Below are positions 1 to 64,000 of a DNA stretch of 64,000 nucleotides, piece by piece. The stretch's first letter is position 1, and the number at the start of each line of letters is the position of its first letter. Location of the stretch: contig JAJDNW010000100.1 of the NCBI GenBank assembly GCA_022340465.1, positions 1 through 64,000 of the forward strand, given 5' to 3'. The notes under the pieces were generated by a model, which saw only the letters and a list, made by a program, of their open reading frames with translations, had not been told where the DNA came from and did not search any database. The DNA comes from Deltaproteobacteria bacterium (GTDB taxonomy: Bacteria; Desulfobacterota; Desulfobacteria; Desulfobacterales; B30-G6). A program made the position numbers and the translations under genes.

Positions 1-388
1 CGAAATTGACCGGGATCATCATGAAGGGCAGATTGAGCAGACGCTGCCTCGCCTTGAGCATCGATGGCCCGGGAATCTCTTCATGCGGGCTGTGGGAAAG
101 AAAGGCGGCCAGAGGCTTCAAGATCCGGTGCATGATAGCAACCAGCAGGCAACTGCTCAACGCGATCAGAAACAGCAGGCCGAAAAACCGCCGAGCAACG
201 ATCCGCCCCCATAAAAAGTGGTCGCCCGGCGCCCCGGGATTCAACTGGTCGAGAATGTATTCGAGGGGGGTAAACATATTGAGGATCACGATCACCGTCA
301 GGCCGATGGCGGTCGAAAGAATGCCGATGACATACAGCCCGGCAAGCGATCTTTTCGATTCAGAAATGTTCTGGGCTTTAAAAGACAA
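1..388 (-). CDS. Membrane protein, N-terminal part (runs off window)
   Basis: The minus strand is open from a TAG at 398-400 to the window edge. The most likely start is TTG at 388, preceded by AGG at 8 nt spacing. The visible ~129 residues contain one hydrophobic segment near residues 17-37 (LAGLYVIGILSTAIGLTVIV), a short extracytoplasmic stretch, a second hydrophobic segment near 68-88 (RFFGLLFLIALSSCLLVAIM), then a basic linker and the start of another hydrophobic patch. This resembles the sensor half of a membrane-bound signalling protein such as an adenylate cyclase or kinase, but the output domain lies outside the window, so function is not assigned. It lies downstream of the reductase gene on the same strand. 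Confidence 0.5.
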   Translation of the reverse strand, partial: MSFKAQNISESKRSLAGLYVIGILSTAIGLTVIVILNMFTPLEYILDQLNPGAPGDHFLWGRIVARRFFGLLFLIALSSCLLVAIMHRILKPLAAFLSHSPHEEIPGPSMLKARQRLLNLPFMMIPVNF

Positions 389-442
389 AATGATGGCCTA
401 CGAAAAGCAATGGGAATAATCGATTCCTAAAAGCTGAAACGC

Positions 443-1102
443 TCACTCCGGATAAAAGATTTCCGAAAATACCCGGGACCCGGAAAAGCGCTCATCCACC
501 AACAGGGTGGCATCCCTGATCATTTCACCCCGGCCGCACAAGTAAAAGTCATACACACCCGCTTCGATGCGGGTGCGCATGTAATCGGTTACACGCCCGT
601 CGAAGCATGCCGGCATCTGTTGCGAGCCACCGGGAATGCAGGCCACATAATGGCCGGCAGCCGCGGCCATGGTCGTTTGATAATAGAGCTCCTCCGGTTG
701 GCGCACCCCGTGCAGCAAGGTAAATCCGGCAATACCGGACCTGGCCATGGCGCAGAACGGGGCGATGCCGGTTCCCGTGCTCACGCAAACGACGCTCCGA
801 CCGGATAGATTAAACTGAAAATAGCCCGAAGGCCCTTCGATCCGAAGTTCGGTGCCGAGAGCACACGTCGCCAGCCACGCGCTCATCCTGCCTTCCGGAA
901 CATGGCGAATGCACAGGCGGATGACCGGTTCCGAAATACCGGAGGCGATGCTGTAATCTCTACTGATGCCGTCACCGAGAATATTGATCCGCTGCCCGGC
1001 TGAAAAAATGAAATTGTCGGGTCGCGTCAACATCAGTTCGAATGCCTTCTGCGACAGCCACAAACGCTCCTCGATTGCCGTGGTATGGACGATTGTTTTC
1101 AT
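443..1102 (-). CDS. FAD/NAD(P)-binding ferredoxin reductase-family protein
   Basis: The ~219-residue protein has ferredoxin-NADP reductase architecture. The FAD-binding motif RDYSIASG lies near residue 50, followed by a beta-barrel. The dinucleotide-binding motif STGTGIAPF lies near 109, and the C-terminal CGRGEMIRDA segment is typical of the NAD(P) domain. There is no iron-sulfur or ferredoxin domain, so it probably moves electrons between NAD(P)H and a separate partner. The start is uncertain: MKTIV at 1102 fits homology, but ATG at 1114 (MQRPMK) sits behind GGGGA and a GTG exists at 1129. The substrate is unknown. Confidence 0.8.
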   Translation of the reverse strand: MKTIVHTTAIEERLWLSQKAFELMLTRPDNFIFSAGQRINILGDGISRDYSIASGISEPVIRLCIRHVPEGRMSAWLATCALGTELRIEGPSGYFQFNLSGRSVVCVSTGTGIAPFCAMARSGIAGFTLLHGVRQPEELYYQTTMAAAAGHYVACIPGGSQQMPACFDGRVTDYMRTRIEAGVYDFYLCGRGEMIRDATLLVDERFSGSRVFSEIFYPE

Positions 1103-1301
1103 GGGGCGCTGCATTAGGTCCCCGGGCACCCAGAGCCCGGTACCGAAGTCTGCGATTGTCTGCGGTTAATAATCATTTTCTGCGTTCTCTGCGCGCTCTA
1201 ACGAAGTGGGCGAGAGATATACTCGCTAATCCAAATAACCCAACAAACCCACTTGCACGCTAACCCGACCACCGACAGCTTACATCCATCCGGCCGGATT
1301 C

Positions 1302-1868
1302 TCACCGCCATTCGATATCCGACTCCCCCTGTATCTGATTGCAATACCGGGCCAGGACAAACAGGTAATCCGACAAGCGGTTCAAATAGCTTAGAATCGT
1401 CTCGTGGACACGGTCCCGGGCCGCGGCGTGGTCGTTTCTGAAGATTCGCACGGCCTGGCGTTCGGCCCGCCGGCAGACCGACCTCGCGATATGGGCCCAG
1501 GCAGAGGTCATGTGCCCCCCCGGAAGAATGAAGCGGGTGAGGGTCGGCAGGGATTCCTGCAGGGCGTCGATATGCTTTTCCAAAGCGGCAACCCTCTCGT
1601 CCTCAAACACCTCGATCTGTTTTGCCGCCGGAGAGCCCGGTGTGACCGCCATCCAGGCGCCCACCACAAACAGCTCGGCCTGGATCCCCCGCAGGGTTTC
1701 AATCAGTGCACGCCGATCCGGCGGTAACGCGGCCGCCAATGCACCCAGAATCGAATTCAGCTCATCCACGCTACCGTAGGCTTCGATTTTTTCATCGTCT
1801 TTGGCGACCCGCTCGCCACTGAACAGACCTGTGTTTCCCCTGTCGCCGGTTCGCGTGTATATGTTCAT
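1302..1868 (-). CDS. PduO-type cob(I)alamin adenosyltransferase
   Basis: The 188-residue protein transfers the adenosyl group of ATP to cob(I)alamin to make coenzyme B12. The N-terminus MNIYTRTGDRGNTGLFSG carries the family ATP-binding signature TRTGDxGxTxL. Later signatures are EAYGSVDELNS near residue 30, FILPGG near 116 and CRRAER near 135, which are the conserved PduO/MMAB active-site segments. Length matches the family. The start at 1868 is supported by a purine-rich GGGAAG ribosome binding site; longer upstream reading is not coding-like. Adenosylcobalamin would serve mutases of propionate metabolism, common in sulfate reducers (inference). No B12 riboswitch was seen upstream. Confidence 0.93.
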   Translation of the reverse strand: MNIYTRTGDRGNTGLFSGERVAKDDEKIEAYGSVDELNSILGALAAALPPDRRALIETLRGIQAELFVVGAWMAVTPGSPAAKQIEVFEDERVAALEKHIDALQESLPTLTRFILPGGHMTSAWAHIARSVCRRAERQAVRIFRNDHAAARDRVHETILSYLNRLSDYLFVLARYCNQIQGESDIEWR

Positions 1869-1888
1869 TTGACTTCCCTTCTTTCTTT

Positions 1889-1928
1889 TAACCCGGATAG
1901 ACCGCAAACAATAACATCTGATATCAAA
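1889..1928 (+). repeat. Dispersed 40-bp repeat, copy 1
   Basis: About 33 of 40 positions match 28569-28608, both beginning TAACCCGGATA. This copy lies between the divergent adenosyltransferase and HAD genes. The other copy can form a CGGATAA/TTATCCG hairpin; in this copy the right arm is degraded. Confidence 0.45.
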
Positions 1929-2114
1929 CTGATAGACAATTTCAAATTGCCTACCGCAATCGATCATTCCCGTCAACACGATACCAACCATTTCCTGAGG
2001 ATTTGTCCACTGCGGCTGATTCGTTTCTCCAAGACCGTCATCACCGTTTCACATACGGGCTTGCATTTTTCCTGTTTTTCATTATAAAGACATTTCTATT
2101 TTTCAGGAATCGAG

Positions 2115-2804
2115 ATGAAAATATCCTATATCTGGTTCGACATCGGCTACACCCTTCTGCGCATGAAGCGGGAAGTCACCTATCGCCAAGCCCTGAAAAC
2201 GTTTGGTGAAGATATTTCCGTGGAAATCCTGGAAAGGGAATTTCACTGGGTGGACAAGCTGTTCATGCGGGAATACCCCGGTGTATTCCTGAAGGGCAGA
2301 GGGGTTTACATGCCCTGGTTTCTGGGTGTTCTGAATTACCGCCTGGGCATCAGCCTCGATGTTGCCGAAGTGGACAAGTGCTGGGAAAAAATCCAGCTTG
2401 CAACCGAGGATTACTGGATCCCTTTCGGCGATGTGCACGAGGTGCTGGGGGAATTGAGAGACAGTTCCCTGCGCATGGGGGTTATCTCCAACTGGGACCG
2501 TTCCGCCAAGTACCTGCTGAAACGCCACGGCCTGATCGGCTATTTCGAGCACTGCATCATCTCCTCCGAAGTCGGCCTCGACAAACCCGACCCGGCCATT
2601 TTCAATCTTGCCATGCAACAGGCTGAAGCAGATCCCCGGGAGTGTGTTTATGTGGGCGACAACTATTACGACGATGCCGTGGGCAGCCGCCAAGTAGGCA
2701 TGCAGGCCCTTATCTTGAACCGTTTCGGCACGCTCGGTGTGGAGGAGATCGATGATGCGCCGATCATTCAGAACCTGGGCCAGATAAAGGACTACATCGC
2801 CTAA
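2115..2804 (+). CDS. HAD-superfamily hydrolase (subfamily IA)
   Basis: The 229-residue protein has the HAD motifs in order. Motif I is WFDIGYTLL near residue 8, where D is the nucleophile and the second acidic position is Y-shifted as DIGYT. Motif II is VISNWD near 118, motif III is the lysine in LDKPDPAIF near 153, and motif IV is VGDNYYDDAVGS near 180. A helical cap fills residues 15-90. The family are phosphatases of small phosphorylated metabolites; the substrate cannot be read. It lies 32 bp upstream of the pantothenate kinase gene on the same strand and could be cotranscribed. The canonical motif I is DxDxT, so D->G at the second position may lower phosphatase activity. Confidence 0.88.
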   Translation: MKISYIWFDIGYTLLRMKREVTYRQALKTFGEDISVEILEREFHWVDKLFMREYPGVFLKGRGVYMPWFLGVLNYRLGISLDVAEVDKCWEKIQLATEDYWIPFGDVHEVLGELRDSSLRMGVISNWDRSAKYLLKRHGLIGYFEHCIISSEVGLDKPDPAIFNLAMQQAEADPRECVYVGDNYYDDAVGSRQVGMQALILNRFGTLGVEEIDDAPIIQNLGQIKDYIA

Positions 2805-2836
2805 ACAGCAACGTTGCATAAACAAGGGGAGAAATC

Positions 2837-3640
2837 ATGCCTGAACCCATCATCGGCATCGATCGGGGGGCGTCCTTCACCGACCTTGCCGTTCTCAGGG
2901 GCAGGACTCTCATCGACCGCCGGAGCCTGGAGACAAGAGACTGGACCGCTATCACGGCCGCCCTGGAAGAACTGCGGGAAAAACACCCGCGCAGCCATCT
3001 GGCGTTCAGCGGCGCTGCCAGCGGCATGCCGCCGGGCATCGTGGAACGCGTCACCGTGGTTCCGGAAATCGATTCCATCGGCCTGGGAGGCGCCACCCTG
3101 GCGGGCACCCGGAAATGCCTGGTCGTCAGCATGGGAACGGGAAGCGCCATGGTACACGTGGATCAGGACGAGGTTACCCATATGGGGGGAACCGGCGTGG
3201 GCGGAGGCACCATCAAGGGTCTGGGAAAGCTCATCTGCGGCAGCGAAGACGTTCACAACCTGGAACGGCTCGCCCTCGAAGGCAATGCCGCCCAAATGAA
3301 CCTGACCATCGGGGACCTGGGGCTGAATGACCTCAGTTTCCTGTCCGCCGATGCCACGGTTAGCAATTTTGCCGGCATCAAATCCGACGAAACCGAAGAC
3401 AAAGCCGCCGGTATTCTGTCCCTGGTGGCGGAGACCATCGGCATTATCGCCTCCCTGTGTGCCTTGCACGCCGGCTGCGGCGACCGCATCGTCGCCGTGG
3501 GCAAGGTCGCCGCCAACCGGCACATCCGGCACACCCTCGATTTGGTCGGCGCCCTGTACAAAACACGGTTTTCGTTTCCCGATAACGGAGGCTGTGCCAC
3601 GGCCTATGGTGCGGCGATCAAGTACATGAGCATGGCATGA
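2837..3640 (+). CDS. coaW: Type II pantothenate kinase (Fumble/CoaW family)
   Basis: The 267-residue protein is an ASKHA-fold kinase. IGIDRGASFTDLAVL at the N-terminus is the phosphate-1 loop. VSMGTGSAMVHV near residue 95 and HMGGTGVGGGTIKGLGKLI near 115 are the hallmark segments of type II pantothenate kinases. The C-terminal GCATAYGAAIKY is the adenosine region. It would phosphorylate pantothenate, the first step of coenzyme A synthesis, without acetyl-CoA inhibition (family knowledge). A ribosome binding site (GGGGAGA) precedes ATG. A less likely alternative is another BadF/BcrA-type ATPase, but no cysteine ligands for a cluster are present. Confidence 0.82.
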   Translation: MPEPIIGIDRGASFTDLAVLRGRTLIDRRSLETRDWTAITAALEELREKHPRSHLAFSGAASGMPPGIVERVTVVPEIDSIGLGGATLAGTRKCLVVSMGTGSAMVHVDQDEVTHMGGTGVGGGTIKGLGKLICGSEDVHNLERLALEGNAAQMNLTIGDLGLNDLSFLSADATVSNFAGIKSDETEDKAAGILSLVAETIGIIASLCALHAGCGDRIVAVGKVAANRHIRHTLDLVGALYKTRFSFPDNGGCATAYGAAIKYMSMA

Positions 3641-3713
3641 CCTGGATGTTATTTGCACTTCATGCGTCAGCGCTAAATTTGAAACGCTCAACTCGGGTAA
3701 AAAGGAGCACACC

Positions 3714-4445
3714 ATCAAACTGACCATCATCGGCTGGTGGGGAGCGTACCCGGATGCCGGACAGGCGACTTCGGGCTATCTGCTGCAAACCGGCGGAAAA
3801 AACATACTGCTCGATTGCGGCTCCGGCGTTTTGGGGCGGCTCCAGACATACCTGGCCCTGGAAAACATCGACGCGGTCGTCCTGTCCCATTATCATCACG
3901 ACCATGTGGCCGATCTGGGCTGTCTGCAATATGCCGCGCGGGTCCTGATGGACCTGGGAAAACGCGGGAAACCGCTGGACATCTACGGGCATGCCGAGGA
4001 TCATCATTTCGCGTCCCTGAGCTATCATGCGTTTTCCATCGGCCATGCCGTCGACACCGAAAATGCGCTTCTTCTGGGTGAAACCACTTTTTCGTTCTGG
4101 CGCAATGTCCACCCGGATCCCTGCTATTCCATGCGCATCCAAGCGGACGGCCGGGTGCTGGTCTACATATCCGACACCGAGTGGCACGACGGATTGGTGG
4201 AAGCGGCGCAGGACGCGGATTTGCTGATATGCGAATCCAGCCTTTACAATGAGTACAAAGGCGTGGTAGGCGGACACCTGACAGCCGGTGAAGCCGGCAC
4301 GATTGCAGAAAAGGCCGGGGTGTCGCGCCTGGTGCTGTCGCACCTGCCGCACTTCGGCCGCCACGCGACCCTCGCCACCCAGGCGGCCGAGGTTTTTCAC
4401 GGGCCGGTCGAACTGGCCGAGACCGGTAAAAGCTGGGAACTGTAA
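3714..4445 (+). CDS. Metallo-beta-lactamase-fold hydrolase with ATC start
   Basis: The ~243-residue protein begins KLTIIGWWGAYPDAGQATS and carries the metal motif SHYHHDHVADL near residue 60, LVYISDTEW near 148 and the final histidine LSHLPHFG near 212. This is RNase Z/phosphodiesterase-like topology; the substrate is unknown. No ATG, GTG or TTG lies in frame between the upstream TGA near 3625 and the conserved N-terminus. A strong AAAGGAG sits 6 nt before ATC at 3714, so ATC is the best start. The next TTG (3831) would remove the first beta strands. The gene follows the pantothenate kinase on the same strand. Confidence 0.8.
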   Translation: MKLTIIGWWGAYPDAGQATSGYLLQTGGKNILLDCGSGVLGRLQTYLALENIDAVVLSHYHHDHVADLGCLQYAARVLMDLGKRGKPLDIYGHAEDHHFASLSYHAFSIGHAVDTENALLLGETTFSFWRNVHPDPCYSMRIQADGRVLVYISDTEWHDGLVEAAQDADLLICESSLYNEYKGVVGGHLTAGEAGTIAEKAGVSRLVLSHLPHFGRHATLATQAAEVFHGPVELAETGKSWEL

Positions 4446-4539
4446 AAAGCAATGGCATATTGGATTGGTGGGGTAATGAGTGATGGGTAGCGGATAGCTT
4501 TTTTTCAGGCCATAATACTTTAAAAAGCACTAGCACGAC

Positions 4540-4665
4540 CGCCATCGAAACCAATATTCCAATACGCCAACACTCCAGTATTCCAGAAAATTTGTTTGTG
4601 GCCAAGCCTAATGGCTCTGACCTGGCCCAGAGGGCCACGTTTCAAATACTGGAATGAAAAAATAG
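4540..4665. repeat. Intergenic region with reiterated ATTCCA words
   Basis: The 266-bp gap (4446-4711) has no gene. It contains ATTCCAATACGCCAACACTC and CCAGTATTCCAG, and the inverted word ATACTGGAATG near 4650, so CATTCCAGTATT-like arms flank about 70 bp. This could fold, but no terminator T-run is seen. Confidence 0.35.
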
Positions 4666-4711
4666 CACATCCGATATTGGATGTTCATTATCAATACAGG
4701 GGACTATTGCC

Positions 4712-5632
4712 ATTTTACTCTTTGCGCTCAGGCGGTTCGGACGTCTAATTCTGACGGTCCTGATCATATCGACCATCGTCTTCCTGGTAATCAGGGTCAT
4801 CCCGGGCGACCCGGCCCTGACCATTGCCGGCGTGGACGCGTCGCAAAGCGATATCGCCGCCATCAGGGCCAGGCTGGGCACCGACCAACCCATGTTCAAT
4901 CAGTATCTGCAGTGGATCTGGGACGTGTTCCGGTTCGATTTCGGCCACTCCATGACGTCGGGCCGGGCGGTCAGCGACCTCATCATGGAAAGGTTCCCTC
5001 TCACGCTGACCCTGGCGGTGCTGGGCATTGTGCTTTCCATCTTCATCGCCATCCCCTTAGGCGTCATATCGGCGGTCCGACGCTGGTCTTTCTGGGACTA
5101 CATCGGGATGCTCTTTTCCCAGGCAGGCATGGCCATCCCCAGTTTCTGGCTGGGAATTCTGCTGCTCCTGCTTTTGTCTATCAAATACAGGGTGTTCCCG
5201 CTTTTTGGCTCGGGCAGCATCATGCACCTGATTCTTCCGTCGATTTCCCTGGGGATAGCCCGGGCGGCCGTGCTGCTGAGGCTCACCAGGGCTTCCATGG
5301 TGGAGGAACTCAGCAAGGAATACGTGGTTACGGCCAGGGCCAAAGGCCTCACCGAAGGGATGGTCAACTACAAGCACGCTCTTAAAAACGCCCTCTTGCC
5401 GGTCATCACCATCGCCGGCATTCAACTCGGTTACATGCTGGGGGGGGCGATTATCATCGAACAGGTGTTCTCCCTGCCGGGTCTCGGGCGCCTGTTCCTC
5501 TTTGCCGTGTATCAGCGGGATTTTCCCCTGATTCAGGGCGGCGTCGTCTTCGTGGCTTTTGTTTTTTCGTTCATCAATTTTGCGGTGGACATCCTTTACA
5601 GTGTGCTAAACCCCAAAATCCGAATCAGTTGA
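4712..5632 (+). CDS. ABC transporter permease, DppB/OppB family, non-ATG start
   Basis: The ~306-residue inner-membrane permease begins ILLFALRRFGRLILTVLIIS (TM1), followed by VIRVIPGDPA, a classic DppB N-terminus. Five more membrane segments follow, with the EAA-type loop ARAKGLTEGMVNYKHALKNA near residue 210 that contacts the ATPases. No ATG/GTG/TTG exists in frame between the TGA near 4656 and TM1. ATT at 4712 lies 8 nt after AGGGGA and is the best start (ATT at 4706 is closer to the site). The first GTG (4832) would delete TM1. It heads the importer cluster with genes for two ATPases, a binding protein and DppC. Confidence 0.85.
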   Translation: MLLFALRRFGRLILTVLIISTIVFLVIRVIPGDPALTIAGVDASQSDIAAIRARLGTDQPMFNQYLQWIWDVFRFDFGHSMTSGRAVSDLIMERFPLTLTLAVLGIVLSIFIAIPLGVISAVRRWSFWDYIGMLFSQAGMAIPSFWLGILLLLLLSIKYRVFPLFGSGSIMHLILPSISLGIARAAVLLRLTRASMVEELSKEYVVTARAKGLTEGMVNYKHALKNALLPVITIAGIQLGYMLGGAIIIEQVFSLPGLGRLFLFAVYQRDFPLIQGGVVFVAFVFSFINFAVDILYSVLNPKIRIS

Positions 5633-5708
5633 TTTTACCTTGCCTGTGGAAGTCTCCGACTCGTGCAAAATCAACTGCGGGTGCATGAAATTTGATGAAC
5701 ATATTAAT

Positions 5709-5820
5709 TTGAACCGAGATAGCGAGCGCATTCCCTGCAGCTTGCTGCAGGGTAAGCGAGCGAATCATAATTGATAGAATTCCTTACGGTGAAGATTCCC
5801 CTTAAGCTTGCTGCGGGGAG
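5709..5820 (+). repeat. REP-like hairpin element, copy 1
   Basis: CCCTGCAGC-TT-GCTGCAGGG at 5733-5752 is a perfect 9-bp inverted repeat. It is flanked by direct repeats AGCGAGCG at 5721-5728 and 5755-5762. A degenerate second unit (CCCC..AAGCTTGCTGCGGGG) follows near 5798-5818. About 43 bp match the inverted copy at 12019-12062 with roughly three differences. It sits between the permease and ATPase genes. Confidence 0.7.
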
Positions 5821-5839
5821 TGCTCAATATCGTGAACCG

Positions 5840-6817
5840 ATGATGAATGCATCAAGCAACAACTTGCTGGAAATAAAAAACCTGGATGTCAGCTTTGTGC
5901 AGCGACGGGGGACGGCGCATGCCCTGAGGGGGATCGACCTTTCCATCGCGGCGGGCGAAATCCTGGCTCTGGTGGGTGAGTCGGGCTCCGGAAAAACGGT
6001 GACATCCATGAACATCATGGGACTCGTCCCCATGCCGCCTGCCCGGGTCAACGCCGGCAGCCTGCTGTTCAAGGGCAGCGACCTTATCGGAAAATCCCAT
6101 GCGGAAATGCGTAAAATAAGGGGCAATGAAATTGCCATGGTATTTCAGGAACCGGCCAAATACCTTAATCCTTCCCTTAAGATCGGGGAGCAGATTACCG
6201 AAATGCTGGTACTGCACCAGGGCATGTCCAAGAAACAGGCCGTGGAAAGAGCCCTGGAATGTCTCGATGTCGTTGGGTTGGGAAAAAGCCGCCGGGTGCT
6301 GAACAGCTACCCGCACGAGCTTTCTGGAGGCATGAAACAGCGGGCCATGATCGCCATGGCGATCTGCTGCAACCCCTCCCTGTTGATCGCCGACGAGCCC
6401 ACCACGGCGCTGGATGTCACCCTGCAGCTGCAGATTTTGAAACTGATCCGCAGCCTCAAGGCGAAATTTTCCATGGGCATCCTTTTTATTTCCCACAACC
6501 TGGGCATCGTAAAGGAAATTGCCGACAGGATCTCGGTCATTTACGCCGGCAAAATCGTCGAATCGGCCCCTAACAGGGATCTGTTCGGGAGCACCCTGCA
6601 TCCTTACACCAGTGCCTTGCTGCAATCCATTCCGGATGCAGGCAAAAGGGGCCACCGCCTGCGGGCCATACCGGGCAGCGTCCCGGATGCAGAGGCCATC
6701 CCCGCAGGTTGCAGCTTCCATCCGCGCTGTCCACTGGCAAAAGAAATTTGTGCCCGGGAAATGCCCCTGACCAGGGAATACGGCCATGGCCATTCGGCGG
6801 CCTGCCATATGGTATAA
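5840..6817 (+). CDS. ABC transporter ATPase, DppD/OppD family
   Basis: The ~325-residue cytoplasmic ATPase has Walker A GESGSGKT near residue 47, a Q-loop VFQEPAKYLNPS near 100, the signature LSGGMKQR near 160, Walker B LLIADEPTTALD and the switch histidine FISHNLGIV. The C-terminal oligopeptide-ABC domain has CSFHPRCPLAKEIC near 298, a region that in this family can bind an Fe-S cluster. ATG at 5840 or 5843 fits homology (MMNASSNNLLEIKNLDV); no clear ribosome binding site is visible, and an in-frame upstream extension reads into repeat DNA. It pairs with the second ATPase downstream. Confidence 0.93.
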   Translation: MMNASSNNLLEIKNLDVSFVQRRGTAHALRGIDLSIAAGEILALVGESGSGKTVTSMNIMGLVPMPPARVNAGSLLFKGSDLIGKSHAEMRKIRGNEIAMVFQEPAKYLNPSLKIGEQITEMLVLHQGMSKKQAVERALECLDVVGLGKSRRVLNSYPHELSGGMKQRAMIAMAICCNPSLLIADEPTTALDVTLQLQILKLIRSLKAKFSMGILFISHNLGIVKEIADRISVIYAGKIVESAPNRDLFGSTLHPYTSALLQSIPDAGKRGHRLRAIPGSVPDAEAIPAGCSFHPRCPLAKEICAREMPLTREYGHGHSAACHMV

Positions 6818-6856
6818 AATCGTGTTCCACGATTTTATTAAACGCGACTTCGTCGC
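6815..6856 (+). other. Two adjacent perfect hairpins
   Basis: TAAAATCGTG-TTC-CACGATTTTA (6815-6837) starts at the stop codon of the first ATPase gene. GCGAC-TTC-GTCGC (6844-6856) follows. The first is A/T-flanked on both sides and could act as a bidirectional terminator or an mRNA-stabilising stem between the two ATPase genes. Confidence 0.55.
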
Positions 6857-6889
6857 TATTTGAAACCGGTATAAAGCGGAAGAGATACG

Positions 6890-7873
6890 TTGAAGCGCTT
6901 CGTCGAAATAAAAAACCTGGAAAAAACCTATTACGGCCGCGGCATCCTCAAGCGGGGAAAAAATGCCGTCAAGGCCGTGGACAGGGTCAGCCTGGGGATC
7001 GAAAAAAAGAGTGTTTTCGGCCTGGTGGGCGAATCCGGGTGCGGTAAAACCTCGCTGGTCAGGTCCGTATTGTACCTCGATCCCCCCACCGCCGGTGAGG
7101 TTTGGGTCGACAACACCCTGCTCGGGGATCTGTCCCGGCGCGGTCTGAGGACCTTCCGGCGGCGCATGCAGATCGTTTTCCAGGACCCCAACAGTGCCCT
7201 CAACCCTAAAATGAACATTCAGGACAGCCTTGAGGAGGGGCTTGTCAATCGCGGCATCGATGCCGTCCAGAGAAAAAAACAGACGACACGCATGCTGGAC
7301 CTGGTGGGGATTTCCCCCTCGCACAGCGCTCGGTACCCGCACGAGTTCTCCGGCGGCCAGAAACAGCGCATCGTCATCGCCAGGGCCTTGTGCATGGAAC
7401 CGGACTTTCTGGTGCTGGATGAACCGGTATCCAACCTGGACGTGTCCATCCAGGCCCAGATTATCAATCTTTTGCAGGACCTGAAAAGCGAACTGGAACT
7501 GACCTATCTGTTCATCTCCCACGACCTCAATCTCGTGGCCTATCTGAGTGACCGCATCGCCGTCATGTACAAGGGCCGCCTGGTCGAATCCGGTTCCACG
7601 GATGAAATCATGGGACGTCCGCTGCACCCCTACACCCTGCGGCTCTTTTCGTCCATACCGGGAATGCAAGCCGATACCGCCCCGGAAGGATTGCCTCCGC
7701 AGGCGGAACCCGTCGCGGCAAGTCATAAAAAGACGACCCTCGGCACAGGCGGGTGCAATTACGTCGATTTCTGCCCCATGGGCGACGGGGATTGCACCCT
7801 GCGCGAACCGCGGCGGGAGACGATAGCCGGCAGCCACAAGGTTGCCTGCTTCAAGATCGGAAATAACGATTGA
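6890..7873 (+). CDS. ABC transporter ATPase, DppF/OppF family
   Basis: The 327-residue ATPase has Walker A GESGCGKT near residue 48, Q-loop VFQDPNSALNPKM, signature FSGGQKQR near 150, Walker B FLVLDEPVSNLD and FISHDLNLV. The C-terminus has CNYVDFCPMGDGDCTLREP, an unusual Cys-rich version of the oligopeptide-ABC domain. The start is TTG at 6890, with GGAAGAG upstream. It is the second nucleotide-binding subunit of the importer. Confidence 0.93.
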   Translation: MKRFVEIKNLEKTYYGRGILKRGKNAVKAVDRVSLGIEKKSVFGLVGESGCGKTSLVRSVLYLDPPTAGEVWVDNTLLGDLSRRGLRTFRRRMQIVFQDPNSALNPKMNIQDSLEEGLVNRGIDAVQRKKQTTRMLDLVGISPSHSARYPHEFSGGQKQRIVIARALCMEPDFLVLDEPVSNLDVSIQAQIINLLQDLKSELELTYLFISHDLNLVAYLSDRIAVMYKGRLVESGSTDEIMGRPLHPYTLRLFSSIPGMQADTAPEGLPPQAEPVAASHKKTTLGTGGCNYVDFCPMGDGDCTLREPRRETIAGSHKVACFKIGNND

Positions 7874-7959
7874 TTAATATCTATTTTCCTTGAATAATAG
7901 TGCCGAACACCTTGGCAATCGACAGTTTAACCGTTCTTCAACAATAAAAGGAGGCTGCC

Positions 7960-9453
7960 ATGAAAAGAACCCTGTTTTTAATCATTGCCTTAACCCTTGC
8001 GGTGCTGACCCTGAGCGGGCTCGCCGTGGCCAAGGAGCTCAATTTCGCTCTTTCGGGAAACCCGGATACGCTGGATCCGCACAAAACGTCCGGGACCCTT
8101 ACCTTTCAGACGCTGAAAAGCGTTTACGACACGCTGGCCGAACCGGACCAATCCGGCAAAATCGTACCGGCCCTGGCCGAAAAGTGGGACATCAGCCCGG
8201 ACGGCATGACCTGGACCTTCACCCTGCGCAAAGGCGTTGTTTTTCACAACGGCGACAAGCTGACCTCCCGGGATGTCAAAGCCACCTTCGAGCGCATCCA
8301 GGCCAAGGAGACCGCATCCCCCAACGCCAATGAATTCGCCGTCATCACCGCCATCGAAACCCCCGACGATATGACGGTGGTGCTCAAGCTTTCGGCACCC
8401 TCCGCCCCGCTTTTGGGAACCCTGGCCTCGGGATGGGGCGCCATCCTGCCCAAAGGCCTGATAGACAGCGGCCACGATTTTGCCGCCGAACCCGTGGGGA
8501 CCGGCCCGTTCAAAATGACCCAGTGGGTCAGGGACGGCAAGATCGTCCTCGAAAAAAACAAGAACTACTGGATGAAGGGCCTTCCAAAACTGGACAAGGT
8601 GACCATGCACATCATCCCCGAAAGGGCCGTCCAGGTCCAGGGGCTGATCTCCGGCCAGGTGGATGTCAGCTACATCATCGACCAGGAAGACGTTCCCCTG
8701 CTTGAGAGCAGCCCGGACGTGGAAGTCAGGAAGACCCTGACCTCGCTCATCTTGGTCATGCCCATGAACTGCAGCCGCCCACCCCTGGACAATGTCAAGG
8801 TAAGGCAGGCCATCACCCAGGCCATCGACAAGCAGAAGGTGCTCGACGTGGCCTACGGCGGCGGCAAGCCCATCGGCACGTTCATGGACTACGGCAACGC
8901 CTACTACAAGGACTTCACCGACCTTTATCCCTACAACCCGGCCAAGGCCAAAAAAATGCTGGCGGAAGCCGGCGTGGGCAAGGACACCGAATTAGAAATG
9001 TTCCTGCCCCAAAATTATCCGCCGCATGTCAAGGCCGGTGAGATCTACCAGGATATGCTGACCAAAGTGGGCCTGAACGTCAAGATCAAACTGGTGGACT
9101 GGTCCACCTGGATCGGGGATGTCTACCGCCAGGCCAAGTACGATTTAACCGTCATCGGCCACACCGGCAAACTCGACCCCAATGGCACCCTCGCCAATTA
9201 CGGCAAGGAAAAAAGATATGTGCGCTGGGTCAACGCCAAAGCCGCCGAACTCATAGACAAAGCCGCTCAAACAGACGGATTCGAAAACCGCAAGAAGCTT
9301 TACGACCAGGCCCTGCAGATCATGGCCGAAGAAGTGCCTTTCATGTTCCTGGGCTCTTCCTACCGCCGCATCGGCCTCAGGAAGAATGTCAGCGACTTCC
9401 GCATGACGCCCAGCCTGGACACCTTCGACTTCCGCTGGACGAACGTAAAGTAG
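7960..9453 (+). CDS. ABC transporter substrate-binding protein, DppA/OppA family (SBP_bac_5)
   Basis: The 497-residue exported protein has a signal peptide at residues 1-24 (basic KR, hydrophobic core, SGLAVA-KE cleavage site; no lipobox Cys). The family signature LNFALSGNPDTLDPHKTSG follows, then WTFTLRKGVVFHNGDKL near 87 and VGTGPFKM near 180. It captures peptides, nickel chelates or other small ligands in the periplasm for the DppBCDF complex; specificity cannot be read. A strong AAAGGAGG ribosome binding site precedes ATG, which fits the need for excess binding protein. A hairpin follows the gene. Confidence 0.95.
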   Translation: MKRTLFLIIALTLAVLTLSGLAVAKELNFALSGNPDTLDPHKTSGTLTFQTLKSVYDTLAEPDQSGKIVPALAEKWDISPDGMTWTFTLRKGVVFHNGDKLTSRDVKATFERIQAKETASPNANEFAVITAIETPDDMTVVLKLSAPSAPLLGTLASGWGAILPKGLIDSGHDFAAEPVGTGPFKMTQWVRDGKIVLEKNKNYWMKGLPKLDKVTMHIIPERAVQVQGLISGQVDVSYIIDQEDVPLLESSPDVEVRKTLTSLILVMPMNCSRPPLDNVKVRQAITQAIDKQKVLDVAYGGGKPIGTFMDYGNAYYKDFTDLYPYNPAKAKKMLAEAGVGKDTELEMFLPQNYPPHVKAGEIYQDMLTKVGLNVKIKLVDWSTWIGDVYRQAKYDLTVIGHTGKLDPNGTLANYGKEKRYVRWVNAKAAELIDKAAQTDGFENRKKLYDQALQIMAEEVPFMFLGSSYRRIGLRKNVSDFRMTPSLDTFDFRWTNVK

Positions 9454-9469
9454 AAAAAGAACCCAAGAG

Positions 9470-9501
9470 GGTAAGAAGGTAAGTAAGCCAACCTTCTTAC
9501 C
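9470..9501 (+). other. Intra-operon hairpin after the binding-protein gene
   Basis: GGTAAGAAGGT (9470-9480) and ACCTTCTTACC (9491-9501) form a perfect 11-bp stem with a 10-nt loop. Lying between the binding protein and the last permease gene, it may protect the upstream message or reduce read-through. No T-run follows directly. Confidence 0.6.
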
Positions 9502-9538
9502 TTCTTAAGTTCTCACTTTCTTTTTGAAAAAACGACTT

Positions 9539-10351
9539 ATGAAATCAGACGCTTCAACAATCCTGTTCTACCTTTCGATCCTATTTCTAGTTGTCCTGGG
9601 AGTTGCCGCGGCCGCGGCACCCGCCATAGCCCCCTACGACCCGGTGGAACAGAACCTGGACCAGCGGTTTTCACCGCCGGCCGGATCCCACCTGCTGGGG
9701 ACGGACAACCTGGGCCGGGACGTGTTCAGCCGCATCATCTACGGGTCCCGCTCGGCACTGATAGTGGGAATCGTCGCCGTCGCCATCTCGGTGCTGCTGG
9801 GATCGCTGGTGGGATTGGTGGCCGCCCTCTCCAGTGAATTGACCGACAACACCCTCATGCTGCTCATGGACAGCCTGCTCTCCTTTCCCACGATCCTTCT
9901 GGCCATTACGGTGGTGTCTTTTTTAGGCTACGGCCTGTTGCAGGTGATGATAGCCATCGGCGTCATTTTCAGTCCTGTTTTCGCCCGGCTGGTGAGAGCC
10001 GAGACCCTGGTCATCAAAACCGAGGGCTACGTGGAAGCCTCGCGCTCTTTGGGCAGCCCGGTGGTCAAAATCGTTTTCAAGCATATCATCCCGAACCTCC
10101 TGGGCAAGGTGGTTGTTCAGTGCTCCATCACCTTTGCCCTGACCGTGGTCATCGAGGCGTCACTTTCCTACCTGGGGCTGGGGACCCAGCCACCCACCGC
10201 CAGCTGGGGACTCATGCTGAAGGATGCCCGCAACTACCTGGCCCTGGCTCCCTGGATGGCCATCTATCCGGGTCTGGCCCTGGCGCTGACGGTCTTCGCC
10301 TTCAACATCTTAGGGGACGTGCTTTCGGAAAGGCTGAACCCTAAAATCTAA
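9539..10351 (+). CDS. ABC transporter permease, DppC/OppC family
   Basis: The ~270-residue permease has an N-terminal membrane segment and then APYDPVEQNLDQRFSPP and HLLGTDNLGRDVFSRIIYGSR, diagnostic of DppC. Five further membrane segments follow, with the ATPase-contact loop EASRSLGSPVVKIVFKHIIPN near residue 165. ATG at 9539 has no obvious ribosome binding site; an in-frame TTG lies 15 nt upstream. It completes the importer, but it is placed after the binding protein, not next to DppB as is usual. Confidence 0.92.
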   Translation: MKSDASTILFYLSILFLVVLGVAAAAAPAIAPYDPVEQNLDQRFSPPAGSHLLGTDNLGRDVFSRIIYGSRSALIVGIVAVAISVLLGSLVGLVAALSSELTDNTLMLLMDSLLSFPTILLAITVVSFLGYGLLQVMIAIGVIFSPVFARLVRAETLVIKTEGYVEASRSLGSPVVKIVFKHIIPNLLGKVVVQCSITFALTVVIEASLSYLGLGTQPPTASWGLMLKDARNYLALAPWMAIYPGLALALTVFAFNILGDVLSERLNPKI

Positions 10352-10399
10352 GAACCCGGGCGAGGCCCGCCCGGATTCTTAAATCGAAAAGGAATAACA

Positions 10400-11212
10400 G
10401 TGAGAATAGGCCTCCTCTCCGACATCCATGTAGACATCAACCGGGACGCCGGCAAACCGGTCATGGAAGGCCTTAAAAAGGCTATCCCATCCAAAAACCT
10501 CGACAGGATGATCATTGCCGGAGACATGGCCAGCGACTATGTGTTGACCCTTGCCAGCCTCAGGGAGATAGAAGACGCCACCGGCGTCGAATGCCTCTTC
10601 GTGCCGGGGAACCACGATATATGGAACGAAAACCATCCCGGCATCACGGCCTGGGATGCGTATGAAAAGCTGAGGTCGTTCACAGGCAATCTAGCCAACG
10701 GCCCACGCGTGTTGACCGGTAACTGGATCGCCATCGGCGACATCGGGTGGTACGACTACTCCTTCGGTAGCCCCGACTATTCCACGGAAGAATTCGACCG
10801 CATGCAGATAGACGACCGCCTGTGGCAGGACAAGGTCAAGGCTGTCTGGGACCGCTCCACCGTTGAAATGCACGCCTACTTTTTCGAAAAACTCAAGCGG
10901 CAGCTCGACGCCCATCGCGGCAATAAAATCATTCTGGTCATCCACGCCCTCCCCATCCGTGAATTCACGGTCCAGGATCCCGGGCGTTTGTGGTCCTACC
11001 TGAATGCCTTTCTCGGCAGCAGTCAATACGGCGCCCTGGCCCTTGAATACGGCGTACGCTATGTTGTCTGCGGGCATGTCCACTACCGCAAAACCGCCCG
11101 CATTCGGAAAACCGAGTTTATCTGCAACTGCCTGAATTACAGCGATCAGTGGATCGACAGCGAACCGGACCGGGAGATTGCCGACGTTCTCAAGGTTATC
11201 GAAATCGCATGA
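10400..11212 (+). CDS. Calcineurin-like metallophosphoesterase
   Basis: The 270-residue protein has the metallophosphoesterase motifs LLSDIHVDIN (residue 5), IIAGDMASD near 40, VPGNHDIW near 69, VIHALP near 180 and CGHVHYRKT near 228, which together bind two metal ions. GTG start with AAAGGA at 7 nt spacing. There is no signal peptide, so it acts in the cytoplasm. It lies about 50 bp behind the importer and may process an imported phosphorylated ligand, but this is inference. Confidence 0.9.
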   Translation: MRIGLLSDIHVDINRDAGKPVMEGLKKAIPSKNLDRMIIAGDMASDYVLTLASLREIEDATGVECLFVPGNHDIWNENHPGITAWDAYEKLRSFTGNLANGPRVLTGNWIAIGDIGWYDYSFGSPDYSTEEFDRMQIDDRLWQDKVKAVWDRSTVEMHAYFFEKLKRQLDAHRGNKIILVIHALPIREFTVQDPGRLWSYLNAFLGSSQYGALALEYGVRYVVCGHVHYRKTARIRKTEFICNCLNYSDQWIDSEPDREIADVLKVIEIA

Positions 11213-11288
11213 CCCAATACCAAACACTTGCACCGTCCGTTTTTTTTTCGGTAAATAGGCCTCCGCCATCTTCGGCGGCCAATGCAGC

Positions 11289-11363
11289 GAGCTCCGGCAG
11301 AGCCTCAAAATATAGTGAAGGACCATCGAAGGCGCCTGCTCTGCCGTCGAAGCTGATTTGTTT
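11289..11363 (+). repeat. ~75-bp dispersed hairpin repeat, copy 1
   Basis: This stretch aligns end to end with 51802-51875 on the same strand at roughly 75 percent identity. Both share CTCCGG.AGAGCCT at the left, CCTG.TCTGCCG in the middle and CTGATTTGTTT at the right. The arms CGGCAGAG and CTCTGCCG are complementary, so the element can fold on itself. It lies just upstream of the ligase pseudogene. Confidence 0.65.
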
Positions 11364-11381
11364 CAAAGAAAACGAAACGAT

Positions 11382-12076
11382 ATGCTGATTACCGAATTGC
11401 TTACAGAAAATGCGCGTTTATGTGGGAATGAAATCGCGCTTGTGGAAAGGGAACCGCAACACGACAAACGGCGGGTGCTGACCTGGGGGCCTTCGAAGAA
11501 GAAGCCAACCGCCTGGCCGCGGGACTCGTGGCGCGAGGCCTGAAGAAAGGTGATCGGGCGGCAGTGCTGATGACCAACTGCCTGGAATGGCTGCCGGTCT
11601 ATTTCGGAATCCTGAAATCGGGTGCCCTGGCCGCCCCGTTGAACTTCAGGTTCGACGCCGGCACCATCGCAAGATGCCTGGAAACCGCCGACGCCAACGT
11701 CCTGATCTTCGGTGAGGAATTCATTGACCGCATTCGCAGCATCAAGCCGGATCTCGACCGCTTTGTGCAGATCTATATTTTCGTCGGTTCCGTTGACGTC
11801 ATACCGGAATTCGCCGTCCCTAACCGCCAATTCGTGACTGCTGCCAAAGCGGACCTATGCCTTGACGAAAAAAGCCTGTCTCGTTTTTGTGAGGCGCTCC
11901 CGCGCTACAAGCGCCCCAAAAAGTTCTTCCTCGACGACGTCCCGCGAAATCCAACCGGAAAAATAGAAAAGCCTGAACTCCGCAACAAATTCGCCGGAAA
12001 AACCGAGAATTGCAGCTTCCCCGCAGCAAGCTGCAGGGAATACGCTCGCTATCCCGGTTCAACCACCTTCGGCTGA
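11382..12076 (+). pseudogene. Decayed acyl-CoA synthetase (AMP-dependent ligase)
   Basis: The reading begins MLITELLTENARLCGNEIAL at 11382, then must shift frame near 11485 to continue FEEEANRLAAGLVARGLKKGD and NCLEWLPVYFGILKSGALAAP, a clear ligase N-domain. Near residue 150 it jumps directly to a C-terminal ALPRYKRPKKFFLDDVPRNPTGKI segment. The core between them, including the P-loop (SGTTGxPKG) and the A5-A8 motifs, is missing. Frameshift plus internal deletion make catalysis impossible. The 3' end reads into a REP-like repeat. A full-length relative lies at 43230-44738. Confidence 0.85.
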
Positions 12077-12085
12077 AGCCGAAGG
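12019..12085 (-). repeat. REP-like hairpin element, copy 2 (inverted), plus adjacent palindrome
   Basis: 12019-12062 is the reverse complement of the 5709-5752 element (CCCTGCAGCTTGCTGC core, GATAGCGAGCG flank). It is followed at 12066-12085 by the perfect palindrome CCTTCGGCT-GA-AGCCGAAGG. It overlaps the last codons of the ligase pseudogene and separates it from the convergent CBS gene, where it could act as a terminator. Confidence 0.7.
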
Positions 12086-12112
12086 CTTAACGACATTCTG
12101 AAACGCAAACCG

Positions 12113-12796
12113 CTATTCCGAAAAAATTTCCCTCTGATTTTGTGTGTGATCGATGATGTAGCGCACATCGAAATTTTCCACCAACTCCTTTCTAAGGGAG
12201 CCCATCCGGGACCGTTCGATATGGCGCATACGGATATAAACCTTCCGGCGGTTTTCGGACGCCTGATCGTAGGATGAAAGAATGCTGACCATCTGCCCGC
12301 CGTAGCCTCTTATCAGGTCGGCAAGCTCTTTGATGCTGCCCGGCCGGTCTTCGACCAGGCAGGCGACCTGAACGCCGCCGTTCTCAATGCCGGTCAGGGA
12401 GGTCAGCACCCTGAAGATGTCCGTCTGGGTGATCACGCCCACAACCGATCGATCGGCAACGGTAACCGGAACACCGGATATTTTTTTGTCCAGAAGCAGC
12501 TGAGCCGTTTCCTCCACGGTCCATTGAGGATCCACCGTGATCGGATCGCGGGTCATAATCTCCTCGATTTTTATTTTCGTGAGCAGATACAGGAGTTCAT
12601 GAATCTCCAGGCTGGTGGCGTCCGATGCGGATGCCTTTTTGAGATCGCGGTCCGTGATGATGCCGACCAGCTTGGAGCGTTGCAACACCGGCAGCATCCG
12701 AATGCGGTGCTCCTTCATCAGCGCGGTCGCATTCTGCATGGATTCCCTGGCGTCAATGGTCACGACCTTTTTGCTCATCCAATTTTTAACCAGCAT
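12113..12796 (-). CDS. CBS-pair and ACT-domain protein (AcuB-like)
   Basis: The ~227-residue cytoplasmic protein has two CBS motifs: residues 1-58 (WMSKKVVTIDARESMQNA, LVGIITDRDLKK) and 77-137 (IMTRDPITVDPQWTVEE, VVGVITQTDIFR). An ACT-like domain follows near 145-215 (VACLVEDRPGSIKELADLI). CBS pairs bind adenine nucleotides, so this is a probable energy or ligand sensor. The start at 12796 (MLVKNWM) follows GGAGGAGG; an in-frame ATG 15 nt upstream is also possible. It is one of three CBS proteins in the window, all close to signalling genes. Confidence 0.9.
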   Translation of the reverse strand: MLVKNWMSKKVVTIDARESMQNATALMKEHRIRMLPVLQRSKLVGIITDRDLKKASASDATSLEIHELLYLLTKIKIEEIMTRDPITVDPQWTVEETAQLLLDKKISGVPVTVADRSVVGVITQTDIFRVLTSLTGIENGGVQVACLVEDRPGSIKELADLIRGYGGQMVSILSSYDQASENRRKVYIRMRHIERSRMGSLRKELVENFDVRYIIDHTQNQREIFSE

Positions 12797-12998
12797 AATG
12801 ACCTCCTCCACCGTTTGTGGTGGCCGTTTGATCGGTTTGAAGTTCCCAGCCGCCCTGCCGAGAAGCGGACGCTTCGCTTTGCCTCGACAACGGGCGGGAA
12901 AGGCGGTCCCCAGCGTTGCAACGATGGGGTTATGGCTCAGGCGGTGCTTCCCGACACCCTATGGATGTTACCCTTTCCGCTTCGCTCGCTTTCGCGGT

Positions 12999-13391
12999 TC
13001 ACGTCCCTTCCGTGGAGAGCACCTCGGCCAGACAATCCAGAATGATGCCGGCGGTGAAAGGTTTGGCGACGATCTTCCGAACGCCTGCCTGGATGGCCCT
13101 TTGTTCGACGGTTTCCGTAGGATAGGCCGTGATGAGAACCTTGACGGCATCCGGACAATGCCGATCGATTTTACTGATAAATTCGATGCCATTCATGCCG
13201 GGAAGCTTGTAATCGGCAATAATGATGTCGAACCTCTGGTCCGCCAGCGCGTCCAGGCCCTCCTCCGCGGTTTCAAGGGCAACGATATGGCAGCCTTCCG
13301 ACTCGAAAAAAATGCACAGCGAATCTCTGATCCACTCGTCGTCGTCGATTAAAAGGATGCACATCCCTCTCAATATGTGAAAAATATCCAT
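12999..13391 (-). CDS. Single-domain response regulator (receiver)
   Basis: The ~130-residue protein is a receiver domain only. It has the acidic pair in LLIDDDEW, phospho-acceptor Asp in IIIADYKLPGMNG, the Thr in VLITAYP and the Lys in IVAKPFT. There is no output domain, so it acts through phosphorelay or protein contact. The start is ambiguous: ATG at 13391 (GGTGAG upstream) or 13364 (MCILLIDDD). It directly follows the UspA gene with an 18-bp gap and probably shares its sigma-54 promoter. Confidence 0.88.
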   Translation of the reverse strand: MDIFHILRGMCILLIDDDEWIRDSLCIFFESEGCHIVALETAEEGLDALADQRFDIIIADYKLPGMNGIEFISKIDRHCPDAVKVLITAYPTETVEQRAIQAGVRKIVAKPFTAGIILDCLAEVLSTEGT

Positions 13392-13408
13392 GCACTCACC
13401 GGGGTATC

Positions 13409-13918
13409 TCAAGCTATGTCGTCGGGGAGGTCCGCGGGCAGCGGAATGATGAAAACCGGTTTGTGCGTACGGCGTAAAACCCGCTTAGCCGTGCTCCCCA
13501 AAAAGGTATGGGCAATCGCTCCTTTCCCGTGCGTTCCCATGAGGATCAAATCGCAGTTGTATTCACTGGCCGTGCGCAGGATTCTTTCCGCCGGGAAGCC
13601 CTCGCACAACTCGATCGACAGGTCAAGCGCTTCATAAGCGGGGTCTTTCCGGGCATTCTCGTCAATCACCCGTTTGAGACGCCCCCCTATGATAGCCCGG
13701 GTCTGGGCGATTCGCTCTTCGATGAGGCTTTTTTGCTCTTTTCCGGTAATGTAAACATCCAGCAACGGTACAATATGCGGGTAGACTTGCTCAAGCACGT
13801 GCAATATGATGATTTCGGCATGATGGTTTTTTGCGGTGCTCAACGCAAAACGGAGGGCGTAAACCGAATTCGGCGACAGGTCCGTCGCATATAGAATCCT
13901 TTTTATTTCCATGGCCAT
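13409..13918 (-). CDS. Universal stress protein, UspA family
   Basis: The ~169-residue protein starts MAMEIKRILYATDLS and has the Usp fold. Near the C-terminus LILMGTHGKGAIAHTFLGSTAKRVLRRTHKPVFIIP carries the ATP-binding signature GxHGxGxxxxxxxGSxxxxVxxxxxxPV, so this is the ATP-binding subclass. ATG at 13918 or 13912 lies behind GAGAGG. A sigma-54-type promoter is 71 bp upstream. It is probably cotranscribed with the downstream receiver gene. Confidence 0.93.
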   Translation of the reverse strand: MAMEIKRILYATDLSPNSVYALRFALSTAKNHHAEIIILHVLEQVYPHIVPLLDVYITGKEQKSLIEERIAQTRAIIGGRLKRVIDENARKDPAYEALDLSIELCEGFPAERILRTASEYNCDLILMGTHGKGAIAHTFLGSTAKRVLRRTHKPVFIIPLPADLPDDIA

Positions 13919-13988
13919 GCATCCTCTCTTTGAGTTTCTGAATTCTGACCTCTGACCTCTGCTTGTTACCATACCTGCCCCTCGCAGC

Positions 13989-14004
13989 AGCATATTGTAT
14001 GCCA
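13989..14004 (-). promoter_or_regulatory. Sigma-54 promoter for uspA/receiver
   Basis: On the minus strand it reads TGGCATACAATATGCT, with GG and GC exactly 12 bp apart as in TGGCACG-N4-TTGCA. The -12 T is replaced by A. It lies 71 bp before the uspA start. Confidence 0.65.
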
Positions 14005-14109
14005 AAAAACATATTTTTTTATTTATAAAATCAAATCAAGGAGATAGTTAAATCTGCGATCTGAACTCACGCGCATCGGCATCCGGAAGTAGCAATAATT
14101 CTATGCGTA

Positions 14110-14129
14110 GTTTGGAAATATCCCGAAAG
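14110..14129. promoter_or_regulatory. Candidate enhancer site (palindromic type B)
   Basis: GTTTGGAAATATCCCGAAAG fits GTTTnGAAAnnTTTCnAAAC, the form seen perfectly at 25313-25332 and in tandem at 21740-21781. Its centre is about 117 bp upstream of the uspA promoter GG, a normal place for an NtrC-family activator. Confidence 0.5.
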
Positions 14130-14132
14130 GGG

Positions 14133-15521
14133 CTAGTGGGTAGACAATTTTTTACGGCGGTAGCGGAAGGTGTGATGATTCATGCCCAGAAGCCTGGCAG
14201 CCTGACTTTCGTTTCCTCCAGCCACCCTGAGGGCTTTCTGAATATAGCGTTTTTCGATGCCTGCAAGTCTGGATGTGAGGCAAAAGCCTTCTTCCGGGAA
14301 TTCTTCTTTGCAGTCAGGCCAGTCGGCAGCCACGGCATCCCCCCCACCGTCCGGAAAAGCCGGTTCCAGGTCCGCCCGCAGGAGTTCCGGCCCCCTGGCT
14401 ACCAAAACGGCCGCCTCCATCACATTCTTCAGTTCGCGGACATTCCCCGTCCAGTTGTAATGCAACAGGGCCTGTTGCGCTTCCGTCGAAATGCCGGAAA
14501 ATTTCTTTCCGAACCTTTCTGAAAATTCCTTCAGGAAATGCTTTGCCAGAGGAAGGACATCATCAGGGCGCTCGTTCAGGGAAGGAATCTTGACCCGGAC
14601 AACCCCCAGTCTGAAGTAGAGGTCTTTTCTGAAATCACCCGCTGCCATCATCTTGACAAGGTCCCGGTTAGTTGCCGATACCACCCGGGTTTTAATCTCC
14701 ATCCGTTGGGAGCCGCCCAGGCGGTAAAATTCACCCGACTCCAAAAAGCGCAGCAACTTGGCCTGGGCCTGCGGGCTCAGGTCACCGACCTCATCCAGAA
14801 ACAGGGTGCCGTTGGCAGCCGCCTCCACCAGCCCCTGCTTTCCGTCCGCCGAGGCGCCGCTGAAGGCCCCCCTGGCGTAGCCGAAAAGCTCGCTCTCGAT
14901 GAGATCCTTGGGGATGGCGGCGCAGTTGACGGTGGCAAAAGGAGCCTTCCAATGGGGACTGTTGTAGTGAATGGCGGCGGCAATCAGTTCTTTCCCGGTA
15001 CCCGTCTCCCCTTGAATCAACACCGGCGTGTCCTGGCTCCGGGCAACGGTTTTGATGAATTCCATCACCTCCCGTATGGCTTTGCTTTCACCGATGAAAC
15101 AGGGGATGTGCTCCTCCAGGTACCTGCTTTGGAGTGCCTTCACTTCCTTTCGCAGGCGAATGGTTTCCAGGGCATTGCCGATGCTGATCTCCAGGCCCTC
15201 CATGTGCAGAGGCTTGACCACATAGTCGTGGGCACCGGCCTTCATTGCGGATATAACCGTGTCGATATCCTCGTACGCCGTGATCATGATGACCAGCACT
15301 TCGGGATGTTCGCGCTTGATCTTTTTCAGTGCTTCCAGGCCGGACATGCCCGGCAGGCCGATATCCATGAGAATCAGATCCGGGGGCGCCTTCCTCATCG
15401 CGGAAAACGCCTTTTCCGCGGTCGCATAGGCGATCATCCGGTACCGATCCTCCAGGCTCATCAGGATGCTGTCCCGAATGGCCTCTTCATCGTCGACAAC
15501 GGCAATGGAATAATCAGGCAT
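14133..15521 (-). CDS. NtrC-family sigma-54 response regulator (GAFSGA variant)
   Basis: The 462-residue activator has a receiver domain at 1-120 (AVVDDEEAI, LILMDIGLPGMSG, MITAYED, VVKPL). The AAA+ domain covers about 140-370, with Walker A GETGTGKE, Walker B GTLFLDEVGD and the sigma-54 loop as GAFSGA, not GAFTGA. A Fis-type helix-turn-helix lies at the C-terminus (ALRVAGGNESQAARLLGMNHHTFRYRRKKL). ATG at 15521 overlaps the end of the upstream kinase gene by 8 bp, so the two are translationally coupled and form a cognate pair. Confidence 0.95.
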   Translation of the reverse strand: MPDYSIAVVDDEEAIRDSILMSLEDRYRMIAYATAEKAFSAMRKAPPDLILMDIGLPGMSGLEALKKIKREHPEVLVIMITAYEDIDTVISAMKAGAHDYVVKPLHMEGLEISIGNALETIRLRKEVKALQSRYLEEHIPCFIGESKAIREVMEFIKTVARSQDTPVLIQGETGTGKELIAAAIHYNSPHWKAPFATVNCAAIPKDLIESELFGYARGAFSGASADGKQGLVEAAANGTLFLDEVGDLSPQAQAKLLRFLESGEFYRLGGSQRMEIKTRVVSATNRDLVKMMAAGDFRKDLYFRLGVVRVKIPSLNERPDDVLPLAKHFLKEFSERFGKKFSGISTEAQQALLHYNWTGNVRELKNVMEAAVLVARGPELLRADLEPAFPDGGGDAVAADWPDCKEEFPEEGFCLTSRLAGIEKRYIQKALRVAGGNESQAARLLGMNHHTFRYRRKKLSTH

Positions 15522-17022
15522 TGGAAGGGCTTTCCTTTTTGACCGGGATTTCGATCGTAAAAGCCGCACCGCCCAGCCGGCTTTTTCCCAGGCGCAAAAT
15601 CCCGTGATGGTCGCTGGCGATCCGGTGACAAAGGCTGAGACCGATACCCGTGCCATCCCGCTTGGTCGTGAAAAAGGGATCGAACACCTTGTCGCCAATC
15701 TCCGCAGATACACCCGGGCCTGAATCCGACACCCTGATAAATATGTGCTTCCCGGAAGAGCCGGATGACACCACAATTTTTTTATCTTTATCAACGTTGC
15801 GCATGGCCTCGGCCGCATTGTTCAACAAATTTAGCACAGCCACCTCTATCAGATTGGCATCGGCATAGCAGGGCGCTATGCCTTTATCCAGGCGATTTTC
15901 CATCCGAATGCCGCTTTTTCTCAGTGTGACGGCGGTCAGGTTCATGGCGTCCTCGACCGGTTTGTTGGGATCGATCCGGGAAAATTTAGGCTCGCTGGGT
16001 TTGGCGAAATCCATGACCTTCTTGATGACCGACTCGATTTTCCGGGAGGCCGACTTCAACTGGGCGATAATCTGAGCCACCTTGTCCCGGCTGCCAGGCT
16101 GATCCACCATTTTCTGCAGTGCCGTCAGGTAGATATTGATGCCGGAAAGGGGATTGCGGATTTCGTGGGCGATGCCTGCGGCCACCCTTCCCAGGGAGGC
16201 CATTTTGTCCTGCCTGAAAAGCAACTGTTCCAGTTCCATGATCTTGGTCATGTCGATCACATTCACCAGGATCGATTCCCGGCCCTGATACTCCATCGGT
16301 AAAACCCGGCAAAAAACCCGTTTGAGGAGAAGTTCTTCACCATCGCCGGCTTTGATCAACCGGAAATCGAGATCGAATTTGGTACGCTGGCCCGATTGGA
16401 TGGCCCGGCTTGCCTGCATCACCGTCTCGACATCGTCGGGATGAATGTGGTCATAATCGCCGAGCAGCGAGGTTCTGGGCAGAGGCCCCAGCAACTTTTC
16501 CTGCTCCCGGTTTTGATAGACGATCCGGTTGCCCTGAATGATGGAGATACCGGTGATGGTGTTTTCCACCAGATTCCTGAAGCGCTGCTCGCTTCTCTGC
16601 AGGGCCTCCTCGGTCCTGTGACGTCTGATCATCTTGCATAGGCGCTCGGCCACCGCTTCTAAAAAATCGGCCTCCTCCTGAAAATAGCCCTTGGGTTCAT
16701 TGGCGATTTCAGGAGATTCATAGAAAACCTCCAACGACCCGACGGCCAGGCCGTCCGTCGTCAGATCACACATCTGCCTGTGGGCGGTTTCTGCAAAATC
16801 CCGGGTCGTGAAGGCCCTGCCGTCGAGCAGAATCCTGACCCGGATATCTTCAGACCGCAGCCATGCCCCGGGAAGAATGTCGACAATATCCTGTATCGTT
16901 CTTTCCAGGGAAAGATCCTGCTGTTCGACAATCTTGGAAATCGCAAACAGACAATTCAGCTCTTTGTTCCGTTGGGTCAGTCGGTCGATGCTGTTCTTCA
17001 GAACGCCGTCCGGATCTTCCAT
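15514..17022 (-). CDS. Cytoplasmic PAS histidine kinase
   Basis: The ~502-residue kinase has no membrane segment. A GAF-like sensory region covers about 20-135 and a PAS domain about 145-265 (RFRNLVENTITGISIIQGNRIVYQN). The phospho-acceptor helix is RVAAGIAHEIRNPLSGINIYL near residue 290. The HATPase has NLLNNAAEAM, DSGPGV and FTTKRDGTGIGLSL. The start at 17022 (MEDPDG) follows GGAAAGAG. It shares strong similarity, including NPLSGINIYL, with the kinase at 23222-25246, so the two HK/NtrC pairs look like duplicates. Its partner is the downstream NtrC protein. Confidence 0.93.
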   Translation of the reverse strand: MEDPDGVLKNSIDRLTQRNKELNCLFAISKIVEQQDLSLERTIQDIVDILPGAWLRSEDIRVRILLDGRAFTTRDFAETAHRQMCDLTTDGLAVGSLEVFYESPEIANEPKGYFQEEADFLEAVAERLCKMIRRHRTEEALQRSEQRFRNLVENTITGISIIQGNRIVYQNREQEKLLGPLPRTSLLGDYDHIHPDDVETVMQASRAIQSGQRTKFDLDFRLIKAGDGEELLLKRVFCRVLPMEYQGRESILVNVIDMTKIMELEQLLFRQDKMASLGRVAAGIAHEIRNPLSGINIYLTALQKMVDQPGSRDKVAQIIAQLKSASRKIESVIKKVMDFAKPSEPKFSRIDPNKPVEDAMNLTAVTLRKSGIRMENRLDKGIAPCYADANLIEVAVLNLLNNAAEAMRNVDKDKKIVVSSGSSGKHIFIRVSDSGPGVSAEIGDKVFDPFFTTKRDGTGIGLSLCHRIASDHHGILRLGKSRLGGAAFTIEIPVKKESPSNA

Positions 17023-17267
17023 CGTCTCTTTCCCATGCGGCATTGCGCATTTAGGGCACACAGATTCCCCAGCGTTGGGGTCACCTCCTGCTTGAAGGTG
17101 ATGCTGCCGTCATATCGATTGCCTTAAGTCTGTTCCGGGCTGAAGAGGTCGTCCCTTATATTTTCCGGCAACCACTCTAACCACACAACCCTGTGAGAGC
17201 TCGCATACCGTTAAACTTGTATCTCAGGCGGCTCTCCTTTTCAAGCCGGGGGCTGTTCGGTCGTCGA

Positions 17268-17756
17268 TCAATCTCCCACGTCAAGTTTTTTCAGACTCTG
17301 CAGAATTTCACGCGGCGACTCTCCGATAGCCACCTTCATCAGGGATTCGATTTTTTTCTCATCGATATTGCGACGGTTCATAACCTTTTTCTTATAGGCG
17401 CTGACGAGCACCTCCAAAAGTTTGTCCAGCTCACACGGCTTCTGGAGATAGGAATAGGCGCCTTTACGCGTACAGTCCGCCGCCGATTCGACCGAACCGT
17501 GGCCGGTGAGGATCACGATCTCCATCCACTGGTAGGCCTCCTTCAACCGCTGCAGAGTTTCCTCGCCGTTAATGCCCGGCATTTTCAGATCCACCAGGGC
17601 AATGTCGATCGGCTGTTCCTTGGCGGCGGCAATCGCTTTTTCTCCCCGATCCACTGCAATCACATTGAACCCGCGTACATTCAGGCGTTTGGAGATGGAA
17701 TTGAGGAATTGCTCCTCATCGTCAACAATCAGCAGGTTTATGAGTTTTTCGTTCAT
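17268..17756 (-). CDS. Response regulator (receiver with short C-terminal tail)
   Basis: The 162-residue protein has a receiver at 1-122 (LLIVDDEEQ, IALVDLKMPGING, VILTGHGS, YLQKPCE) and a charged helical tail ending KVAIGESPREILQSLKKLDVGD. No DNA-binding domain is present. Closely related tails occur in the regulators at 34214 and 41214. The start at 17756 follows AAGGAG. It is last in the operon HK-TSUP-membrane protein-RR, so it is the likely partner of the kinase at 19822. Confidence 0.92.
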   Translation of the reverse strand: MNEKLINLLIVDDEEQFLNSISKRLNVRGFNVIAVDRGEKAIAAAKEQPIDIALVDLKMPGINGEETLQRLKEAYQWMEIVILTGHGSVESAADCTRKGAYSYLQKPCELDKLLEVLVSAYKKKVMNRRNIDEKKIESLMKVAIGESPREILQSLKKLDVGD

Positions 17757-17814
17757 TGTAATGCTCCTTGTCAGTTGGGTTTCACCATCACCCGGCAACC
17801 TTCCTCAGGGTGAA

Positions 17815-18501
17815 TCAGTGCTCCAGCTTCAACCCCCAGCCTTCGAACATGAACATGACGGCAAATCCATACCACAGGGTGTACACCACATAGAATACCA
17901 GGGAAAGGGTGACCACCCCCATGCTGCCGCCTATTTTTTTGGCCTCGATGCCGAAGTAGTTATAGGAACATTCCAGCGCTTTTTTCTCCACCAGGGCGAC
18001 CATTTTAGCTTCCTTGAACTGCTTTCCGGCTTTGAGACCCTTGTCCATCAGCTTGAAGGCGCTCCACCAGTTGTAGATCACCTGCTTGCCGCTGTAACCG
18101 TATTTTTGCTGAAGCGTCTCGGAATCATTGCCGTACATGGCGTCGGCATCGTCCAGGCAGCTTTCGATAATGCGGCCCAGATCACCCGCTACGTGTAAGG
18201 ATTCACCGTTGATTTTCACCCGGGCTCCGGCTGCCTCGTACAGCTTCGCGCTTTGGGCGGCCGCCCGGTCCGAAGGCATTGGCAGCGTGAGATCTACCGT
18301 TTTCCCGGCAAAGGCGCTGTTGGCTTCCCGCACTTCGGGAATGTAGTAGGCCGACCCCTTTGAAATGGAATTGTACAGCGCATCCAGGTACTCCAATCCG
18401 TTGTTCCCTTTAAAAACAGGCAGAAAAATGACAATCAGCACCGCGATGAATCCCACCATCATGGCCAGGCCCGTGTAGAATTCTTTTTTATTGGCAATCA
18501 T
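17815..18501 (-). CDS. Conserved two-TM membrane protein coupled to TSUP permease
   Basis: The ~228-residue protein starts MIANKKEFYTGLAMMVGFIAVLIVIFLPVF (TM1 near 9-29). A ~140-residue hydrophilic, probably periplasmic domain follows, with CLDDADAMYGNDSETLQQKYGYSGKQVIYNWW-like helical text. A second membrane segment lies near 190-213 (MGVVTLSLVFYVVYTLWYG). I do not recognise the family. Its ATG overlaps the TSUP stop as ATGA, and the fixed coupling suggests an accessory subunit of the transporter. Confidence 0.8.
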   Translation of the reverse strand: MIANKKEFYTGLAMMVGFIAVLIVIFLPVFKGNNGLEYLDALYNSISKGSAYYIPEVREANSAFAGKTVDLTLPMPSDRAAAQSAKLYEAAGARVKINGESLHVAGDLGRIIESCLDDADAMYGNDSETLQQKYGYSGKQVIYNWWSAFKLMDKGLKAGKQFKEAKMVALVEKKALECSYNYFGIEAKKIGGSMGVVTLSLVFYVVYTLWYGFAVMFMFEGWGLKLEH

Positions 18502-19784
18502 GCGTCCACCCCCTCTCCCTTCAGGACGTTGATGTTTTTGAAAAACGTGCCGACGACCCAGACACCGAAGCCGCCGATGACCACAAAAAAGGCCCACACA
18601 CCGATGGTTTCGAGAACGGCGCCCGTCTGTTTGGAAAGTGGAATGACGCCCATATCGGTCAGCTTTGCGGGCAGGGCGAAGATTCGATTCATGAAGCCCG
18701 CCAGCACCGCCATGGCGTAAAAACCGCGAATGGTGATGCCGGGAACGACCTTGGTAACCATGGCCCCTATCTGAATGCCCAGCAACGATCCCAGCAGCAT
18801 TCCGATCGCCAGGGTGTAAAATATGAACCCGTAAACGGCATACTGGCTGATGGCCGCATAGCCGGCGGTAAAAACAATCTGAAAGATGTCGGTGCCCACG
18901 GTGGTCATGGATGACACCCCGAGCACATAAACGAAGATCGGGAACGTCAGAAAGCCGCCGCCGACCCCCATGATACCGGCTGCCAGCCCCACCAGAGCTC
19001 CGGAAAGCACTAGAAAAACCCACGAGATTTTGCGCCCCTGAGGCGTCAGATCGAAATCGAACCTGATCATGGGGGGGAGATTGAGGGCCTGCAGCTTTTT
19101 AGGCAGGCTGCCGATTTCGGCCCCTTCCGATTTGGCACCGTGGAAGTCGCCGCTGTCGCTGGACTTGCGTGCCTTGAGAAAATCGATCATGGCGTAAAGG
19201 CCCAAAAAGCCGAGCATCAGGGAATAGATGGTGGTAATGAAGGCATCGCTTAAAACGGGATTGATTTCATAAAGCACTCGATTGATGATCCCGCCGACGG
19301 TGGCCCCGATAATCGCCCCGATTAAAAAGACGGCCGCCAGCGGCACCGATACATTGCCCAGTTTGCGATGGATGACACTGCCCATGATCGCTTTTGCAAA
19401 AATATGAAACAGGTCCGTCCCTACGGCCAGGATACCCTTGATGCCCGCACTCATCAATGCCGGCGCGATAATGAAGCCGCCGCCGGCACCGATACAGCCG
19501 GTTATCAGACCGGCGCCGAGGCCGATCAGGATGGACACCAGAAAGATGGCATTGGTGTAGAATGCCGGGCTGTACGCCTTTTTCCCCCCGAGAACCTCCG
19601 GAAGCACACCGCCGGCATCGCCGGCCAGGACGAACCCGCCCAGGATGATCGGAAGCGTCAACAGGCCCAGGATGAGCAACCGCTTGCGGTCACGCAAAAT
19701 GGTGAAGGCCGTGTCGATTTCCCATCGGGCATGGGCGCGTGCCCCCATCATCATGAACTTACCCCACTGTTTTAAAAAATTCAT
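18498..19784 (-). CDS. TSUP (TauE/SafE)-family anion permease
   Basis: The 428-residue inner-membrane protein has about nine membrane segments and the duplicated TSUP repeat. One half has GLITGCIGAGGGFIIAPALMSAGI near 96 and the other has GLAAGIMGVGGGFLTFPIFVYVLGV near 270. TSUP proteins move sulfite, sulfate, sulfonates or related anions; direction and substrate are not readable. It has an unusually long N-terminal cytoplasmic stretch. It lies between its kinase (upstream, 37 bp) and an accessory membrane protein (overlapping), a sensor-transporter-regulator operon. Confidence 0.93.
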   Translation of the reverse strand: MNFLKQWGKFMMMGARAHARWEIDTAFTILRDRKRLLILGLLTLPIILGGFVLAGDAGGVLPEVLGGKKAYSPAFYTNAIFLVSILIGLGAGLITGCIGAGGGFIIAPALMSAGIKGILAVGTDLFHIFAKAIMGSVIHRKLGNVSVPLAAVFLIGAIIGATVGGIINRVLYEINPVLSDAFITTIYSLMLGFLGLYAMIDFLKARKSSDSGDFHGAKSEGAEIGSLPKKLQALNLPPMIRFDFDLTPQGRKISWVFLVLSGALVGLAAGIMGVGGGFLTFPIFVYVLGVSSMTTVGTDIFQIVFTAGYAAISQYAVYGFIFYTLAIGMLLGSLLGIQIGAMVTKVVPGITIRGFYAMAVLAGFMNRIFALPAKLTDMGVIPLSKQTGAVLETIGVWAFFVVIGGFGVWVVGTFFKNINVLKGEGVDA

Positions 19785-19821
19785 CGCTTTCTGCTCCTTT
19801 CGCGCTTACCGTGACTACCCT

Positions 19822-21558
19822 CTAAGCCGATTCTCCGTTGTCGCGGATCGGAAGAGATATAGTGAATGAACTTCCTTGTCCCTTCATGCTTTGGGCCACG
19901 ATCGACCCGCCCAGGGCCTCGACAATACTCAAGGAAACACTCAGCCCCAGGCCGGTTCCCCTGCCGACCTCCTTGGTCGTAAAAAAGGGATCGAATACTT
20001 TTTTTATGTCCGACTCGGACATCCCCGTGCCGGAATCACGGATGGTAATCTCAATCTTATCCTCCCGGGAATGGGTCACGATCGTGATTTTTCCGGTATC
20101 TCCGATGGCATCGCCGGCATTGTTGATGATGTTCAAGAAAACCTGTCGAATCTGATCTGCATCCAGGAGTGTCTGGGGAAGGTCGGGATCGTAGTCGCGA
20201 ACGATTTCGATGTTGGCGACCTTGAATTCGCACGCCTTGACACCGTCGATGACCTCGTCCAGGATGGCGTTGACATTGCAGAGTGACAGGCTGGGTTTGT
20301 AGTCATGCCCGAAATCGAGCAATTGCCGCGTAATTTTACCTGCCCTGAAAGCGGCCGACTCGATGATGTCGATCTCCTTGATGATCTTCTCCGGTTCAGC
20401 GTCCATACCGAATTCCGGATCGAGCATATCCCGGATCACGCCGCTGGTGGAAGTGATGATGGCCAAGGGATTGTTGATTTCATGCGCCACGCCTGTGGCC
20501 AGTTCACCGATAGAGGCCAGTTTGGAGGCATGGAGGAGCTGTGACTGCAGGTTCTGACTTTTCTCCAGGAGCACACGATGGCGGTCCACCTGCTTTTTCG
20601 TCAGCAGCACGATAATGAAACCGGTGACACCCAGTAGAATGACCAAACTGGTCATCATGATTTTACGTGCCTGATACATCTGTTCATGGGCGATGGCAAA
20701 AGGCTGCCGGACCAGAAGCGCCCAATCGGCTTCCTTGAGCCAGGTGTAGGCGATCAGGATGTCGTCGCCCTCGATTTTCATTTCAGTGACGCCGGCGCCG
20801 CTGTTTTTCGGAGGGATGAAGGCGCTCATGCCCAAAAGCGGCCCCCGGTCGGGATCCACAATCTGGTAGCGGCCATCGGCGTTGATCAGTGTGGATTCAA
20901 CCCCTTTGCCATGACTCAAGGTTCTCAGAAACATGTAGAACTTATCGGGATCCAGCGTGGAGCGCATGACGTGCCACCTTCCGTCGATAAGTTGCTTGGT
21001 AGCGATGGTGAAATGAGGTTTGTTCCTGAATCCCAGGTAGATGTCACTGATGTAGTAGTCGCCCGCCTGGCCCATGAGGGTTTGAAACCACTGCTCCCTG
21101 CTGTAATCCTTGCCCTGCAGATAAGGAAACGGACCGGCATAGCCTATTTGAATCCCGTCGGCACTGAGAAACCCCACGTCCATGAAAGCGTCGCTGACCT
21201 GGCGCAAAAGCTGAAGATAGTTGCCCATCTCGAGGCTGCCGGGATGGATGCTGAACTCCCGGCTGTGAAACAGGTTGAAGAGGTTTACCACTCTTTCCTG
21301 AAGAAACAGATCGATGGTGTTGCCCTGGCTTTCGGAAAGAGCCGCCAGATTGAGCTTGTCCGTTTTTGTAAGTGAGTCGGTGAACTGGATGTGAAAGTAG
21401 AGGGTAAAAAGCGCGTGGGGCACAATGAAGATGGCGATCAATCCGGCGATCAACCGGATGCGCATCTTCTTGAAATAGCGATCCTCCAGTGAACCACCGG
21501 GAGCGGCAACCGTCCCTTCCTTGTTTTCAACCGCTTCACCCTCGTTTCTCGTTTTCAT
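19822..21558 (-). CDS. dCache-type transmembrane histidine kinase
   Basis: The ~578-residue kinase has TM1 near residue 36-56, a periplasmic double-Cache sensor (SADGIQIGYAGPFPYLQGKDYS, DYYISDIYLGFRNKPHFTIA), and TM2 near 285-305. The H-box is [16 protein letters not shown] near residue 358. The HATPase has NIINNAGDAI, DSGTGM and GRGTGLGLSVSL. The same Cache signature (YxGPF..Y, YISDxxLGxRxxPHF) recurs in the kinases at 32485 and 39545 and in the split sensor at 56963. The start at 21558 (MKTRNEG) is chosen from the GGGATGGGTG context. A sigma-54 promoter is 48 bp upstream. Confidence 0.94.
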   Translation of the reverse strand: MKTRNEGEAVENKEGTVAAPGGSLEDRYFKKMRIRLIAGLIAIFIVPHALFTLYFHIQFTDSLTKTDKLNLAALSESQGNTIDLFLQERVVNLFNLFHSREFSIHPGSLEMGNYLQLLRQVSDAFMDVGFLSADGIQIGYAGPFPYLQGKDYSREQWFQTLMGQAGDYYISDIYLGFRNKPHFTIATKQLIDGRWHVMRSTLDPDKFYMFLRTLSHGKGVESTLINADGRYQIVDPDRGPLLGMSAFIPPKNSGAGVTEMKIEGDDILIAYTWLKEADWALLVRQPFAIAHEQMYQARKIMMTSLVILLGVTGFIIVLLTKKQVDRHRVLLEKSQNLQSQLLHASKLASIGELATGVAHEINNPLAIITSTSGVIRDMLDPEFGMDAEPEKIIKEIDIIESAAFRAGKITRQLLDFGHDYKPSLSLCNVNAILDEVIDGVKACEFKVANIEIVRDYDPDLPQTLLDADQIRQVFLNIINNAGDAIGDTGKITIVTHSREDKIEITIRDSGTGMSESDIKKVFDPFFTTKEVGRGTGLGLSVSLSIVEALGGSIVAQSMKGQGSSFTISLPIRDNGESA

Positions 21559-21605
21559 CACCCATCCCGCTCCGTGAGTTGAAGACAGCCTGCAGCCAAT
21601 CAAAT

Positions 21606-21621
21606 AGCAGATTGCATGCCA
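21606..21621 (-). promoter_or_regulatory. Sigma-54 promoter for the HK-TSUP operon
   Basis: On the minus strand it reads TGGCATGCAATCTGCT, with correct GG-GC spacing; -12 is CTGC. It lies 48 bp upstream of the kinase start. Confidence 0.68.
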
Positions 21622-21712
21622 ACCAGGAGCACAACAGGGATGATGGTATTTTCCCTCTTGATATCGATAGGTTAATTTATGTGATCGTCAAGGCGGTTAT
21701 CGGGGTGAGAAA

Positions 21713-21736
21713 GGCGCGTGGATTTTCGAACGCGCC
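21713..21736 (-). terminator. Possible terminator of the upstream NtrC gene
   Basis: GGCGCGT (21713-21719) and ACGCGCC (21730-21736) form a perfect 7-bp GC stem with a 10-nt loop. On the minus strand TTTCTC follows, a weak T tract, about 100 bp after the NtrC stop at 21837. Confidence 0.4.
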
Positions 21737-21739
21737 CGG

Positions 21740-21781
21740 ATTTGGAAAGATTTAGAAATGCATTTGGAAAAATTTAGAACC
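21740..21781. promoter_or_regulatory. Tandem candidate enhancer sites (type B)
   Basis: ATTTGGAAAGATTTAGAAAT at 21740 and ATTTGGAAAAATTTAGAACC at 21762 are near-identical with a 22-bp period, about two helical turns. Both fit GTTTnGAAAnnTTTCnAAAC loosely. Centres lie about 130 and 152 bp upstream of the sigma-54 promoter at 21606-21621. Confidence 0.6.
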
Positions 21782-21836
21782 TAGCGCATTTGCCATATAT
21801 ATGTTCCGCTTCAACATTCGATTGGAAGGTGGCGGG

Positions 21837-23210
21837 CTAGAATTTTTTCAACCGATAGCGAAAGGTGTGCAGGTTCATGTTCAGGAGTCTGGCCGCCTGG
21901 CTTTCATTGCCTTCGGCCATGGCAAGGGCCGTTTTGAGATAGTGCTCCTCGAAGGCTCGCTGAAGCTCCGGGAAATCAATGCCTTCTTCAGGAATCGGTG
22001 GGTAGGGATCGGGGGTTTCCGCCGGGGTGGGTTGGCTGCCGGCGGTCTCCATCCCCAGGTCCTGAAGCGACAGTTCCGGCCCCTGCCCGATGAGGGCGCC
22101 CCGTTCGATCATGTTTTTCAGCTCGCGGACATTGCCTGTCCACCGGTAGCCGACCAGGGCCTGTTCCGCCTCGGAATCGATCCCGGTAAACCGCTTGTCG
22201 AACTTGTGGCCGTAGTGCTCCAAAAAATGCTTGGCCAGGGGCATGATGTCCCCGGGGCGTGCCTTGAGGGCCGGCACTTCCAGCTTGATGACGCCCAACC
22301 TGAAATAGAGGTCGCTTCTGAAGGTTCCCTGCTCGATCATGGCGTCGATATGCTTGTTGGTGGCAGAGATGACCCGGGTCTGGATGACCTGTTTCCGGGT
22401 GCCGCCGACCCGGTAGTATTCTCCGTTTTCAAGAAAGCGCAGGAGTTTTGCCTGGGCCTCGAGATTCAAGTCCCCGACTTCATCCAAAAACAGGGTGCCG
22501 TTGGCGGCGTCTTCAATCAGGCCCTTTTTCCCTGCAGGGCCCGCACCGCTGAAAGCGCCTTTCTCATAGCCGAAAATTTCACTTTCGATGAGATCCCTGG
22601 GTATGGCTGCGCAGTTGACCGTCACCAACCGCCCCCTGTAGTTGGGGCTGCGGTAGTGCAGTGCCTCGGCCAGCAGCTCTTTTCCCGTCCCGGTTTCGCC
22701 AAGAATCATGACGGGCGTATCCGGGCTTTTCGCCACCCGGCCCAAAAAACTCATCATGTCCTGAATTTCATCGCTTTCACCGATAAAGCAGGGCAGGTTC
22801 TCCTCGATATAGCGTTCCTGAAGGTCCCTGACCTCCTTGCGCAGACGGATGGTGTCCAGGGCGTTTTTGATTGTCACCTCCAGGGCATCCATCTGGATCG
22901 GTTTGACAATGTAGTCATAGGCGCCGGTTTTCATGGCGGAAATAACGGTGTCGACCCCTTCGTAGGCGGTAATCATAATGGCCAGCAGGTCCGGGTGCAG
23001 GCGCTTCATGATCTTGAGCGCTTCTATACCACCCATACCCGGAAGACCGATATCCAGCAGAACCAGGTCGGGCAGTTCACCGGGAAGGGCTGCCAGCGCG
23101 CTTTCGGCATCACAAAACGTCGCCACCCGATAATCGCTTTCAAGAGCCGATGCCAGGCCTTTGCAGATGATCTCTTCGTCATCGACGACAAACAGCGAAT
23201 AAGGCTTCAT
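21837..23210 (-). CDS. NtrC-family sigma-54 response regulator (GAFSGA variant)
   Basis: The 457-residue activator has a receiver (FVVDDEEII, LVLLDIGLPGMGG, MITAYEG, IVKPIQ). The AAA+ domain has Walker A GETGTGKE, GAFSGAGPAG as the sigma-54 contact loop and Walker B GTLFLDEVGD, and the arginine-finger region RWTGNVREL is present. A Fis-type HTH ends the protein (ALAMAEGNESQAARLLNMNLHTFRYRLKKF). It is very close to the activator at 14133, sharing the GAFSGA variant and HTH, so the two may read similar sites. It follows its kinase by 11 bp. Confidence 0.95.
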   Translation of the reverse strand: MKPYSLFVVDDEEIICKGLASALESDYRVATFCDAESALAALPGELPDLVLLDIGLPGMGGIEALKIMKRLHPDLLAIMITAYEGVDTVISAMKTGAYDYIVKPIQMDALEVTIKNALDTIRLRKEVRDLQERYIEENLPCFIGESDEIQDMMSFLGRVAKSPDTPVMILGETGTGKELLAEALHYRSPNYRGRLVTVNCAAIPRDLIESEIFGYEKGAFSGAGPAGKKGLIEDAANGTLFLDEVGDLNLEAQAKLLRFLENGEYYRVGGTRKQVIQTRVISATNKHIDAMIEQGTFRSDLYFRLGVIKLEVPALKARPGDIMPLAKHFLEHYGHKFDKRFTGIDSEAEQALVGYRWTGNVRELKNMIERGALIGQGPELSLQDLGMETAGSQPTPAETPDPYPPIPEEGIDFPELQRAFEEHYLKTALAMAEGNESQAARLLNMNLHTFRYRLKKF

Positions 23211-23221
23211 TAACGCTTCCT

Positions 23222-25246
23222 TTACATGGAATCCGTGCGGTCATATTGCCGCTGACGGATAGGTATTTTGACCGTAAAAACGGCCCCCCCCCATTCACTG
23301 GTCCCGGCATCCAGCGATCCGCCGTGATCCGTAATAATGCGGTGACAGATGCTGAGTCCGATGCCGGAGCTGTTGTCTTTGGTGGTGTAGAAGGGGTCGA
23401 AAATGTTGGCCATGATCTGTTCGGCGATCCCCGGGCCGGAATCGCTTACGGTAATACAGATGGAATCCCCTGCCGGCCGCGTGGTGATTTTGATCTTTTT
23501 CTCTGCCGTCATGGAGGCCATGGCTTCCGATGCATTGGCGATCAGATTGAGGATGACCTGTTCGATCATGTGAGGATCCGAGCGACAGGGCGGCAGATTC
23601 GGATCCAGATCCGCTTCGATGCGAATGCCCTTTTTATTGAGCGTCAGCGATGAAAGATCGACGGCTTCCTTCACAGGCAAATTGATTTCCGTCAAAACAA
23701 ATGCCGGCTCCCCCGGTCGGGAAAAGTCCATGACCCGTTTGATTACGGCTTCGATCTTGTTGGAGGCCAGTTGAAGTTGAGACAAAATACCGGTGGACTC
23801 CTCGGCATGCTCAGTGTTTGAGCACAATTTATTCAGCGTTTTCAGATAGATATTAATTCCCGATAGCGGATTCCGGATCTCGTGGGCAATTCCGGCCGCC
23901 ACCCGACCCAGCGACGTCATCTTGTCCTTGATCCTTAGCAGCTGCTCGAGTTCCTTGGCGCGTGAAATGTCCATCAAGTTCAATAGGATGGCCTCTTTTT
24001 CACGGTGTTCGATCCTGCAAACCCGGCAGTGAAGCCATCTGAAATCGAAGGCGGCATCGGTGTCCCCCCGGCGGCCGAACCTGAATTCGATGTCGGTCCT
24101 CGGCAGGCACTCCCTTGTAAAATCGGATATCGTGCGCTCGACACGCCCGAGGTCATCCGGGTGGATCAGTTCCGAATTCGGCGGAATCAACAGGTTCACG
24201 TCTGAACCGAAAATCCGTTCGTATTCCGGGTTGCTGTAGACGATCCGGCCGTTCTGCACAATGGAAATGCACGTCAGTGAATTTTCCACCAGGTTGCGGA
24301 AGCGCCGCTCGCTGTTCTCGAGCGCCCTGCGGTCTCTTTTACGTTCGATAATTTTTCCCATGCGCAGAGCTGCCGCTTGCAGAAGCTGCGCCTCTTCTTT
24401 ATGAAAGACGCCGATGGTATCGAACGGACGCTCCTCCAGGTAGCCCACCTCCAAAAGGCCGATGGCTTGATCGTCGACATGGATAGCCCGGGAAAGATGC
24501 CAGTCGGTGCGACAATAGTTTTTCGTCTGATAGGTAAAATCTTCCAACTGGATTCTGGCCCAGGCAATCTCGGGATACTGCATGGCCTCCGGCAGCATGT
24601 CGACGCCGCCGCTCAGGATCTCCTCCAAACCGATCTTTGGTTTTTCCACAAGCTTGGAAAAGGAAAACAGATAATTCAACTCATTGACCCGTTTTTCAAG
24701 GGCGGCATCCGCCCTGCGATGGGCCTCTTCCCGCTTGAGCCTGTGAATGCCAAAGGCGACATCACCCGCTATTTCATCGATAAGCGCCCGCTCCACATCG
24801 TCCGAAACCAGCTCCTTGGGAATCGAGATACACAGCAGACCATATACCCCCCCCCCGTGCATCAAGCGCACCGTGGCCACCCCCCACCCGCTGTGGGCCT
24901 TTGACAACGGACAGACACCGCAGGCTTTGGACGGATTCTCCACCCACACCATCTCCTGCCGGGACAAGGCCTTGCGGATACAGGGAATCGTCTCTTTCGG
25001 GCTGCCGGAAGTTACGGCGGCTTCGAAGTCACTGCCGATCCCCGCTTCGGCACAGGATTCGGGTTCTCCGTCATCATTCAGCAGGATGATCCAGGCCTTG
25101 TCGTAGGTGCGGCTCCTGATCAGCTCACGGCAGACGGCCTTCAGCATCGGGCCAAGCGCCTCCTCCCGGATCAGCAACCGATTGATTTTTCGGATGGTTC
25201 TAAGGGCGTCATTCAGGTGCTCGATTTTTGATACGTTCATTGCCAT
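23222..25246 (-). CDS. Cytoplasmic GAF-GAF-PAS histidine kinase
   Basis: The ~674-residue kinase lacks membrane segments. An N-terminal GAF domain covers about 10-170 and includes a CGVC pair (ACGVCPLSKAHSGWG), typical of GAF domains in this lineage and a possible redox or metal site. A second GAF covers about 190-320 and a PAS about 330-460 (RFRNLVENSLTCISIVQNGRIVYSN). The H-box is VAAGIAHEIRNPLSGINIYL near 490 and the HATPase has NLIANASEAM, DSGPGI and NSSGIGLSICHRI. The start is ATG at 25246 or 25240; no clear ribosome binding site. It pairs with the NtrC protein downstream. Confidence 0.93.
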   Translation of the reverse strand: MAMNVSKIEHLNDALRTIRKINRLLIREEALGPMLKAVCRELIRSRTYDKAWIILLNDDGEPESCAEAGIGSDFEAAVTSGSPKETIPCIRKALSRQEMVWVENPSKACGVCPLSKAHSGWGVATVRLMHGGGVYGLLCISIPKELVSDDVERALIDEIAGDVAFGIHRLKREEAHRRADAALEKRVNELNYLFSFSKLVEKPKIGLEEILSGGVDMLPEAMQYPEIAWARIQLEDFTYQTKNYCRTDWHLSRAIHVDDQAIGLLEVGYLEERPFDTIGVFHKEEAQLLQAAALRMGKIIERKRDRRALENSERRFRNLVENSLTCISIVQNGRIVYSNPEYERIFGSDVNLLIPPNSELIHPDDLGRVERTISDFTRECLPRTDIEFRFGRRGDTDAAFDFRWLHCRVCRIEHREKEAILLNLMDISRAKELEQLLRIKDKMTSLGRVAAGIAHEIRNPLSGINIYLKTLNKLCSNTEHAEESTGILSQLQLASNKIEAVIKRVMDFSRPGEPAFVLTEINLPVKEAVDLSSLTLNKKGIRIEADLDPNLPPCRSDPHMIEQVILNLIANASEAMASMTAEKKIKITTRPAGDSICITVSDSGPGIAEQIMANIFDPFYTTKDNSSGIGLSICHRIITDHGGSLDAGTSEWGGAVFTVKIPIRQRQYDRTDSM

Positions 25247-25312
25247 GCGATAAGGTTCGACCCTTTCCAAAGATGCGGCCGCTTTGATTAATTTTATAAA
25301 ATGAATGGCATC

Positions 25313-25332
25313 GTTTTGAAATTTTTCTAAAC
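25313..25332. promoter_or_regulatory. Perfect palindromic enhancer candidate (type B)
   Basis: GTTTTGAAATTTTTCTAAAC is a near-perfect 20-bp dyad of form GTTTnGAAAnnTTTCnAAAC. It lies between the divergent kinase (25246) and receiver (25549) genes, about 155 bp upstream of the sigma-54 promoter at 25476-25491. Confidence 0.6.
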
Positions 25333-25475
25333 GTATATATAAAATCCGGATGAATGGCAAGCCGACCAGTCACTTCCCGGTCATGTTCGGTAACCATTGC
25401 CAACAGGGGTATCAATAGGCTATCCTGTTGAAACAAAAGGAAGTAACCCTCAAATCGGCCTCTCTTTCCCAATTA

Positions 25476-25491
25476 AGGCATGCTTATTGCT
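25476..25491 (+). promoter_or_regulatory. Sigma-54 promoter for the RR/PEP-synthase-like operon
   Basis: AGGCATGCTTATTGCT has GG and GC 12 bp apart; only the first T of the -24 box differs. It lies 58 bp upstream of the receiver gene start. Confidence 0.65.
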
Positions 25492-25548
25492 TCCTTGTTG
25501 ACCAAAGCAGCAACCGTTGTCACGTTTCAGAGAAGGAGACCGATCAAT

Positions 25549-25974
25549 ATGGAACCTTTTACCGTTGTTTTCGTGGACGACGAAGCCGATTATGTGGAAT
25601 CGCTCATCAAGCGGATGCGCCGGCGCAACATCCAAGCCTATGGCGCCGGAAGCGGCGAGGCCGCCCTCACCCTGCTGGCGGACAAGCACCGGGAGATCGA
25701 TGTCATCGTCCTGGACGTACGCATGCCGGGCATGGACGGCCTGGCCGTACTGAAAGAGGTCAAAAAGCGCCATCCTTTGATAGAAGTGATCATGCTGAGT
25801 GGGCATGCCAACCTGGCCGTGGCCAAAGAAGGTATGGAAATGGGCGCCTTCGACTATCTCATGAAACCCGTGGATCTCGATGAACTGCTCTACAAACTCC
25901 AGGATGCCCATCAGAAAAAAAGCCTTCAGGAATCCAAGATCGCCGGACTCGAACGGGCCAAAACGATGCCATGA
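25549..25974 (+). CDS. Response regulator (receiver only)
   Basis: The 141-residue protein is a receiver with FVDDEADYV, IVLDVRMPGMDG, MLSGHAN and LMKPVDL, plus a short helical tail. No output domain. ATG at 25549 follows AGAAGGAG. Its TGA overlaps the ATG of the PEP-synthase-like gene (ATGA), so the two are coupled. The receiver is therefore likely to control, or be controlled with, that enzyme-like protein. Confidence 0.92.
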   Translation: MEPFTVVFVDDEADYVESLIKRMRRRNIQAYGAGSGEAALTLLADKHREIDVIVLDVRMPGMDGLAVLKEVKKRHPLIEVIMLSGHANLAVAKEGMEMGAFDYLMKPVDLDELLYKLQDAHQKKSLQESKIAGLERAKTMP

Positions 25975-28571
25975 CCTTCTTGAACAGACTATACCGGCGG
26001 ATCACAGGCGAGCCGAAGCGCAAGCCGCAAAGCGATGTCGAAGCGCTGCGCATCGCTTTCAAGACCCGCTATAACGCCTTCAAACGCCTGCTGGCGTCCA
26101 ACCGAAAGGCCATGGACATCATGGCGGATATCGAATTGCGCCTGGCCGCCGACCACCCGTTTGGCATGTCTTTTGTGCGCGGCAGCGCGACCGGCGTTTC
26201 CGTCAATGTTCTTAAAATGATCCGCCTTCTCGCAGAGCTGTCTCCAGGAAAGTTTCCCGGATTGAAACCACGCTTCGAGGAAATCAACAATCAGATCCAG
26301 GGACTGATGACCAGCCGTAAACGGCCCTCCGACACACGCCTTATCGTGGATTTTCAAGACATGGATGCAGCGGCGGCCGACGTTGTCGGCAATAAAATGG
26401 CCCATCTGATCGAAATTAAAAATCATCTCGATTTGCCGACCCCGGAAGGCTTCATCATCACGGCGGCGGCGTATGAACGCTTGGTCCATGCAAACGACCT
26501 CCAGGCCGAAATCGATCGGCGCTGCCAATCGGCGGATACCGCCCACATGGACCGCCTCCACGCCCTGAGCTCGGAGTTGCAGCAACTGATCATCCGCTCC
26601 CGCGTGCCCGATGAGATTCGCGAAGCCGTCATCAACGCCCATGCCGACCTCCTGCGCCGACGAGGCCCTGCCACGACCGTGGCACTTCGCAGCAGTGCCA
26701 TGGGTGAGGATTCGGAGGGAACCGCCTTTGCCGGACAGTACCGCAGTGTTCTCAATGTCGGCGCCAACAGCCTGCTGGATGCCTACAAGGAGGTGTTGGC
26801 AAGCAAATACACCCTGCAAGCCATGGCGTACCGATTGAATCTGGGCATTCGCGATGAAGATGTTTCCATGAGTGTCGGCTGCCTCGAAATGGTAAATGCG
26901 TTTTGCGGAGGGGTCGTCTACAGCCGCAGCCCGGTCAGCGTGGAAGATGATTCCATTTTTATCAACGCGGCCTGGGGATTGCCCAAATCCGTGGTGGACG
27001 GCAGCGGCGGTTTCGATGCCATCGTCGTTTCCAGGAGACCCTCCCTATCCATTCTTCGCATGGAACCGGGCCACAAGACCCACAAGCTGGTCTCCTTCCC
27101 GGAAGAGGGCCTGCGCCGGGTCAAATTACCGGACCGTCTTGCAGACAATTTGTCCCTAACCCCTGAGCAGGCTTTGCAGCTGGCTGAAATAGCGATGGAA
27201 ATAGAATCCTACTACCAGGCCCCCCAGGATGTCGAGTGGGCCATCACCGCCGAAGGCGCCGTCTTCATTCTCCAATGCCGCCCCCTTCAGCAAATGCAGA
27301 TGGCGCCATCGGCGCCCTTGCCGTCTGCTTTTACCAGCGGGGGAAATGCCCTTTTCAGCGGAACAGGGGTTACCGCCAGCTGCGGTGTGGCCGGCGGAAC
27401 GGTTTTTCAGGTGAACAAAAACATGGACATGCTCCAATTCCCCCAAGGTGCGGTTCTGGTGACGAGGCAGGCACTGCCCGCCTGGGCCCCCCTGTTGAAC
27501 CGGGCCGCCGCGGTGATTACCGAAACAGGCGGCTTTGCGGGACACCTGGCCAATGTTGCCCGCGAGTTCGGTGTGCCCGCTCTCTTTGGCGTCAGCGGAG
27601 CCATGGACCGCTTGGCCAACGGACGCCTGGTCACCGTGGATGCAGACCGCAGAAGCATATATCCGGGCAAACCCGAGGTCATGCCGGATAGACCGGGGAA
27701 AAACCCGAGTCGAATTGTTAGTTCACCGGTCTATACCACGTTGCAAAAAATCAGCCGCCTTATCGTGCCCTTGAGCCTGCTGGACCCCTCGGCACCTGAA
27801 TTCACGCCGGACAACTGCAAAAGCCTGCATGACATCACCCGCTTTGTGCATGAAAAGTCGGTTCACGAAATGTTCAATTTCGGCAAGTCCCACCATTTTT
27901 CTGAACGGTCGGGCAAGCAGTTGCACTACAACGTACCCATGCAGTGGTGGATTCTCAATCTGGATGACGGATTCGTGCATGAAGTCCACGGTAAATATGT
28001 CAAGCTGGAAAATATCTGCTCCATTCCCATGCTGGCCTTCTGGGAAGGATACACCGCCGTGGCCTGGGACGGACCGCCGCCGGTGGACGGCAAGGGGCTC
28101 ATGTCGGTCATGTTCCGCTCCACCATGAACCCGGCACTATCCACGGGGGTGAAATCGAATTACGCGGAACGCAACTATTTCATGATTTCGAAAAACTTCT
28201 GCAGCCTTAACTCGAGGTTGGGATACCATTTTTCGATCATGGAAGCGCTGGTCGGTGATCGGATCACCGAAAACTATGTCAGTTTCCAGTTCAAGGGCGG
28301 CGCGGCGGACCAGGGCCGCCGCTACCGCAGGGTGGCCTTCATCGGCGACATTCTCGAGGAGCATCATTTCAGGGTCGAAATCAAGGAAGATCATCTGGCG
28401 GCCAGGGTGGAAGGCGACACCCGCAGTTTCATGATCGAGCGCCTTAACATATTGGGGTATCTGGCCCTGCACACCCGTCAGTTGGACATGATCATGGCCA
28501 ACGGAGCCACGGTGGAGCATTACAGAAACAAGATCCACCGGGATTTGGAAAAAATCATCCACGGCACCTAA
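25971..28571 (+). CDS. PEP-synthase-like protein (PPDK N-domain + phosphohistidine domain + unknown C-terminus)
   Basis: The 866-residue protein has an N-terminal region of ~110 residues of unknown role. A PEP/pyruvate-binding ATP-grasp domain covers about 135-435 (VVGNKMAHL, TTVALRSSAMGEDSEGTAFAGQY, VEWAITAEGAVFILQCRPLQ). The swivelling phosphohistidine domain is at about 490-570, where GGFAGHLANVAREFGVPALFG keeps the catalytic His (H525). The TIM-barrel PEP/pyruvate domain of true PEP synthases is absent; residues ~590-866 are a different domain that I do not recognise. It could phosphorylate its own His from ATP and pass phosphate to another acceptor (inference). Coupled to a receiver gene. 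Confidence 0.85.
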   Translation: MTFLNRLYRRITGEPKRKPQSDVEALRIAFKTRYNAFKRLLASNRKAMDIMADIELRLAADHPFGMSFVRGSATGVSVNVLKMIRLLAELSPGKFPGLKPRFEEINNQIQGLMTSRKRPSDTRLIVDFQDMDAAAADVVGNKMAHLIEIKNHLDLPTPEGFIITAAAYERLVHANDLQAEIDRRCQSADTAHMDRLHALSSELQQLIIRSRVPDEIREAVINAHADLLRRRGPATTVALRSSAMGEDSEGTAFAGQYRSVLNVGANSLLDAYKEVLASKYTLQAMAYRLNLGIRDEDVSMSVGCLEMVNAFCGGVVYSRSPVSVEDDSIFINAAWGLPKSVVDGSGGFDAIVVSRRPSLSILRMEPGHKTHKLVSFPEEGLRRVKLPDRLADNLSLTPEQALQLAEIAMEIESYYQAPQDVEWAITAEGAVFILQCRPLQQMQMAPSAPLPSAFTSGGNALFSGTGVTASCGVAGGTVFQVNKNMDMLQFPQGAVLVTRQALPAWAPLLNRAAAVITETGGFAGHLANVAREFGVPALFGVSGAMDRLANGRLVTVDADRRSIYPGKPEVMPDRPGKNPSRIVSSPVYTTLQKISRLIVPLSLLDPSAPEFTPDNCKSLHDITRFVHEKSVHEMFNFGKSHHFSERSGKQLHYNVPMQWWILNLDDGFVHEVHGKYVKLENICSIPMLAFWEGYTAVAWDGPPPVDGKGLMSVMFRSTMNPALSTGVKSNYAERNYFMISKNFCSLNSRLGYHFSIMEALVGDRITENYVSFQFKGGAADQGRRYRRVAFIGDILEEHHFRVEIKEDHLAARVEGDTRSFMIERLNILGYLALHTRQLDMIMANGATVEHYRNKIHRDLEKIIHGT

Positions 28572-28608
28572 CCCGGATAAACCGGAAATAATATTATCCG
28601 AAATCAAA
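28569..28608 (+). repeat. Dispersed 40-bp repeat, copy 2
   Basis: Matches 1889-1928 at about 33 of 40 positions. CGGATAA and TTATCCG arms make a hairpin directly after the PEP-synthase-like stop codon, so it may stabilise or terminate that message. Confidence 0.45.
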
Positions 28609-28664
28609 ATCTTAGCAAACATGACGGGATTTGAACAAATAAGTACTAATATGGGTGACGAATC

Positions 28665-30134
28665 ATGTGGAATAAGCTGACATTGAGGGGCAAGGTAATG
28701 GGAATGCTCGGCACGCTCATGGCCCTGACCCTTTTGGGGGGAGCGGTACTCATCGGGTACACCTATCGCATCGAGGATCTTTTCCTGGAGGTAACCGAAA
28801 AGGAACTGCTCGCTTATCAATCCGCCGAAGCACTGGCGACGTCGCTGGTAAACCAGAAGGGTTTCGTTTCCTATTACTTCATGGACGGGGACCCGGACTG
28901 GCTCAGACAGCTGGGAGAATACCGCCAGATCTTCAAGGGGCGTCTCAAGGAAGCCCGAATCTATTCGGAGGATGAAAACGAAAGGAGCCTTCTGGACACC
29001 ATTGCCAGGGAAAATAGGCGTTTCGTCCAGACCCAGGATATCGTTATCTCCCATTATGAGGCCGGGCAGCGCAAAGCCGGCGAAACGCTGCATCACGAAG
29101 CCCGCAAGGACTTTTTCCAGATTCTGGAACACTGCGCCTTTTACAAGGACCTCAGAAAAGAAAAAATCATGGGCGCCAAGGAGGCCAATCAGGCACTTGC
29201 CCGCCGTCTGCGGATTTCAGCGGTGAGCGGCATCATGGCTTTCCTCCTGGTGGGGTTTTTACTGGCCGCTTTTCTGATCCGGGAAATTCTGCAGCCCATC
29301 CGCAGGCTGGCTCTGGAAACCGGTGAGCCGGAACAGTCCGTCGGATCCAAGAACGTTGTCCAGAGCTTGAGTCTCAGGATTCACGACCTGGTGCAGGATT
29401 ACAATCAAACCTCCGTCCACCTTGAGAAAAGCCGTGCCCACCTCCTCCAGGCCGAAAAAATGGCCATGGTCGGAAAGCTCGCCGCGGGAATGGCGCACAG
29501 TATCCGCAATCCCTTTACATCGGTCCAGATGCGCCTTTTTTCATTGAAGCGCTCTTTGGAAATGGACCCGGTGCAACAGGAGGACTTCGACGTCATCGCC
29601 GAAGAAATTCAGCATATCGATACCATCGTGCAGAATTTTCTCGAATTTTCCCGAACGCCTAAAATGAAAATCCAAACCGTCAGTCCCTCCACCATCGTCG
29701 ACAACACCCTGCAGCTCTTGAAACATCGCCTCAATTCCTATGATGTCACGGTTAAATTGACCCGTGAGGAGCCCCTTCCGAAGGTCCAGGCCGATTCCGA
29801 GCAGATCAAGGAAGTGCTTATCAACATCATCATCAACGCGTGTGAAGTAATGAACGCCGGCGGCTCGATAACCATTTGCGAGGAGGCCGTCGGAGAGCCC
29901 GGGGAACAATCGGCGGTGATTCATCTGACCGACGATGGTCCGGGCATGCCCGCCGCGGTCAGCGAAAAGGTGTTCGACCCCTTTTTCACCACCAAGGAGG
30001 AAGGTACGGGCCTGGGTCTCAGCATTGTCAAACGCATCATCGAAGAGCACGGGGGCAGTGTATCCCTTGTCTCCAGCGAGGGAGGCGGGACGACTTTCAC
30101 CATCGACATCCCTGTCGAAGGAGGCATTCGTTGA
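28665..30134 (+). CDS. Transmembrane histidine kinase with AHSIRNP H-box
   Basis: The 489-residue kinase has TM1 near 13-33, a helical periplasmic domain of ~145 residues rich in charged helices (four-helix-bundle-like), and TM2 near 188-210. The dimerisation helix is KLAAGMAHSIRNPFTSVQMRL near residue 275. The usual Glu after the phospho-His is Ser. The HATPase is intact (NIIINACEVM, DDGPGM, EGTGLGLSIVKRI). Its TGA overlaps the TTG start of the NtrC gene, so they are a coupled pair. It follows the PEP-synthase-like gene by 93 bp. Confidence 0.92.
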   Translation: MWNKLTLRGKVMGMLGTLMALTLLGGAVLIGYTYRIEDLFLEVTEKELLAYQSAEALATSLVNQKGFVSYYFMDGDPDWLRQLGEYRQIFKGRLKEARIYSEDENERSLLDTIARENRRFVQTQDIVISHYEAGQRKAGETLHHEARKDFFQILEHCAFYKDLRKEKIMGAKEANQALARRLRISAVSGIMAFLLVGFLLAAFLIREILQPIRRLALETGEPEQSVGSKNVVQSLSLRIHDLVQDYNQTSVHLEKSRAHLLQAEKMAMVGKLAAGMAHSIRNPFTSVQMRLFSLKRSLEMDPVQQEDFDVIAEEIQHIDTIVQNFLEFSRTPKMKIQTVSPSTIVDNTLQLLKHRLNSYDVTVKLTREEPLPKVQADSEQIKEVLINIIINACEVMNAGGSITICEEAVGEPGEQSAVIHLTDDGPGMPAAVSEKVFDPFFTTKEEGTGLGLSIVKRIIEEHGGSVSLVSSEGGGTTFTIDIPVEGGIR

Positions 30135-31573
30135 ATAAAATTTTAATCATCGATGATGACGATCAACTGCGCAAAAGCTTCGAAAGGTTGTTGCGTGAAG
30201 AAGGCTACAAGGTCAGCAGCGCCCCGTCGGGGGAAACCGGAATCCGCATGATCGAGGAGGCCTGTCCGGATCTCGTTATCGTCGATGTTCGCCTCCCGGG
30301 CATCAACGGGCTGGAAACATTCAGGACTATCAAAGAGATTGAAGCCAAGCTGCCGGTCATCATCATGACGGCTTACGGCTCCACGGAGACCGCCATCGAG
30401 GCCACACGCCAGGGAGCTTTCGACTACGTGCTCAAACCCTTCGATATCGACGAAATGCTACGAATCATCAGGCAGGCCTTGGATGCCGGGCGCTTCATGC
30501 GCTATGCCGTGGATATGGACGCCGCTCCGGGGCAGATCGAAAAGGATGCCATCATCGGCCGCAGCGAAGCAATGCAGGCAGTCTACAAGGCTATCGGGCG
30601 CGTGGCGGTTACCGATGCCACCGTTCTCATCCGGGGAGAATCCGGCACCGGCAAAGAACTGATCGCCAGAGCCGTGTATCAATACAGCCGAAGGGCGGAA
30701 AGGCCCTTCCTGGTGATCAACTGCGTGGCCATTCCCGAAACCCTCCTGGAAAGCGAACTGTTCGGCTATGAAAAAGGAGCCTTTACGGGTGCGGCTCACC
30801 GGCGTATCGGCAAAATAGAGCAGGCCAACGGTGGAACCATTTTCCTGGATGAAATCGGCGACATGCCCTTGAGCCTGCAAGCCAAGATATTGCGGCTGCT
30901 TCAGGAAAAGAGCATCGAGCGCCTCGGCGGCAGACAAACCATTCCGGTGGACGTCCGCATCATCGCGGCCACCAACAGGGACCTGGAGGCATCCATAGCG
31001 GAGGGAACGTTCAGGGAAGACCTCTACTACCGCCTCAAGGTGATTACCATATGGCTGCCGCCGCTGCGGGAAAGGGCCGCCGACATTCTCCTGTTGACCA
31101 ATTACTACCTGACGCGCTACGCTGCCGAGTTGGGTCTGAAAAATCCCGGGATCACCGAAAAGGCCCTGGACCTGCTGTCTGCCGGTGCCTGGCAGGGCAA
31201 CATCCGCGAGCTTGCCAACATGATTCAAAAAATGCTCATCTTCAATCGCGGTGCCCCCATAGATAAAGAGGATGTCGTCCTTGCTTCGAGCGGAATGCAG
31301 CCGGCTGCCGAAGCCGCTCAGAACAGCAGCCTGGAAAACGAAATCAGAATATGGGTCCAGGAAGCTGTCAAGCGGGGCGACCGCCAGCCCATTTTTGAAA
31401 GCAGCATGGATAAATTCGCCGGCATCGTGCTCAATGAAGTTCTGACCATAACCCAGGGAAACCGTTCCCAGGCCGCTAAAATTCTGGGGCTCTCCAGGCC
31501 GACGCTGCACGCCAAAATTGAAAAATACAACCTCCAAATCGAAACCATGGTAAAAAAGATGACACCTTCGTAA
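30131..31573 (+). CDS. NtrC-family sigma-54 response regulator
   Basis: The 480-residue activator starts with TTG at 30131, behind AAGGAGG, overlapping the kinase stop. The receiver has LIIDDDDQL, VIVDVRLPGING, MTAYGST and LKPFDI. The AAA+ domain has GESGTGKE, the canonical GAFTGA loop, GTIFLDEIGD and QGNIRELAN. The C-terminal Fis-type HTH is ITQGNRSQAAKILGLSRPTLHAKI. Unlike the two activators on the minus strand it keeps GAFTGA. Its targets cannot be read. Confidence 0.95.
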   Translation: MNKILIIDDDDQLRKSFERLLREEGYKVSSAPSGETGIRMIEEACPDLVIVDVRLPGINGLETFRTIKEIEAKLPVIIMTAYGSTETAIEATRQGAFDYVLKPFDIDEMLRIIRQALDAGRFMRYAVDMDAAPGQIEKDAIIGRSEAMQAVYKAIGRVAVTDATVLIRGESGTGKELIARAVYQYSRRAERPFLVINCVAIPETLLESELFGYEKGAFTGAAHRRIGKIEQANGGTIFLDEIGDMPLSLQAKILRLLQEKSIERLGGRQTIPVDVRIIAATNRDLEASIAEGTFREDLYYRLKVITIWLPPLRERAADILLLTNYYLTRYAAELGLKNPGITEKALDLLSAGAWQGNIRELANMIQKMLIFNRGAPIDKEDVVLASSGMQPAAEAAQNSSLENEIRIWVQEAVKRGDRQPIFESSMDKFAGIVLNEVLTITQGNRSQAAKILGLSRPTLHAKIEKYNLQIETMVKKMTPS

Positions 31574-31788
31574 ACGCCGGCCGGTGACCCCCTCCACCCA
31601 GTCCATACTTTTTTTATTAATTATCAATGGGTTGATAACTAATCCCAGCCTCTTTTGTTTGGCATGGATATTGCTGATTATTTTCGTAAGTCAGGTCAGG
31701 CAGCCTGCCTGGTCACACGATGCCCGGCTTTTCGGCAGAAGCGACCGGGACCCGGCAGTAAGCCTTCAACTCCTTAAACGTGTAAGAC

Positions 31789-32223
31789 ATGGGCGCTGGT
31801 ATTCCTATGGTCCGTTCCCACAAGCAGCATCTGATATTGATTGCCGACCGCAACCCCCGTGTACGAGGCTATCTGAAACGCGAAATGCAGCAGGCAGGCT
31901 ACGAGGTCAAACTCGCCGCCGCCTGCCGGGAGGTCATTGAAGCGTTAACCGTTTACCCGAAAATCGCGGGCATTATCATCGATCCCGATCTACCCGGTGC
32001 GGAAACCGATGCCCTGCGGAAAATGGTAACATCAGACCCGCATCGGATACCCATCATCATTCACTCCCTGTTGGAACAAAGTAAACCGGACTTCTTCTTC
32101 TGTCCGGAAGAAATCATCGTCGAAAAGGGCGGGGCCAGCGCCGAGCAGCTGAAGCAGGTCCTCTACCGTCTTTTTGGAAGGAGCCGCCCGTCGGAGCGGT
32201 TGTCAGCCAACCATCCCGTTTAG
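31789..32223 (+). CDS. Divergent receiver-like protein
   Basis: The ~144-residue protein resembles a receiver: LIADRNPRVRGYLKREMQQAGYEV at the N-terminus, the putative phospho-acceptor in GIIIDPDLPGAE, IIIHSLL, and a Lys in IIVEKGG. Of the acidic pair only one Asp remains (ADRN). The start may be 31789 or 31807; neither has a strong ribosome binding site. It lies alone between the NtrC gene and the next sigma-54 promoter. It may be a weakly phosphorylated or pseudo-receiver. Confidence 0.7.
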   Translation: MGAGIPMVRSHKQHLILIADRNPRVRGYLKREMQQAGYEVKLAAACREVIEALTVYPKIAGIIIDPDLPGAETDALRKMVTSDPHRIPIIIHSLLEQSKPDFFFCPEEIIVEKGGASAEQLKQVLYRLFGRSRPSERLSANHPV

Positions 32224-32310
32224 CGCACAGGACTGCTCCTGCTATTTTCAAAGCGGCATGCCACAACATTGCCTGTTTGCTACCCGCTCGCTCGTCAAGG
32301 GTAAAGCCAG

Positions 32311-32346
32311 ACGACACCCCCTGTAAAGAAAGCCGACACCCTGCCG
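32311..32346 (+). promoter_or_regulatory. Candidate enhancer site, type A
   Basis: CGACACCCCCTGTAAAG, then a second GACACCC 13 nt later, matches 53171-53205 closely and 51982-52014 and 60601-60635 more loosely. The centre is about 106 bp upstream of the -24 GG at 32435. Confidence 0.65.
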
Positions 32347-32433
32347 CTCCCCTCTTTTTAGATCACGACGCAATACAAATAATTTCTACATAATTCAAAT
32401 GGGTTAGAAAGTACGATCTTTTTTTCCGACTCT

Positions 32434-32449
32434 TGGTACGGAGCTTGCT
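32434..32449 (+). promoter_or_regulatory. Sigma-54 promoter for the HK-RR-DASS operon
   Basis: TGGTACGGAGCTTGCT has a consensus-like -24, exact spacing and a perfect TTGC at -12. It lies 36 bp before the kinase ATG. Confidence 0.75.
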
Positions 32450-32484
32450 TTTTTTGAAACCAGCAACCGCTTCCAGGAGTGTAT

Positions 32485-34212
32485 ATGATCGTCAGTTCAG
32501 CTAAGAAGAAGGAATACGCATCCATCAACCGCACCGTTCTCACCAGCATGATTCTGGTGCCCATGATTCCCTTTACCCTGATTTTGTGCATCGGGTTCAT
32601 TCACTTTAGATCCTCGATTCAAACCGGCACCACGACCAACATGCAGCGCATCGTGGAAGACCACTGTCAGCTCATCGAAGCCTTTCTTGAAGAACGGCGC
32701 TCGGATCTCGAATTGATTGGCAACGCTGTCCCCTTCGAGGAACTGCGGCAGCCCACCAAGCTCCGCTCCATATACGACCACATGCAGAAAGTTTCGCAGG
32801 CCTTTGTGGACATAGGCGTGTTTGACGAAAACGGCACGCACCTGGCCTACCATGGCCCCTACAACCTGGAAGGAAAAAATTACCGGGATGCCGACTGGTT
32901 CAAAGAAGTCCTCGACCGGGGATATTACATCAGCGACGTGTTTTTAGGGTACCGGCATGTGCCTCATTTTGTGATAGCCGTTGCCCGCCGGAACACGAAA
33001 AACACCTGGGTCATCCGGGCCACCATCGACTCTCAGCTGTTTCAGACGCTTGTCGACAAAATCAGGATCGGCGATACGGGCGAAGCCTATATCATCAACC
33101 GCCAGGGGGTGCTGCAGACCCGGCGCAGGTCCGGCGGTGACCTTCTGCAAAGCGTCGAACCGCCGCCGGGTGCATCCCTTTCCGGCCGACAGACCGAATC
33201 ACACCTGTACCAGGATCAAAGCGGCATCGACTTTCTCTATACGGTCACGCGGCTCAAAACCAAGACATGGTACCTGGTCGTGCGCCAGGAAAAAAAGGAT
33301 GCTTTCAGGGCGCTGCGTTCAACCGCGTTCATCATCACCGTCATCGCCGTTGCCGGCGGCCTGATCATTATCCTGACCGCCGTATACCTCACCGGACGCA
33401 TTGTCTGGCGTCTCCAACGCATCGATACGGAAAAAGAGCAACTCAACCAGCAACTGGTGGGGGCCAGCCGCCTGGCCGAACTCGGCGAAATGGCCGCGGG
33501 TTTTGCCCATGAAATCAACAATCCCCTCCAGATCATCAGCAACGAACACGTGCTCATCGAAATGGGAGTCGATTCGTTGCGGGAAAGCTGCGCCGATCAG
33601 GAACAGGAAGCGTTTCAGGAAATCAGCGAATCTTTGTCACAGGTCAAGCTTCAGCTTTCGCGCTGCGCCAGGATAACCCAGGCCATACTCAAGTTCGGCC
33701 GCCAGGGAGAGCCGACCTACGAGGATATCGATTTAAACGCTTTCGTTCGTGAAACCACGGCCATTGTCGCTCAGAAAGCCCGCGTGAACGGCATTCTGCT
33801 CAAAGAAAACATCATGACCGACAGGGCCGTCATCCACGGGGATGCCTCGCAGCTTCAGCAGGTGCTCCTGAACCTCTACAACAACGCCTTCGACGCCATT
33901 GCAAGCAAACACGGGACGTCCGGCGGCATGCTGTCTGTGGAAACCCTGAAAAAAGATCGAGGCATGGTGGAAATCCGCGTGCAGGACAACGGGTGCGGGA
34001 TCCGCAAGGAAGATGCTGCCAAGGTGTTTTCACCCTTCTTCACCACCAAGCCGGTGGGACAAGGAACCGGCCTCGGACTTTCGGTCTGCTATGGCATTGT
34101 CCAGAAAATGAACGGCAGCATGGAGGTCGAAAGCAGTCCCGGAGCCGGCGCGACATTCATCATACACCTGCCGATAACGTCGGCCGGAGGAAAAAGCAGG
34201 CACGGGGGATGA
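32485..34212 (+). CDS. dCache-type transmembrane histidine kinase
   Basis: The ~575-residue kinase has TM1 near 20-40, a double-Cache periplasmic sensor (VFDENGTHLAYHGPYNLEG, YYISDVFLGYRHVPHFVIA), and TM2 near 280-302. The H-box is [17 protein letters not shown] near residue 341. The HATPase has NLYNNAFDAI, DNGCGI and GQGTGLGLSVCYGI. ATG at 32485 follows CAGGAG; an in-frame GTG lies 6 nt upstream. First gene of a long same-strand block with two DASS permeases; the receiver gene starts 1 bp after its stop. Confidence 0.95.
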   Translation: MIVSSAKKKEYASINRTVLTSMILVPMIPFTLILCIGFIHFRSSIQTGTTTNMQRIVEDHCQLIEAFLEERRSDLELIGNAVPFEELRQPTKLRSIYDHMQKVSQAFVDIGVFDENGTHLAYHGPYNLEGKNYRDADWFKEVLDRGYYISDVFLGYRHVPHFVIAVARRNTKNTWVIRATIDSQLFQTLVDKIRIGDTGEAYIINRQGVLQTRRRSGGDLLQSVEPPPGASLSGRQTESHLYQDQSGIDFLYTVTRLKTKTWYLVVRQEKKDAFRALRSTAFIITVIAVAGGLIIILTAVYLTGRIVWRLQRIDTEKEQLNQQLVGASRLAELGEMAAGFAHEINNPLQIISNEHVLIEMGVDSLRESCADQEQEAFQEISESLSQVKLQLSRCARITQAILKFGRQGEPTYEDIDLNAFVRETTAIVAQKARVNGILLKENIMTDRAVIHGDASQLQQVLLNLYNNAFDAIASKHGTSGGMLSVETLKKDRGMVEIRVQDNGCGIRKEDAAKVFSPFFTTKPVGQGTGLGLSVCYGIVQKMNGSMEVESSPGAGATFIIHLPITSAGGKSRHGG

Positions 34213-34213
34213 C

Positions 34214-34663
34214 ATGGAAGATCTGAAAATCATGCTGGTGGACGACGAGGAGCGTTTCCTGGAAACCACCAAAAAAATTTTGACCAAAAGGGGATACCAC
34301 GTGGAGACGGCCTCCAGCGGCGTCGAAGCCCTGGAGAAGCTGCGCACCACCCCGGCCCAGGTGGTCATTTTGGACGTCAAGATGCCCGGTATGGACGGCA
34401 ACCAGACCCTGGTGGAGATCAAAAAGCTCTTTCCCATGGTGGAAGTGATCATGCTCACGGGGCACGCCACCGTTGAATCGGCCATCGCCGGGTTGAAGTC
34501 AGGAGCCAGCGACTACCTGATGAAGCCTGCCGACATCGGTGAGGTGATCCAGAAAGCCGAAGAAGCCTTTGTACGGCGTCAGAATCTGGAATCCAAAATT
34601 CGAGTGGCCCAGATGCGCCGGCTGATGGGGTCCCCCAGAGAGATTATAGAGACATCCGACTGA
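34214..34663 (+). CDS. Response regulator (receiver with tail)
   Basis: The 149-residue protein has receiver motifs [28 protein letters not shown] and LMKPADI. The ~30-residue tail RRLMGSPREIIETSD resembles that of the regulator at 17268 (GESPREILQSL). No DNA-binding domain. It directly follows its kinase and precedes the DASS gene, so it may act on transporter activity by contact and not on transcription (inference). Confidence 0.93.
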   Translation: MEDLKIMLVDDEERFLETTKKILTKRGYHVETASSGVEALEKLRTTPAQVVILDVKMPGMDGNQTLVEIKKLFPMVEVIMLTGHATVESAIAGLKSGASDYLMKPADIGEVIQKAEEAFVRRQNLESKIRVAQMRRLMGSPREIIETSD

Positions 34664-34748
34664 AGCCTGCAGCGGTCGCAACCCACAAGGCCTTAAAACG
34701 GCAGACACGCGAGGGTGTCGATTCTATTGCAGCGTAAAGGAGCACGGT

Positions 34749-36602
34749 ATGACTGGTCAGAAAAAGCCCAAACCAGCTGGTTATGACAAGTATGTAGATT
34801 GGAAGTTGTTCATTATTCCGGTAGTGCTGTTCGCCATTATCCTGGTGTTGCCCACGCCCGACGGCATGCGGGACGTGGGTACTGAATACGCGGTGGGACC
34901 CGGGGCGGTGGTCAACCATATTGCCGAAAAGCTTTTTCATAAAAAGAGGAGCGATCTCGAACAGTGGCAGCTTTTGACCGCCCAGATGATGGAGCGCAGC
35001 ATGTGCATGGGCGCCATGGGTCGGAAGCGCTTTCTCGAACGCGACCTCAAATGGTGCCGGAAGTACAGCATTCAGGCCGACGCCGTCAACCTGGAACGCG
35101 GCAGGGACTACATTCAACGCACGGTTTCCGAAGAAAACTTCAGGGCCATCATGCAAGAGGCCCTTCAGCTGAGACAGCAGGACCTCGTTTACGACCAACT
35201 GTCCGGATCCGATAAAAAAGCGGCCGACAAAGGAACCTGGCATATCAAGGTGGCCATGGCCATGGTCGTGTTCGTGGTCTTTTGCTTTCTGACCGAGTGC
35301 ATCCCTCTCCCCGGCGTGGCTTTCTGCATCGGGCTGATCCTCGTCTTTACCGGCGTCACTTCGCGTCAGACAGTAGCCATGCTCTACTGGAGCGATGCCT
35401 GCTGGTTCATCATGGGCAGCCTCATGTTCGCGGCCGCCTTCGTAAGAACCGGCGTGGACAAGCGGGTCTGCCTGGCCATCTTCCGGAAACTGGCCGTGCC
35501 CAACGTACGTTGGATCACGCTCATCTTCTTTATCATCATCGCGCCCTTGGCCTCGTTCATTTCAGACCATGCCCTCGCAGCCATGTTTCTGCCCATCGGC
35601 ATCCTTTTGTATCAAAACAGCCTGACCCCGGAAATCCCGGAGGACCCCGAACTGGGTAAAATGCTGATGATCGCCATCGCCATGGCCTGCAACATCGGCG
35701 GGTTCGGAGCGCCATCCGGCGGGGCTCGCAACGTGATCATGATGACCTACCTGGAGGACATGTTCGGTTTTGACATCGGCTACTTCCAGTGGGTCAGCTA
35801 CGCCATGCCCTTTGTCCTGGTGATGATTCCCATGACCTGGCTGGCGGTCAACTGGCGCTTCAAACCCAGAATCACCTCGCTGGCGCCGGCCATGGAACAC
35901 CTGAAAAGCGAAATCGCCAGGATGGGCGGCTGGAATCGCAGCCAGATCATGGCCCTGATTATCTTCCTGGTCATGCTGTGGGGCTGGTTCACGGAAAAGA
36001 TTTTCTTCGATCTGGGCATCTATCCGGTGCGCCTGGGTATCGGCGTCATCGCCATCGCCGGCGCCGTGGCCTATCTTTTGACCGGCATCGTCAATTGGCG
36101 CGACTATCAGGAAAAAGTGGACTGGGGGGTAGTCTGGCTATATGCCGGGGCCATCATCTTCGGGCGGGTCCTGGATGAAACCGGAGCCGCATACTGGATG
36201 GCCAGGAGCTGTATCGAGCTTCTGACGCCGCTGGGGCTGAACGAAGGCCTGCCCCTGATGCTCATCAACAACGGGCTGACCGCCGCCCTCACCAACCTGA
36301 TGGCCGACGGCCCCGCCGCCGCCGCTGTGGGCCCCATTTCATTAAACATGGCCGGCCTGGTGCATCCGGGCACTACCTTTCTGCCCTTTATCGCCATGGG
36401 AACAGCCGCGGCTTCATCCTTTGCCTACTGTATGATCATCGGCACGCCACCCAATGCGATCGTATACGCCAGCGGCTACCTGGGGCCCAAGGATTATCTC
36501 AGGGTGGGTTTGATCATGTGGTTTGCTGCCAACTTCGCCCTCATAGCGCTGACCGCCCTTTACTGGATAGTCAGAGGGTTCGGCGGCCTGCCGGCTTTCT
36601 AG
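34749..36602 (+). CDS. DASS/SLC13-family permease with large N-terminal loop
   Basis: The 617-residue inner-membrane protein has TM1 near 20-38, then a hydrophilic loop of ~120 residues (about 40-160) with many charged and Met residues. About ten more membrane segments follow. DASS signatures are GGFGAPSGGARN near 320, NNGLTAALTNLMADGPAAAA near 505 and IIGTPPNAIVYASGYL near 560 (substrate-site hairpins). The family imports dicarboxylates, sulfate or related anions with Na+. The extra loop is unusual. Strong ribosome binding site AAAGGAGC. Confidence 0.92.
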   Translation: MTGQKKPKPAGYDKYVDWKLFIIPVVLFAIILVLPTPDGMRDVGTEYAVGPGAVVNHIAEKLFHKKRSDLEQWQLLTAQMMERSMCMGAMGRKRFLERDLKWCRKYSIQADAVNLERGRDYIQRTVSEENFRAIMQEALQLRQQDLVYDQLSGSDKKAADKGTWHIKVAMAMVVFVVFCFLTECIPLPGVAFCIGLILVFTGVTSRQTVAMLYWSDACWFIMGSLMFAAAFVRTGVDKRVCLAIFRKLAVPNVRWITLIFFIIIAPLASFISDHALAAMFLPIGILLYQNSLTPEIPEDPELGKMLMIAIAMACNIGGFGAPSGGARNVIMMTYLEDMFGFDIGYFQWVSYAMPFVLVMIPMTWLAVNWRFKPRITSLAPAMEHLKSEIARMGGWNRSQIMALIIFLVMLWGWFTEKIFFDLGIYPVRLGIGVIAIAGAVAYLLTGIVNWRDYQEKVDWGVVWLYAGAIIFGRVLDETGAAYWMARSCIELLTPLGLNEGLPLMLINNGLTAALTNLMADGPAAAAVGPISLNMAGLVHPGTTFLPFIAMGTAAASSFAYCMIIGTPPNAIVYASGYLGPKDYLRVGLIMWFAANFALIALTALYWIVRGFGGLPAF

Positions 36603-36643
36603 AAGGCGACGGGGGTAACAGCGATCTTAAAGGAGCACTACCC

Positions 36644-36799
36644 ATGCAAACACAACATACGGCGGAATCGAGCCTCAAAAACGGCAGGACCAAGCGCGGC
36701 AGGTTCTACTTCTCCAGGGAAGCGGAACGAAAATTTTTCTTTGTTGCCACCATGCTCATGCTGGTTGCGGGCGTCCTGTTCAAAATCGGCCTGTTTTGA
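36644..36799 (+). CDS. Small single-TM protein (51 aa)
   Basis: ATG at 36644 follows AAAGGAGC, one of the stronger ribosome binding sites here. The protein has a basic N-terminal half (KNGRTKRGRFYFSREAERK) and one membrane segment near residues 30-50 (FFFVATMLMLVAGVLFKIGL), so N-in topology. Located 42 bp after the DASS gene and 36 bp before the RR-CBS gene. It is a candidate small subunit or regulator of the permease. No family recognised. Confidence 0.75.
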   Translation: MQTQHTAESSLKNGRTKRGRFYFSREAERKFFFVATMLMLVAGVLFKIGLF

Positions 36800-36835
36800 A
36801 ACACGGCGAACCACCCTTTGAAGGAGATATTCAAA

Positions 36836-37738
36836 ATGAATAAACGCATAAAAGTGTTGATGGTCGACGACGAAGCGCAGTTTCGCACCACAACCCAGAA
36901 AATCCTCTCCCGCAAGGGATTCGACACCGTTCTGGCAGCCGATGGAAAAGAAGCGCTTTCCCTGCTGTCTGAAAATCCGGACGTCGTTATTTTAGACATC
37001 AAGATGCCGGGTATGGACGGCCTTGCCGTTCTGGAAGAGATCCGGAAGCGGCAGCCCCAAATCCCCGTGATCATGCTCACAGGGCACGGGGGGCTTCCTT
37101 CGGCCCACAAGTCCATGGAAGAAGGTGCCTTCGACTATCTGACAAAACCATGCGACGCCGACATGCTGGCTTCGAAAATTACCGAAGCCGTCGAAACCGG
37201 AAAAAGGCCGGAAGCCGAAGACGAAAGGCGCGTTTTGGGGGTCATGGTACCGCTGAAGGAGTACACCGTCGTCAACGGTAAACAGTCGGTGCGGGAAGCG
37301 GTCATGGCCCTTCAGCAATCGTTCATGAGCAGCATGGCGACCGACCGGATTCTGGAAATCGGCCACCGGTCCATCCTGGTAAAGGGCGACAGCGACGAAG
37401 TGATCGGCATCCTGGCGATTACCGACCTGCTAAACCTGATCATGCCCGACTACCTGACTTCACCCAAGCCTTCCCTGGCCGACAGCATTCAGTACTCACC
37501 CATGTTCTGGAAGGGCATGTTCTGTAATGAAATCAAGAAAAAGGCCGACCGTAAGGTTGAGGACGTCATGTCACCGGTGCCCCTGACCATCGATGGAACC
37601 GCGTGTCTGATGGAAGCGGCCTACAGCATGTATCGCAACAAGGCGAGACGCCTTCTGGTCGTGTTGTCCGGAAAGACCGCCGGGATACTGCGAGAACAAG
37701 ACCTGTTTTTCGAAATGAAACGCTACCTGGAAAATTGA
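36836..37738 (+). CDS. Response regulator with CBS-pair output
   Basis: The 300-residue protein has a receiver at 1-120 (LMVDDEAQF, VILDIKMPGMDG, MLTGHGG, LTKPCD) fused to a CBS-pair-like region at ~140-300 (SILVKGDSDEVIGILAITDLLNL; VEDVMSPVPLTIDGTACLMEAAYSM; GILREQDLFFEM). The CBS half would sense an adenine nucleotide or bind an anion transporter, as in CBS-regulated channels. No DNA-binding domain. It follows AAGGAG and lies between two DASS genes, so it is likely to tie phosphorylation and energy state to transport (inference). Confidence 0.9.
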   Translation: MNKRIKVLMVDDEAQFRTTTQKILSRKGFDTVLAADGKEALSLLSENPDVVILDIKMPGMDGLAVLEEIRKRQPQIPVIMLTGHGGLPSAHKSMEEGAFDYLTKPCDADMLASKITEAVETGKRPEAEDERRVLGVMVPLKEYTVVNGKQSVREAVMALQQSFMSSMATDRILEIGHRSILVKGDSDEVIGILAITDLLNLIMPDYLTSPKPSLADSIQYSPMFWKGMFCNEIKKKADRKVEDVMSPVPLTIDGTACLMEAAYSMYRNKARRLLVVLSGKTAGILREQDLFFEMKRYLEN

Positions 37739-37754
37739 TCTGCGAGGAGGAAGC

Positions 37755-39407
37755 ATGCCGAGCCCAACTACAACCGCTAACACCCCGGAAAAAGACTGGT
37801 TTTTGCGAAGCCGGCCCGGATACAAGCCCATCCTGTTCATCATCGCGGCCATCCTGTTTGCCGCCGTGGCCCTGCTGCCCGCCCCCCAAAGCATGGTTGC
37901 CATGGTCACCCGGTCCCATCCGCCGGGTTACCAGTTGGGCCGGGGATGTACAACCATCGCCGAGACCGTGAACCAGAAACTGCGCCCGGCCGCTTTTTCA
38001 CAACAGAAGGAAAATCAGCAGGAAACGGCGGCGCACGATCACGACCCTCTCCTGACCGCAACGGAAGTTGCCGACATGGCCAAGATCATGGTGGCCATCC
38101 TTTTTCTGGCGGCCTTTCTGTGGGGCAGCGAGGCCCTTCCCCTGGGGGCCACCGACATCATGGTGGGGGTGCTGCTCTATCTTTTTGCCATTCTGCCCAT
38201 GAACGATATCTCACGGGCCTACATGAAAGACGCGGTATTTTTCATCTTCGGCATCCTGGCTGTGGCGGTCGGGGTTGCCAAAACCGGCCTGGACAAACGC
38301 ATCGGACTCATTCTGCTGAGCCGTATCAAAAGTACCAAAGCCTTCGCCTTTCTGTTCCTTCCCATGCTGGCCGTATCCGCCGGTTTTCTCTCCGAACATG
38401 CGCTGGTGGCGCTGCTCATACCGGTGCTGATGGGCATATACAAGGTCACCTGCAGAATGTATGGCGTGGAAAAGGACCGCGCCCTGGCCGTATTTCTGCT
38501 GCTGGGGGTCTGCTTCGCCGCCAACCACGGCGGGCCGGGATCGCCGGCCGCCGGCGGGCGTAATGCCATCATGGTGGGCTATCTGATGGAATACGGGACG
38601 CCGGTAACCTTTTTGGAATGGGTCAAATACGGTATGCCCTTCGTCCCCCTGATGTCGGTGGTGATCGGCGCCTATATGTATATCCGCTGCCGACCCCACT
38701 TCAGGGTCGACGGCATCAACCCCAGCGACGTCGTCAGGGCCGAGGTCAAACGCATGCCCAAGTTCGGGGGGCAGGAAGCGGTCATGGCCGTTATCCTGGT
38801 ACTGCTTGTGGCGGCCTGGATCGTGCTAGGGGAACACGCGGGTCTGGGAGGTCCCACGCTCTACGCGGTGTTCGCCATGTTCGTTTTCCGCATCGTCAAC
38901 TGGGAGGATGTCCAGGAAGGAGTGGCCTTTGACGTGGTCGGATTGTATGCGGCCGCCTGTGCCATGGGCGTGGGGTTGAAGTTCACCGGCGGCGCCCTGT
39001 GGCTGGCCGACACCTTTGTCGGGCTTTTGCCCGATGTCCTGACCCGCGGCGACGGCCTGATCATCGGTGTGAGCCTCTTGACCGGTACCATGACCAACTT
39101 CATGAGTGACGGCGCCACGGTAGCCGCTTTGGGCCCCATCGTGCTGCCCATGGCGACCCTGGCCAACGTCAGTGCGGTCAAGGTGGGGCTGATCACCAGC
39201 TTCTCCTCCTCTTTTGCCAATTTTCTGGTGGTCGGCACCCCCAACAACGCCATCTGCTTCGGCATGGGCCGTGACCCTGAAACCGGTGAACGGCTCCTTT
39301 CGGTGATGGATTTCGTAAAATACGGCCTGCCGGTGACCCTGCTCGCCTGGGCCGTTCTATGGGTCTGGGCGGTTTTCGGGTACTGGAAATTTCTGCCGTG
39401 GAATTGA
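37755..39407 (+). CDS. DASS/SLC13-family permease
   Basis: The 550-residue membrane protein has TM1 near 26-44, a hydrophilic loop at about 48-105, then ~10 membrane segments. Signatures are NHGGPGSPAAGGRNAIMVGYL near 255, GTMTNFMSDGATVAALGPI near 445 and VVGTPNNAICFGMG near 490. It differs from the first DASS protein but shares the layout of a TM1-loop preceding the core, so the two may be paralogues with different substrates, or partners. A GGAGG-like site precedes ATG. Confidence 0.92.
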   Translation: MPSPTTTANTPEKDWFLRSRPGYKPILFIIAAILFAAVALLPAPQSMVAMVTRSHPPGYQLGRGCTTIAETVNQKLRPAAFSQQKENQQETAAHDHDPLLTATEVADMAKIMVAILFLAAFLWGSEALPLGATDIMVGVLLYLFAILPMNDISRAYMKDAVFFIFGILAVAVGVAKTGLDKRIGLILLSRIKSTKAFAFLFLPMLAVSAGFLSEHALVALLIPVLMGIYKVTCRMYGVEKDRALAVFLLLGVCFAANHGGPGSPAAGGRNAIMVGYLMEYGTPVTFLEWVKYGMPFVPLMSVVIGAYMYIRCRPHFRVDGINPSDVVRAEVKRMPKFGGQEAVMAVILVLLVAAWIVLGEHAGLGGPTLYAVFAMFVFRIVNWEDVQEGVAFDVVGLYAAACAMGVGLKFTGGALWLADTFVGLLPDVLTRGDGLIIGVSLLTGTMTNFMSDGATVAALGPIVLPMATLANVSAVKVGLITSFSSSFANFLVVGTPNNAICFGMGRDPETGERLLSVMDFVKYGLPVTLLAWAVLWVWAVFGYWKFLPWN

Positions 39408-39493
39408 AAAACCCATGGCTTTATCATCGTTGTTCGTGGGCGTGAATTGCCCGAAAAGCGATAACCTGGTATTTTTGATGGACAAACTCGGTA

Positions 39494-39517
39494 CCATGGG
39501 GCGTTCCGGCCCCATGG
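39494..39517 (+). other. Intra-operon hairpin
   Basis: CCATGGGGC-GTTCCG-GCCCCATGG is a perfect 9-bp stem in the 137-bp gap between the second DASS gene and the next kinase gene. No T-run follows, so attenuation or RNA processing is more likely than full termination. Confidence 0.5.
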
Positions 39518-39544
39518 CCCGCCGCCATCGATAAAAGGGGCACC

Positions 39545-41200
39545 ATGTACAGAAACCTGAGAATAAAGATCATTTGCCTGACCCTGATGGTCTCCGTCGC
39601 CCCCCTGGTCATTTTGGGAGGGGTGATCTACCAGCAATTTTCCGAGGTGTGCGAACAGAAGGTCAGGGATCAGATCCGGCAGCTGGCCAGGAGTCAAAGC
39701 AACGCCATCGATGTCTTTTTGAGGGAACGCACCAACATCCTGATGACCATCGTCAACACCCATACCATCGACGAGCTGAGCCGGCAGGCAGACCTCTCGC
39801 GCCTCTTCAACGTTCTGACCCGCCAGACCCAGGGGCTTGGGCTCATCGACATCGGCATCATCGGCGAAGACGGCAGCCATCTGGCATACGTCGGCCCCTA
39901 CGACCTCGCCGGTTTGAACTATGCCCAGCAGCCCTGGTTTGGCATTACCATGAACAAGGGCAGCTATATCAGCGATGTCTATCTGGGTTTCAGGCAGCTT
40001 CCTCACTTCATCATCGCCGTCCGCGGCCATACCGGCTATCGTCACTGGATCCTCAGAGCCACCATCGATTCCGACGTTTTCAACAGTCTGGTGCGAACGG
40101 CGCAGGCGGGCAAAACAGCTGACGCCTTTATCCTCAACCGCGCCGGCGTCTACCAGACTCAGCCCCGCTTCGAAGGCACCATCCTGGAGGCATCCGCACT
40201 GGATCCCAGGACGTTCGGCGAGGGCACCACCCTGATGGATCCCCCTCCCAGTGGTATGCGTACCGCCTTTATTGCGGGATCCTGGCTCAAGAACGGTGAG
40301 TGGTTGTTTGTCGCCACGCAGCAAACCTGTGACGAAGCCGGCTGGTTGGCCAGGGCCCGCAGCCGGGAAATTGCGATCATCATTACCGGCTGCCTGGCGA
40401 TCGTCCTGGCGACCATTCTGATCGTTCACATGACGGTCAACCGGCTCGAAAAGACTGACAGGGAAAGGGACCGCCTGACATCGCAGCTGCAGCAAAGCGA
40501 CAAGCTGGCCGCCCTGGGAAAAATGGCTGCCGGCATCGCCCACGAGATCAACAACCCCCTGGCGGTGATCGGCGAAAATGCAGGCTGGATCAAAGACCTT
40601 CTCGCTGAAGAAGAGTTGAGAACCAGTCCGAACTTTCTCGAGTTCGAAAAATCGGCGGAAAAGATCGAAACCCACGTGGAAAGGGCACGCAAAATAACCC
40701 ATAACATGCTCGGTTTTGCGCGGCGCATGGAACCACGGCTGGATGACGTGGACGTCAACCACACCCTTGACGAAGTCATCAGCCTTCTGGAAAATCACGC
40801 CCGCACCAACAACATCGAAATACAGACCGTTTTCCACGAAAACCTGCCTGTCATCGCCAGCGACCAGTCCCAGCTTCAACAGGTGTTTTTGAATTTGATG
40901 AACAATGCCATCGACGCCATCGGCAAGGACGGGCTGATCGACGTCCTGACCCGGCCCCGTGAAGACACCATCGAAGTGGAAATCCGGGACGACGGCCCCG
41001 GCATCCCCAAAGGGTCGGAAGCAAAGATTTTCGACCCCTTTTATACCACCAAGCACAACGGCAAGGGGACGGGGCTGGGGCTTTCCATCACCTACAGCAT
41101 CATCGAAAAAATGGGCGGCAGTATTCGTTTCGAACGCCGGGAACCGCGCGGCACGGCTTTTTTCGTCAATATCCCCGTCATTATTCCAGAAAAAAAATAA
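39545..41200 (+). CDS. dCache-type transmembrane histidine kinase
   Basis: The 551-residue kinase has TM1 near 10-30, a double-Cache sensor (IIGEDGSHLAYVGPYDLAGLNY, SYISDVYLGFRQLPHFIIAV), and TM2 near 278-298. The H-box is [20 protein letters not shown] near residue 332. The HATPase has NLMNNAIDAI, DDGPGI and GKGTGLGLSITY. Its sensor is close to that of the kinase at 32485, so the operon carries two related kinase/regulator pairs. The start lies behind AAAGGGGCACC. Confidence 0.95.
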   Translation: MYRNLRIKIICLTLMVSVAPLVILGGVIYQQFSEVCEQKVRDQIRQLARSQSNAIDVFLRERTNILMTIVNTHTIDELSRQADLSRLFNVLTRQTQGLGLIDIGIIGEDGSHLAYVGPYDLAGLNYAQQPWFGITMNKGSYISDVYLGFRQLPHFIIAVRGHTGYRHWILRATIDSDVFNSLVRTAQAGKTADAFILNRAGVYQTQPRFEGTILEASALDPRTFGEGTTLMDPPPSGMRTAFIAGSWLKNGEWLFVATQQTCDEAGWLARARSREIAIIITGCLAIVLATILIVHMTVNRLEKTDRERDRLTSQLQQSDKLAALGKMAAGIAHEINNPLAVIGENAGWIKDLLAEEELRTSPNFLEFEKSAEKIETHVERARKITHNMLGFARRMEPRLDDVDVNHTLDEVISLLENHARTNNIEIQTVFHENLPVIASDQSQLQQVFLNLMNNAIDAIGKDGLIDVLTRPREDTIEVEIRDDGPGIPKGSEAKIFDPFYTTKHNGKGTGLGLSITYSIIEKMGGSIRFERREPRGTAFFVNIPVIIPEKK

Positions 41201-41213
41201 GGAGAAAGCGACC

Positions 41214-41678
41214 ATGGACATGTTTCGAATTTTAGTCGTCGACGATGAGATCGATTTCCTCGAAACCATTATTAAGCGCCTGCAGAAAAGAGAGCTCGAC
41301 GTCACCGGCGTCAAAAGCGGAGAAGAGGCCGTCGCAATGATCCGTGAAAAGATGTTCGACGTCGTGCTGCTGGATGTCAAGATGCCGGGCGGTATGGACG
41401 GCATCGAAACGCTCCGGGAAATCAAAAAAATCAAGCCCTTGACCGAAGTGGTGCTGCTGACCGGACACGCCTCGGTGGAAACCAGCATCGAAGGGATGAA
41501 ACTGGGCGCCTTCGACTACCTGCTGAAACCCATCAAGATAGAAGAACTGATGATGAAGCTGGCGGCCGCTTTTCAGCGCAAGGACACCCAGGACCAGAAA
41601 ATCCGCAGTGCCAAGATCAAGGAATTGACGCGGTACCCGGGCAGGGTGTTCGACCAGATCAAGAAAAACGGCGCATAA
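41214..41678 (+). CDS. Response regulator (receiver with one-residue insertion)
   Basis: The 154-residue protein has VVDDEIDF, VVLLDVKMPGGMDG, LLTGHAS and LLKPIK motifs and a basic tail (KIKELTRYPGRVFDQIKKNGA). The usual KMPGMDG loop next to the phospho-Asp carries an extra Gly. AAGGAG precedes ATG. It is the last gene of the operon; no T-rich terminator is visible on this strand after it. Confidence 0.92.
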   Translation: MDMFRILVVDDEIDFLETIIKRLQKRELDVTGVKSGEEAVAMIREKMFDVVLLDVKMPGGMDGIETLREIKKIKPLTEVVLLTGHASVETSIEGMKLGAFDYLLKPIKIEELMMKLAAAFQRKDTQDQKIRSAKIKELTRYPGRVFDQIKKNGA

Positions 41679-41806
41679 AATCCGTTCTTCTGTCTGATTT
41701 TCGAGAGGGGGAATCAGGTCGTTGGCTGCCGTGGAAACGGTTGACTGCTGATGCCCCTTCTTCACACAAGAAAATGAATTTCCCCCGCAGTTTTTTTGAA
41801 GCAATT

Positions 41807-41834
41807 AAAAAAAGCCGGGTCGTTTGACCCGGCT
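41807..41834 (-). terminator. Rho-independent terminator of the PEP-CTERM gene
   Basis: AGCCGGGTC (41813-41821), loop GTTT, GACCCGGCT (41826-41834) is a perfect 9-bp stem. On the minus strand it is followed by seven T. It serves the gene at 42005-42604, about 170 bp upstream. Confidence 0.9.
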
Positions 41835-42004
41835 CATGCGCCTTTGAAAACGATCGGCTAACTTTGTCAAACGGTGCGCCGGTCTTTGCCCGTCCGTCGA
41901 TCGTGCATTCTTCGTTCAGGAATATGCACGGCACAGCTGAACTGCCGCTGATCGGCACCCGATCGTCTGCCTCCATTATCAAAAAGCGAGTTTCTGTTCA
42001 CGGT

Positions 42005-42604
42005 TTAGTTTCTCCTAAAGCGATTTCTGCCGATACCGGCCAGGCCGACAAGGCCTGTGCCGATGAGGAAAAGGGTCGCCGGTTCGGGTACCGACGGTGG
42101 TGGGTCATTACTTCTATCATCTCTGGAGGAGAAATTATAGAGAGAGATGTGAGAAAGCCCATACTGACCATCTTCAGTAAAATACTCTGGCAATACCACA
42201 TCACCAACAAAACCTTCGCCGAGATACCAGACCCAGGACCCGGCATTCCCGGCATCGTATTTGCCAAGAACGTAGGAAAATCCGGTCGCGTCGATTTCAC
42301 TATCGAAGCCCGCATCCTCACTTTGTTCTTTGACGGCATCAGTCAAGACCGCTGTCGGGAATTCGACGTCGAGATCGCTGCCAATCCGGTTGTATGTTTC
42401 GGTTCCGATAACAGTGTCACCCTGTCCATCACTCAAGGTTATCAGATAATTGACGTAGTCTACCTCATTTTCTGGATTGGAAGGGATCCCATCGTTAATG
42501 AGACCAACATAGGCGTCATCCCCAAAACTCAGGGCGGAAGCGCTGGTTACTGAAAACAGCGCAAAAAGTATAGAGGCAACAAGTGCCATATAAAATTTTC
42601 TCAT
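42005..42604 (-). CDS. Exported PEP-CTERM protein
   Basis: The 199-residue protein has a signal peptide at 1-24 (MRKFYMALVASILFALFSVT, ASA-LS cleavage), an acidic, low-Cys middle domain and a C-terminal VPEPATLFLIGTGLVGLAGI segment followed by RNRFRRN. This is the PEP-CTERM sorting signal recognised by exosortase (EpsH), which directs proteins to the exopolysaccharide-linked surface. No exosortase is in this window. AAGGAGG precedes ATG. A sigma-54 promoter lies 83 bp upstream and a strong terminator follows. Confidence 0.93.
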   Translation of the reverse strand: MRKFYMALVASILFALFSVTSASALSFGDDAYVGLINDGIPSNPENEVDYVNYLITLSDGQGDTVIGTETYNRIGSDLDVEFPTAVLTDAVKEQSEDAGFDSEIDATGFSYVLGKYDAGNAGSWVWYLGEGFVGDVVLPEYFTEDGQYGLSHISLYNFSSRDDRSNDPPPSVPEPATLFLIGTGLVGLAGIGRNRFRRN

Positions 42605-42686
42605 TTTGGACCTCCTTTCACAACGTTTTGTAACGTTTGCTTTCAGGATGCGGCAGGCTTAACACCACATCGTGGTACTATATGAC

Positions 42687-42702
42687 AGCAAGAAACGGGC
42701 CA
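42687..42702 (-). promoter_or_regulatory. Sigma-54 promoter of the PEP-CTERM gene
   Basis: On the minus strand it reads TGGCCCGTTTCTTGCT, with exact GG-GC spacing and perfect TTGC. Palindromes CCACATCGTGG (42665-42675) and CCACTATGTGG (about 42812-42822) lie on either side; the second is ~110 bp upstream. Confidence 0.75.
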
Positions 42703-43229
42703 ACAATTATATATATTCAGATAGTAATGATTTTAATGGGTTACGTTTTTTCCGATACGGACAGATGGAAAATTGTGAAAAACAGATAATAAATTCTATC
42801 ACCTAAATGCCACTATGTGGTATAAATAAACACCATTAATTGACCGCCAAGGGCTTTAAAGGGCGATTGGACGCGCTGCAACGGTTCGAAACTACGGAAT
42901 CCCGATTTTTTGTCCGCGGGTTAAAATAATGAATGATTTCGAGGGCTAGAAAGTTTTTCGATGAGAAAGAGGCCGCATGCTAGGGAAAAATCCATGGCAT
43001 GGTGTTCGCGATGACAATTGCCTCGCCCCAATACAGTTTGCGCTGAAAAAAGACAAATAAGGTAAACACAAGCGCAAGAAATAGATGCTCATGCAAGATA
43101 GGGTGAGGATATTCCTTACAGGATCTCCGTTTATTTTGTAAGACTTGAATAATGGCAATATATTGTCGGCGCTGGCGAGCTAACCCCGTCCAGGGGTTAG
43201 CCAGGGCCTGGCTATCCGGGGCAAGACAT
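42703..43229. other. Gene-free region upstream of the PEP-CTERM gene
   Basis: This AT-richer stretch lies between the PEP-CTERM promoter and the 3' end of the acyl-CoA ligase gene. It holds the palindrome CCACTATGTGG near 42812. A 70-codon minus-strand frame at 42946-43158 lacks coding character. A short GC-rich inverted sequence at about 43180-43210 (AACCCCGTCC..GGGGTTAGC) just downstream of the ligase stop could be its terminator. Confidence 0.5.
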
Positions 43230-44738
43230 TTAGTTGAATTGTTTTCTCAATTCCGTTTTCAATATTTTACCCGTAGGTGTCCTGGGTAACGCATCCGTGA
43301 CCACCACGGATTTGGGAATTTTGAATTTTCCAATCTTGCCCTGACACCACTCGATCAATTCTTCTTCGGTCAGTGTCTGCCCTGCCTGAACAACCACGAT
43401 GGCCTTGACGGCTTCACCCCATTTTTCGTGGGGATAACCGATAACCCCCACATCGACGACTTTGGGATGGTTTAACAGGGCATCTTCGATTTCCGCCGGA
43501 TAAATATTTTCACCACCGGAAATGATCATGTCCTTTTTGCGGTCAAGGATATAGAGAAATCCGTCCGCGTCCATTTTGGCGACATCACCGGTATGCAGCC
43601 AACCGTCTTTTATGGCGTCATCCGTCTCTTCAGGCCGGTTCAGGTATCCCTTCATCATGTTGGGTGCTCGCAACAAGACTTCGCCTTTCTCTCCCGGCGG
43701 CAGATCCTGCCCGTTGTAATCGACCACACGCACCTCGGTATGAAAAAAGGGCCGCCCGCAGGACCCGACTTTTTCAATCGCATTTTCGGAATCCAGCACC
43801 GTGCCGGTGTTGCATTCGGTCAGGCCATAAAGCTGGCGCACTTCGATACCGCTGGCTTGATATTCTTTAATTAAGGTTACGGGGACCGGAGCGGCGTACA
43901 CCAGGATAGTTTTAACAGAACTCCAGTCATATTTTTCAAAATCAGGTACAAGTTTCAGAAAATCCAGGAGCTGGGGGACTGAACCGAAACCGCTAACCTT
44001 TTCTTCTTCGATAAGCTCGAGAAAACGTTGAGGATCCAAAGTTCTCAGCAGGACCACTTTTCCACCCGAGTGAACGACCCAGGGCGGACCCGCCAGAGCA
44101 CCGATATGAAAAAGCGGCAAAGCGATTAAGGATGTATTTCCGATATCCAGTCCCAGCGTGCACATAAGATTTACCGAGTTCCAGTAATAGTACGCGTGGG
44201 TAAGTTCGGCGCCTTTTGGCCTTCCGGTCGTTCCGGATGTATACAGTATAGTTAAGGTGTCATCGTCGCCGCCGACGATTTGCGGTTCCCCGTCGGGTGC
44301 GTCACCGATCAACGTTTCGTACGATTTGGCCCAATCCGGTGGATTCTCGGAAATAGCGATGAAATCTTTGGTGGGGATGTCACTGCGGATGGAGTCGACC
44401 ACCTCCGCGTACTCCGGACCGAATACAAGTACCTTTGAATCGGAATCTGACAGGATGTACTGTATTTCAGGACCTGCCAGACGGTAGTTGACCGGCACCA
44501 GGATGGCCCCGATTTTACCCAATCCAAAATACATATCGTAATATTCCGGCTCGTTGAAAGCCAGTATGCCTATGCGGTCACCATGTCCGATGCCCAGAGC
44601 TGTCATGGCATTGGCCAGGCGGTTGGCGCGATCGTTTAGGTCTTGATAGGTGCGGCGGACATCCTCACAGACCAATCCCTCTCTGCCGGGAGTTATTCGT
44701 GAACGTCTGGTTAAAAAATCTCCGATGTTTATTTTCAT
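43230..44738 (-). CDS. Long-chain-type acyl-CoA synthetase (AMP-forming)
   Basis: The 502-residue enzyme activates a carboxylic acid to an acyl-adenylate and then acyl-CoA. Motifs in order are YTSGTTGRPKGAELTH near 168 (P-loop), LPLFHIGAL near 209, YGLTECNTGT near 303, GWLHTGDVAKMD near 382, ILDRKKDMIISGGENIYP near 400, and the catalytic Lys in PRTPTGKILKTELRKQ at the C-terminus. Length is normal. GGGGGAAA precedes ATG. It is the intact relative of the pseudogene at 11382. The neighbouring minus-strand aminotransferase is 350 bp upstream, so it may be transcribed alone. Confidence 0.95.
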   Translation of the reverse strand: MKINIGDFLTRRSRITPGREGLVCEDVRRTYQDLNDRANRLANAMTALGIGHGDRIGILAFNEPEYYDMYFGLGKIGAILVPVNYRLAGPEIQYILSDSDSKVLVFGPEYAEVVDSIRSDIPTKDFIAISENPPDWAKSYETLIGDAPDGEPQIVGGDDDTLTILYTSGTTGRPKGAELTHAYYYWNSVNLMCTLGLDIGNTSLIALPLFHIGALAGPPWVVHSGGKVVLLRTLDPQRFLELIEEEKVSGFGSVPQLLDFLKLVPDFEKYDWSSVKTILVYAAPVPVTLIKEYQASGIEVRQLYGLTECNTGTVLDSENAIEKVGSCGRPFFHTEVRVVDYNGQDLPPGEKGEVLLRAPNMMKGYLNRPEETDDAIKDGWLHTGDVAKMDADGFLYILDRKKDMIISGGENIYPAEIEDALLNHPKVVDVGVIGYPHEKWGEAVKAIVVVQAGQTLTEEELIEWCQGKIGKFKIPKSVVVTDALPRTPTGKILKTELRKQFN

Positions 44739-45091
44739 AGTTTCCCCCTTTCATTGTAATAACGAAATTACCATAACGTCAGCAGACGGTATGACTCTCG
44801 ATTTACGGGTGACTTTTTCTTCGAGAGACATGAGATCACCTTCGTAAGGCAAAGGCCGATTGCATTCTCCTTGATTGGTATCTCAATAGAGGGATGTTGT
44901 TTGGATACCGCTGGAGCAGGCAAATACTAAATCCCAATTAATCTATTTTCAACAAAACAAGGGGGTCAAGGATTCAAGGATCCGAGGGTATGACCTTAGA
45001 GGTCAGAGGTCACAGGCGTATGGCAGGGTTGAAACCCTGCGCTACACAGCCGTAAGCTATATGCTATGTAGACCAGGATGTCAACACGTCA
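44739..45091. other. Gene-free region with palindrome and GAGGTCA words
   Basis: No gene is visible. It includes the perfect palindrome GCAGGGTT-GA-AACCCTGC at 45023-45040 and TTAGAGGTCAGAGGTCACAGG-like reiterated words at 44996-45016, whose inverse (TGACCTCTGACCTCTG) occurs at about 13947-13962 upstream of uspA. The palindrome could end transcription of the aminotransferase gene on the minus strand. Confidence 0.5.
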
Positions 45092-46300
45092 TCAAATTAG
45101 ACTGGCCAACCGACGCACCCCTTCTATAATTTGTTTTTCATTGCAATAGGAAAAATTGAACCGCAGTGCATTATTCTTCATCGATCCTTGCGGATAAAAT
45201 TTGCTTCCCGGAATAAAGGCTACCTTATTTTCTACCGCACGGGTGAACAAAGCATCTGTGTCGACAGACTCATCAAGCGTGACCCAGACAAATATTCCGC
45301 CTTCGGGATCTGTCCATTGCGCGTGGCCGGACATATATACTTCGAGGGCCTTGACCATAGCATCTCTGCGCGGGCGATATAAATCGATAACTCTCTGGAT
45401 CTGTTCTTGCATGTGGCCCTGCTCTATAAAACGCGCGGCCACACGCTGCGTAACACCTTCGGGACTTACCACGCTTTTCTGGGCCCACTTCACCATCGGT
45501 TTCGTTATTTCCGGAGGGCCGGATACAAATCCAAGTCGCAGCCCAGGGCCTAATATTTTAGAAAAAGACTTGGCAATGGTTACAAGCTTGGACTCGTTGA
45601 ATTCGGTTCGGGCCAATTCCCACAGCGTACAGATATCTTCTCCGTGAAAGCGCAGTTCCCGATACGGTTGATCTTCGAGAATAGGGACCTCATATGTCAG
45701 GGCTGTCTCGATCACCGCCCGTCTCCGGTCCAGATTCATGGTTCTCCCGGTGGGGTTTTGAAAGTCCGGGGTGGTATAGATAAACTTAACTCTCTCACCG
45801 GTATGAAAAAGCTTTTCTATGCTTGCCTTCAAGCTGTCCGGCTTCATACCGAATTCATCCATTTCGATGCCGACTAGGCGGGCGCCACAGCTTTCCATGG
45901 CGGAAAAGGAACCCGGGAACCCGGGCGCTTCACAGATGATAATATCGCCCGGATCGATGAGCGTACGCGTGAAATGGTAGATCCCGCTGGTGGAACCAAT
46001 GGTAATCATGATTTCATCGTCGGACAGATCGGGCACCCCCTCATACTTTTTCAGGGCGTTTTTCAATACACGATCCCCGTCGCTCGCACCGTACTGTAAA
46101 ACATCATCCCCTTCGTGGGTGATGACACCTGAATACAGATCTCTAAACACGTCTTTGGGAAACGAAGCTGGACTGGGAAGGCCGCCGGCAAAGGATATCA
46201 TATCCGGGACGCCCCTGGTCGTATTCAACATCTCCCGGATAAAAGAGTGCTGCATGCATGCTGTCATTTTCGAATAGAGTCTATGTATCGCTTTGTCCAT
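45092..46300 (-). CDS. PLP-dependent aminotransferase (class I/II, LysN/MocR-like)
   Basis: The 402-residue fold-type I enzyme has MISFAGGLPSPASFP near 33, ITIGSTSGIYHFTRTLIDPGD near 95, the PLP-contact FIYTTPDFQNPTGRTM near 176 and ILEDQPYRELRF near 212. The Schiff-base Lys lies in LVTIAKSFSKILGPGLRLGF near 244. The best family match in memory is 2-aminoadipate/multi-substrate aminotransferases. No DNA-binding domain, so it is an enzyme and not a MocR regulator. GGGAGAGG precedes ATG. Confidence 0.92.
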   Translation of the reverse strand: MDKAIHRLYSKMTACMQHSFIREMLNTTRGVPDMISFAGGLPSPASFPKDVFRDLYSGVITHEGDDVLQYGASDGDRVLKNALKKYEGVPDLSDDEIMITIGSTSGIYHFTRTLIDPGDIIICEAPGFPGSFSAMESCGARLVGIEMDEFGMKPDSLKASIEKLFHTGERVKFIYTTPDFQNPTGRTMNLDRRRAVIETALTYEVPILEDQPYRELRFHGEDICTLWELARTEFNESKLVTIAKSFSKILGPGLRLGFVSGPPEITKPMVKWAQKSVVSPEGVTQRVAARFIEQGHMQEQIQRVIDLYRPRRDAMVKALEVYMSGHAQWTDPEGGIFVWVTLDESVDTDALFTRAVENKVAFIPGSKFYPQGSMKNNALRFNFSYCNEKQIIEGVRRLASLI

Positions 46301-46354
46301 TCTATGGCCTCTCCCGCTTTATTTCCTGATAAAGGCGACCAGACCCGGATGCCG

Positions 46355-47836
46355 TCATGACAATAGCCCCGGTATGCCGGACAGATCGTTCAGCACAGGA
46401 TCGATTCCCACTCGTCGAGCCAGATCGGAAGTAAACAGCCCGTCCGGGTCGAGTCGCTTTTTGATCGCCAAAAGTTCTTTGTATCGCGGAAACACGCGGT
46501 AGAACTGTTCCGGACGCAGCACCTGATCCTTGGCAAGATGGATCTTGCCTCCCCTCCGAATGGTGGCCTCGATAAGTTGATCTACGGCTTCCCGGCTGGC
46601 ATCCATGTGGCGCTTTTTCGGGTGGAATTCAAAGTTGAGGCTGTAACCGTCTTCCGAAAAAGATATAAGGCAGTCATCCGGTTTGTGGGACCGCAGAATC
46701 GTCGTCACCGGGGGGCAGGGTGACGACTGGCAAATACCCATCAGTTCGACGATGGCCTCCCGCGCCTCTGACCTGGGAAACGTAAGCTGCACCGTGTAGC
46801 CGTGGGGTCCGCAGACCAGGTGGGCAGGTGGCACCGTAAAACTGGCCTCGAAGCCGAACCTGAGGAAGAGCTCTGTATTGGAAGAACGCCCGGTGGTCTC
46901 CAAAAACCGGCATCCGGCATAGTACATCTGGTTGAACGTATTCATCATGGGGCGCTGAAAATGCAGCATAAGCGACAGCAGGGGACCGAATTTTTCGTGA
47001 AGCGCGAGGCCGAACTCGCGGTGCTTTTCAAGGCGTTCGTAGCCTGCAGCAAGGATTTTCCGTCGTTGGGCCGGCGTATCCCGTCGCTCGACCCATTTGG
47101 CGGCATGGATCACGGAGCGCCCCACCCGGCTGCCTCTGGCGTAAGCATCCACCCAGACAACCGCCGCATCGTGTGATGTCTCGACACGCGCAATTGTCTT
47201 TAGCATCTCGTCGACATCCGGCACGGGTATGCGGTCGATCCTGACAAAGGGAGATGGCACTGGACAAAGTTGCAGCGTCGCGTCTATGATGATACCGATG
47301 AGGCCTATACCCCCTAATACGGCATTGAAAAGCTCATGGGAACGGTCTATTTCAAGGGTGCTGCCGTCTGCCAGCATCAGGGTAAAGCGAACGACCTGAT
47401 GGGCAAAACTGCCGTGGTGCCAGGCGTCCTTTCCGTTGACGTTGACACACATCGCTCCGGCAACGCTGGAGTGTGATTCGGTCGGACTCGCCGGCAGGTA
47501 GAGCCGGTGATGGTGAACCACCCGGTAAATATCGATGAGCCGGATGCCGGCCTCCACAGTGATCTGGGCCGCGTCGGCATTGAAGTCGAGTATCCGGTTC
47601 ATGGCGCTCATGTCCATCAGCGCCTGGCCGTCGTTGAGTGCCAGATCACCATACCCGCGCCCCGCACCGCGTGCGCAGACAGTCATACCCTGTTTGCGGC
47701 AGTAGGCAAGCGCCTCGCGGCATTGCTCAATCGATGTCGGCTGCGCAACCAGAGAGCGCGTCTTCATCGAGCCCACTAGAGACTCGAGCGCTTTCCATTT
47801 CATAAAGCCCGGTGGGCGTATCGTTCCAGAATTCAT
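46355..47836 (-). CDS. FAD-linked oxidase (aldonolactone oxidase / FAD_binding_4 type)
   Basis: The ~493-residue protein has the vanillyl-alcohol-oxidase-type FAD domain: VAQPTSIEQCREALAYCRKQG near 30, CARGAGRGYGDLAL near 53, and YLPASPTESHSSVAGAMCVN near 113. The C-terminal substrate domain ends with KKRLDPDGLFTSDLARR. Related proteins oxidise sugar lactones or act in decaprenyl-ribose epimerisation (DprE1-like). Its ATG shares one base with the stop of the upstream glycosyltransferase gene (TGATG), so the two are coupled and may modify a lipid-linked sugar (inference). A start at 47803 is possible. Confidence 0.85.
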   Translation of the reverse strand: MNSGTIRPPGFMKWKALESLVGSMKTRSLVAQPTSIEQCREALAYCRKQGMTVCARGAGRGYGDLALNDGQALMDMSAMNRILDFNADAAQITVEAGIRLIDIYRVVHHHRLYLPASPTESHSSVAGAMCVNVNGKDAWHHGSFAHQVVRFTLMLADGSTLEIDRSHELFNAVLGGIGLIGIIIDATLQLCPVPSPFVRIDRIPVPDVDEMLKTIARVETSHDAAVVWVDAYARGSRVGRSVIHAAKWVERRDTPAQRRKILAAGYERLEKHREFGLALHEKFGPLLSLMLHFQRPMMNTFNQMYYAGCRFLETTGRSSNTELFLRFGFEASFTVPPAHLVCGPHGYTVQLTFPRSEAREAIVELMGICQSSPCPPVTTILRSHKPDDCLISFSEDGYSLNFEFHPKKRHMDASREAVDQLIEATIRRGGKIHLAKDQVLRPEQFYRVFPRYKELLAIKKRLDPDGLFTSDLARRVGIDPVLNDLSGIPGLLS

Positions 47837-49059
47837 CAAGACTCTCCGCGGGCCGCCGGCTGGAAGTTGAGCATATCCAGGGCCTTTGCAAGCACCTGTT
47901 GCACCCCGATGCTGGTAAGACACACATTGTCTCCGTCGCAGGGTGAGTTGCGGTGGTTATAGGCTGAAAGACAGGGCGAACAGGACAGGGACGAATGAAA
48001 TACAACCGCGTTATCGCTTAGGGGCCCATAGAGGACAGGTGTTTCCGGGCCGAAAAATATGATGGTCTTAATGGGTGTCATGGCTGAGAACTGACCCGGT
48101 CCACCGTCATTGGTGATGAGCAGCGATGCCAGGTGAAATAGAATCATTAATTCGCGCAACGTTCGTGTGAAGCCGGTAAGGTCGATACAGTCCTTGTGAC
48201 GGCAATGGGCCTGGATGGTTTGTGCCAGGTGCCGGTCCTCCTTCATTCCGATGATGCCCACGGCGCAGCCGGCCTGCAGCAGTTTATCCGCCAGGCGGCA
48301 ATAGGATTCCAGGGGCCAGGCCCTTATGGGCAACAGGCCGCCGCTTGGATACAACAGGACCAACGGCTTCCCTTCAACAGCGGGGGCATGGGTATGAAAC
48401 CGTCTGGTAAATGCCTCGGTCACGGTCGGTGTCAACCGGACCTTTGGCAATGTTGTCTTCACCGGAGCTACCGACCGCTTTGACCGGGGAAACGTTTCTG
48501 ATTCCATGGCATCCGCCAGCGTGATGAACTGCTGGGATATGTGCTGGTAGGGATTGTAAAGCACCGGGCAATTGATGAAATCCCCCCGGTAGAGACCTTC
48601 CTGGGTGTGCCTGTGAAAGCCTACGCGTACAGGCGCGCCGCTCAGATATGAGAGCATGCTGCTGATCCGGTGGAAAAGCTCACAATCGATGGACACATCA
48701 AATTTCTGGCGGCGCAGTTCAATCACCACCCGTATAATGCCCACGAACAATCTGGCTGGGGAAGAGGGATCGATGGTGTAAATGTTTTCATTGGGAACAA
48801 CTTCCATGATCTCCATGATCTCCCTGTTCTCTTTAAACTGCAGTACACTGATGGCTGCTTTCGGATACCTCGATTTCAGGAGTTGAAACATCGGGTGGGC
48901 CAGTACCAGGCTACCCATCTCGGACAGCAGGATAACGAGAATTTTCCGGGTGTTCCGTGGGGTTGTCTTTGCTTGACGGCTGAAACAGAACAGGGAGAGG
49001 ACCCGGCACAGGATTGCCCCTATAACCTGGTCAATTTTGCGCTGCAGTTTAACATTCAT
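47836..49059 (-). CDS. Family 9 glycosyltransferase (heptosyltransferase-like)
   Basis: The ~407-residue cytoplasmic enzyme has a GT-B fold. The N-domain starts ILVILLSEMGSLVLAHPMFQLLKSRYP near 41, as in WaaC/WaaF. The C-domain has VLLYPSGGLLPIRAWPLESYCRLADKL near 240 and LLITNDGGPGQFSAM near 315 (donor-binding loop). CSPCLSAYNHRNSPCDGDNVCL near 360 is the Cys-rich C-terminal segment seen in related proteins. It would add heptose or a similar sugar to a surface glycolipid. Start at 49059; an in-frame TTG lies 12 nt upstream. Confidence 0.9.
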   Translation of the reverse strand: MNVKLQRKIDQVIGAILCRVLSLFCFSRQAKTTPRNTRKILVILLSEMGSLVLAHPMFQLLKSRYPKAAISVLQFKENREIMEIMEVVPNENIYTIDPSSPARLFVGIIRVVIELRRQKFDVSIDCELFHRISSMLSYLSGAPVRVGFHRHTQEGLYRGDFINCPVLYNPYQHISQQFITLADAMESETFPRSKRSVAPVKTTLPKVRLTPTVTEAFTRRFHTHAPAVEGKPLVLLYPSGGLLPIRAWPLESYCRLADKLLQAGCAVGIIGMKEDRHLAQTIQAHCRHKDCIDLTGFTRTLRELMILFHLASLLITNDGGPGQFSAMTPIKTIIFFGPETPVLYGPLSDNAVVFHSSLSCSPCLSAYNHRNSPCDGDNVCLTSIGVQQVLAKALDMLNFQPAARGES

Positions 49060-49092
49060 GGATAATTTCAACTACATGAACCCGTATACCAA

Positions 49093-49142
49093 GTCAAGTG
49101 AATTAACCGGCATGCTTTTGTTTTTCAAACTTTTCACTTGAC
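49093..49142. promoter_or_regulatory. Inverted repeat between divergent operons
   Basis: GTCAAGTGAA (49093-49102) and TTCACTTGAC (49133-49142) are perfect 10-bp inverted arms 30 bp apart, in the 157-bp space between the glycosyltransferase and flippase-like genes. Possible binding sites for a shared regulator. Confidence 0.5.
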
Positions 49143-49216
49143 CTGGCAATAAATCCCATTATGATAAATCAATTTTTCGAATGGATTTCCATGCTGCCGA
49201 AAATGCGGATTGAACC

Positions 49217-50377
49217 ATGCGTTTGCGGTTGAAAAGCTTGGGACGCTTGATGCGTGCAGCCAACGGAAACAACGCCATGGAAAAACAACCAGAGTCCCAT
49301 GCCCGGGAAGCACCGTTAGGCGAGGATAAAAGCCTCAAGCAGAAAATGTGGAGCTGGCCGACCTATGCCAGCATCGCCGTCTCCATCGTCATTCTTTCCA
49401 TCCTCGTGTCCATGCTGGACATCAAAGAAATCTGGCGTGAATTCGAAGCCGCCGACAAGTTCTACATCCTCATCGCGGCACTCTCCCACTATGCCACATA
49501 CCTGGTGCGGGGTATGCGTTGGCGAAATTGCCTGACACGCTTCAATCTTAAAGACGGCTCGTTGAGATTTTCCCTGTTGGTATTCTTTTATAATTTTGTA
49601 GACAACGTGGTTCCCGCCAAATTCGGAGATCTCTACGCTTCCCACATGGCACGCATCAACTTCGGTGTCAGACGCTCGGCCGCCATCGGGTCAATCGTTT
49701 TTCTGAGAATGATCGACGCCTGGGTATTGCTGATCCTGGCAGGGGTGTCGTCCTGGATCCTGTTTGCCGCCAAACTGCCGAACTCGGTGCTCTGGAGTCT
49801 GATCCTTGGCATTGCCATAGCCGTGGGTGCAACTTCGATTATCCTGGTTTTCTTTTTCTTTAAAAAGTCCATCCCCGGCTTCTTACCCGAAAAGGTCGTT
49901 GAGATGATTAAATCTTTTCAAGATGGTATGTGGCCTCAACCCGAAAGGCTGATTCTGATCGCCGGTCTCACCGTGGTTATCTGGATGCTGGAATCGCTGT
50001 GGATCTTCTTTCTGTGCATGGCCTTCGGGTTCCGGTTGTCAGTGGTCGAGCTCGTTTTCCTGACCATGATTCCCCTGCTGGCCACCTCTTTTCCATTTAC
50101 CCCTTCCGGGACCGGGGTGGTCGAACTGACCCTGTTCAGTTGTTTGCGGCTTGTGGGTGCTGTTTCGCCGGTGGCGGCCTCCATCACCGTTGTCAACCGG
50201 TTCATCGATTTCTGGCTCCACATCGGTCTGGGGCTGGTGGTGTTCGCCTTTCGGCGGATGTTGAACCTGCGCACCTGGCGCGAGGTGCCCATGAAAACGG
50301 ACAACCTGTCCAGCAGGCCCCCCCAGACACCAAACGTTCAGGAAGGTTCGGAACTATTGACTCGGGTGGAGCCGTGA
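49217..50377 (+). CDS. Lysylphosphatidylglycerol synthetase TM / UPF0104 flippase-like protein
   Basis: The 386-residue inner-membrane protein has about eight membrane segments. YLVRGMRWRNCL near 94, FFYNFVDNVVPAKFGDLYASHMAR near 118, and FPFTPSGTGVVELTLF near 293 are signatures of the LPG_synthase_TM/AglD family, which work in glycolipid or polyprenyl-sugar handling. The start may be 49217 or 49277 (MEKQPES). With the downstream aminotransferase and the divergent glycosyltransferase it suggests a small glycolipid locus. Confidence 0.88.
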   Translation: MRLRLKSLGRLMRAANGNNAMEKQPESHAREAPLGEDKSLKQKMWSWPTYASIAVSIVILSILVSMLDIKEIWREFEAADKFYILIAALSHYATYLVRGMRWRNCLTRFNLKDGSLRFSLLVFFYNFVDNVVPAKFGDLYASHMARINFGVRRSAAIGSIVFLRMIDAWVLLILAGVSSWILFAAKLPNSVLWSLILGIAIAVGATSIILVFFFFKKSIPGFLPEKVVEMIKSFQDGMWPQPERLILIAGLTVVIWMLESLWIFFLCMAFGFRLSVVELVFLTMIPLLATSFPFTPSGTGVVELTLFSCLRLVGAVSPVAASITVVNRFIDFWLHIGLGLVVFAFRRMLNLRTWREVPMKTDNLSSRPPQTPNVQEGSELLTRVEP

Positions 50378-50527
50378 CCTATTTTCATGCTCTCGAGATC
50401 GAGGCAGCCGGACACGACGCCTTGCCACGAGATCCAGAAAAGCGAGTCTTACGATAATCCGCGCGCAGTCCAAGGCCTGTAATCGGTCGATAGAAAACGC
50501 GTCGCTAATGTAAAGAGAGGTCGAAGC

Positions 50528-51787
50528 ATGACACTAATAGGAAGCGTACCCCGGCGGGCAGTAAACCTGGCACCGGGAACCTTGAGAACCCTCATCAGAC
50601 ACCTGCCGGGCAGCAAGGCCCAGCAGGGGCCCTCCATCGAAGCATTCTATCAGGCTTTCGGCCAATGGCTCGGCACCCCGCATGTATTCGGTGCCGCCTC
50701 GGGCCGTTCGGCCTTTCAACTGGCATTGAAATCCCTTGAACTGAAAAAGGGCGCCGAGATCATCTTCCCCATTTTTACCTTCCCGGTCATGCCGATGGTT
50801 GCGAAAATTCTCGGCTACCGACCTGTTTTCTGCGAGGTGGATCCCGTGACGTTCAACGCCGGCCCCGAGCATATCGAACCCAAGATCACCGCTGACACGG
50901 GTGCCGTGCTGGCCACGCATCTGTTCGGGAAACCCTGCCCGATCAATGAAATCAAAGCGTTGGCCCGGCAACGGGGTATCCGTCTGCTGGAGGACTGTGC
51001 CCATGCCTGCGGTGTACGCGTGGACGGGAAAGCGGTGGGGACTTTCGGGGATATCGGCCTGTTCAGTTTCGCCGAGGGGAAAAACATGCCCTGTTTTGGT
51101 GGGGGTGCCATTGCCATATCGGATCCTGTGATCGCAGCTAGAGCCGGGCAAATATTGGCCGAATCGGCCATGCAGTCCAAAGATGAAATAGTCAAAAAGG
51201 CGATCTCGGTCTGGCTGAAATGGCTGGCTACGATTCCCTGGGTATTCGGCATCACCATGTATCCGGCATTGAGACTCAAACAGATGCTGAACCAGCCGTT
51301 GCTGGACTCCTCCGTAGGGGACGACCTGCTCTACCAGTTTGAGCGATCACAACCCCAAATCAAACGCATGTCCAACCTGCAGGCCGCCGTCGGGCTCGTT
51401 CAGCTGCGTTACATCGATGCCTTTAACGAAGGCGCGCGGCTAAATGGCCAGGCATTGACCGAGGAGTTGGGGAAGGTAAAATCGGTCACGGCGCCGCCGA
51501 CCTCGGACAAAAATAACATCTACGTGTACTATCCCCTCTCGGTCTCACCGGAAATGCGCGATGACCTGCGCCATTTTTTGCTCAGGCACGGGATCGATTC
51601 GAAGATAACCGATATGTCCGACTGCTCCGTGCTGACACCTTTCCAGAATGGCCGCAACGATGACAAACACCGGGAAGGGCCCAGCGAAGCATCTATCCTG
51701 GAAATCTGTGTGTACCCTATGATCTCAACGGCCAAAATGCGTCGTATCGGTCGGGTGATACGAGCCTGGGATGCCGCAAAACACTGA
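50528..51787 (+). CDS. DegT/DnrJ/EryC1/StrS-family sugar aminotransferase
   Basis: The 419-residue PLP enzyme has GAASGRSAFQLALKSL near 56, FPIFTFPVMPMVAKILGYRPVF near 79, THLFGKPCPI near 130, LLEDCAHACGV near 152, and the Schiff-base Lys in LFSFAEGKNMPCFGGGAI near 188. Usual substrates are 3- or 4-keto nucleotide sugars. The segment FAEGKN differs from the more common FHxxKN, so a role on a lipid-linked substrate is possible. GAGAGG precedes ATG. It follows the flippase-like gene by 150 bp, a gap with no gene. Confidence 0.92.
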   Translation: MTLIGSVPRRAVNLAPGTLRTLIRHLPGSKAQQGPSIEAFYQAFGQWLGTPHVFGAASGRSAFQLALKSLELKKGAEIIFPIFTFPVMPMVAKILGYRPVFCEVDPVTFNAGPEHIEPKITADTGAVLATHLFGKPCPINEIKALARQRGIRLLEDCAHACGVRVDGKAVGTFGDIGLFSFAEGKNMPCFGGGAIAISDPVIAARAGQILAESAMQSKDEIVKKAISVWLKWLATIPWVFGITMYPALRLKQMLNQPLLDSSVGDDLLYQFERSQPQIKRMSNLQAAVGLVQLRYIDAFNEGARLNGQALTEELGKVKSVTAPPTSDKNNIYVYYPLSVSPEMRDDLRHFLLRHGIDSKITDMSDCSVLTPFQNGRNDDKHREGPSEASILEICVYPMISTAKMRRIGRVIRAWDAAKH

Positions 51788-51801
51788 CCGCATAAATCGG
51801 C

Positions 51802-51875
51802 GATCTCCGGTAGAGCCTTAAGATATGAAGCAGCCCCCCGAAGGGGCCTGTTCTGCCGCCGGCACTGATTTGTTT
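51802..51875 (+). repeat. ~75-bp dispersed hairpin repeat, copy 2
   Basis: Aligns with 11289-11363. Here the element sits 14 bp after the aminotransferase stop. Arms around CGGTAGA and TTCTGCCG, plus CCCCCCGAAGGGG inside, can form a folded RNA, perhaps a terminator-like structure. Confidence 0.65.
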
Positions 51876-51981
51876 GGGGTTGACACAATGCTTCAAAGGA
51901 CAGCGGTTTGAAACATGATTGCTGCCAGTTATACCGATTCTCATACATCTGTTCTGCTTGAAACGCACGAGCCGCTTTTTT

Positions 51982-52014
51982 TGCACCCTGTAAAATAAAC
52001 TGACGATCCCGTCG
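51982..52014 (+). promoter_or_regulatory. Candidate enhancer site, type A
   Basis: TGCACCCTGTAAAATAAAC followed by TGACGATCCCGTCG. The CACC-CTGTAAA core and GAC-CC half align with the sites at 32311 and 53171. The centre is about 106 bp upstream of the -24 GG at 52104. Confidence 0.6.
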
Positions 52015-52102
52015 TCCCCCGGCCACCCGCCCCTCCTTCTCGAGAATTTAATAGTATACATATTTTCAGCATGTTGTGAATTTCGTACGTTTTCCCTGCG
52101 GG

Positions 52103-52118
52103 TGGCACACGGCTTGCA
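52103..52118 (+). promoter_or_regulatory. Sigma-54 promoter of the PstS-like gene
   Basis: TGGCACACGGCTTGCA matches the consensus TGGCACG-N4-TTGCA at all key positions; the best sigma-54 site in the window. It lies 85 bp upstream of the start codon. Confidence 0.88.
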
Positions 52119-52202
52119 TTTCCACCTTTTCAGATCAGCGATCCTAGCAAGGAGACATTGTAAAAGGACATGATGCATAAACCGACCAAGGAGGGACTCA
52201 AT

Positions 52203-53018
52203 ATGAAGAAAATATTTTTCCATCTGTTTGTCATCATCGCGATCGGCCTGATGGGCGGCTTCTTTGCAGAAACTGACCATGCCTGTGCCGAAGAAGCGAT
52301 CCGCTATGCCGGTTCCAACCAAATATACAAGGCCTTTGACAGCGAGCTCATCCCGGCCTTCAGTAAAGCCACCGGCGTCCGGGTCCAGGTAAAAACCTCA
52401 TCGTCCGGATCCGCTTTTTACCGTCTGATGAACGGCTACAGCGATATTGCGTCCATTGCCAGGAAGCTCTATCGCAAGCATGAGGACTACGGATATATAC
52501 AGATCCCCTTCTGCAAGGACCCACTAGCGGTTATCACCAGTAGCAAATGCGGAGTGGACAACCTGACTGAAAGCCAGGTGCAGGACATCTTCAGCGGCGA
52601 TATCGTCAACTGGAAAGAGATCGGCGGAAGGGATTTGCCCATTCTGGTAGTGGTCCCGGAAGAGGACACGGCTGCCAACAAAAATTTCCGGCGCCAGGTC
52701 ATGCGGCACAAGGAAATCACCTATGCGTTTTCCGCCTATGACTCGACCATGGCCATCGAAGCCATCAAGAGCCTGCCGGTAGGTGCGGTGTCCTTTATTG
52801 CCAATGGCGCCATTTCCCATGAAGCGCAGATCAAAACGGTAAAGATCGATGGCAGGCTGCCCACGGATGGAGACTACCCTTACTTTCAGATATTCTACTA
52901 CGTTACCCGTGGAAAACCTGAAGGCAGCCTGAAGGCTTTCATCGATTTCGCCTTTTCGAAAACAGGAAAAGAAATCATGCAGCGCAACGGCATGCTGCCC
53001 CTCCCAGATCCGCGTTAA
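52203..53018 (+). CDS. Orphan PstS-like periplasmic binding protein
   Basis: The ~271-residue protein has a signal peptide at 1-30 (KKIFFHLFVIIAIGLMGGFF..ACA-EEA). The mature part resembles phosphate-type binding proteins: IRYAGSNQIYKAF, FSKATGVRVQVKTSSSGSAFYRL, and ESQVQDIFSGDIVNWKEIGGRDLPILVVVPEEDT. The usual SGT phosphate loop is SSSGSAF. No PstC, PstA or PstB gene is adjacent. ATG at 52203 follows AAGGAGG. It is ended by a strong terminator, so it is monocistronic, and shares a type A enhancer with the next kinase. It may deliver ligand to a sensor (inference). Confidence 0.88.
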   Translation: MKKIFFHLFVIIAIGLMGGFFAETDHACAEEAIRYAGSNQIYKAFDSELIPAFSKATGVRVQVKTSSSGSAFYRLMNGYSDIASIARKLYRKHEDYGYIQIPFCKDPLAVITSSKCGVDNLTESQVQDIFSGDIVNWKEIGGRDLPILVVVPEEDTAANKNFRRQVMRHKEITYAFSAYDSTMAIEAIKSLPVGAVSFIANGAISHEAQIKTVKIDGRLPTDGDYPYFQIFYYVTRGKPEGSLKAFIDFAFSKTGKEIMQRNGMLPLPDPR

Positions 53019-53049
53019 TCCGCCCCCCGTATACGGCCCACCCCTATTG

Positions 53050-53082
53050 AAAGGAGCGGCATGCAGTCTCGGCCGCTCCTTT
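53050..53082 (+). terminator. Rho-independent terminator of the PstS-like gene
   Basis: AAAGGAGCGGC (53050-53060) pairs with GCCGCTCCTTT (53072-53082), 11-bp stem, 11-nt loop, followed by T. It lies 32 bp after the stop codon. Confidence 0.88.
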
Positions 53083-53170
53083 TCCAATCGATATAATTCT
53101 AAAAATTTGAGATGCCCGGCTTGGGTGAAAAGCGGGTTCGCATCACCGGGCCGGCAGGCTGATGGCGTAG

Positions 53171-53205
53171 GCGACACGCTTGTAAAAAAAATTGACACCC
53201 TACGG
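53171..53205 (+). promoter_or_regulatory. Candidate enhancer site, type A
   Basis: GCGACACGCTTGTAAAAAAA followed by ATTGACACCCTACGG. Closely matches 32311-32346. The centre is about 105 bp upstream of the -24 GG at 53293. Confidence 0.65.
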
Positions 53206-53291
53206 GTCGCACATTTCGAGCGGGCCCGGGCCCTTTGCAATAACTATTTGAATATAAATGAAATACAACCCAATCTTCTGAGTACCTATAC

Positions 53292-53307
53292 TGGCATGAC
53301 CATTGCT
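53292..53307 (+). promoter_or_regulatory. Sigma-54 promoter of the HK-NtrC operon
   Basis: TGGCATGACCATTGCT has exact spacing and perfect TTGC. It lies 83 bp upstream of the kinase start. Confidence 0.8.
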
Positions 53308-53389
53308 ATACCATGAGGCAAAGACGGGGACGTGTTTTTACCTGAATTAAAATTTTTATTGGCCATCAGCATTCGAACGCAATCCTGCC

Positions 53390-55543
53390 ATGGAACCAAC
53401 GACAAGACCGGGGCTTGAAAAACGCATATTCTGGGGAGTCCTGATGACGGCCTGTTCCATTCTGGTAGCAGGAACGATTCTCTCCGTGTGGTCATCGAAA
53501 GAGGCCCGGACAAGCCTTTCCCGGATGTTCAACGACCAGCAGCTGATCAGCGCCCGTTACGCAGCCGGATTGATCGAGCACCAGTTGGCCTTCATCAGAA
53601 AAAAACTCGTTTTTCTGCGCAGCGATATCGTGCTGAATGCCGGCGACCCGGCCCTCGTGGACCAGACGATTCAGAATGGGTTGTCACGGCTTATGGAAAA
53701 CGGCGTCCGCAAATTCGAAATCATCGACCCGCATGCGCACATCACCAGCGTTCACCTGCCCTATGGACGCAGAGGCGAAAAAACCTGGACCTCGGAAAGT
53801 GTGAACCGCCTGCCCCTGCCTCAGTCTATCGAGGCCGGTGATATCTGGAGCGAACCCTATATAGCCAACCCGGGCATCCCCATGCTCGCCATGATAACGT
53901 CTCTGAATGACAGGGCCGGAAGGTTCTTGGTCTGCCACATCGACATCGCCTGGTTCATATCACCCTATTTAAAAAATATTCTTTCCGGAAAAACCGGCTA
54001 CGCCTGGGTTATCGACGACCAGGGCACCTTCCTGTACCATCCCGACGCACGGTTCACCGGGAAAAACGCCTTTGCGGTCCGCAAAGAAAAGTATCCGGAA
54101 CTCTCCTTTGAAATGATCAACACCATCCAGAAGAAAAAAATGATTGCCGGGAAAGAGGGCACCGGCAGGTATTTTTCAGGATGGCACAGAGGCGTCACCG
54201 GTAAGATCGAAAAACTGGTGGCCTTCTGCCCCATCGATGTGTCGGTTCACCCTCCCCGAAAATGGTCCGTTGCCGTGACCGCACCGGTTTTGGAAATCGA
54301 AGATGCTCTCAAGGAAGACGAACGGCGCCGGTTGATTTTCCAGGCGCTCACCCTGCTGTCTGTCATTCTCGGCGCGGGTGTAATCCTTTTTCTTGAGGTC
54401 CGATGGTCCCGACGGTTGGAAGTCTACGCCGAACAACGCTCCGAAGCCTTTAAGCGCAGCGAGGAGAAATACCGGTCCCTGGTGGAAAGTGCCGAGGATT
54501 TGATCTTTACCGTCAATGAAAAGGGCCGCTTCCTGACCATGAACAGCTTTACAGCCGAATGGCTGGGCGGCAGAAGGGATGAACTGATCGGCGGGCAGAT
54601 TGGCGACTATTTCCCTTCTCGGGCGGCCGAAAAGCAGATGGAGCACATTAAAAAGGTCTATGCATCCGGGAAAAGCCTCAGAACGGAAATCGAGCTTTTG
54701 GCAGGGACCGACCGTTCCTGGTTGAGCACCAATTTCATGCCCTTGAAAGACGCCGACAAAAATGTCAGCGCGGTTCTATGTATTGCCAGAGACATCACCG
54801 ATGACAAAAACCTGGAGGAACAACTGGTAAACACGGAAAAACTCGCTTCACTGGGGACGCTGGCCGCCGGAGTGGCTCATGAGATCAACAACCCGCTTGG
54901 TGTAATCCTCGGATTCTGCGACCTGCTGATCGAAAATACCGACAAACAATCCCGGATCCATGACGACCTGAAAGTGATCGAGCGCCAGGGGCTCCACTGC
55001 AAGGAGATAGTGGAAAACCTTCTCAGTTTTTCGCGAACGGACAAGCACGAACCTCAAGACGTGGACCTCAACCTGTGCCTGAAAGATTTGATCCAGATTG
55101 TGGATCACACCCTCGAGCTGCGCCGCATCGTGTTGATCACCGATCTGGCTGAAGGTATTCCCAATATCAAAGCGGAAGCCCATCAGCTGCAGCAGGTTTT
55201 TCTGAACCTGGTCAACAATGCGGCAGCGGCCATGGACAAGGGAGGGGTATTGAAGGTTCGGACCGCCTTTGATCGTACCAACCGCAAGGCCGTCGTCCAG
55301 ATAATTGACAGCGGTCACGGTATAGCGCCGGAAAACATGGACCGCATCTTCGACCCCTTTTTCACCACCAAACCGGAAGGCGAAGGCACCGGGCTGGGTC
55401 TGTTCGTCAGCTACGGTATCATTACCCGCCTGGGGGGAGCTATCCGGTGCGTCAGCCATCAGGCGCCCTCACGGGAAAAGCACCGGGAAGAGGGCGACAT
55501 GGTGGAACGGGAAACGACCTTTACCATCACGCTGCCGGTGTGA
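53390..55543 (+). CDS. Cache-PAS transmembrane histidine kinase
   Basis: The 717-residue kinase has TM1 near 13-33 and a Cache-like periplasmic domain at ~36-300 (GRFLVCHIDIAWFISPYLKNI, GKTGYAWVIDDQGTFLYHPD). TM2 is near 306-326 and a PAS domain at ~345-465 (YRSLVESAEDLIFTVNEKGRF). The H-box is [20 protein letters not shown] near residue 497. The HATPase has NLVNNAAAAM, DSGHGI and [14 protein letters not shown], with a short insertion of charged residues before the last strand. ATG at 53390 lacks a clear ribosome binding site. First gene of the operon with NtrC, sensor and REC-HK genes. Confidence 0.95.
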   Translation: MEPTTRPGLEKRIFWGVLMTACSILVAGTILSVWSSKEARTSLSRMFNDQQLISARYAAGLIEHQLAFIRKKLVFLRSDIVLNAGDPALVDQTIQNGLSRLMENGVRKFEIIDPHAHITSVHLPYGRRGEKTWTSESVNRLPLPQSIEAGDIWSEPYIANPGIPMLAMITSLNDRAGRFLVCHIDIAWFISPYLKNILSGKTGYAWVIDDQGTFLYHPDARFTGKNAFAVRKEKYPELSFEMINTIQKKKMIAGKEGTGRYFSGWHRGVTGKIEKLVAFCPIDVSVHPPRKWSVAVTAPVLEIEDALKEDERRRLIFQALTLLSVILGAGVILFLEVRWSRRLEVYAEQRSEAFKRSEEKYRSLVESAEDLIFTVNEKGRFLTMNSFTAEWLGGRRDELIGGQIGDYFPSRAAEKQMEHIKKVYASGKSLRTEIELLAGTDRSWLSTNFMPLKDADKNVSAVLCIARDITDDKNLEEQLVNTEKLASLGTLAAGVAHEINNPLGVILGFCDLLIENTDKQSRIHDDLKVIERQGLHCKEIVENLLSFSRTDKHEPQDVDLNLCLKDLIQIVDHTLELRRIVLITDLAEGIPNIKAEAHQLQQVFLNLVNNAAAAMDKGGVLKVRTAFDRTNRKAVVQIIDSGHGIAPENMDRIFDPFFTTKPEGEGTGLGLFVSYGIITRLGGAIRCVSHQAPSREKHREEGDMVERETTFTITLPV

Positions 55544-55590
55544 CAACCGGCCCCTTACATCCGGTAAAGGAAGCCGGGAAAGGAAAGTCG

Positions 55591-56991
55591 ATGGCTCAAA
55601 AAATCCTGATTGTGGATGATGAAAAGGACATGCTGACGCTGCTAAAGCGTATCATCACCACAGACACGCTGCACACCGTCGAGACCCGCCATGACCCTCG
55701 GGACGCTTTGGAAGCGTTTAGAGAAGGCGCATTCGACCTCGTCATCTCCGACTTGAAAATGCCCGCCATGGACGGGTTGACCCTGCTGCAGGAGGTAAAA
55801 AGACATCGTCCGGAAACAGCCGTGATCATCATGACAGCCTACGGCACCATCGAAACGGCGGTGACATCGATTCAAAAGGGCGCCTTCGACTTCATCACCA
55901 AACCCTTCAAAAGGGAACGGGTGCTGGTCACCATCGATAAAGCCCTGGAGTGGCAGAAGGTGCTGGATGAGAACAAGGCCCTGCGCAGTGCCCTGGCAGA
56001 ATCGAAAGGGTTTGCCGACATGATCGGAACGACGCCGACCATGCTGGAAATTTTTGACCGCATCAAGCTCGTGGCTACCACCGTAGCCACCGTGCTGATC
56101 ACCGGCCCCAGCGGAACCGGCAAGGAACTGATCGCGCGTGCACTCCACCGGTACAGTTCGAGAAGCAACCGGGAGATGCTGACCGTCAACTGCACCGCCA
56201 TTCCGGAAAACGTACTGGAAAGTGAGCTTTTCGGCCATGTCAAGGGCGCCTTCACCGGCGCCTGGAAAGATAAAAAAGGGATTGTCGAAAGGGCCCACAA
56301 AGGGACGCTTTTTCTCGACGAAATTGCGGATCTGAAACCCGAGCTGCAAACCAAACTCCTGCGCCTTCTGCAGGAAGGGGAATACAAGCCCGTCGGCAGC
56401 GAAAGCACCTGCAAGGCCGATATCCGTTTTGTGGCCGCGACCAATCACGACCTCAAGGCCGATATCAAAGAAAAAAGATTCCGGGAGGATCTCTACTACC
56501 GTCTCAATGTCATCACCTTTGAACTGCCGGCGCTCAAGGAAAGAAAAGACGACATACCGGCTTTAGGTTTTCATTTCTTAAAAAAATATGCGGCCATCAA
56601 CCAGAAAATGGTCACGGACATATCCCCTTCCGCCATGCAGGTGCTGACCCAGTATGACTATCCCGGCAATGTGCGCGAGCTTGAAAATATCATCGAACGC
56701 GGGGTGATCCTGTGCCGCTCCAATATCCTGTCGGTAAAGGACCTTTCCATCGACAGCAGCCCCTTTACCTGTTTCGACGGAGGGGAAGAAGATCTGTTTC
56801 AACTGTCCTTCAGGGAAGCCAAGGATAAAATGAACCACTTGTTCCATAGGTACTACATCCGGGAGCTGCTCAAGCGCAACAACGGCAACATCAGCCACGC
56901 AGCCAGTGCCGCAGGAATCCAGCGGCAGTACCTGCACAGGCTGATGAAGGAGGAGGACATCCATGCAGAACCATTCAAAGACAAGTCGTGA
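55591..56991 (+). CDS. NtrC-family sigma-54 response regulator
   Basis: The 466-residue activator has a receiver (LIVDDEKDM, LVISDLKMPAMDG, MTAYGTI, ITKPFK). The AAA+ domain has GPSGTGKE as Walker A, the canonical GAFTGA loop, GTLFLDEIAD as Walker B and PGNVRELEN. The C-terminal HTH is RNNGNISHAASAAGIQRQYLHRLM, shorter than the Fis types elsewhere here. ATG at 55591 follows AAAGGA. As product of a type A-controlled operon it is the best candidate to bind the type A enhancer (inference). Confidence 0.95.
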   Translation: MAQKILIVDDEKDMLTLLKRIITTDTLHTVETRHDPRDALEAFREGAFDLVISDLKMPAMDGLTLLQEVKRHRPETAVIIMTAYGTIETAVTSIQKGAFDFITKPFKRERVLVTIDKALEWQKVLDENKALRSALAESKGFADMIGTTPTMLEIFDRIKLVATTVATVLITGPSGTGKELIARALHRYSSRSNREMLTVNCTAIPENVLESELFGHVKGAFTGAWKDKKGIVERAHKGTLFLDEIADLKPELQTKLLRLLQEGEYKPVGSESTCKADIRFVAATNHDLKADIKEKRFREDLYYRLNVITFELPALKERKDDIPALGFHFLKKYAAINQKMVTDISPSAMQVLTQYDYPGNVRELENIIERGVILCRSNILSVKDLSIDSSPFTCFDGGEEDLFQLSFREAKDKMNHLFHRYYIRELLKRNNGNISHAASAAGIQRQYLHRLMKEEDIHAEPFKDKS

Positions 56992-57919
56992 GGGTCTTAC
57001 GAGAAAGTTTTCGATAGTAATATTGCTGATCGCCTTGACACCTCTTTTGATTGTCACCGGGGTCGTCATGGATCAATACCGGGATGCCTACGAAGCCAAA
57101 ACATACGCCCATCTGACCGAACGGGTTCAAAAGCACGCCCGCCTTATCGACATTTTCTTGCAGGAGCGCCTGGGGGATATCCGCTTTCTCGCGCAAGCCT
57201 TTGACGGCGAAGCCCTTACCCGAAAACCCTTTTTGCAGCGCTGCCTGGACCTTCTCCGGAAAGAATGCGGTTCGGTGTTTACGGATATGGGTGTGGTTGA
57301 AATCGGCCCCCGGGGCCGCCAAATCAACTACGCCGGCCCCTTTCAGCTGGAAAATGCGCTTTACGGAAAAGCGGGCTGGTTTCAGATAGCCGCCGCCAGA
57401 GAGCATTTCATCAGCGACACATTCATGGGGCTGCGCGGCTTTCCCCATTTCATCGTTGCGGCCCGCAAACGATGGGGTGGTGGCGACTGCATTGTGCGGG
57501 CCACCGTCGACTTTACCGCTTTCGACAATCTGGTTAAAAGCCTTAAAAGCGGCGTCAGCGGCTATGCCTTTATTATCAATCGGGCCGGCAGCCTGCAGGC
57601 CGGCAGCCCGGGGGTGACCCCCCTTCCCGGCAACGCCGAAGTCAATACCCTGTTCGAACTCGCCGACAATCAAACGTTTCTATCCAGCAGTGAGGACAAC
57701 GCGGCCTTTTATGTTACCGCCCTTATTAAAAACGGCGCATGGCTGCTTGTATACCACCAGACGAAAGCCGACATATTTTCACAGTTGCGCCGCACCCACA
57801 AAATTGCCTTTGCCGCTCTCTTTATCGGCAGCGTGGCCATTGTCTGCACGGCACTTTATCTGCCGCTGGCTATTCTGCTAAAAACGGAACAGGGATCCGG
57901 AGAACAAAAGCAGAGGTAA
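56963..57919 (+). CDS. Stand-alone dCache membrane sensor without kinase
   Basis: The 318-residue protein has TM1 near 16-36, a double-Cache periplasmic domain (VVEIGPRGRQINYAGPFQLENALY, HFISDTFMGLRGFPHFIVAAR), and TM2 near 282-305. It stops 13 residues after TM2 with a basic tail (KTEQGSGEQKQR). No HAMP, kinase or cyclase domain follows. Its start overlaps the NtrC gene by 29 bp, behind GGAGGAGG. The next gene encodes a soluble REC-kinase that has no sensor, so the two look like halves of one split kinase. Confidence 0.9.
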   Translation: MQNHSKTSREGLTRKFSIVILLIALTPLLIVTGVVMDQYRDAYEAKTYAHLTERVQKHARLIDIFLQERLGDIRFLAQAFDGEALTRKPFLQRCLDLLRKECGSVFTDMGVVEIGPRGRQINYAGPFQLENALYGKAGWFQIAAAREHFISDTFMGLRGFPHFIVAARKRWGGGDCIVRATVDFTAFDNLVKSLKSGVSGYAFIINRAGSLQAGSPGVTPLPGNAEVNTLFELADNQTFLSSSEDNAAFYVTALIKNGAWLLVYHQTKADIFSQLRRTHKIAFAALFIGSVAIVCTALYLPLAILLKTEQGSGEQKQR

Positions 57920-57932
57920 AAAAGGAGATTCC

Positions 57933-59108
57933 ATGCCCGAAACCGACGCCCGACTTCTGCTGGTCGATGACGAAACCGTCTTTCGCCGGAACCTCGCCAG
58001 ACTGTTGCAGTCGCGAAACTTTACGGTTTTCCAGGCGGAAAACGGCCATGACGGCCTCGAGCTCCTGCTCCGGCAGCCTGTCGAGGCGGTTATCCTTGAT
58101 GTCAAGATGCCCGGCATGGACGGCATAGAAACCCTGCGTCGTATCAAGGCCGGATATCCGGCCATCGAAGTCATTCTGCTTACCGGGCAGTCGTCGGCAG
58201 CCGATGGCGTGGCTGGCATGAAAGCCGGCGCTTTTGACTATTTGAGTAAACCCGTGGAGATCGATCACCTGGTCGGTAAACTGAAACAGGTGCATGAAAA
58301 AATTGGACTTGAAGAGGCCCATCACCGGGAAGCGGCTTTCCGGGAAAAAATGAAAAAGCGCATGGCGGCTGCGGAGCGTCTCGCCTCCCTGGGAACGCTG
58401 TCCGCCGGCCTGGCCCATGAAATCAACAATCCCCTGGCCATCATCGGACAGTCGGTGAAGTGGATTCAACTGCGGCTGAAACCGCACGCCCCGGGCAGCC
58501 TGATTGTATCGAGGGCTGACATGGAGAAAAGCCTGGACAATATCAACACCTCGGTTGACCGGATTCGGCGCATTACGCATCAACTGTTGGGATCGGTCCG
58601 CCGGCAAACACCCCGGATGGATGAAGTCGACCCGAAGCAGTTGATCGATGAGGCCGTCGAGCTGGTCAAAGGGTTGGCCGGCGACAAAGGCGTCGACATT
58701 CGCAAGGATTTTCACGGCGGCCGGCAACGCATCTGGAGTGATCCGGGCGCCTTGCGGCAGGTACTGACCAACCTTATGATCAATGCGGTGCAGGCCTCGG
58801 GCAACGGTGGCAGCATCACGGTTTCCACGGACAAGTGGGATGATGGCGTGCAGATGCGTATCGAGGACAACGGCGAGGGCATTCCGGAAGAAAATCTGGA
58901 ACGCATTTTTGAACCTTTTTTTACCACCAAAGCGCCCGGAGAAGGCACGGGCCTGGGCCTGTTTGTCATCAAAACCATTATGGAAAAGCTTGGCGGAAGC
59001 ATCGACGTTCACAGCCGTGTGGGACAGCGGACCGTCTTTACGCTGCGCCTGCCCAAAATAGATGCCCGGGACCGGGAGAAGCGGCGCCGATCCTCGAACC
59101 CGGGTTGA
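57933..59108 (+). CDS. Soluble receiver-histidine kinase fusion
   Basis: The 391-residue protein has an N-terminal receiver at 1-120 ([35 protein letters not shown]). A coiled linker follows, then HisKA with [20 protein letters not shown] near residue 163. The HATPase domain spans ~260-375 ([30 protein letters not shown]). No membrane segment. It starts 13 bp after the sensor gene with AAAGGAG. The receiver could take phosphate from the PAS kinase at 53390, making a relay, or gate the attached kinase. Confidence 0.93.
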
Positions 59109-59285
59109 TTTCACCCAAACCTCATCGTTCGGGTAGGGTTGCAGTTTACCTGTTCAGCAGGATCTAATCTGAGCGATTGACGACCTAGGTAGCCGTTGTC
59201 ATGGTGCGGATAATGGGCGGTTTCCAGGCGTGAGACCATGCGTGGCACCCGGTATTGCGTCGAAATTTCCCGGCAACCGCTATAG

Positions 59286-59301
59286 TGGCATTCATTTTGC
59301 T
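59286..59301 (+). promoter_or_regulatory. Sigma-54 promoter of the lone response regulator
   Basis: TGGCATTCATTTTGCT has exact GG-GC spacing and perfect TTGC. It lies 87 bp upstream of the start. A weak type A half-site (ATTGACGACCTAGG) is at 59176-59189. Confidence 0.78.
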
Positions 59302-59328
59302 TAAATAAGCTTAGATAGGCTTAGACAA
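59299..59328 (+). repeat. Three 10-bp tandem repeats at the promoter start region
   Basis: GCTTAAATAA, GCTTAGATAG and GCTTAGACAA follow each other without gap, beginning inside the -12 box. The 10-bp period equals one helical turn. Confidence 0.7.
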
Positions 59329-59387
59329 AAGGCGCAATAAACGGAAATTGATATGTATTAACCCGACATCAGAGGAGGCATTATCTT

Positions 59388-59840
59388 ATGAAACGACCTA
59401 CCCGCTTAATGATCGTAGACGACGAAAAACGCTTTACCGAAATGCTGTCGCTGACTTTGGGAGAGATGGGGGTGGGCACTGTGACGGCTTTCAGCGGAAA
59501 AGAATGCCTCGATAAGCTGGCGGAAAACGATATCGATGTCGTCATCCTGGACATCAAGATGCCCGGCATGGACGGCATCGAAACGCTGAAGGAGATCAAG
59601 AAACGGTTTCCTCTGGTGGAAGTCATCATGCTGACCGGTCACGGCACGATCGAAACGTCGGTCAAGGGGATGAAACTGGGCGCCTTCGATTACCTGCTCA
59701 AGCCGCCGGAATTCGATGAACTGCTCAGCAAGGTGGCCGACGCCCGCGAACGCAAGGACGCCCACGAAGAGAGAATCCGCCTCGCCGAAAACCAGGAACT
59801 GCTGCGGGAAAGCCGCAAGGGAGGCCGGAAACCTTTTTGA
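59388..59840 (+). CDS. Response regulator (receiver with tail)
   Basis: The 150-residue protein has MIVDDEKRF, VVILDIKMPGMDG, MLTGHGT and LLKPPEF motifs and a charged helical tail (RERKDAHEERIRLAENQELL). It is monocistronic, with its own sigma-54 promoter. The tail resembles those of 34214 and 41214. It is most likely served by the kinases of the preceding operon. GAGGAGG-like site before ATG. Confidence 0.93.
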   Translation: MKRPTRLMIVDDEKRFTEMLSLTLGEMGVGTVTAFSGKECLDKLAENDIDVVILDIKMPGMDGIETLKEIKKRFPLVEVIMLTGHGTIETSVKGMKLGAFDYLLKPPEFDELLSKVADARERKDAHEERIRLAENQELLRESRKGGRKPF

Positions 59841-59935
59841 GGCGCTTGCGGGGCGCGCGACCGTTTGCATCCATCCCCGCTTAACAATAGTCTTTGAATG
59901 GTTACCTATAAGGGGCCGATGGGAAAAAAGCGCGT

Positions 59936-59985
59936 AGCTCATAGCTGATAGCGTGCCATGAGTTATGACCTGTCAGCTATGAGCT
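59936..59985. repeat. Long inverted repeat, AGCTCATAGCTGA
   Basis: AGCTCATAGCTGA (59936-59948) and TCAGCTATGAGCT (59973-59985) are perfect 13-bp arms, loop 24 nt. The site lies between the convergent RR and CBS genes and may act as a bidirectional terminator. No T-run. Confidence 0.6.
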
Positions 59986-60037
59986 CATCTCTGTTTCTCT
60001 CGGCCCCTGGACCCTGTTTCATATGCAGCGGTCAGGT

Positions 60038-60268
60038 TTATGCCACACTGGGATAGTCTTTTACCTCAAGCCCCAGCGCCAGCAGCGCATCCGTCAGATG
60101 GACCACACCGATGGGCTTGCCCCGGCGAACCACGACCATGCGCTGGACGTCGTTTTCCAGCATCTTCTGGACGGCACTGGATATCGTATCGTCAGCCGAC
60201 AAAGTCGGCCTGACCGGGGTCTGCCCCTTGTAGAGGCGTATAATTTCAATGACTTTTTTTTGTTCCAC
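60038..60268 (-). CDS. Single-CBS-domain protein
   Basis: The 76-residue protein has one CBS motif, including LSADDTISSAVQKMLENDVQRMVVVRRGKPIGVVHLTDALLAL. Half of a normal CBS pair, so it must dimerise or partner another CBS protein. GTG at 60268 is the likely start; the ribosome binding site is weak. No membrane segment. It is convergent with the RR gene. It may be a remnant of a larger protein, but the reading is clean. Confidence 0.75.
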   Translation of the reverse strand: MEQKKVIEIIRLYKGQTPVRPTLSADDTISSAVQKMLENDVQRMVVVRRGKPIGVVHLTDALLALGLEVKDYPSVA

Positions 60269-60600
60269 TCTGGCATCTCATTCTGCGCCAGTTACGCCTT
60301 GGCGTGGTTGCCCTCGAACCCGGTTCGGGCTCTTTGCGAACAAAGGCGGCGACATTGCTTACCTTATTTTCACCTAAGTCGATGTGGCTATCAACCTGTA
60401 AACCAAATTCCAGTCTGACGGTAGGCAAAGCAAAATAAATGCCAAAGCCGGGAATCGGTTTCCCCCTATAAGCGTGGATGACCGATTCCCCGATATACCT
60501 TGCCCTAAGCTCTTTCCACCTGCAGAACACCGGACCCTAAGTCGGGATTAGGTCGAAACAATTCCTCCCCAAAAAACGCCTCGATTGTCTCTTGCGGGGA

Positions 60601-60635
60601 TACACCCCTGTAACCCCCGAGTTGCGTCCCTGCCG
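60601..60635 (+). promoter_or_regulatory. Candidate enhancer site, type A (divergent copy)
   Basis: TACACCCCTGTAACCCCC then GCGTCCCTGCCG. It shares ACACCCC-TGTAA and CCCTGCCG with 32311-32346. The centre is about 104 bp upstream of the -24 GG at 60722. Confidence 0.5.
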
Positions 60636-60720
60636 ACAAATCTCCCTGTCCCATTCGGTCCCAAATAAAAATATCATTTATAATCAATAGATTATCAAAT
60701 AAAAGCCGCCTGTCCGTCGT

Positions 60721-60736
60721 TGGCACACCCCTTGAA
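60721..60736 (+). promoter_or_regulatory. Sigma-54-like promoter of the permease-TSUP operon
   Basis: TGGCACACCCCTTGAA has a perfect -24 box and exact spacing, but -12 is TTGA instead of TTGC. It lies 93 bp upstream of the permease start. Confidence 0.55.
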
Positions 60737-60828
60737 ATAACTGAGGATAAGCAAACCGGGCCGCAACGGGCGCGGTCGACGACAGGTTGATGCCCTGCCG
60801 AGCCGCCCATCGGAAAGGAGATCAATCA

Positions 60829-62154
60829 ATGGAAGTAACCATGCTCACTGCTCTGATCATCTTCTGCATCAGCATCGTTCTCGTCATCACCGGCATCATC
60901 GACACGGTTATTGCCGCCTTTCTGGGGGTAACGGCCATGATCGCCTTCCATGTCATGACCGATGTTCAGGCCTTCAAGGTCGTTGACTGGAATGTCATCT
61001 TCATTCTCATCGGCATCTGGATTATCGCCACCTATCTCGGCAAGACCGGCCTGCCGGAGTACCTGGCCACGCGCCTGCTGATTCTTTCCAAGGGAAGCGT
61101 GCCCCTTTTCATAACGCTGATCGGGGCTGCCGCCGGCTTCGTTTCTTTGCTGGTGGACAACGTGGTGGTGGTGCTGATGTTCGCACCGGTCCTCTTTGCC
61201 GTGAGCCGCCGGTATGCCTTCCAGGCTTACGGCGCCATTTTGTTCATCGGCCTCTGCTCCAACTTCATGGGGACGGCCCTGCTTCTGGGCGACCTGCCGC
61301 CCCAGCTGCTGCACTCCGTAACCGGCATCGAGTTTAGCGGTTTCCTCTGGCATTCCGGGCGGCCCTCCTCCTTTTTCGTGCTGACCGCCACCTATGCCGT
61401 CGTGGTAGCTCTTTTTTACTGGATTTTTTCCAGAAAATTCAGAGGGCAGAAAATGAACTTCAACGCCGATGAGGAAAACCCCTCCGAACACCTCAAAAGC
61501 CCTCTCTTTGTCTGGATCGTCAGCCTTGCCTTCGTCGGCACCGTGGTGGGCATGGCCATCCGGCCGGTGTTCGGCGTCCACCTGGGCATGATCACCCTGT
61601 GCGGCGCCGCTTTGCTGATCCTTTTTCTGGAAATATTCAAAAAGAAACTCGAAGCACCCTCTTTTGAAGAGATCCTGGCCGAACTGGACTGGCGCGCGGT
61701 CATGTTTTACGTGGCCCTTTTCGCTTTGGTGGGCGGGCTGGAAAAAGGCGGTGTCATCGAATCCGTGGCCCATTGGCTGGTGCCGTTCATCCAGTCCAGC
61801 CTGATTCTGGGAACGACGGTGCTGTTCTGGGTGTCGGCTGCCATTTGCGGCATCGTCGAACACGACGCCTATATCCTGACCCTGCTGTATGTCATCCGCG
61901 ACCTGGCATCTCAATCGGCGGCCGTTGAACCCTGGCCCCTTTACTGGGCCCTGCTCTGGGCCGGAACCCTGGGAAGCAACCTGACCATCGCTGGAGCACC
62001 GGCCCTGTTCGTAGCCGTGAACCTTGGAGAAAAGGAGGACAGGCGCAAGGTGCCCCTGAAGGAGTTTTTCAGCTACACGGTCGTTTACGTGCTGGCCTCT
62101 CTGGGCACCTGTTTCATCATTACCATCCTGCTGTGGGTGCTGCCCTATTTGTAA
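60829..62154 (+). CDS. Ion-transporter-superfamily permease (DASS/ArsB/NhaD type)
   Basis: The ~441-residue inner-membrane protein has about eleven membrane segments. Signatures are NVIFILIGIWIIATYLGKTGLPEYLA near 61, SLLVDNVVVVLMFAPVLFAVS near 104, and LGSNLTIAGAPALFVAVNLGEK near 383, the paired re-entrant hairpins of this superfamily. It lacks the N-terminal loop of the two DASS proteins above. The substrate is an anion or Na+/H+; not readable. ATG at 60829 follows AAAGGAGA. First gene of an operon with TSUP, a membrane protein and an RR. Confidence 0.9.
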   Translation: MEVTMLTALIIFCISIVLVITGIIDTVIAAFLGVTAMIAFHVMTDVQAFKVVDWNVIFILIGIWIIATYLGKTGLPEYLATRLLILSKGSVPLFITLIGAAAGFVSLLVDNVVVVLMFAPVLFAVSRRYAFQAYGAILFIGLCSNFMGTALLLGDLPPQLLHSVTGIEFSGFLWHSGRPSSFFVLTATYAVVVALFYWIFSRKFRGQKMNFNADEENPSEHLKSPLFVWIVSLAFVGTVVGMAIRPVFGVHLGMITLCGAALLILFLEIFKKKLEAPSFEEILAELDWRAVMFYVALFALVGGLEKGGVIESVAHWLVPFIQSSLILGTTVLFWVSAAICGIVEHDAYILTLLYVIRDLASQSAAVEPWPLYWALLWAGTLGSNLTIAGAPALFVAVNLGEKEDRRKVPLKEFFSYTVVYVLASLGTCFIITILLWVLPYL

Positions 62155-62224
62155 ACTGACTGAGGACAACGATGTCACCGTTTAGCACAAAACGATCTTT
62201 AACCCGAAAAAAAGGAGGATCATC

Positions 62225-63265
62225 ATGACTGTGGAACAGAAAAAAATGGGATGGGAAGTCGCCCGTGAGCTGGAGGCGAGCAAACCCTCCATGTCCGACC
62301 GGGCAAAACTTTCCGGGAAACAGTTGAAGACGCTGCTGATTTATGCCGCTACTTTCGCGGCCCTCTTTCTCGTAGCCGTCTGGCTGGCCGGTAATCCCTT
62401 CGAATTCACCCAGAGGCTTCCCTCGGCCTTTGTCAAGGCCAAGGGATGGGTGGGAACCAACAACTGGATGATCGTCTGGTGGGTGGTCCTGGTCTGCGCC
62501 TTTTTCGAGTACATGGATTCGGCCGGCGGGATGGGTTACGGCACGGCCCTCACCCCCCTCATGCTGATGGCGGGGTTCGATCCCAAGCAGATCGTCCCCT
62601 GCGTCATGATCACCGAGATGTTCACCGGCCTGATTGCGGGGTTGATCCACGGGGAATTCGAAAATGTTTCCTGGCAGTTCAAGCCCATGAACGAAACCAC
62701 CAAGCTCGTCGTCATCGTGGCCGTCATCGGCATGCTATGCGTCGGATTTTCCATTACGGCGGCCTACAAGATATTCAATGTGGCCAAGTTCTGGATCAAG
62801 CTGTACGTGGCGGTGCTGCTCATCGTCATGGGCATCTGCTCTCTGCTGACGGCCAAAACCTTCAAGAATTACCGGCCCAAGTGGATGTGGCTGTTTGCCG
62901 GTTTGGCGGGCTTCAACAAGGGCATCGGCGGCGGGGGCTACGGCCCGGTGGTCACCGTGGGCGGCCTGTTCGCAGGCGTGCCCGTGAAAAGCATGGTCGC
63001 CGTGACCTCCCTGGCCGAGGGGGCGACCTGTCTCTTTGCGGTGATTGTCTGGTTTGCCCTGCTGACCAGCGGCGTGGTCATCGACTACCTGCTGCTGCCC
63101 TCCTTTGTCATCGGCACCGTTCTCGCGGCCGTCGGCGCTCCCTACACCACCAGAATTCTGCCGGAAAAATTCTGGAAATGGGTGGTCCCGATTTACTGCT
63201 GCATCCTGGCCGTGCTCTGTTTCTGGAAGCTCTGGCCGGACATTCAGAAACGGCTGCTTTCCTAG
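62225..63265 (+). CDS. TSUP (TauE/SafE)-family anion permease
   Basis: The 346-residue membrane protein has about eight membrane segments. The TSUP half-motifs are DSAGGMGYGTALTPLMLMAGFDP near 98 and GFNKGIGGGGYGPVVTVGGLFAGVP near 232. An N-terminal cytoplasmic stretch of ~35 residues precedes TM1. It follows the permease gene by 70 bp with AAAAAGGAGG before ATG. It differs from the TSUP at 18498, but both sit next to an accessory membrane protein and a response regulator. Confidence 0.93.
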   Translation: MTVEQKKMGWEVARELEASKPSMSDRAKLSGKQLKTLLIYAATFAALFLVAVWLAGNPFEFTQRLPSAFVKAKGWVGTNNWMIVWWVVLVCAFFEYMDSAGGMGYGTALTPLMLMAGFDPKQIVPCVMITEMFTGLIAGLIHGEFENVSWQFKPMNETTKLVVIVAVIGMLCVGFSITAAYKIFNVAKFWIKLYVAVLLIVMGICSLLTAKTFKNYRPKWMWLFAGLAGFNKGIGGGGYGPVVTVGGLFAGVPVKSMVAVTSLAEGATCLFAVIVWFALLTSGVVIDYLLLPSFVIGTVLAAVGAPYTTRILPEKFWKWVVPIYCCILAVLCFWKLWPDIQKRLLS

Positions 63266-63269
63266 TCAC

Positions 63270-63301
63270 AACACGCCCCGTGCTTGGGCACGGGGCGTGT
63301 T
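63270..63301 (+). other. Strong hairpin after the TSUP gene
   Basis: AACACGCCCCGTGC-TTGG-GCACGGGGCGTGTT is a perfect 14-bp stem with a 4-nt loop, 5 bp after the stop codon. No T-run follows, so mRNA stabilisation or partial termination inside the operon is more likely than a full stop. Confidence 0.75.
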
Positions 63302-63394
63302 CACCACGGTCAAAAACGGATGCCCGGAGGCGCTGAGCCACAGCCCTCGCACCCCGGATCGATACGCACGGGCTCCGGGAGAAGGGGAAACCAC

Positions 63395-63931
63395 ATGAAA
63401 ACGATTACGGATTACAACCAAGCGTCTCTGTTCAAGCGCTGGTGGAGCGGCCGTGACTATCTCCAGAAACGAATGATCCGCATGTGTCTGTCCATGCTGG
63501 TGATGGTCGTCTGCTTTCCATTGTATTATCTCGGCCTTTTTGGTAGTGTGGAGGGGCCTTTGAACCCCGCCGGCATCGGTGATTTTCTCGCAAACATGGG
63601 AATGACCCGCACCCACTTCATGGTGCTCTTTCTTTCCTTTTTGATTATCGCCGTATCCTGGAACTGGATCTACAACGCGGTCAGCATGGGGATCGGAGCA
63701 CGTCTGACATGCAGTCGCAAAATGGGCGAAGACGGGCATCTGTGCGCCGCCCGGGTGACACGCACGAAAGTGGCCCACAAAAAAACAGGGCGCGTGACCG
63801 TCACGTACGTGTGCGCCCGAGGGCACACCGGAACCGATGCGCATTTTCACCCGCTTACAAAAGGAACCTTCAGCCACACGCTTTGGCTGACGTCGCTTTG
63901 CTTCTGCGTCATCGTGTTTTTCATGTCATGA
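63395..63931 (+). CDS. Three-TM membrane protein with Cys/His-rich cytoplasmic segment
   Basis: The 178-residue protein has membrane segments near 30-48 (MCLSMLVMVVCFPLYYLGLF), 78-97 (HFMVLFLSFLIIAVSWNWIY) and 160-177 (LWLTSLCFCVIVFFM). Between the last two is a basic segment with Cys and His (LTCSRKMGEDGHLC near 107, VTYVCARGHTGTDAHFH near 137), spaced like a zinc ribbon. No family recognised. GAGAAGGGG precedes ATG. It sits between the TSUP and an RR gene, as does the unrelated membrane protein at 17815. Confidence 0.82.
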   Translation: MKTITDYNQASLFKRWWSGRDYLQKRMIRMCLSMLVMVVCFPLYYLGLFGSVEGPLNPAGIGDFLANMGMTRTHFMVLFLSFLIIAVSWNWIYNAVSMGIGARLTCSRKMGEDGHLCAARVTRTKVAHKKTGRVTVTYVCARGHTGTDAHFHPLTKGTFSHTLWLTSLCFCVIVFFMS

Positions 63932-63941
63932 GGTAGCTGCC

Positions 63942-64000
63942 ATGGACAAAGGCATTCGGGTTCTACTGGTGGACGATGAAGAAACCTTCGCCCGCAACCT
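63942..64000 (+). CDS. Response regulator, N-terminus only (runs off window)
   Basis: The first 19 codons read MDKGIRVLLVDDEETFARN, the first strand and acidic pair of a receiver domain. GAGGTAG precedes ATG, 10 bp after the previous gene. The rest lies beyond the window. It continues the pattern transporter-membrane protein-regulator. Confidence 0.85.
   Translation, partial: MDKGIRVLLVDDEETFARN

Follow-up and report, generated by a model that had tools for sequence, protein, structure and literature searches.

PEP synthase (PpsA; TIGR01418) and the protein described here, termed PPSL for PEP-synthase-like, share an ATP-grasp and a swivelling-histidine domain that are collinear in the two proteins and about 28% identical. 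The PEP/pyruvate barrel of PpsA is absent from PPSL, which has new C-terminal and N-terminal domains and an alanine (A523) at the position of the PpsA regulatory threonine, two residues ahead of the histidine; its scores against PEP synthase models (313.6 bits for a cut-off of 739.75 and 320.5 bits for a cut-off of 598) derive from an alignment that ends at about residue 570. Rifampin phosphotransferase (RPH) is a dikinase whose acceptor domain is not a barrel, the arrangement proposed here for PPSL. In RPH this domain lies between the ATP-grasp and histidine domains, whereas the candidate acceptor domain of PPSL comes after the histidine domain, and the close match between RPH and the full-length PPSL model is restricted to the ATP domain (Foldseek TM 0.88, target-normalised). 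No RIF- or phenol-binding acceptor domain was found in the C-terminal region of PPSL by sequence or fold. HpeHI, CreHI and PpsAB belong to the same superfamily and also exchange acceptor domains, but differ from PPSL in consisting of two proteins, in their aromatic acceptors and in their catabolic context (PMC12167813). Enzyme I of the PTS and PTS-Ntr uses a swivelling phosphohistidine domain in a regulatory phosphotransfer chain; it draws phosphate from PEP through a barrel that PPSL lacks, having an ATP-grasp domain instead, and its swivel domain alone, not its HPr-binding helical domain, matches PPSL (E 0.002 or weaker).

A described locus with the same gene set and order as one PPSL locus, L133 (TauE-hyp-PtxB-HK-REC-PPSL-DSP), is the nitrate cluster of Desulfovibrio (DVU0251-DVU0245 / Dde_0597-0605), which contains a PPDK/PEP-utilizer gene that, like PPSL, has no annotated barrel (Korte et al. 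2014, PMC4001038). Insertions in the TauE, hypothetical, receiver or PPDK-annotated genes allowed full growth at 100 mM nitrate, and a phosphatase mutant was still inhibited by nitrate (Korte et al. 2014, PMC4001038). Because all genes of the cluster may form one operon, the shared phenotype could be polar. The same authors termed the cluster poorly annotated, gave the PPDK-like gene no specific role and put forward the idea of a leaky thiosulfate transporter; mildly poor growth on thiosulfate was reported in G20, pooled and single-mutant data for DVU0250 conflict, and DVU0245 and its G20 homologue differ in behaviour (Korte et al. 2014, PMC4001038). Our literature search for DVU0246, DVU0247, DVU0251 and the Dde loci gave no explanation beyond that study. 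DVU0246 is linked to the PPSL family by gene order (L133) and domain annotation only, and the nitrate cluster would fall in the DSP-phosphatase-linked subfamily, that of locus L002 of the host genome, the copy analysed here being of another clade.

That copy lies in a window of 64,000 nucleotides (the whole stretch of DNA analysed) from a Deltaproteobacteria bacterium (Table 1). The gene preceding it encodes a receiver with intact D11/D56/S84/K106, and its ATG is preceded by GAAGGAG; the receiver stop (TGA, 25972-25974) sits within an ATGA in which PPSL starts at 25971, the ATGA overlap being as stated in a preliminary description of this DNA. The other elements listed there were likewise recovered, namely the sigma-54 promoter-like site, the HK and NtrC genes, which are found on both flanks, and the ATP-grasp and phosphohistidine domains with H525, all key residues being present. 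The AlphaFold model of full-length PPSL (pLDDT 89.9, pTM 0.84) places helices at 20-59, 66-90 and 98-114 of the N-terminal domain, and the swivel domain, in which H525 stands inside TETGGFAGH, resembles the phosphoryl carrier domain of PPDK (2fm4, TM 0.72). Residues K142, R240, E422, Q435, R437 and H525 are kept by nearly all members, the histidine in 110 of 120 relatives, and a Pfam search detected no HisKA or HATPase domains in PPSL.

Table 1. Coordinates of PPSL, its domains and the surrounding genes in the window.
Feature	Position	Strand	Evidence or remark
Tandem CBS-domain protein	12113..12811	-	CBS 1.1e-29
Universal stress protein	13409..14005	-	Usp 3e-31
Second HK (15514-17061) + NtrC (14133 to ~15510) pair	14133..17061	-	ORF translations
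Single-domain receiver	17268..17798	-	ORF translation
C5 membrane protein	17815..18438	-	hmmsearch 1.3e-105 vs C5 family
TauE/SafE permease	18498..19784	-	TauE 2.7e-37
Histidine kinase	19822..21603	-	ORF; sigma-54-like site directly upstream, 21606-21621
NtrC-type sigma-54 activator	21837..23210	-	Pfam
GAF-PAS histidine kinase, divergent	23222..25360	-	Pfam
Sigma-54-type -24/-12 promoter-like site AGGCATGCTTATTGCT	25476..25491	+	11/12 consensus positions
Single-domain receiver (CheY-like), 141 aa	25549..25974	+	Response_reg 2.3e-26 (Pfam); phospho-acceptor D56
PPSL, PEP-synthase-like protein, 866 aa	25971..28571	+	ORF, Pfam, AlphaFold
N-terminal all-helical domain, residues 1-120	25971..26330	+	No Pfam match; conserved in PPSL family
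ATP-grasp domain, residues 137-445	26379..27305	+	PPDK_N 7.8e-85; K142 R240 E422 Q435 R437 kept
Swivelling phosphohistidine domain, residues 490-560, H525	27438..27650	+	PEP-utilizers 1.7e-19
New C-terminal domain (predicted acceptor), residues 571-866	27681..28568	+	Conservation; AlphaFold pLDDT 85.9
Histidine kinase	28665..30134	+	Pfam HisKA, HATPase_c
NtrC-type sigma-54 activator	30131..31573	+	Receiver + GESGTGKE Walker motif; TTG start overlaps HK stop
Weak receiver-like protein	31789..32223	+	Response_reg 2.7e-5, below Pfam cut-off
Histidine kinase	32479..34212	+	ORF translation
Single-domain receiver	34214..34663	+	ORF translation
DASS/SLC13 anion symporter	34749..36602	+	Na_sulph_symp 1.3e-44
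Receiver fused to CBS domains	36818..37738	+	Response_reg 6.7e-32, CBS 6.2e-10
DASS/SLC13 anion symporter	37755..39407	+	Na_sulph_symp 3.1e-35
dCache histidine kinase	39545..41200	+	dCache_1, HisKA, HATPase_c
Single-domain receiver	41217..41678	+	Response_reg 2.2e-29

In an alignment of 74 full-length members, H620, D621, R624, H627, E628, G693, H753, N768, G777, R787, D807, G829 and D839 of the C-terminal domain are invariant and C616 is nearly so; about 120 full-length relatives have the PPSL layout together with C616 and the non-glycine residues of this set. When the C-terminal ~290 aa were searched alone no Pfam match was obtained, nor did the domain match Pfam in 93 relatives (best E 0.009), NCBIfam gave none, and a sequence-profile search of the PDB returned a best E of 0.15, which is chance level. 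Foldseek against the PDB and viral models yielded weak, scattered matches and no barrel; YbjN / type III chaperone-like PDB matches (probability <=0.66, rmsd 10-17 A) were not used. From the conserved residues and the structural model, we predict that the C-terminal region is a new acceptor domain added to the dikinase superfamily.

The window PPSL is 32% identical over its full length to two paralogues of the host genome and has hundreds of relatives in other genomes, so that chance is excluded. It has the helical N-domain, the ATP-grasp and histidine domains and the invariant C-terminal set that define 120 full-length members, and is the founding type of an unnamed, uncharacterised protein family, for no member of which was any biochemistry found in the literature. 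Genomes carry on average 3.2 family matches (maximum 8) and the host also has an ordinary barrel-bearing PPDK (L006), both of which agree with the earlier view that PPSL does not serve gluconeogenesis. Among 296 Desulfobacterota genomes the C-terminal domain was found in 110, with dsrA in 108 of these, aprA in 103 and one or the other in all 110, and in none of the 148 genomes that lack both genes (counts that ignore kinship). In a second phylum, that of the Nitrospiraceae MAG L011, dsrA was present in 31 of 35 carriers and split in 2 more, versus 24 of 83 non-carriers (kinship again ignored). The family is almost restricted to bacteria with dissimilatory sulfur metabolism, that is, sulfate or sulfite respirers.

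Genes neighboring PPSL across the family encode TauE/SafE or DASS transporters, single-domain receivers, histidine kinases, NtrC, USP, CBS and DSP-phosphatase proteins. TauE or DASS genes occurred within the ~8 kb flanks of 37 of 80 loci, whereas chance would give 2-3% of loci, to judge from the 7 TauE and 4 DASS hits that exceed the cut-off in the host genome (4.39 Mb); no transporter was near the remaining 43, though many of the contigs are short. Single-domain receivers are direct neighbors on the same strand in 42 of 123 members, in line with the signalling context assigned in the preliminary description. Gene context tracks the PPSL tree, with the arrangements TauE-C5-PPSL-HK, TauE-TIGR02186-PPSL-REC-USP, DASS-PPSL-HK-REC and PPSL-DSP.

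A major process in the global sulfur cycle begins with the uptake of sulfate, yet little is known about the sulfate transporters or about how they are controlled. A D. vulgaris strain without three annotated sulfate permeases can still reduce sulfate (PMC7531388). PPSL is multi-copy, follows dissimilatory sulfur metabolism with very few exceptions and adjoins candidate transporters. We lean towards a model in which PPSL is an ATP-dependent phosphohistidine enzyme that a sulfur-oxyanion transporter requires, along with the receiver, in order to function, and PPSL probably helps turn on the uptake of sulfur compounds. We infer the chemistry from conserved residues and homology; the role is supported by gene context and by the published mutants of the syntenic cluster. 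The ATP-grasp domain would phosphorylate H525 with ATP, as in PEP synthase and RPH, probably with release of AMP and Pi, and the phosphorylated histidine would then swing over to the C-terminal domain, which stands where PEP synthase has its pyruvate barrel. PPSL, the single-domain receiver and linked histidine kinases would form a positive effector of the nearby oxyanion permease (TauE/SafE or DASS), and sulfur-oxyanion uptake would respond to kinase signals and perhaps to the adenylate state. The nitrate cluster is the best genetic lead for PPSL, so far without explanation; the model makes both the family and this cluster directly testable, and is relevant to nitrate control of souring. As a tentative and rather doubtful extension, PPSL might constitute a third phosphohistidine signalling route beside histidine kinases and the PTS, an ATP-driven dikinase passing phosphate from its swivelling histidine to its C-terminal domain or to a partner (receiver, permease or accessory protein); in one subfamily the linked DSP phosphatase would counteract it. 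If so, uptake of the respiratory sulfur acceptor would be tied to adenylate status as well as to kinase signals, and a general control layer would lie over dissimilatory sulfate reduction.

PPSL could instead be a small-molecule kinase whose C-terminal domain binds a metabolite, perhaps one imported by the permease, the two-component genes regulating expression only. The characterised barrel-less dikinases that we encountered act on small molecules, RPH on rifampin and HpeHI/PpsAB on phenols (PMC12167813), the invariant C-terminal set looks enzyme-like, and transporter genes adjoin PPSL. However, no other conserved catabolic or biosynthetic genes were found around PPSL, the number of matches per genome and the receivers within the operon appear regulatory, and degenerate copies have lost the ATP site yet retain the C-terminal set; we hold this alternative to be unlikely.

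The degenerate paralogues, which have lost ATP-grasp residues and mostly H525 too, also bear on whether PPSL is a ligand- or partner-binding regulator, with a C-terminal domain that senses an oxyanion or nucleotide and a dikinase half that is a dispensable modulator. In 12 such copies 47% of the conserved ATP-grasp positions are kept versus 89% of the C-terminal ones, and nine of the ten copies without H525, in which phosphotransfer by the H525 route is therefore absent, belong to Desulfovibrio arrays of the type PPSL(dead)-HK-REC-PPSL(active); the common function of the family may reside in the C-terminal domain alone. Nevertheless, the ATP-grasp residues and H525 are near-invariant in the great majority of members, which indicates selection on catalysis and makes a mainly binding role quite improbable. 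Finally, a divergent PEP synthase with a degenerate C-terminal PEP/pyruvate barrel, as the closest named relatives of PPSL (PEP synthases) would suggest, is scarcely credible, as the confidently predicted C-terminal secondary structure and fold are not (beta-alpha)8, hhalign against the PPDK barrel gave 0.7% probability (N-terminal control, 99.6%), fold matches included no barrel and PEP-utilizers_C had no match in PPSL, all in keeping with the barrel-less C-terminal part first described.

From 12 to 42 kb the window is an island of anion transporter and two-component genes around PPSL. The preliminary description stands as to architecture and signalling context, and was silent on the N-domain, the anion transporters, the sulfur link, the degenerate paralogues and the Desulfovibrio mutants. 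In the clade of the window copy the usual place of the C5 protein is between TauE and PPSL; as a candidate counterpart of the hypothetical gene of the nitrate cluster it was rejected, no similarity being found. A DASS cluster of D. autotrophicum (HRM2_38230-38300) is expressed at low sulfate. The true start of the universal stress protein is probably internal, because a sigma-54-like site (13989-14004, minus strand) covers the 5' end of the listed ORF. Altogether 11 -24/-12 sites were counted in the window versus 2.4 expected, a number reached in 0 of 100 shuffles.

In the window, an ATGA overlap joins the receiver gene to that of the PEP-synthase-like protein (PPSL, 866 aa), as the preliminary description had claimed, and its assignment of ATP-grasp and phosphohistidine domains with H525 retained was borne out by Pfam matches, H525 lying within TETGGFAGH. 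No Pfam match was found for residues 571-866, and alignments to PEP-synthase models stop at about residue 570, with scores at about 40-55% of the cut-off. The sigma-54 promoter suggested for the pair corresponds to a sigma-54-type site, a class over-represented in the window (11 versus 2.4 expected; 11 reached in 0 of 100 shuffles).

Features in the window and in related loci (L) and genomes (G)
Feature	Location	Remark
Receiver	25549-25974	D56 and partner residues intact
PPSL	25971-28571 (+)	ATGA overlap with receiver stop
PPDK_N (Pfam)	PPSL residues 137-445
PEP-utilizers (Pfam)	PPSL residues 490-560
Sigma-54-type site	25476	11/12 positions matching
Further sigma-54-type sites	13989 (-), 21606 (-), 31660 (+), 32434 (+)	near island gene starts
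C5 membrane protein	17815-18438	window copy
Receiver-CBS fusion	36818-37738	DASS symporter on either side
Additional TauE/SafE-family gene	62486-63214 (+)	near window end
TauE-C5-PPSL-HK		clade containing window protein
TauE-TIGR02186-PPSL-REC-USP	L003
DASS-PPSL-HK-REC		further clade context
PPSL-DSP phosphatase	L002
Phosphatase 3' of PPSL	L002:4039-4491, L047:8561-9652, L098:347-1426	one subfamily
Second PPSL copies, R for H525	L014:1287-3908, L016, L017, L020, L022, L023, L028, L029, L072	active copy nearby
C-terminal domain, long frames	G076:C8:405813-406688, G179:C67:12698-13570	1838 and 1232 codons

A degenerate PEP/pyruvate barrel in the C-terminal region, the reading that the preliminary description had set against its own, was rejected: when the domain's profile was compared with that of the host genome's own PPDK barrel, the match probability was 0.7%, against 99.6% for the N-terminal control. 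The AlphaFold2 model of this domain (93 sequences; pLDDT 85.9, pTM 0.76) begins with helices followed by four strands in a row, then one helix, a hairpin of two strands and a pair of long helices, and is not a (beta-alpha)8 fold. It had no fold match in PDB or viral models at E <= 0.001 and no match in a PDB sequence search, and Pfam searches of relatives turned up no credible family for it. The full-length model (pLDDT 89.9, pTM 0.84) matched PEP synthase, rifampin phosphotransferase (RPH) and PPDK; TM scores were 0.88 for the isolated ATP domain against RPH and 0.72 for the carrier domain against PPDK. As the host PPDK (L006) is complete, including its CGICGEHGG motif, PEP formation does not depend on PPSL, in line with the earlier view that gluconeogenesis is not its role.

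The host genome encodes two full-length PPSL paralogues (32% identity), and across GTDB species genomes at least 558 stretches were found to code for relatives, the best 80 mostly from Desulfobacterota, with a few from Nitrospirota and one from a Myxococcota MAG. Across the 120 full-length members extracted for alignment, conserved columns fall in the ATP-grasp domain, at H525 (110/120) and, more strongly, in the C-terminal domain (C616, H620, D621, R624, H627, E628, G693, H753, N768, G777, R787, D807, G829 and D839). H525 is replaced by R or Q in 10 copies (second paralogues of Desulfovibrio, plus a Deltaproteobacteria MAG), and ATP-grasp residues are lost in two others. The 12 degenerate copies retain 47% of conserved ATP-grasp positions versus 89% of C-terminal ones, a sequence pattern which argues that the C-terminal domain is the constant functional core of the family. 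The second copies with R in place of H525, mostly from Desulfovibrio, combine a ruined ATP site with an intact C-terminal set in arrays ordered PPSL(dead)-HK-REC-PPSL(active), and look like pseudoenzyme partners.

Presence of the C-terminal domain followed dissimilatory sulfur metabolism. It occurs in 110 of 296 Desulfobacterota genomes, with 3.2 matches per carrier on average, a figure that fragments may raise. Using scores over curated cut-offs, dsrA was called in 108 carriers, aprA in 103 and either gene in all 110, and the domain was found in none of the 148 Desulfobacterota genomes lacking both (Fisher P about 1e-44 with dsrA and 1e-52 with aprA, kinship ignored). The converse link is weaker, 38 genomes having dsrA and no PPSL. 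In the phylum of a Nitrospiraceae MAG (L011), dsrA was present in 31/35 carriers versus 24/83 non-carriers, and in pieces in two further carriers. Open frames of about 850-1000 codons, the size expected for fusion to a dikinase half, enclose nearly all domain matches listed from the 296 genomes; two unusually long frames may be further fusions.

A TauE/SafE or DASS transporter lies beside PPSL in 37/80 loci (flank 8 kb on average), the chance expectation from host gene density being 2-3%. The signalling setting previously proposed is likewise recurrent, with a receiver, HK or NtrC nearby in 66/80 loci, and the immediate same-strand neighbour is a receiver in 42/123 members, usually single-domain (120-150 aa) and usually within 50 bp. 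Neighbourhood type tracks the PPSL tree. A conserved membrane protein of about 228 aa, C5, which has no Pfam family, occurs in at least 20 loci and usually separates TauE from PPSL. In one subfamily, a dual-specificity/tyrosine phosphatase directly 3' of PPSL is perhaps its antagonist.

Mutants in a poorly annotated cluster of D. vulgaris and D. alaskensis tolerate inhibitory nitrate (Korte et al. 2014, PMC4001038). The cluster comprises DVU0251 (TauE), DVU0250 (hypothetical), DVU0249 (PtxB), DVU0248 (HK), DVU0247 (receiver), DVU0246 ("pyruvate phosphate dikinase, PEP-utilizing mobile domain") and DVU0245 (DSP phosphatase). Single insertions in 0251, 0250, 0247 or 0246 gave growth at 100 mM nitrate equal to that without nitrate, an insertion in 0245 did not, and a leaky thiosulfate transporter was proposed; pooled and single-mutant data disagree for 0250, and the two species for 0245 (PMC4001038). 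We found all seven genes in identical order in a genome from the D. piger family (L133), with shorter versions in L127-L129 and L047, and in these clusters the dikinase gene is PPSL, C-terminal domain included. Shared gene order and mutants thus indicate a common phenotype on loss of PPSL (DVU0246, by gene order), receiver or permease, the outcome predicted if the permease requires both PPSL and the receiver to function, polarity being possible.

Domain anatomy, conservation, gene linkage and phylogenetic profile of PPSL are direct observations. By superfamily chemistry, ATP would phosphorylate H525, from which the phosphoryl group would be transferred at the C-terminal domain; the receiver would control PPSL, and PPSL would act positively on the permease. 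Acceptor-domain exchange has good precedent in RPH, HpeHI, CreHI and PpsAB (PMC12167813), so this chemistry varies a known kind, and the novelty of PPSL lies in its acceptor domain and its regulatory context. More speculatively, the system might sense adenylates, given that the island encodes USP and CBS proteins and that dikinases make AMP.

The island spans about 12-42 kb of the window; within 12113-41678 lie about six HKs, three NtrC-type activators, several receivers, one TauE and two DASS genes, with sigma-54-like sites close to several gene starts. TauE and C5 are on the strand opposite to PPSL, 6-8 kb away. A second arm holds the two DASS symporters, further HK and REC genes and the receiver-CBS protein, which may be a response regulator that reads adenylates. 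Some DASS transporters of sulfate reducers are induced when sulfate is low or when it is high (PMC5840216). Locus L134 closely resembles this downstream arm, with one PPSL, two HKs, receivers and three DASS symporters within 16 kb.
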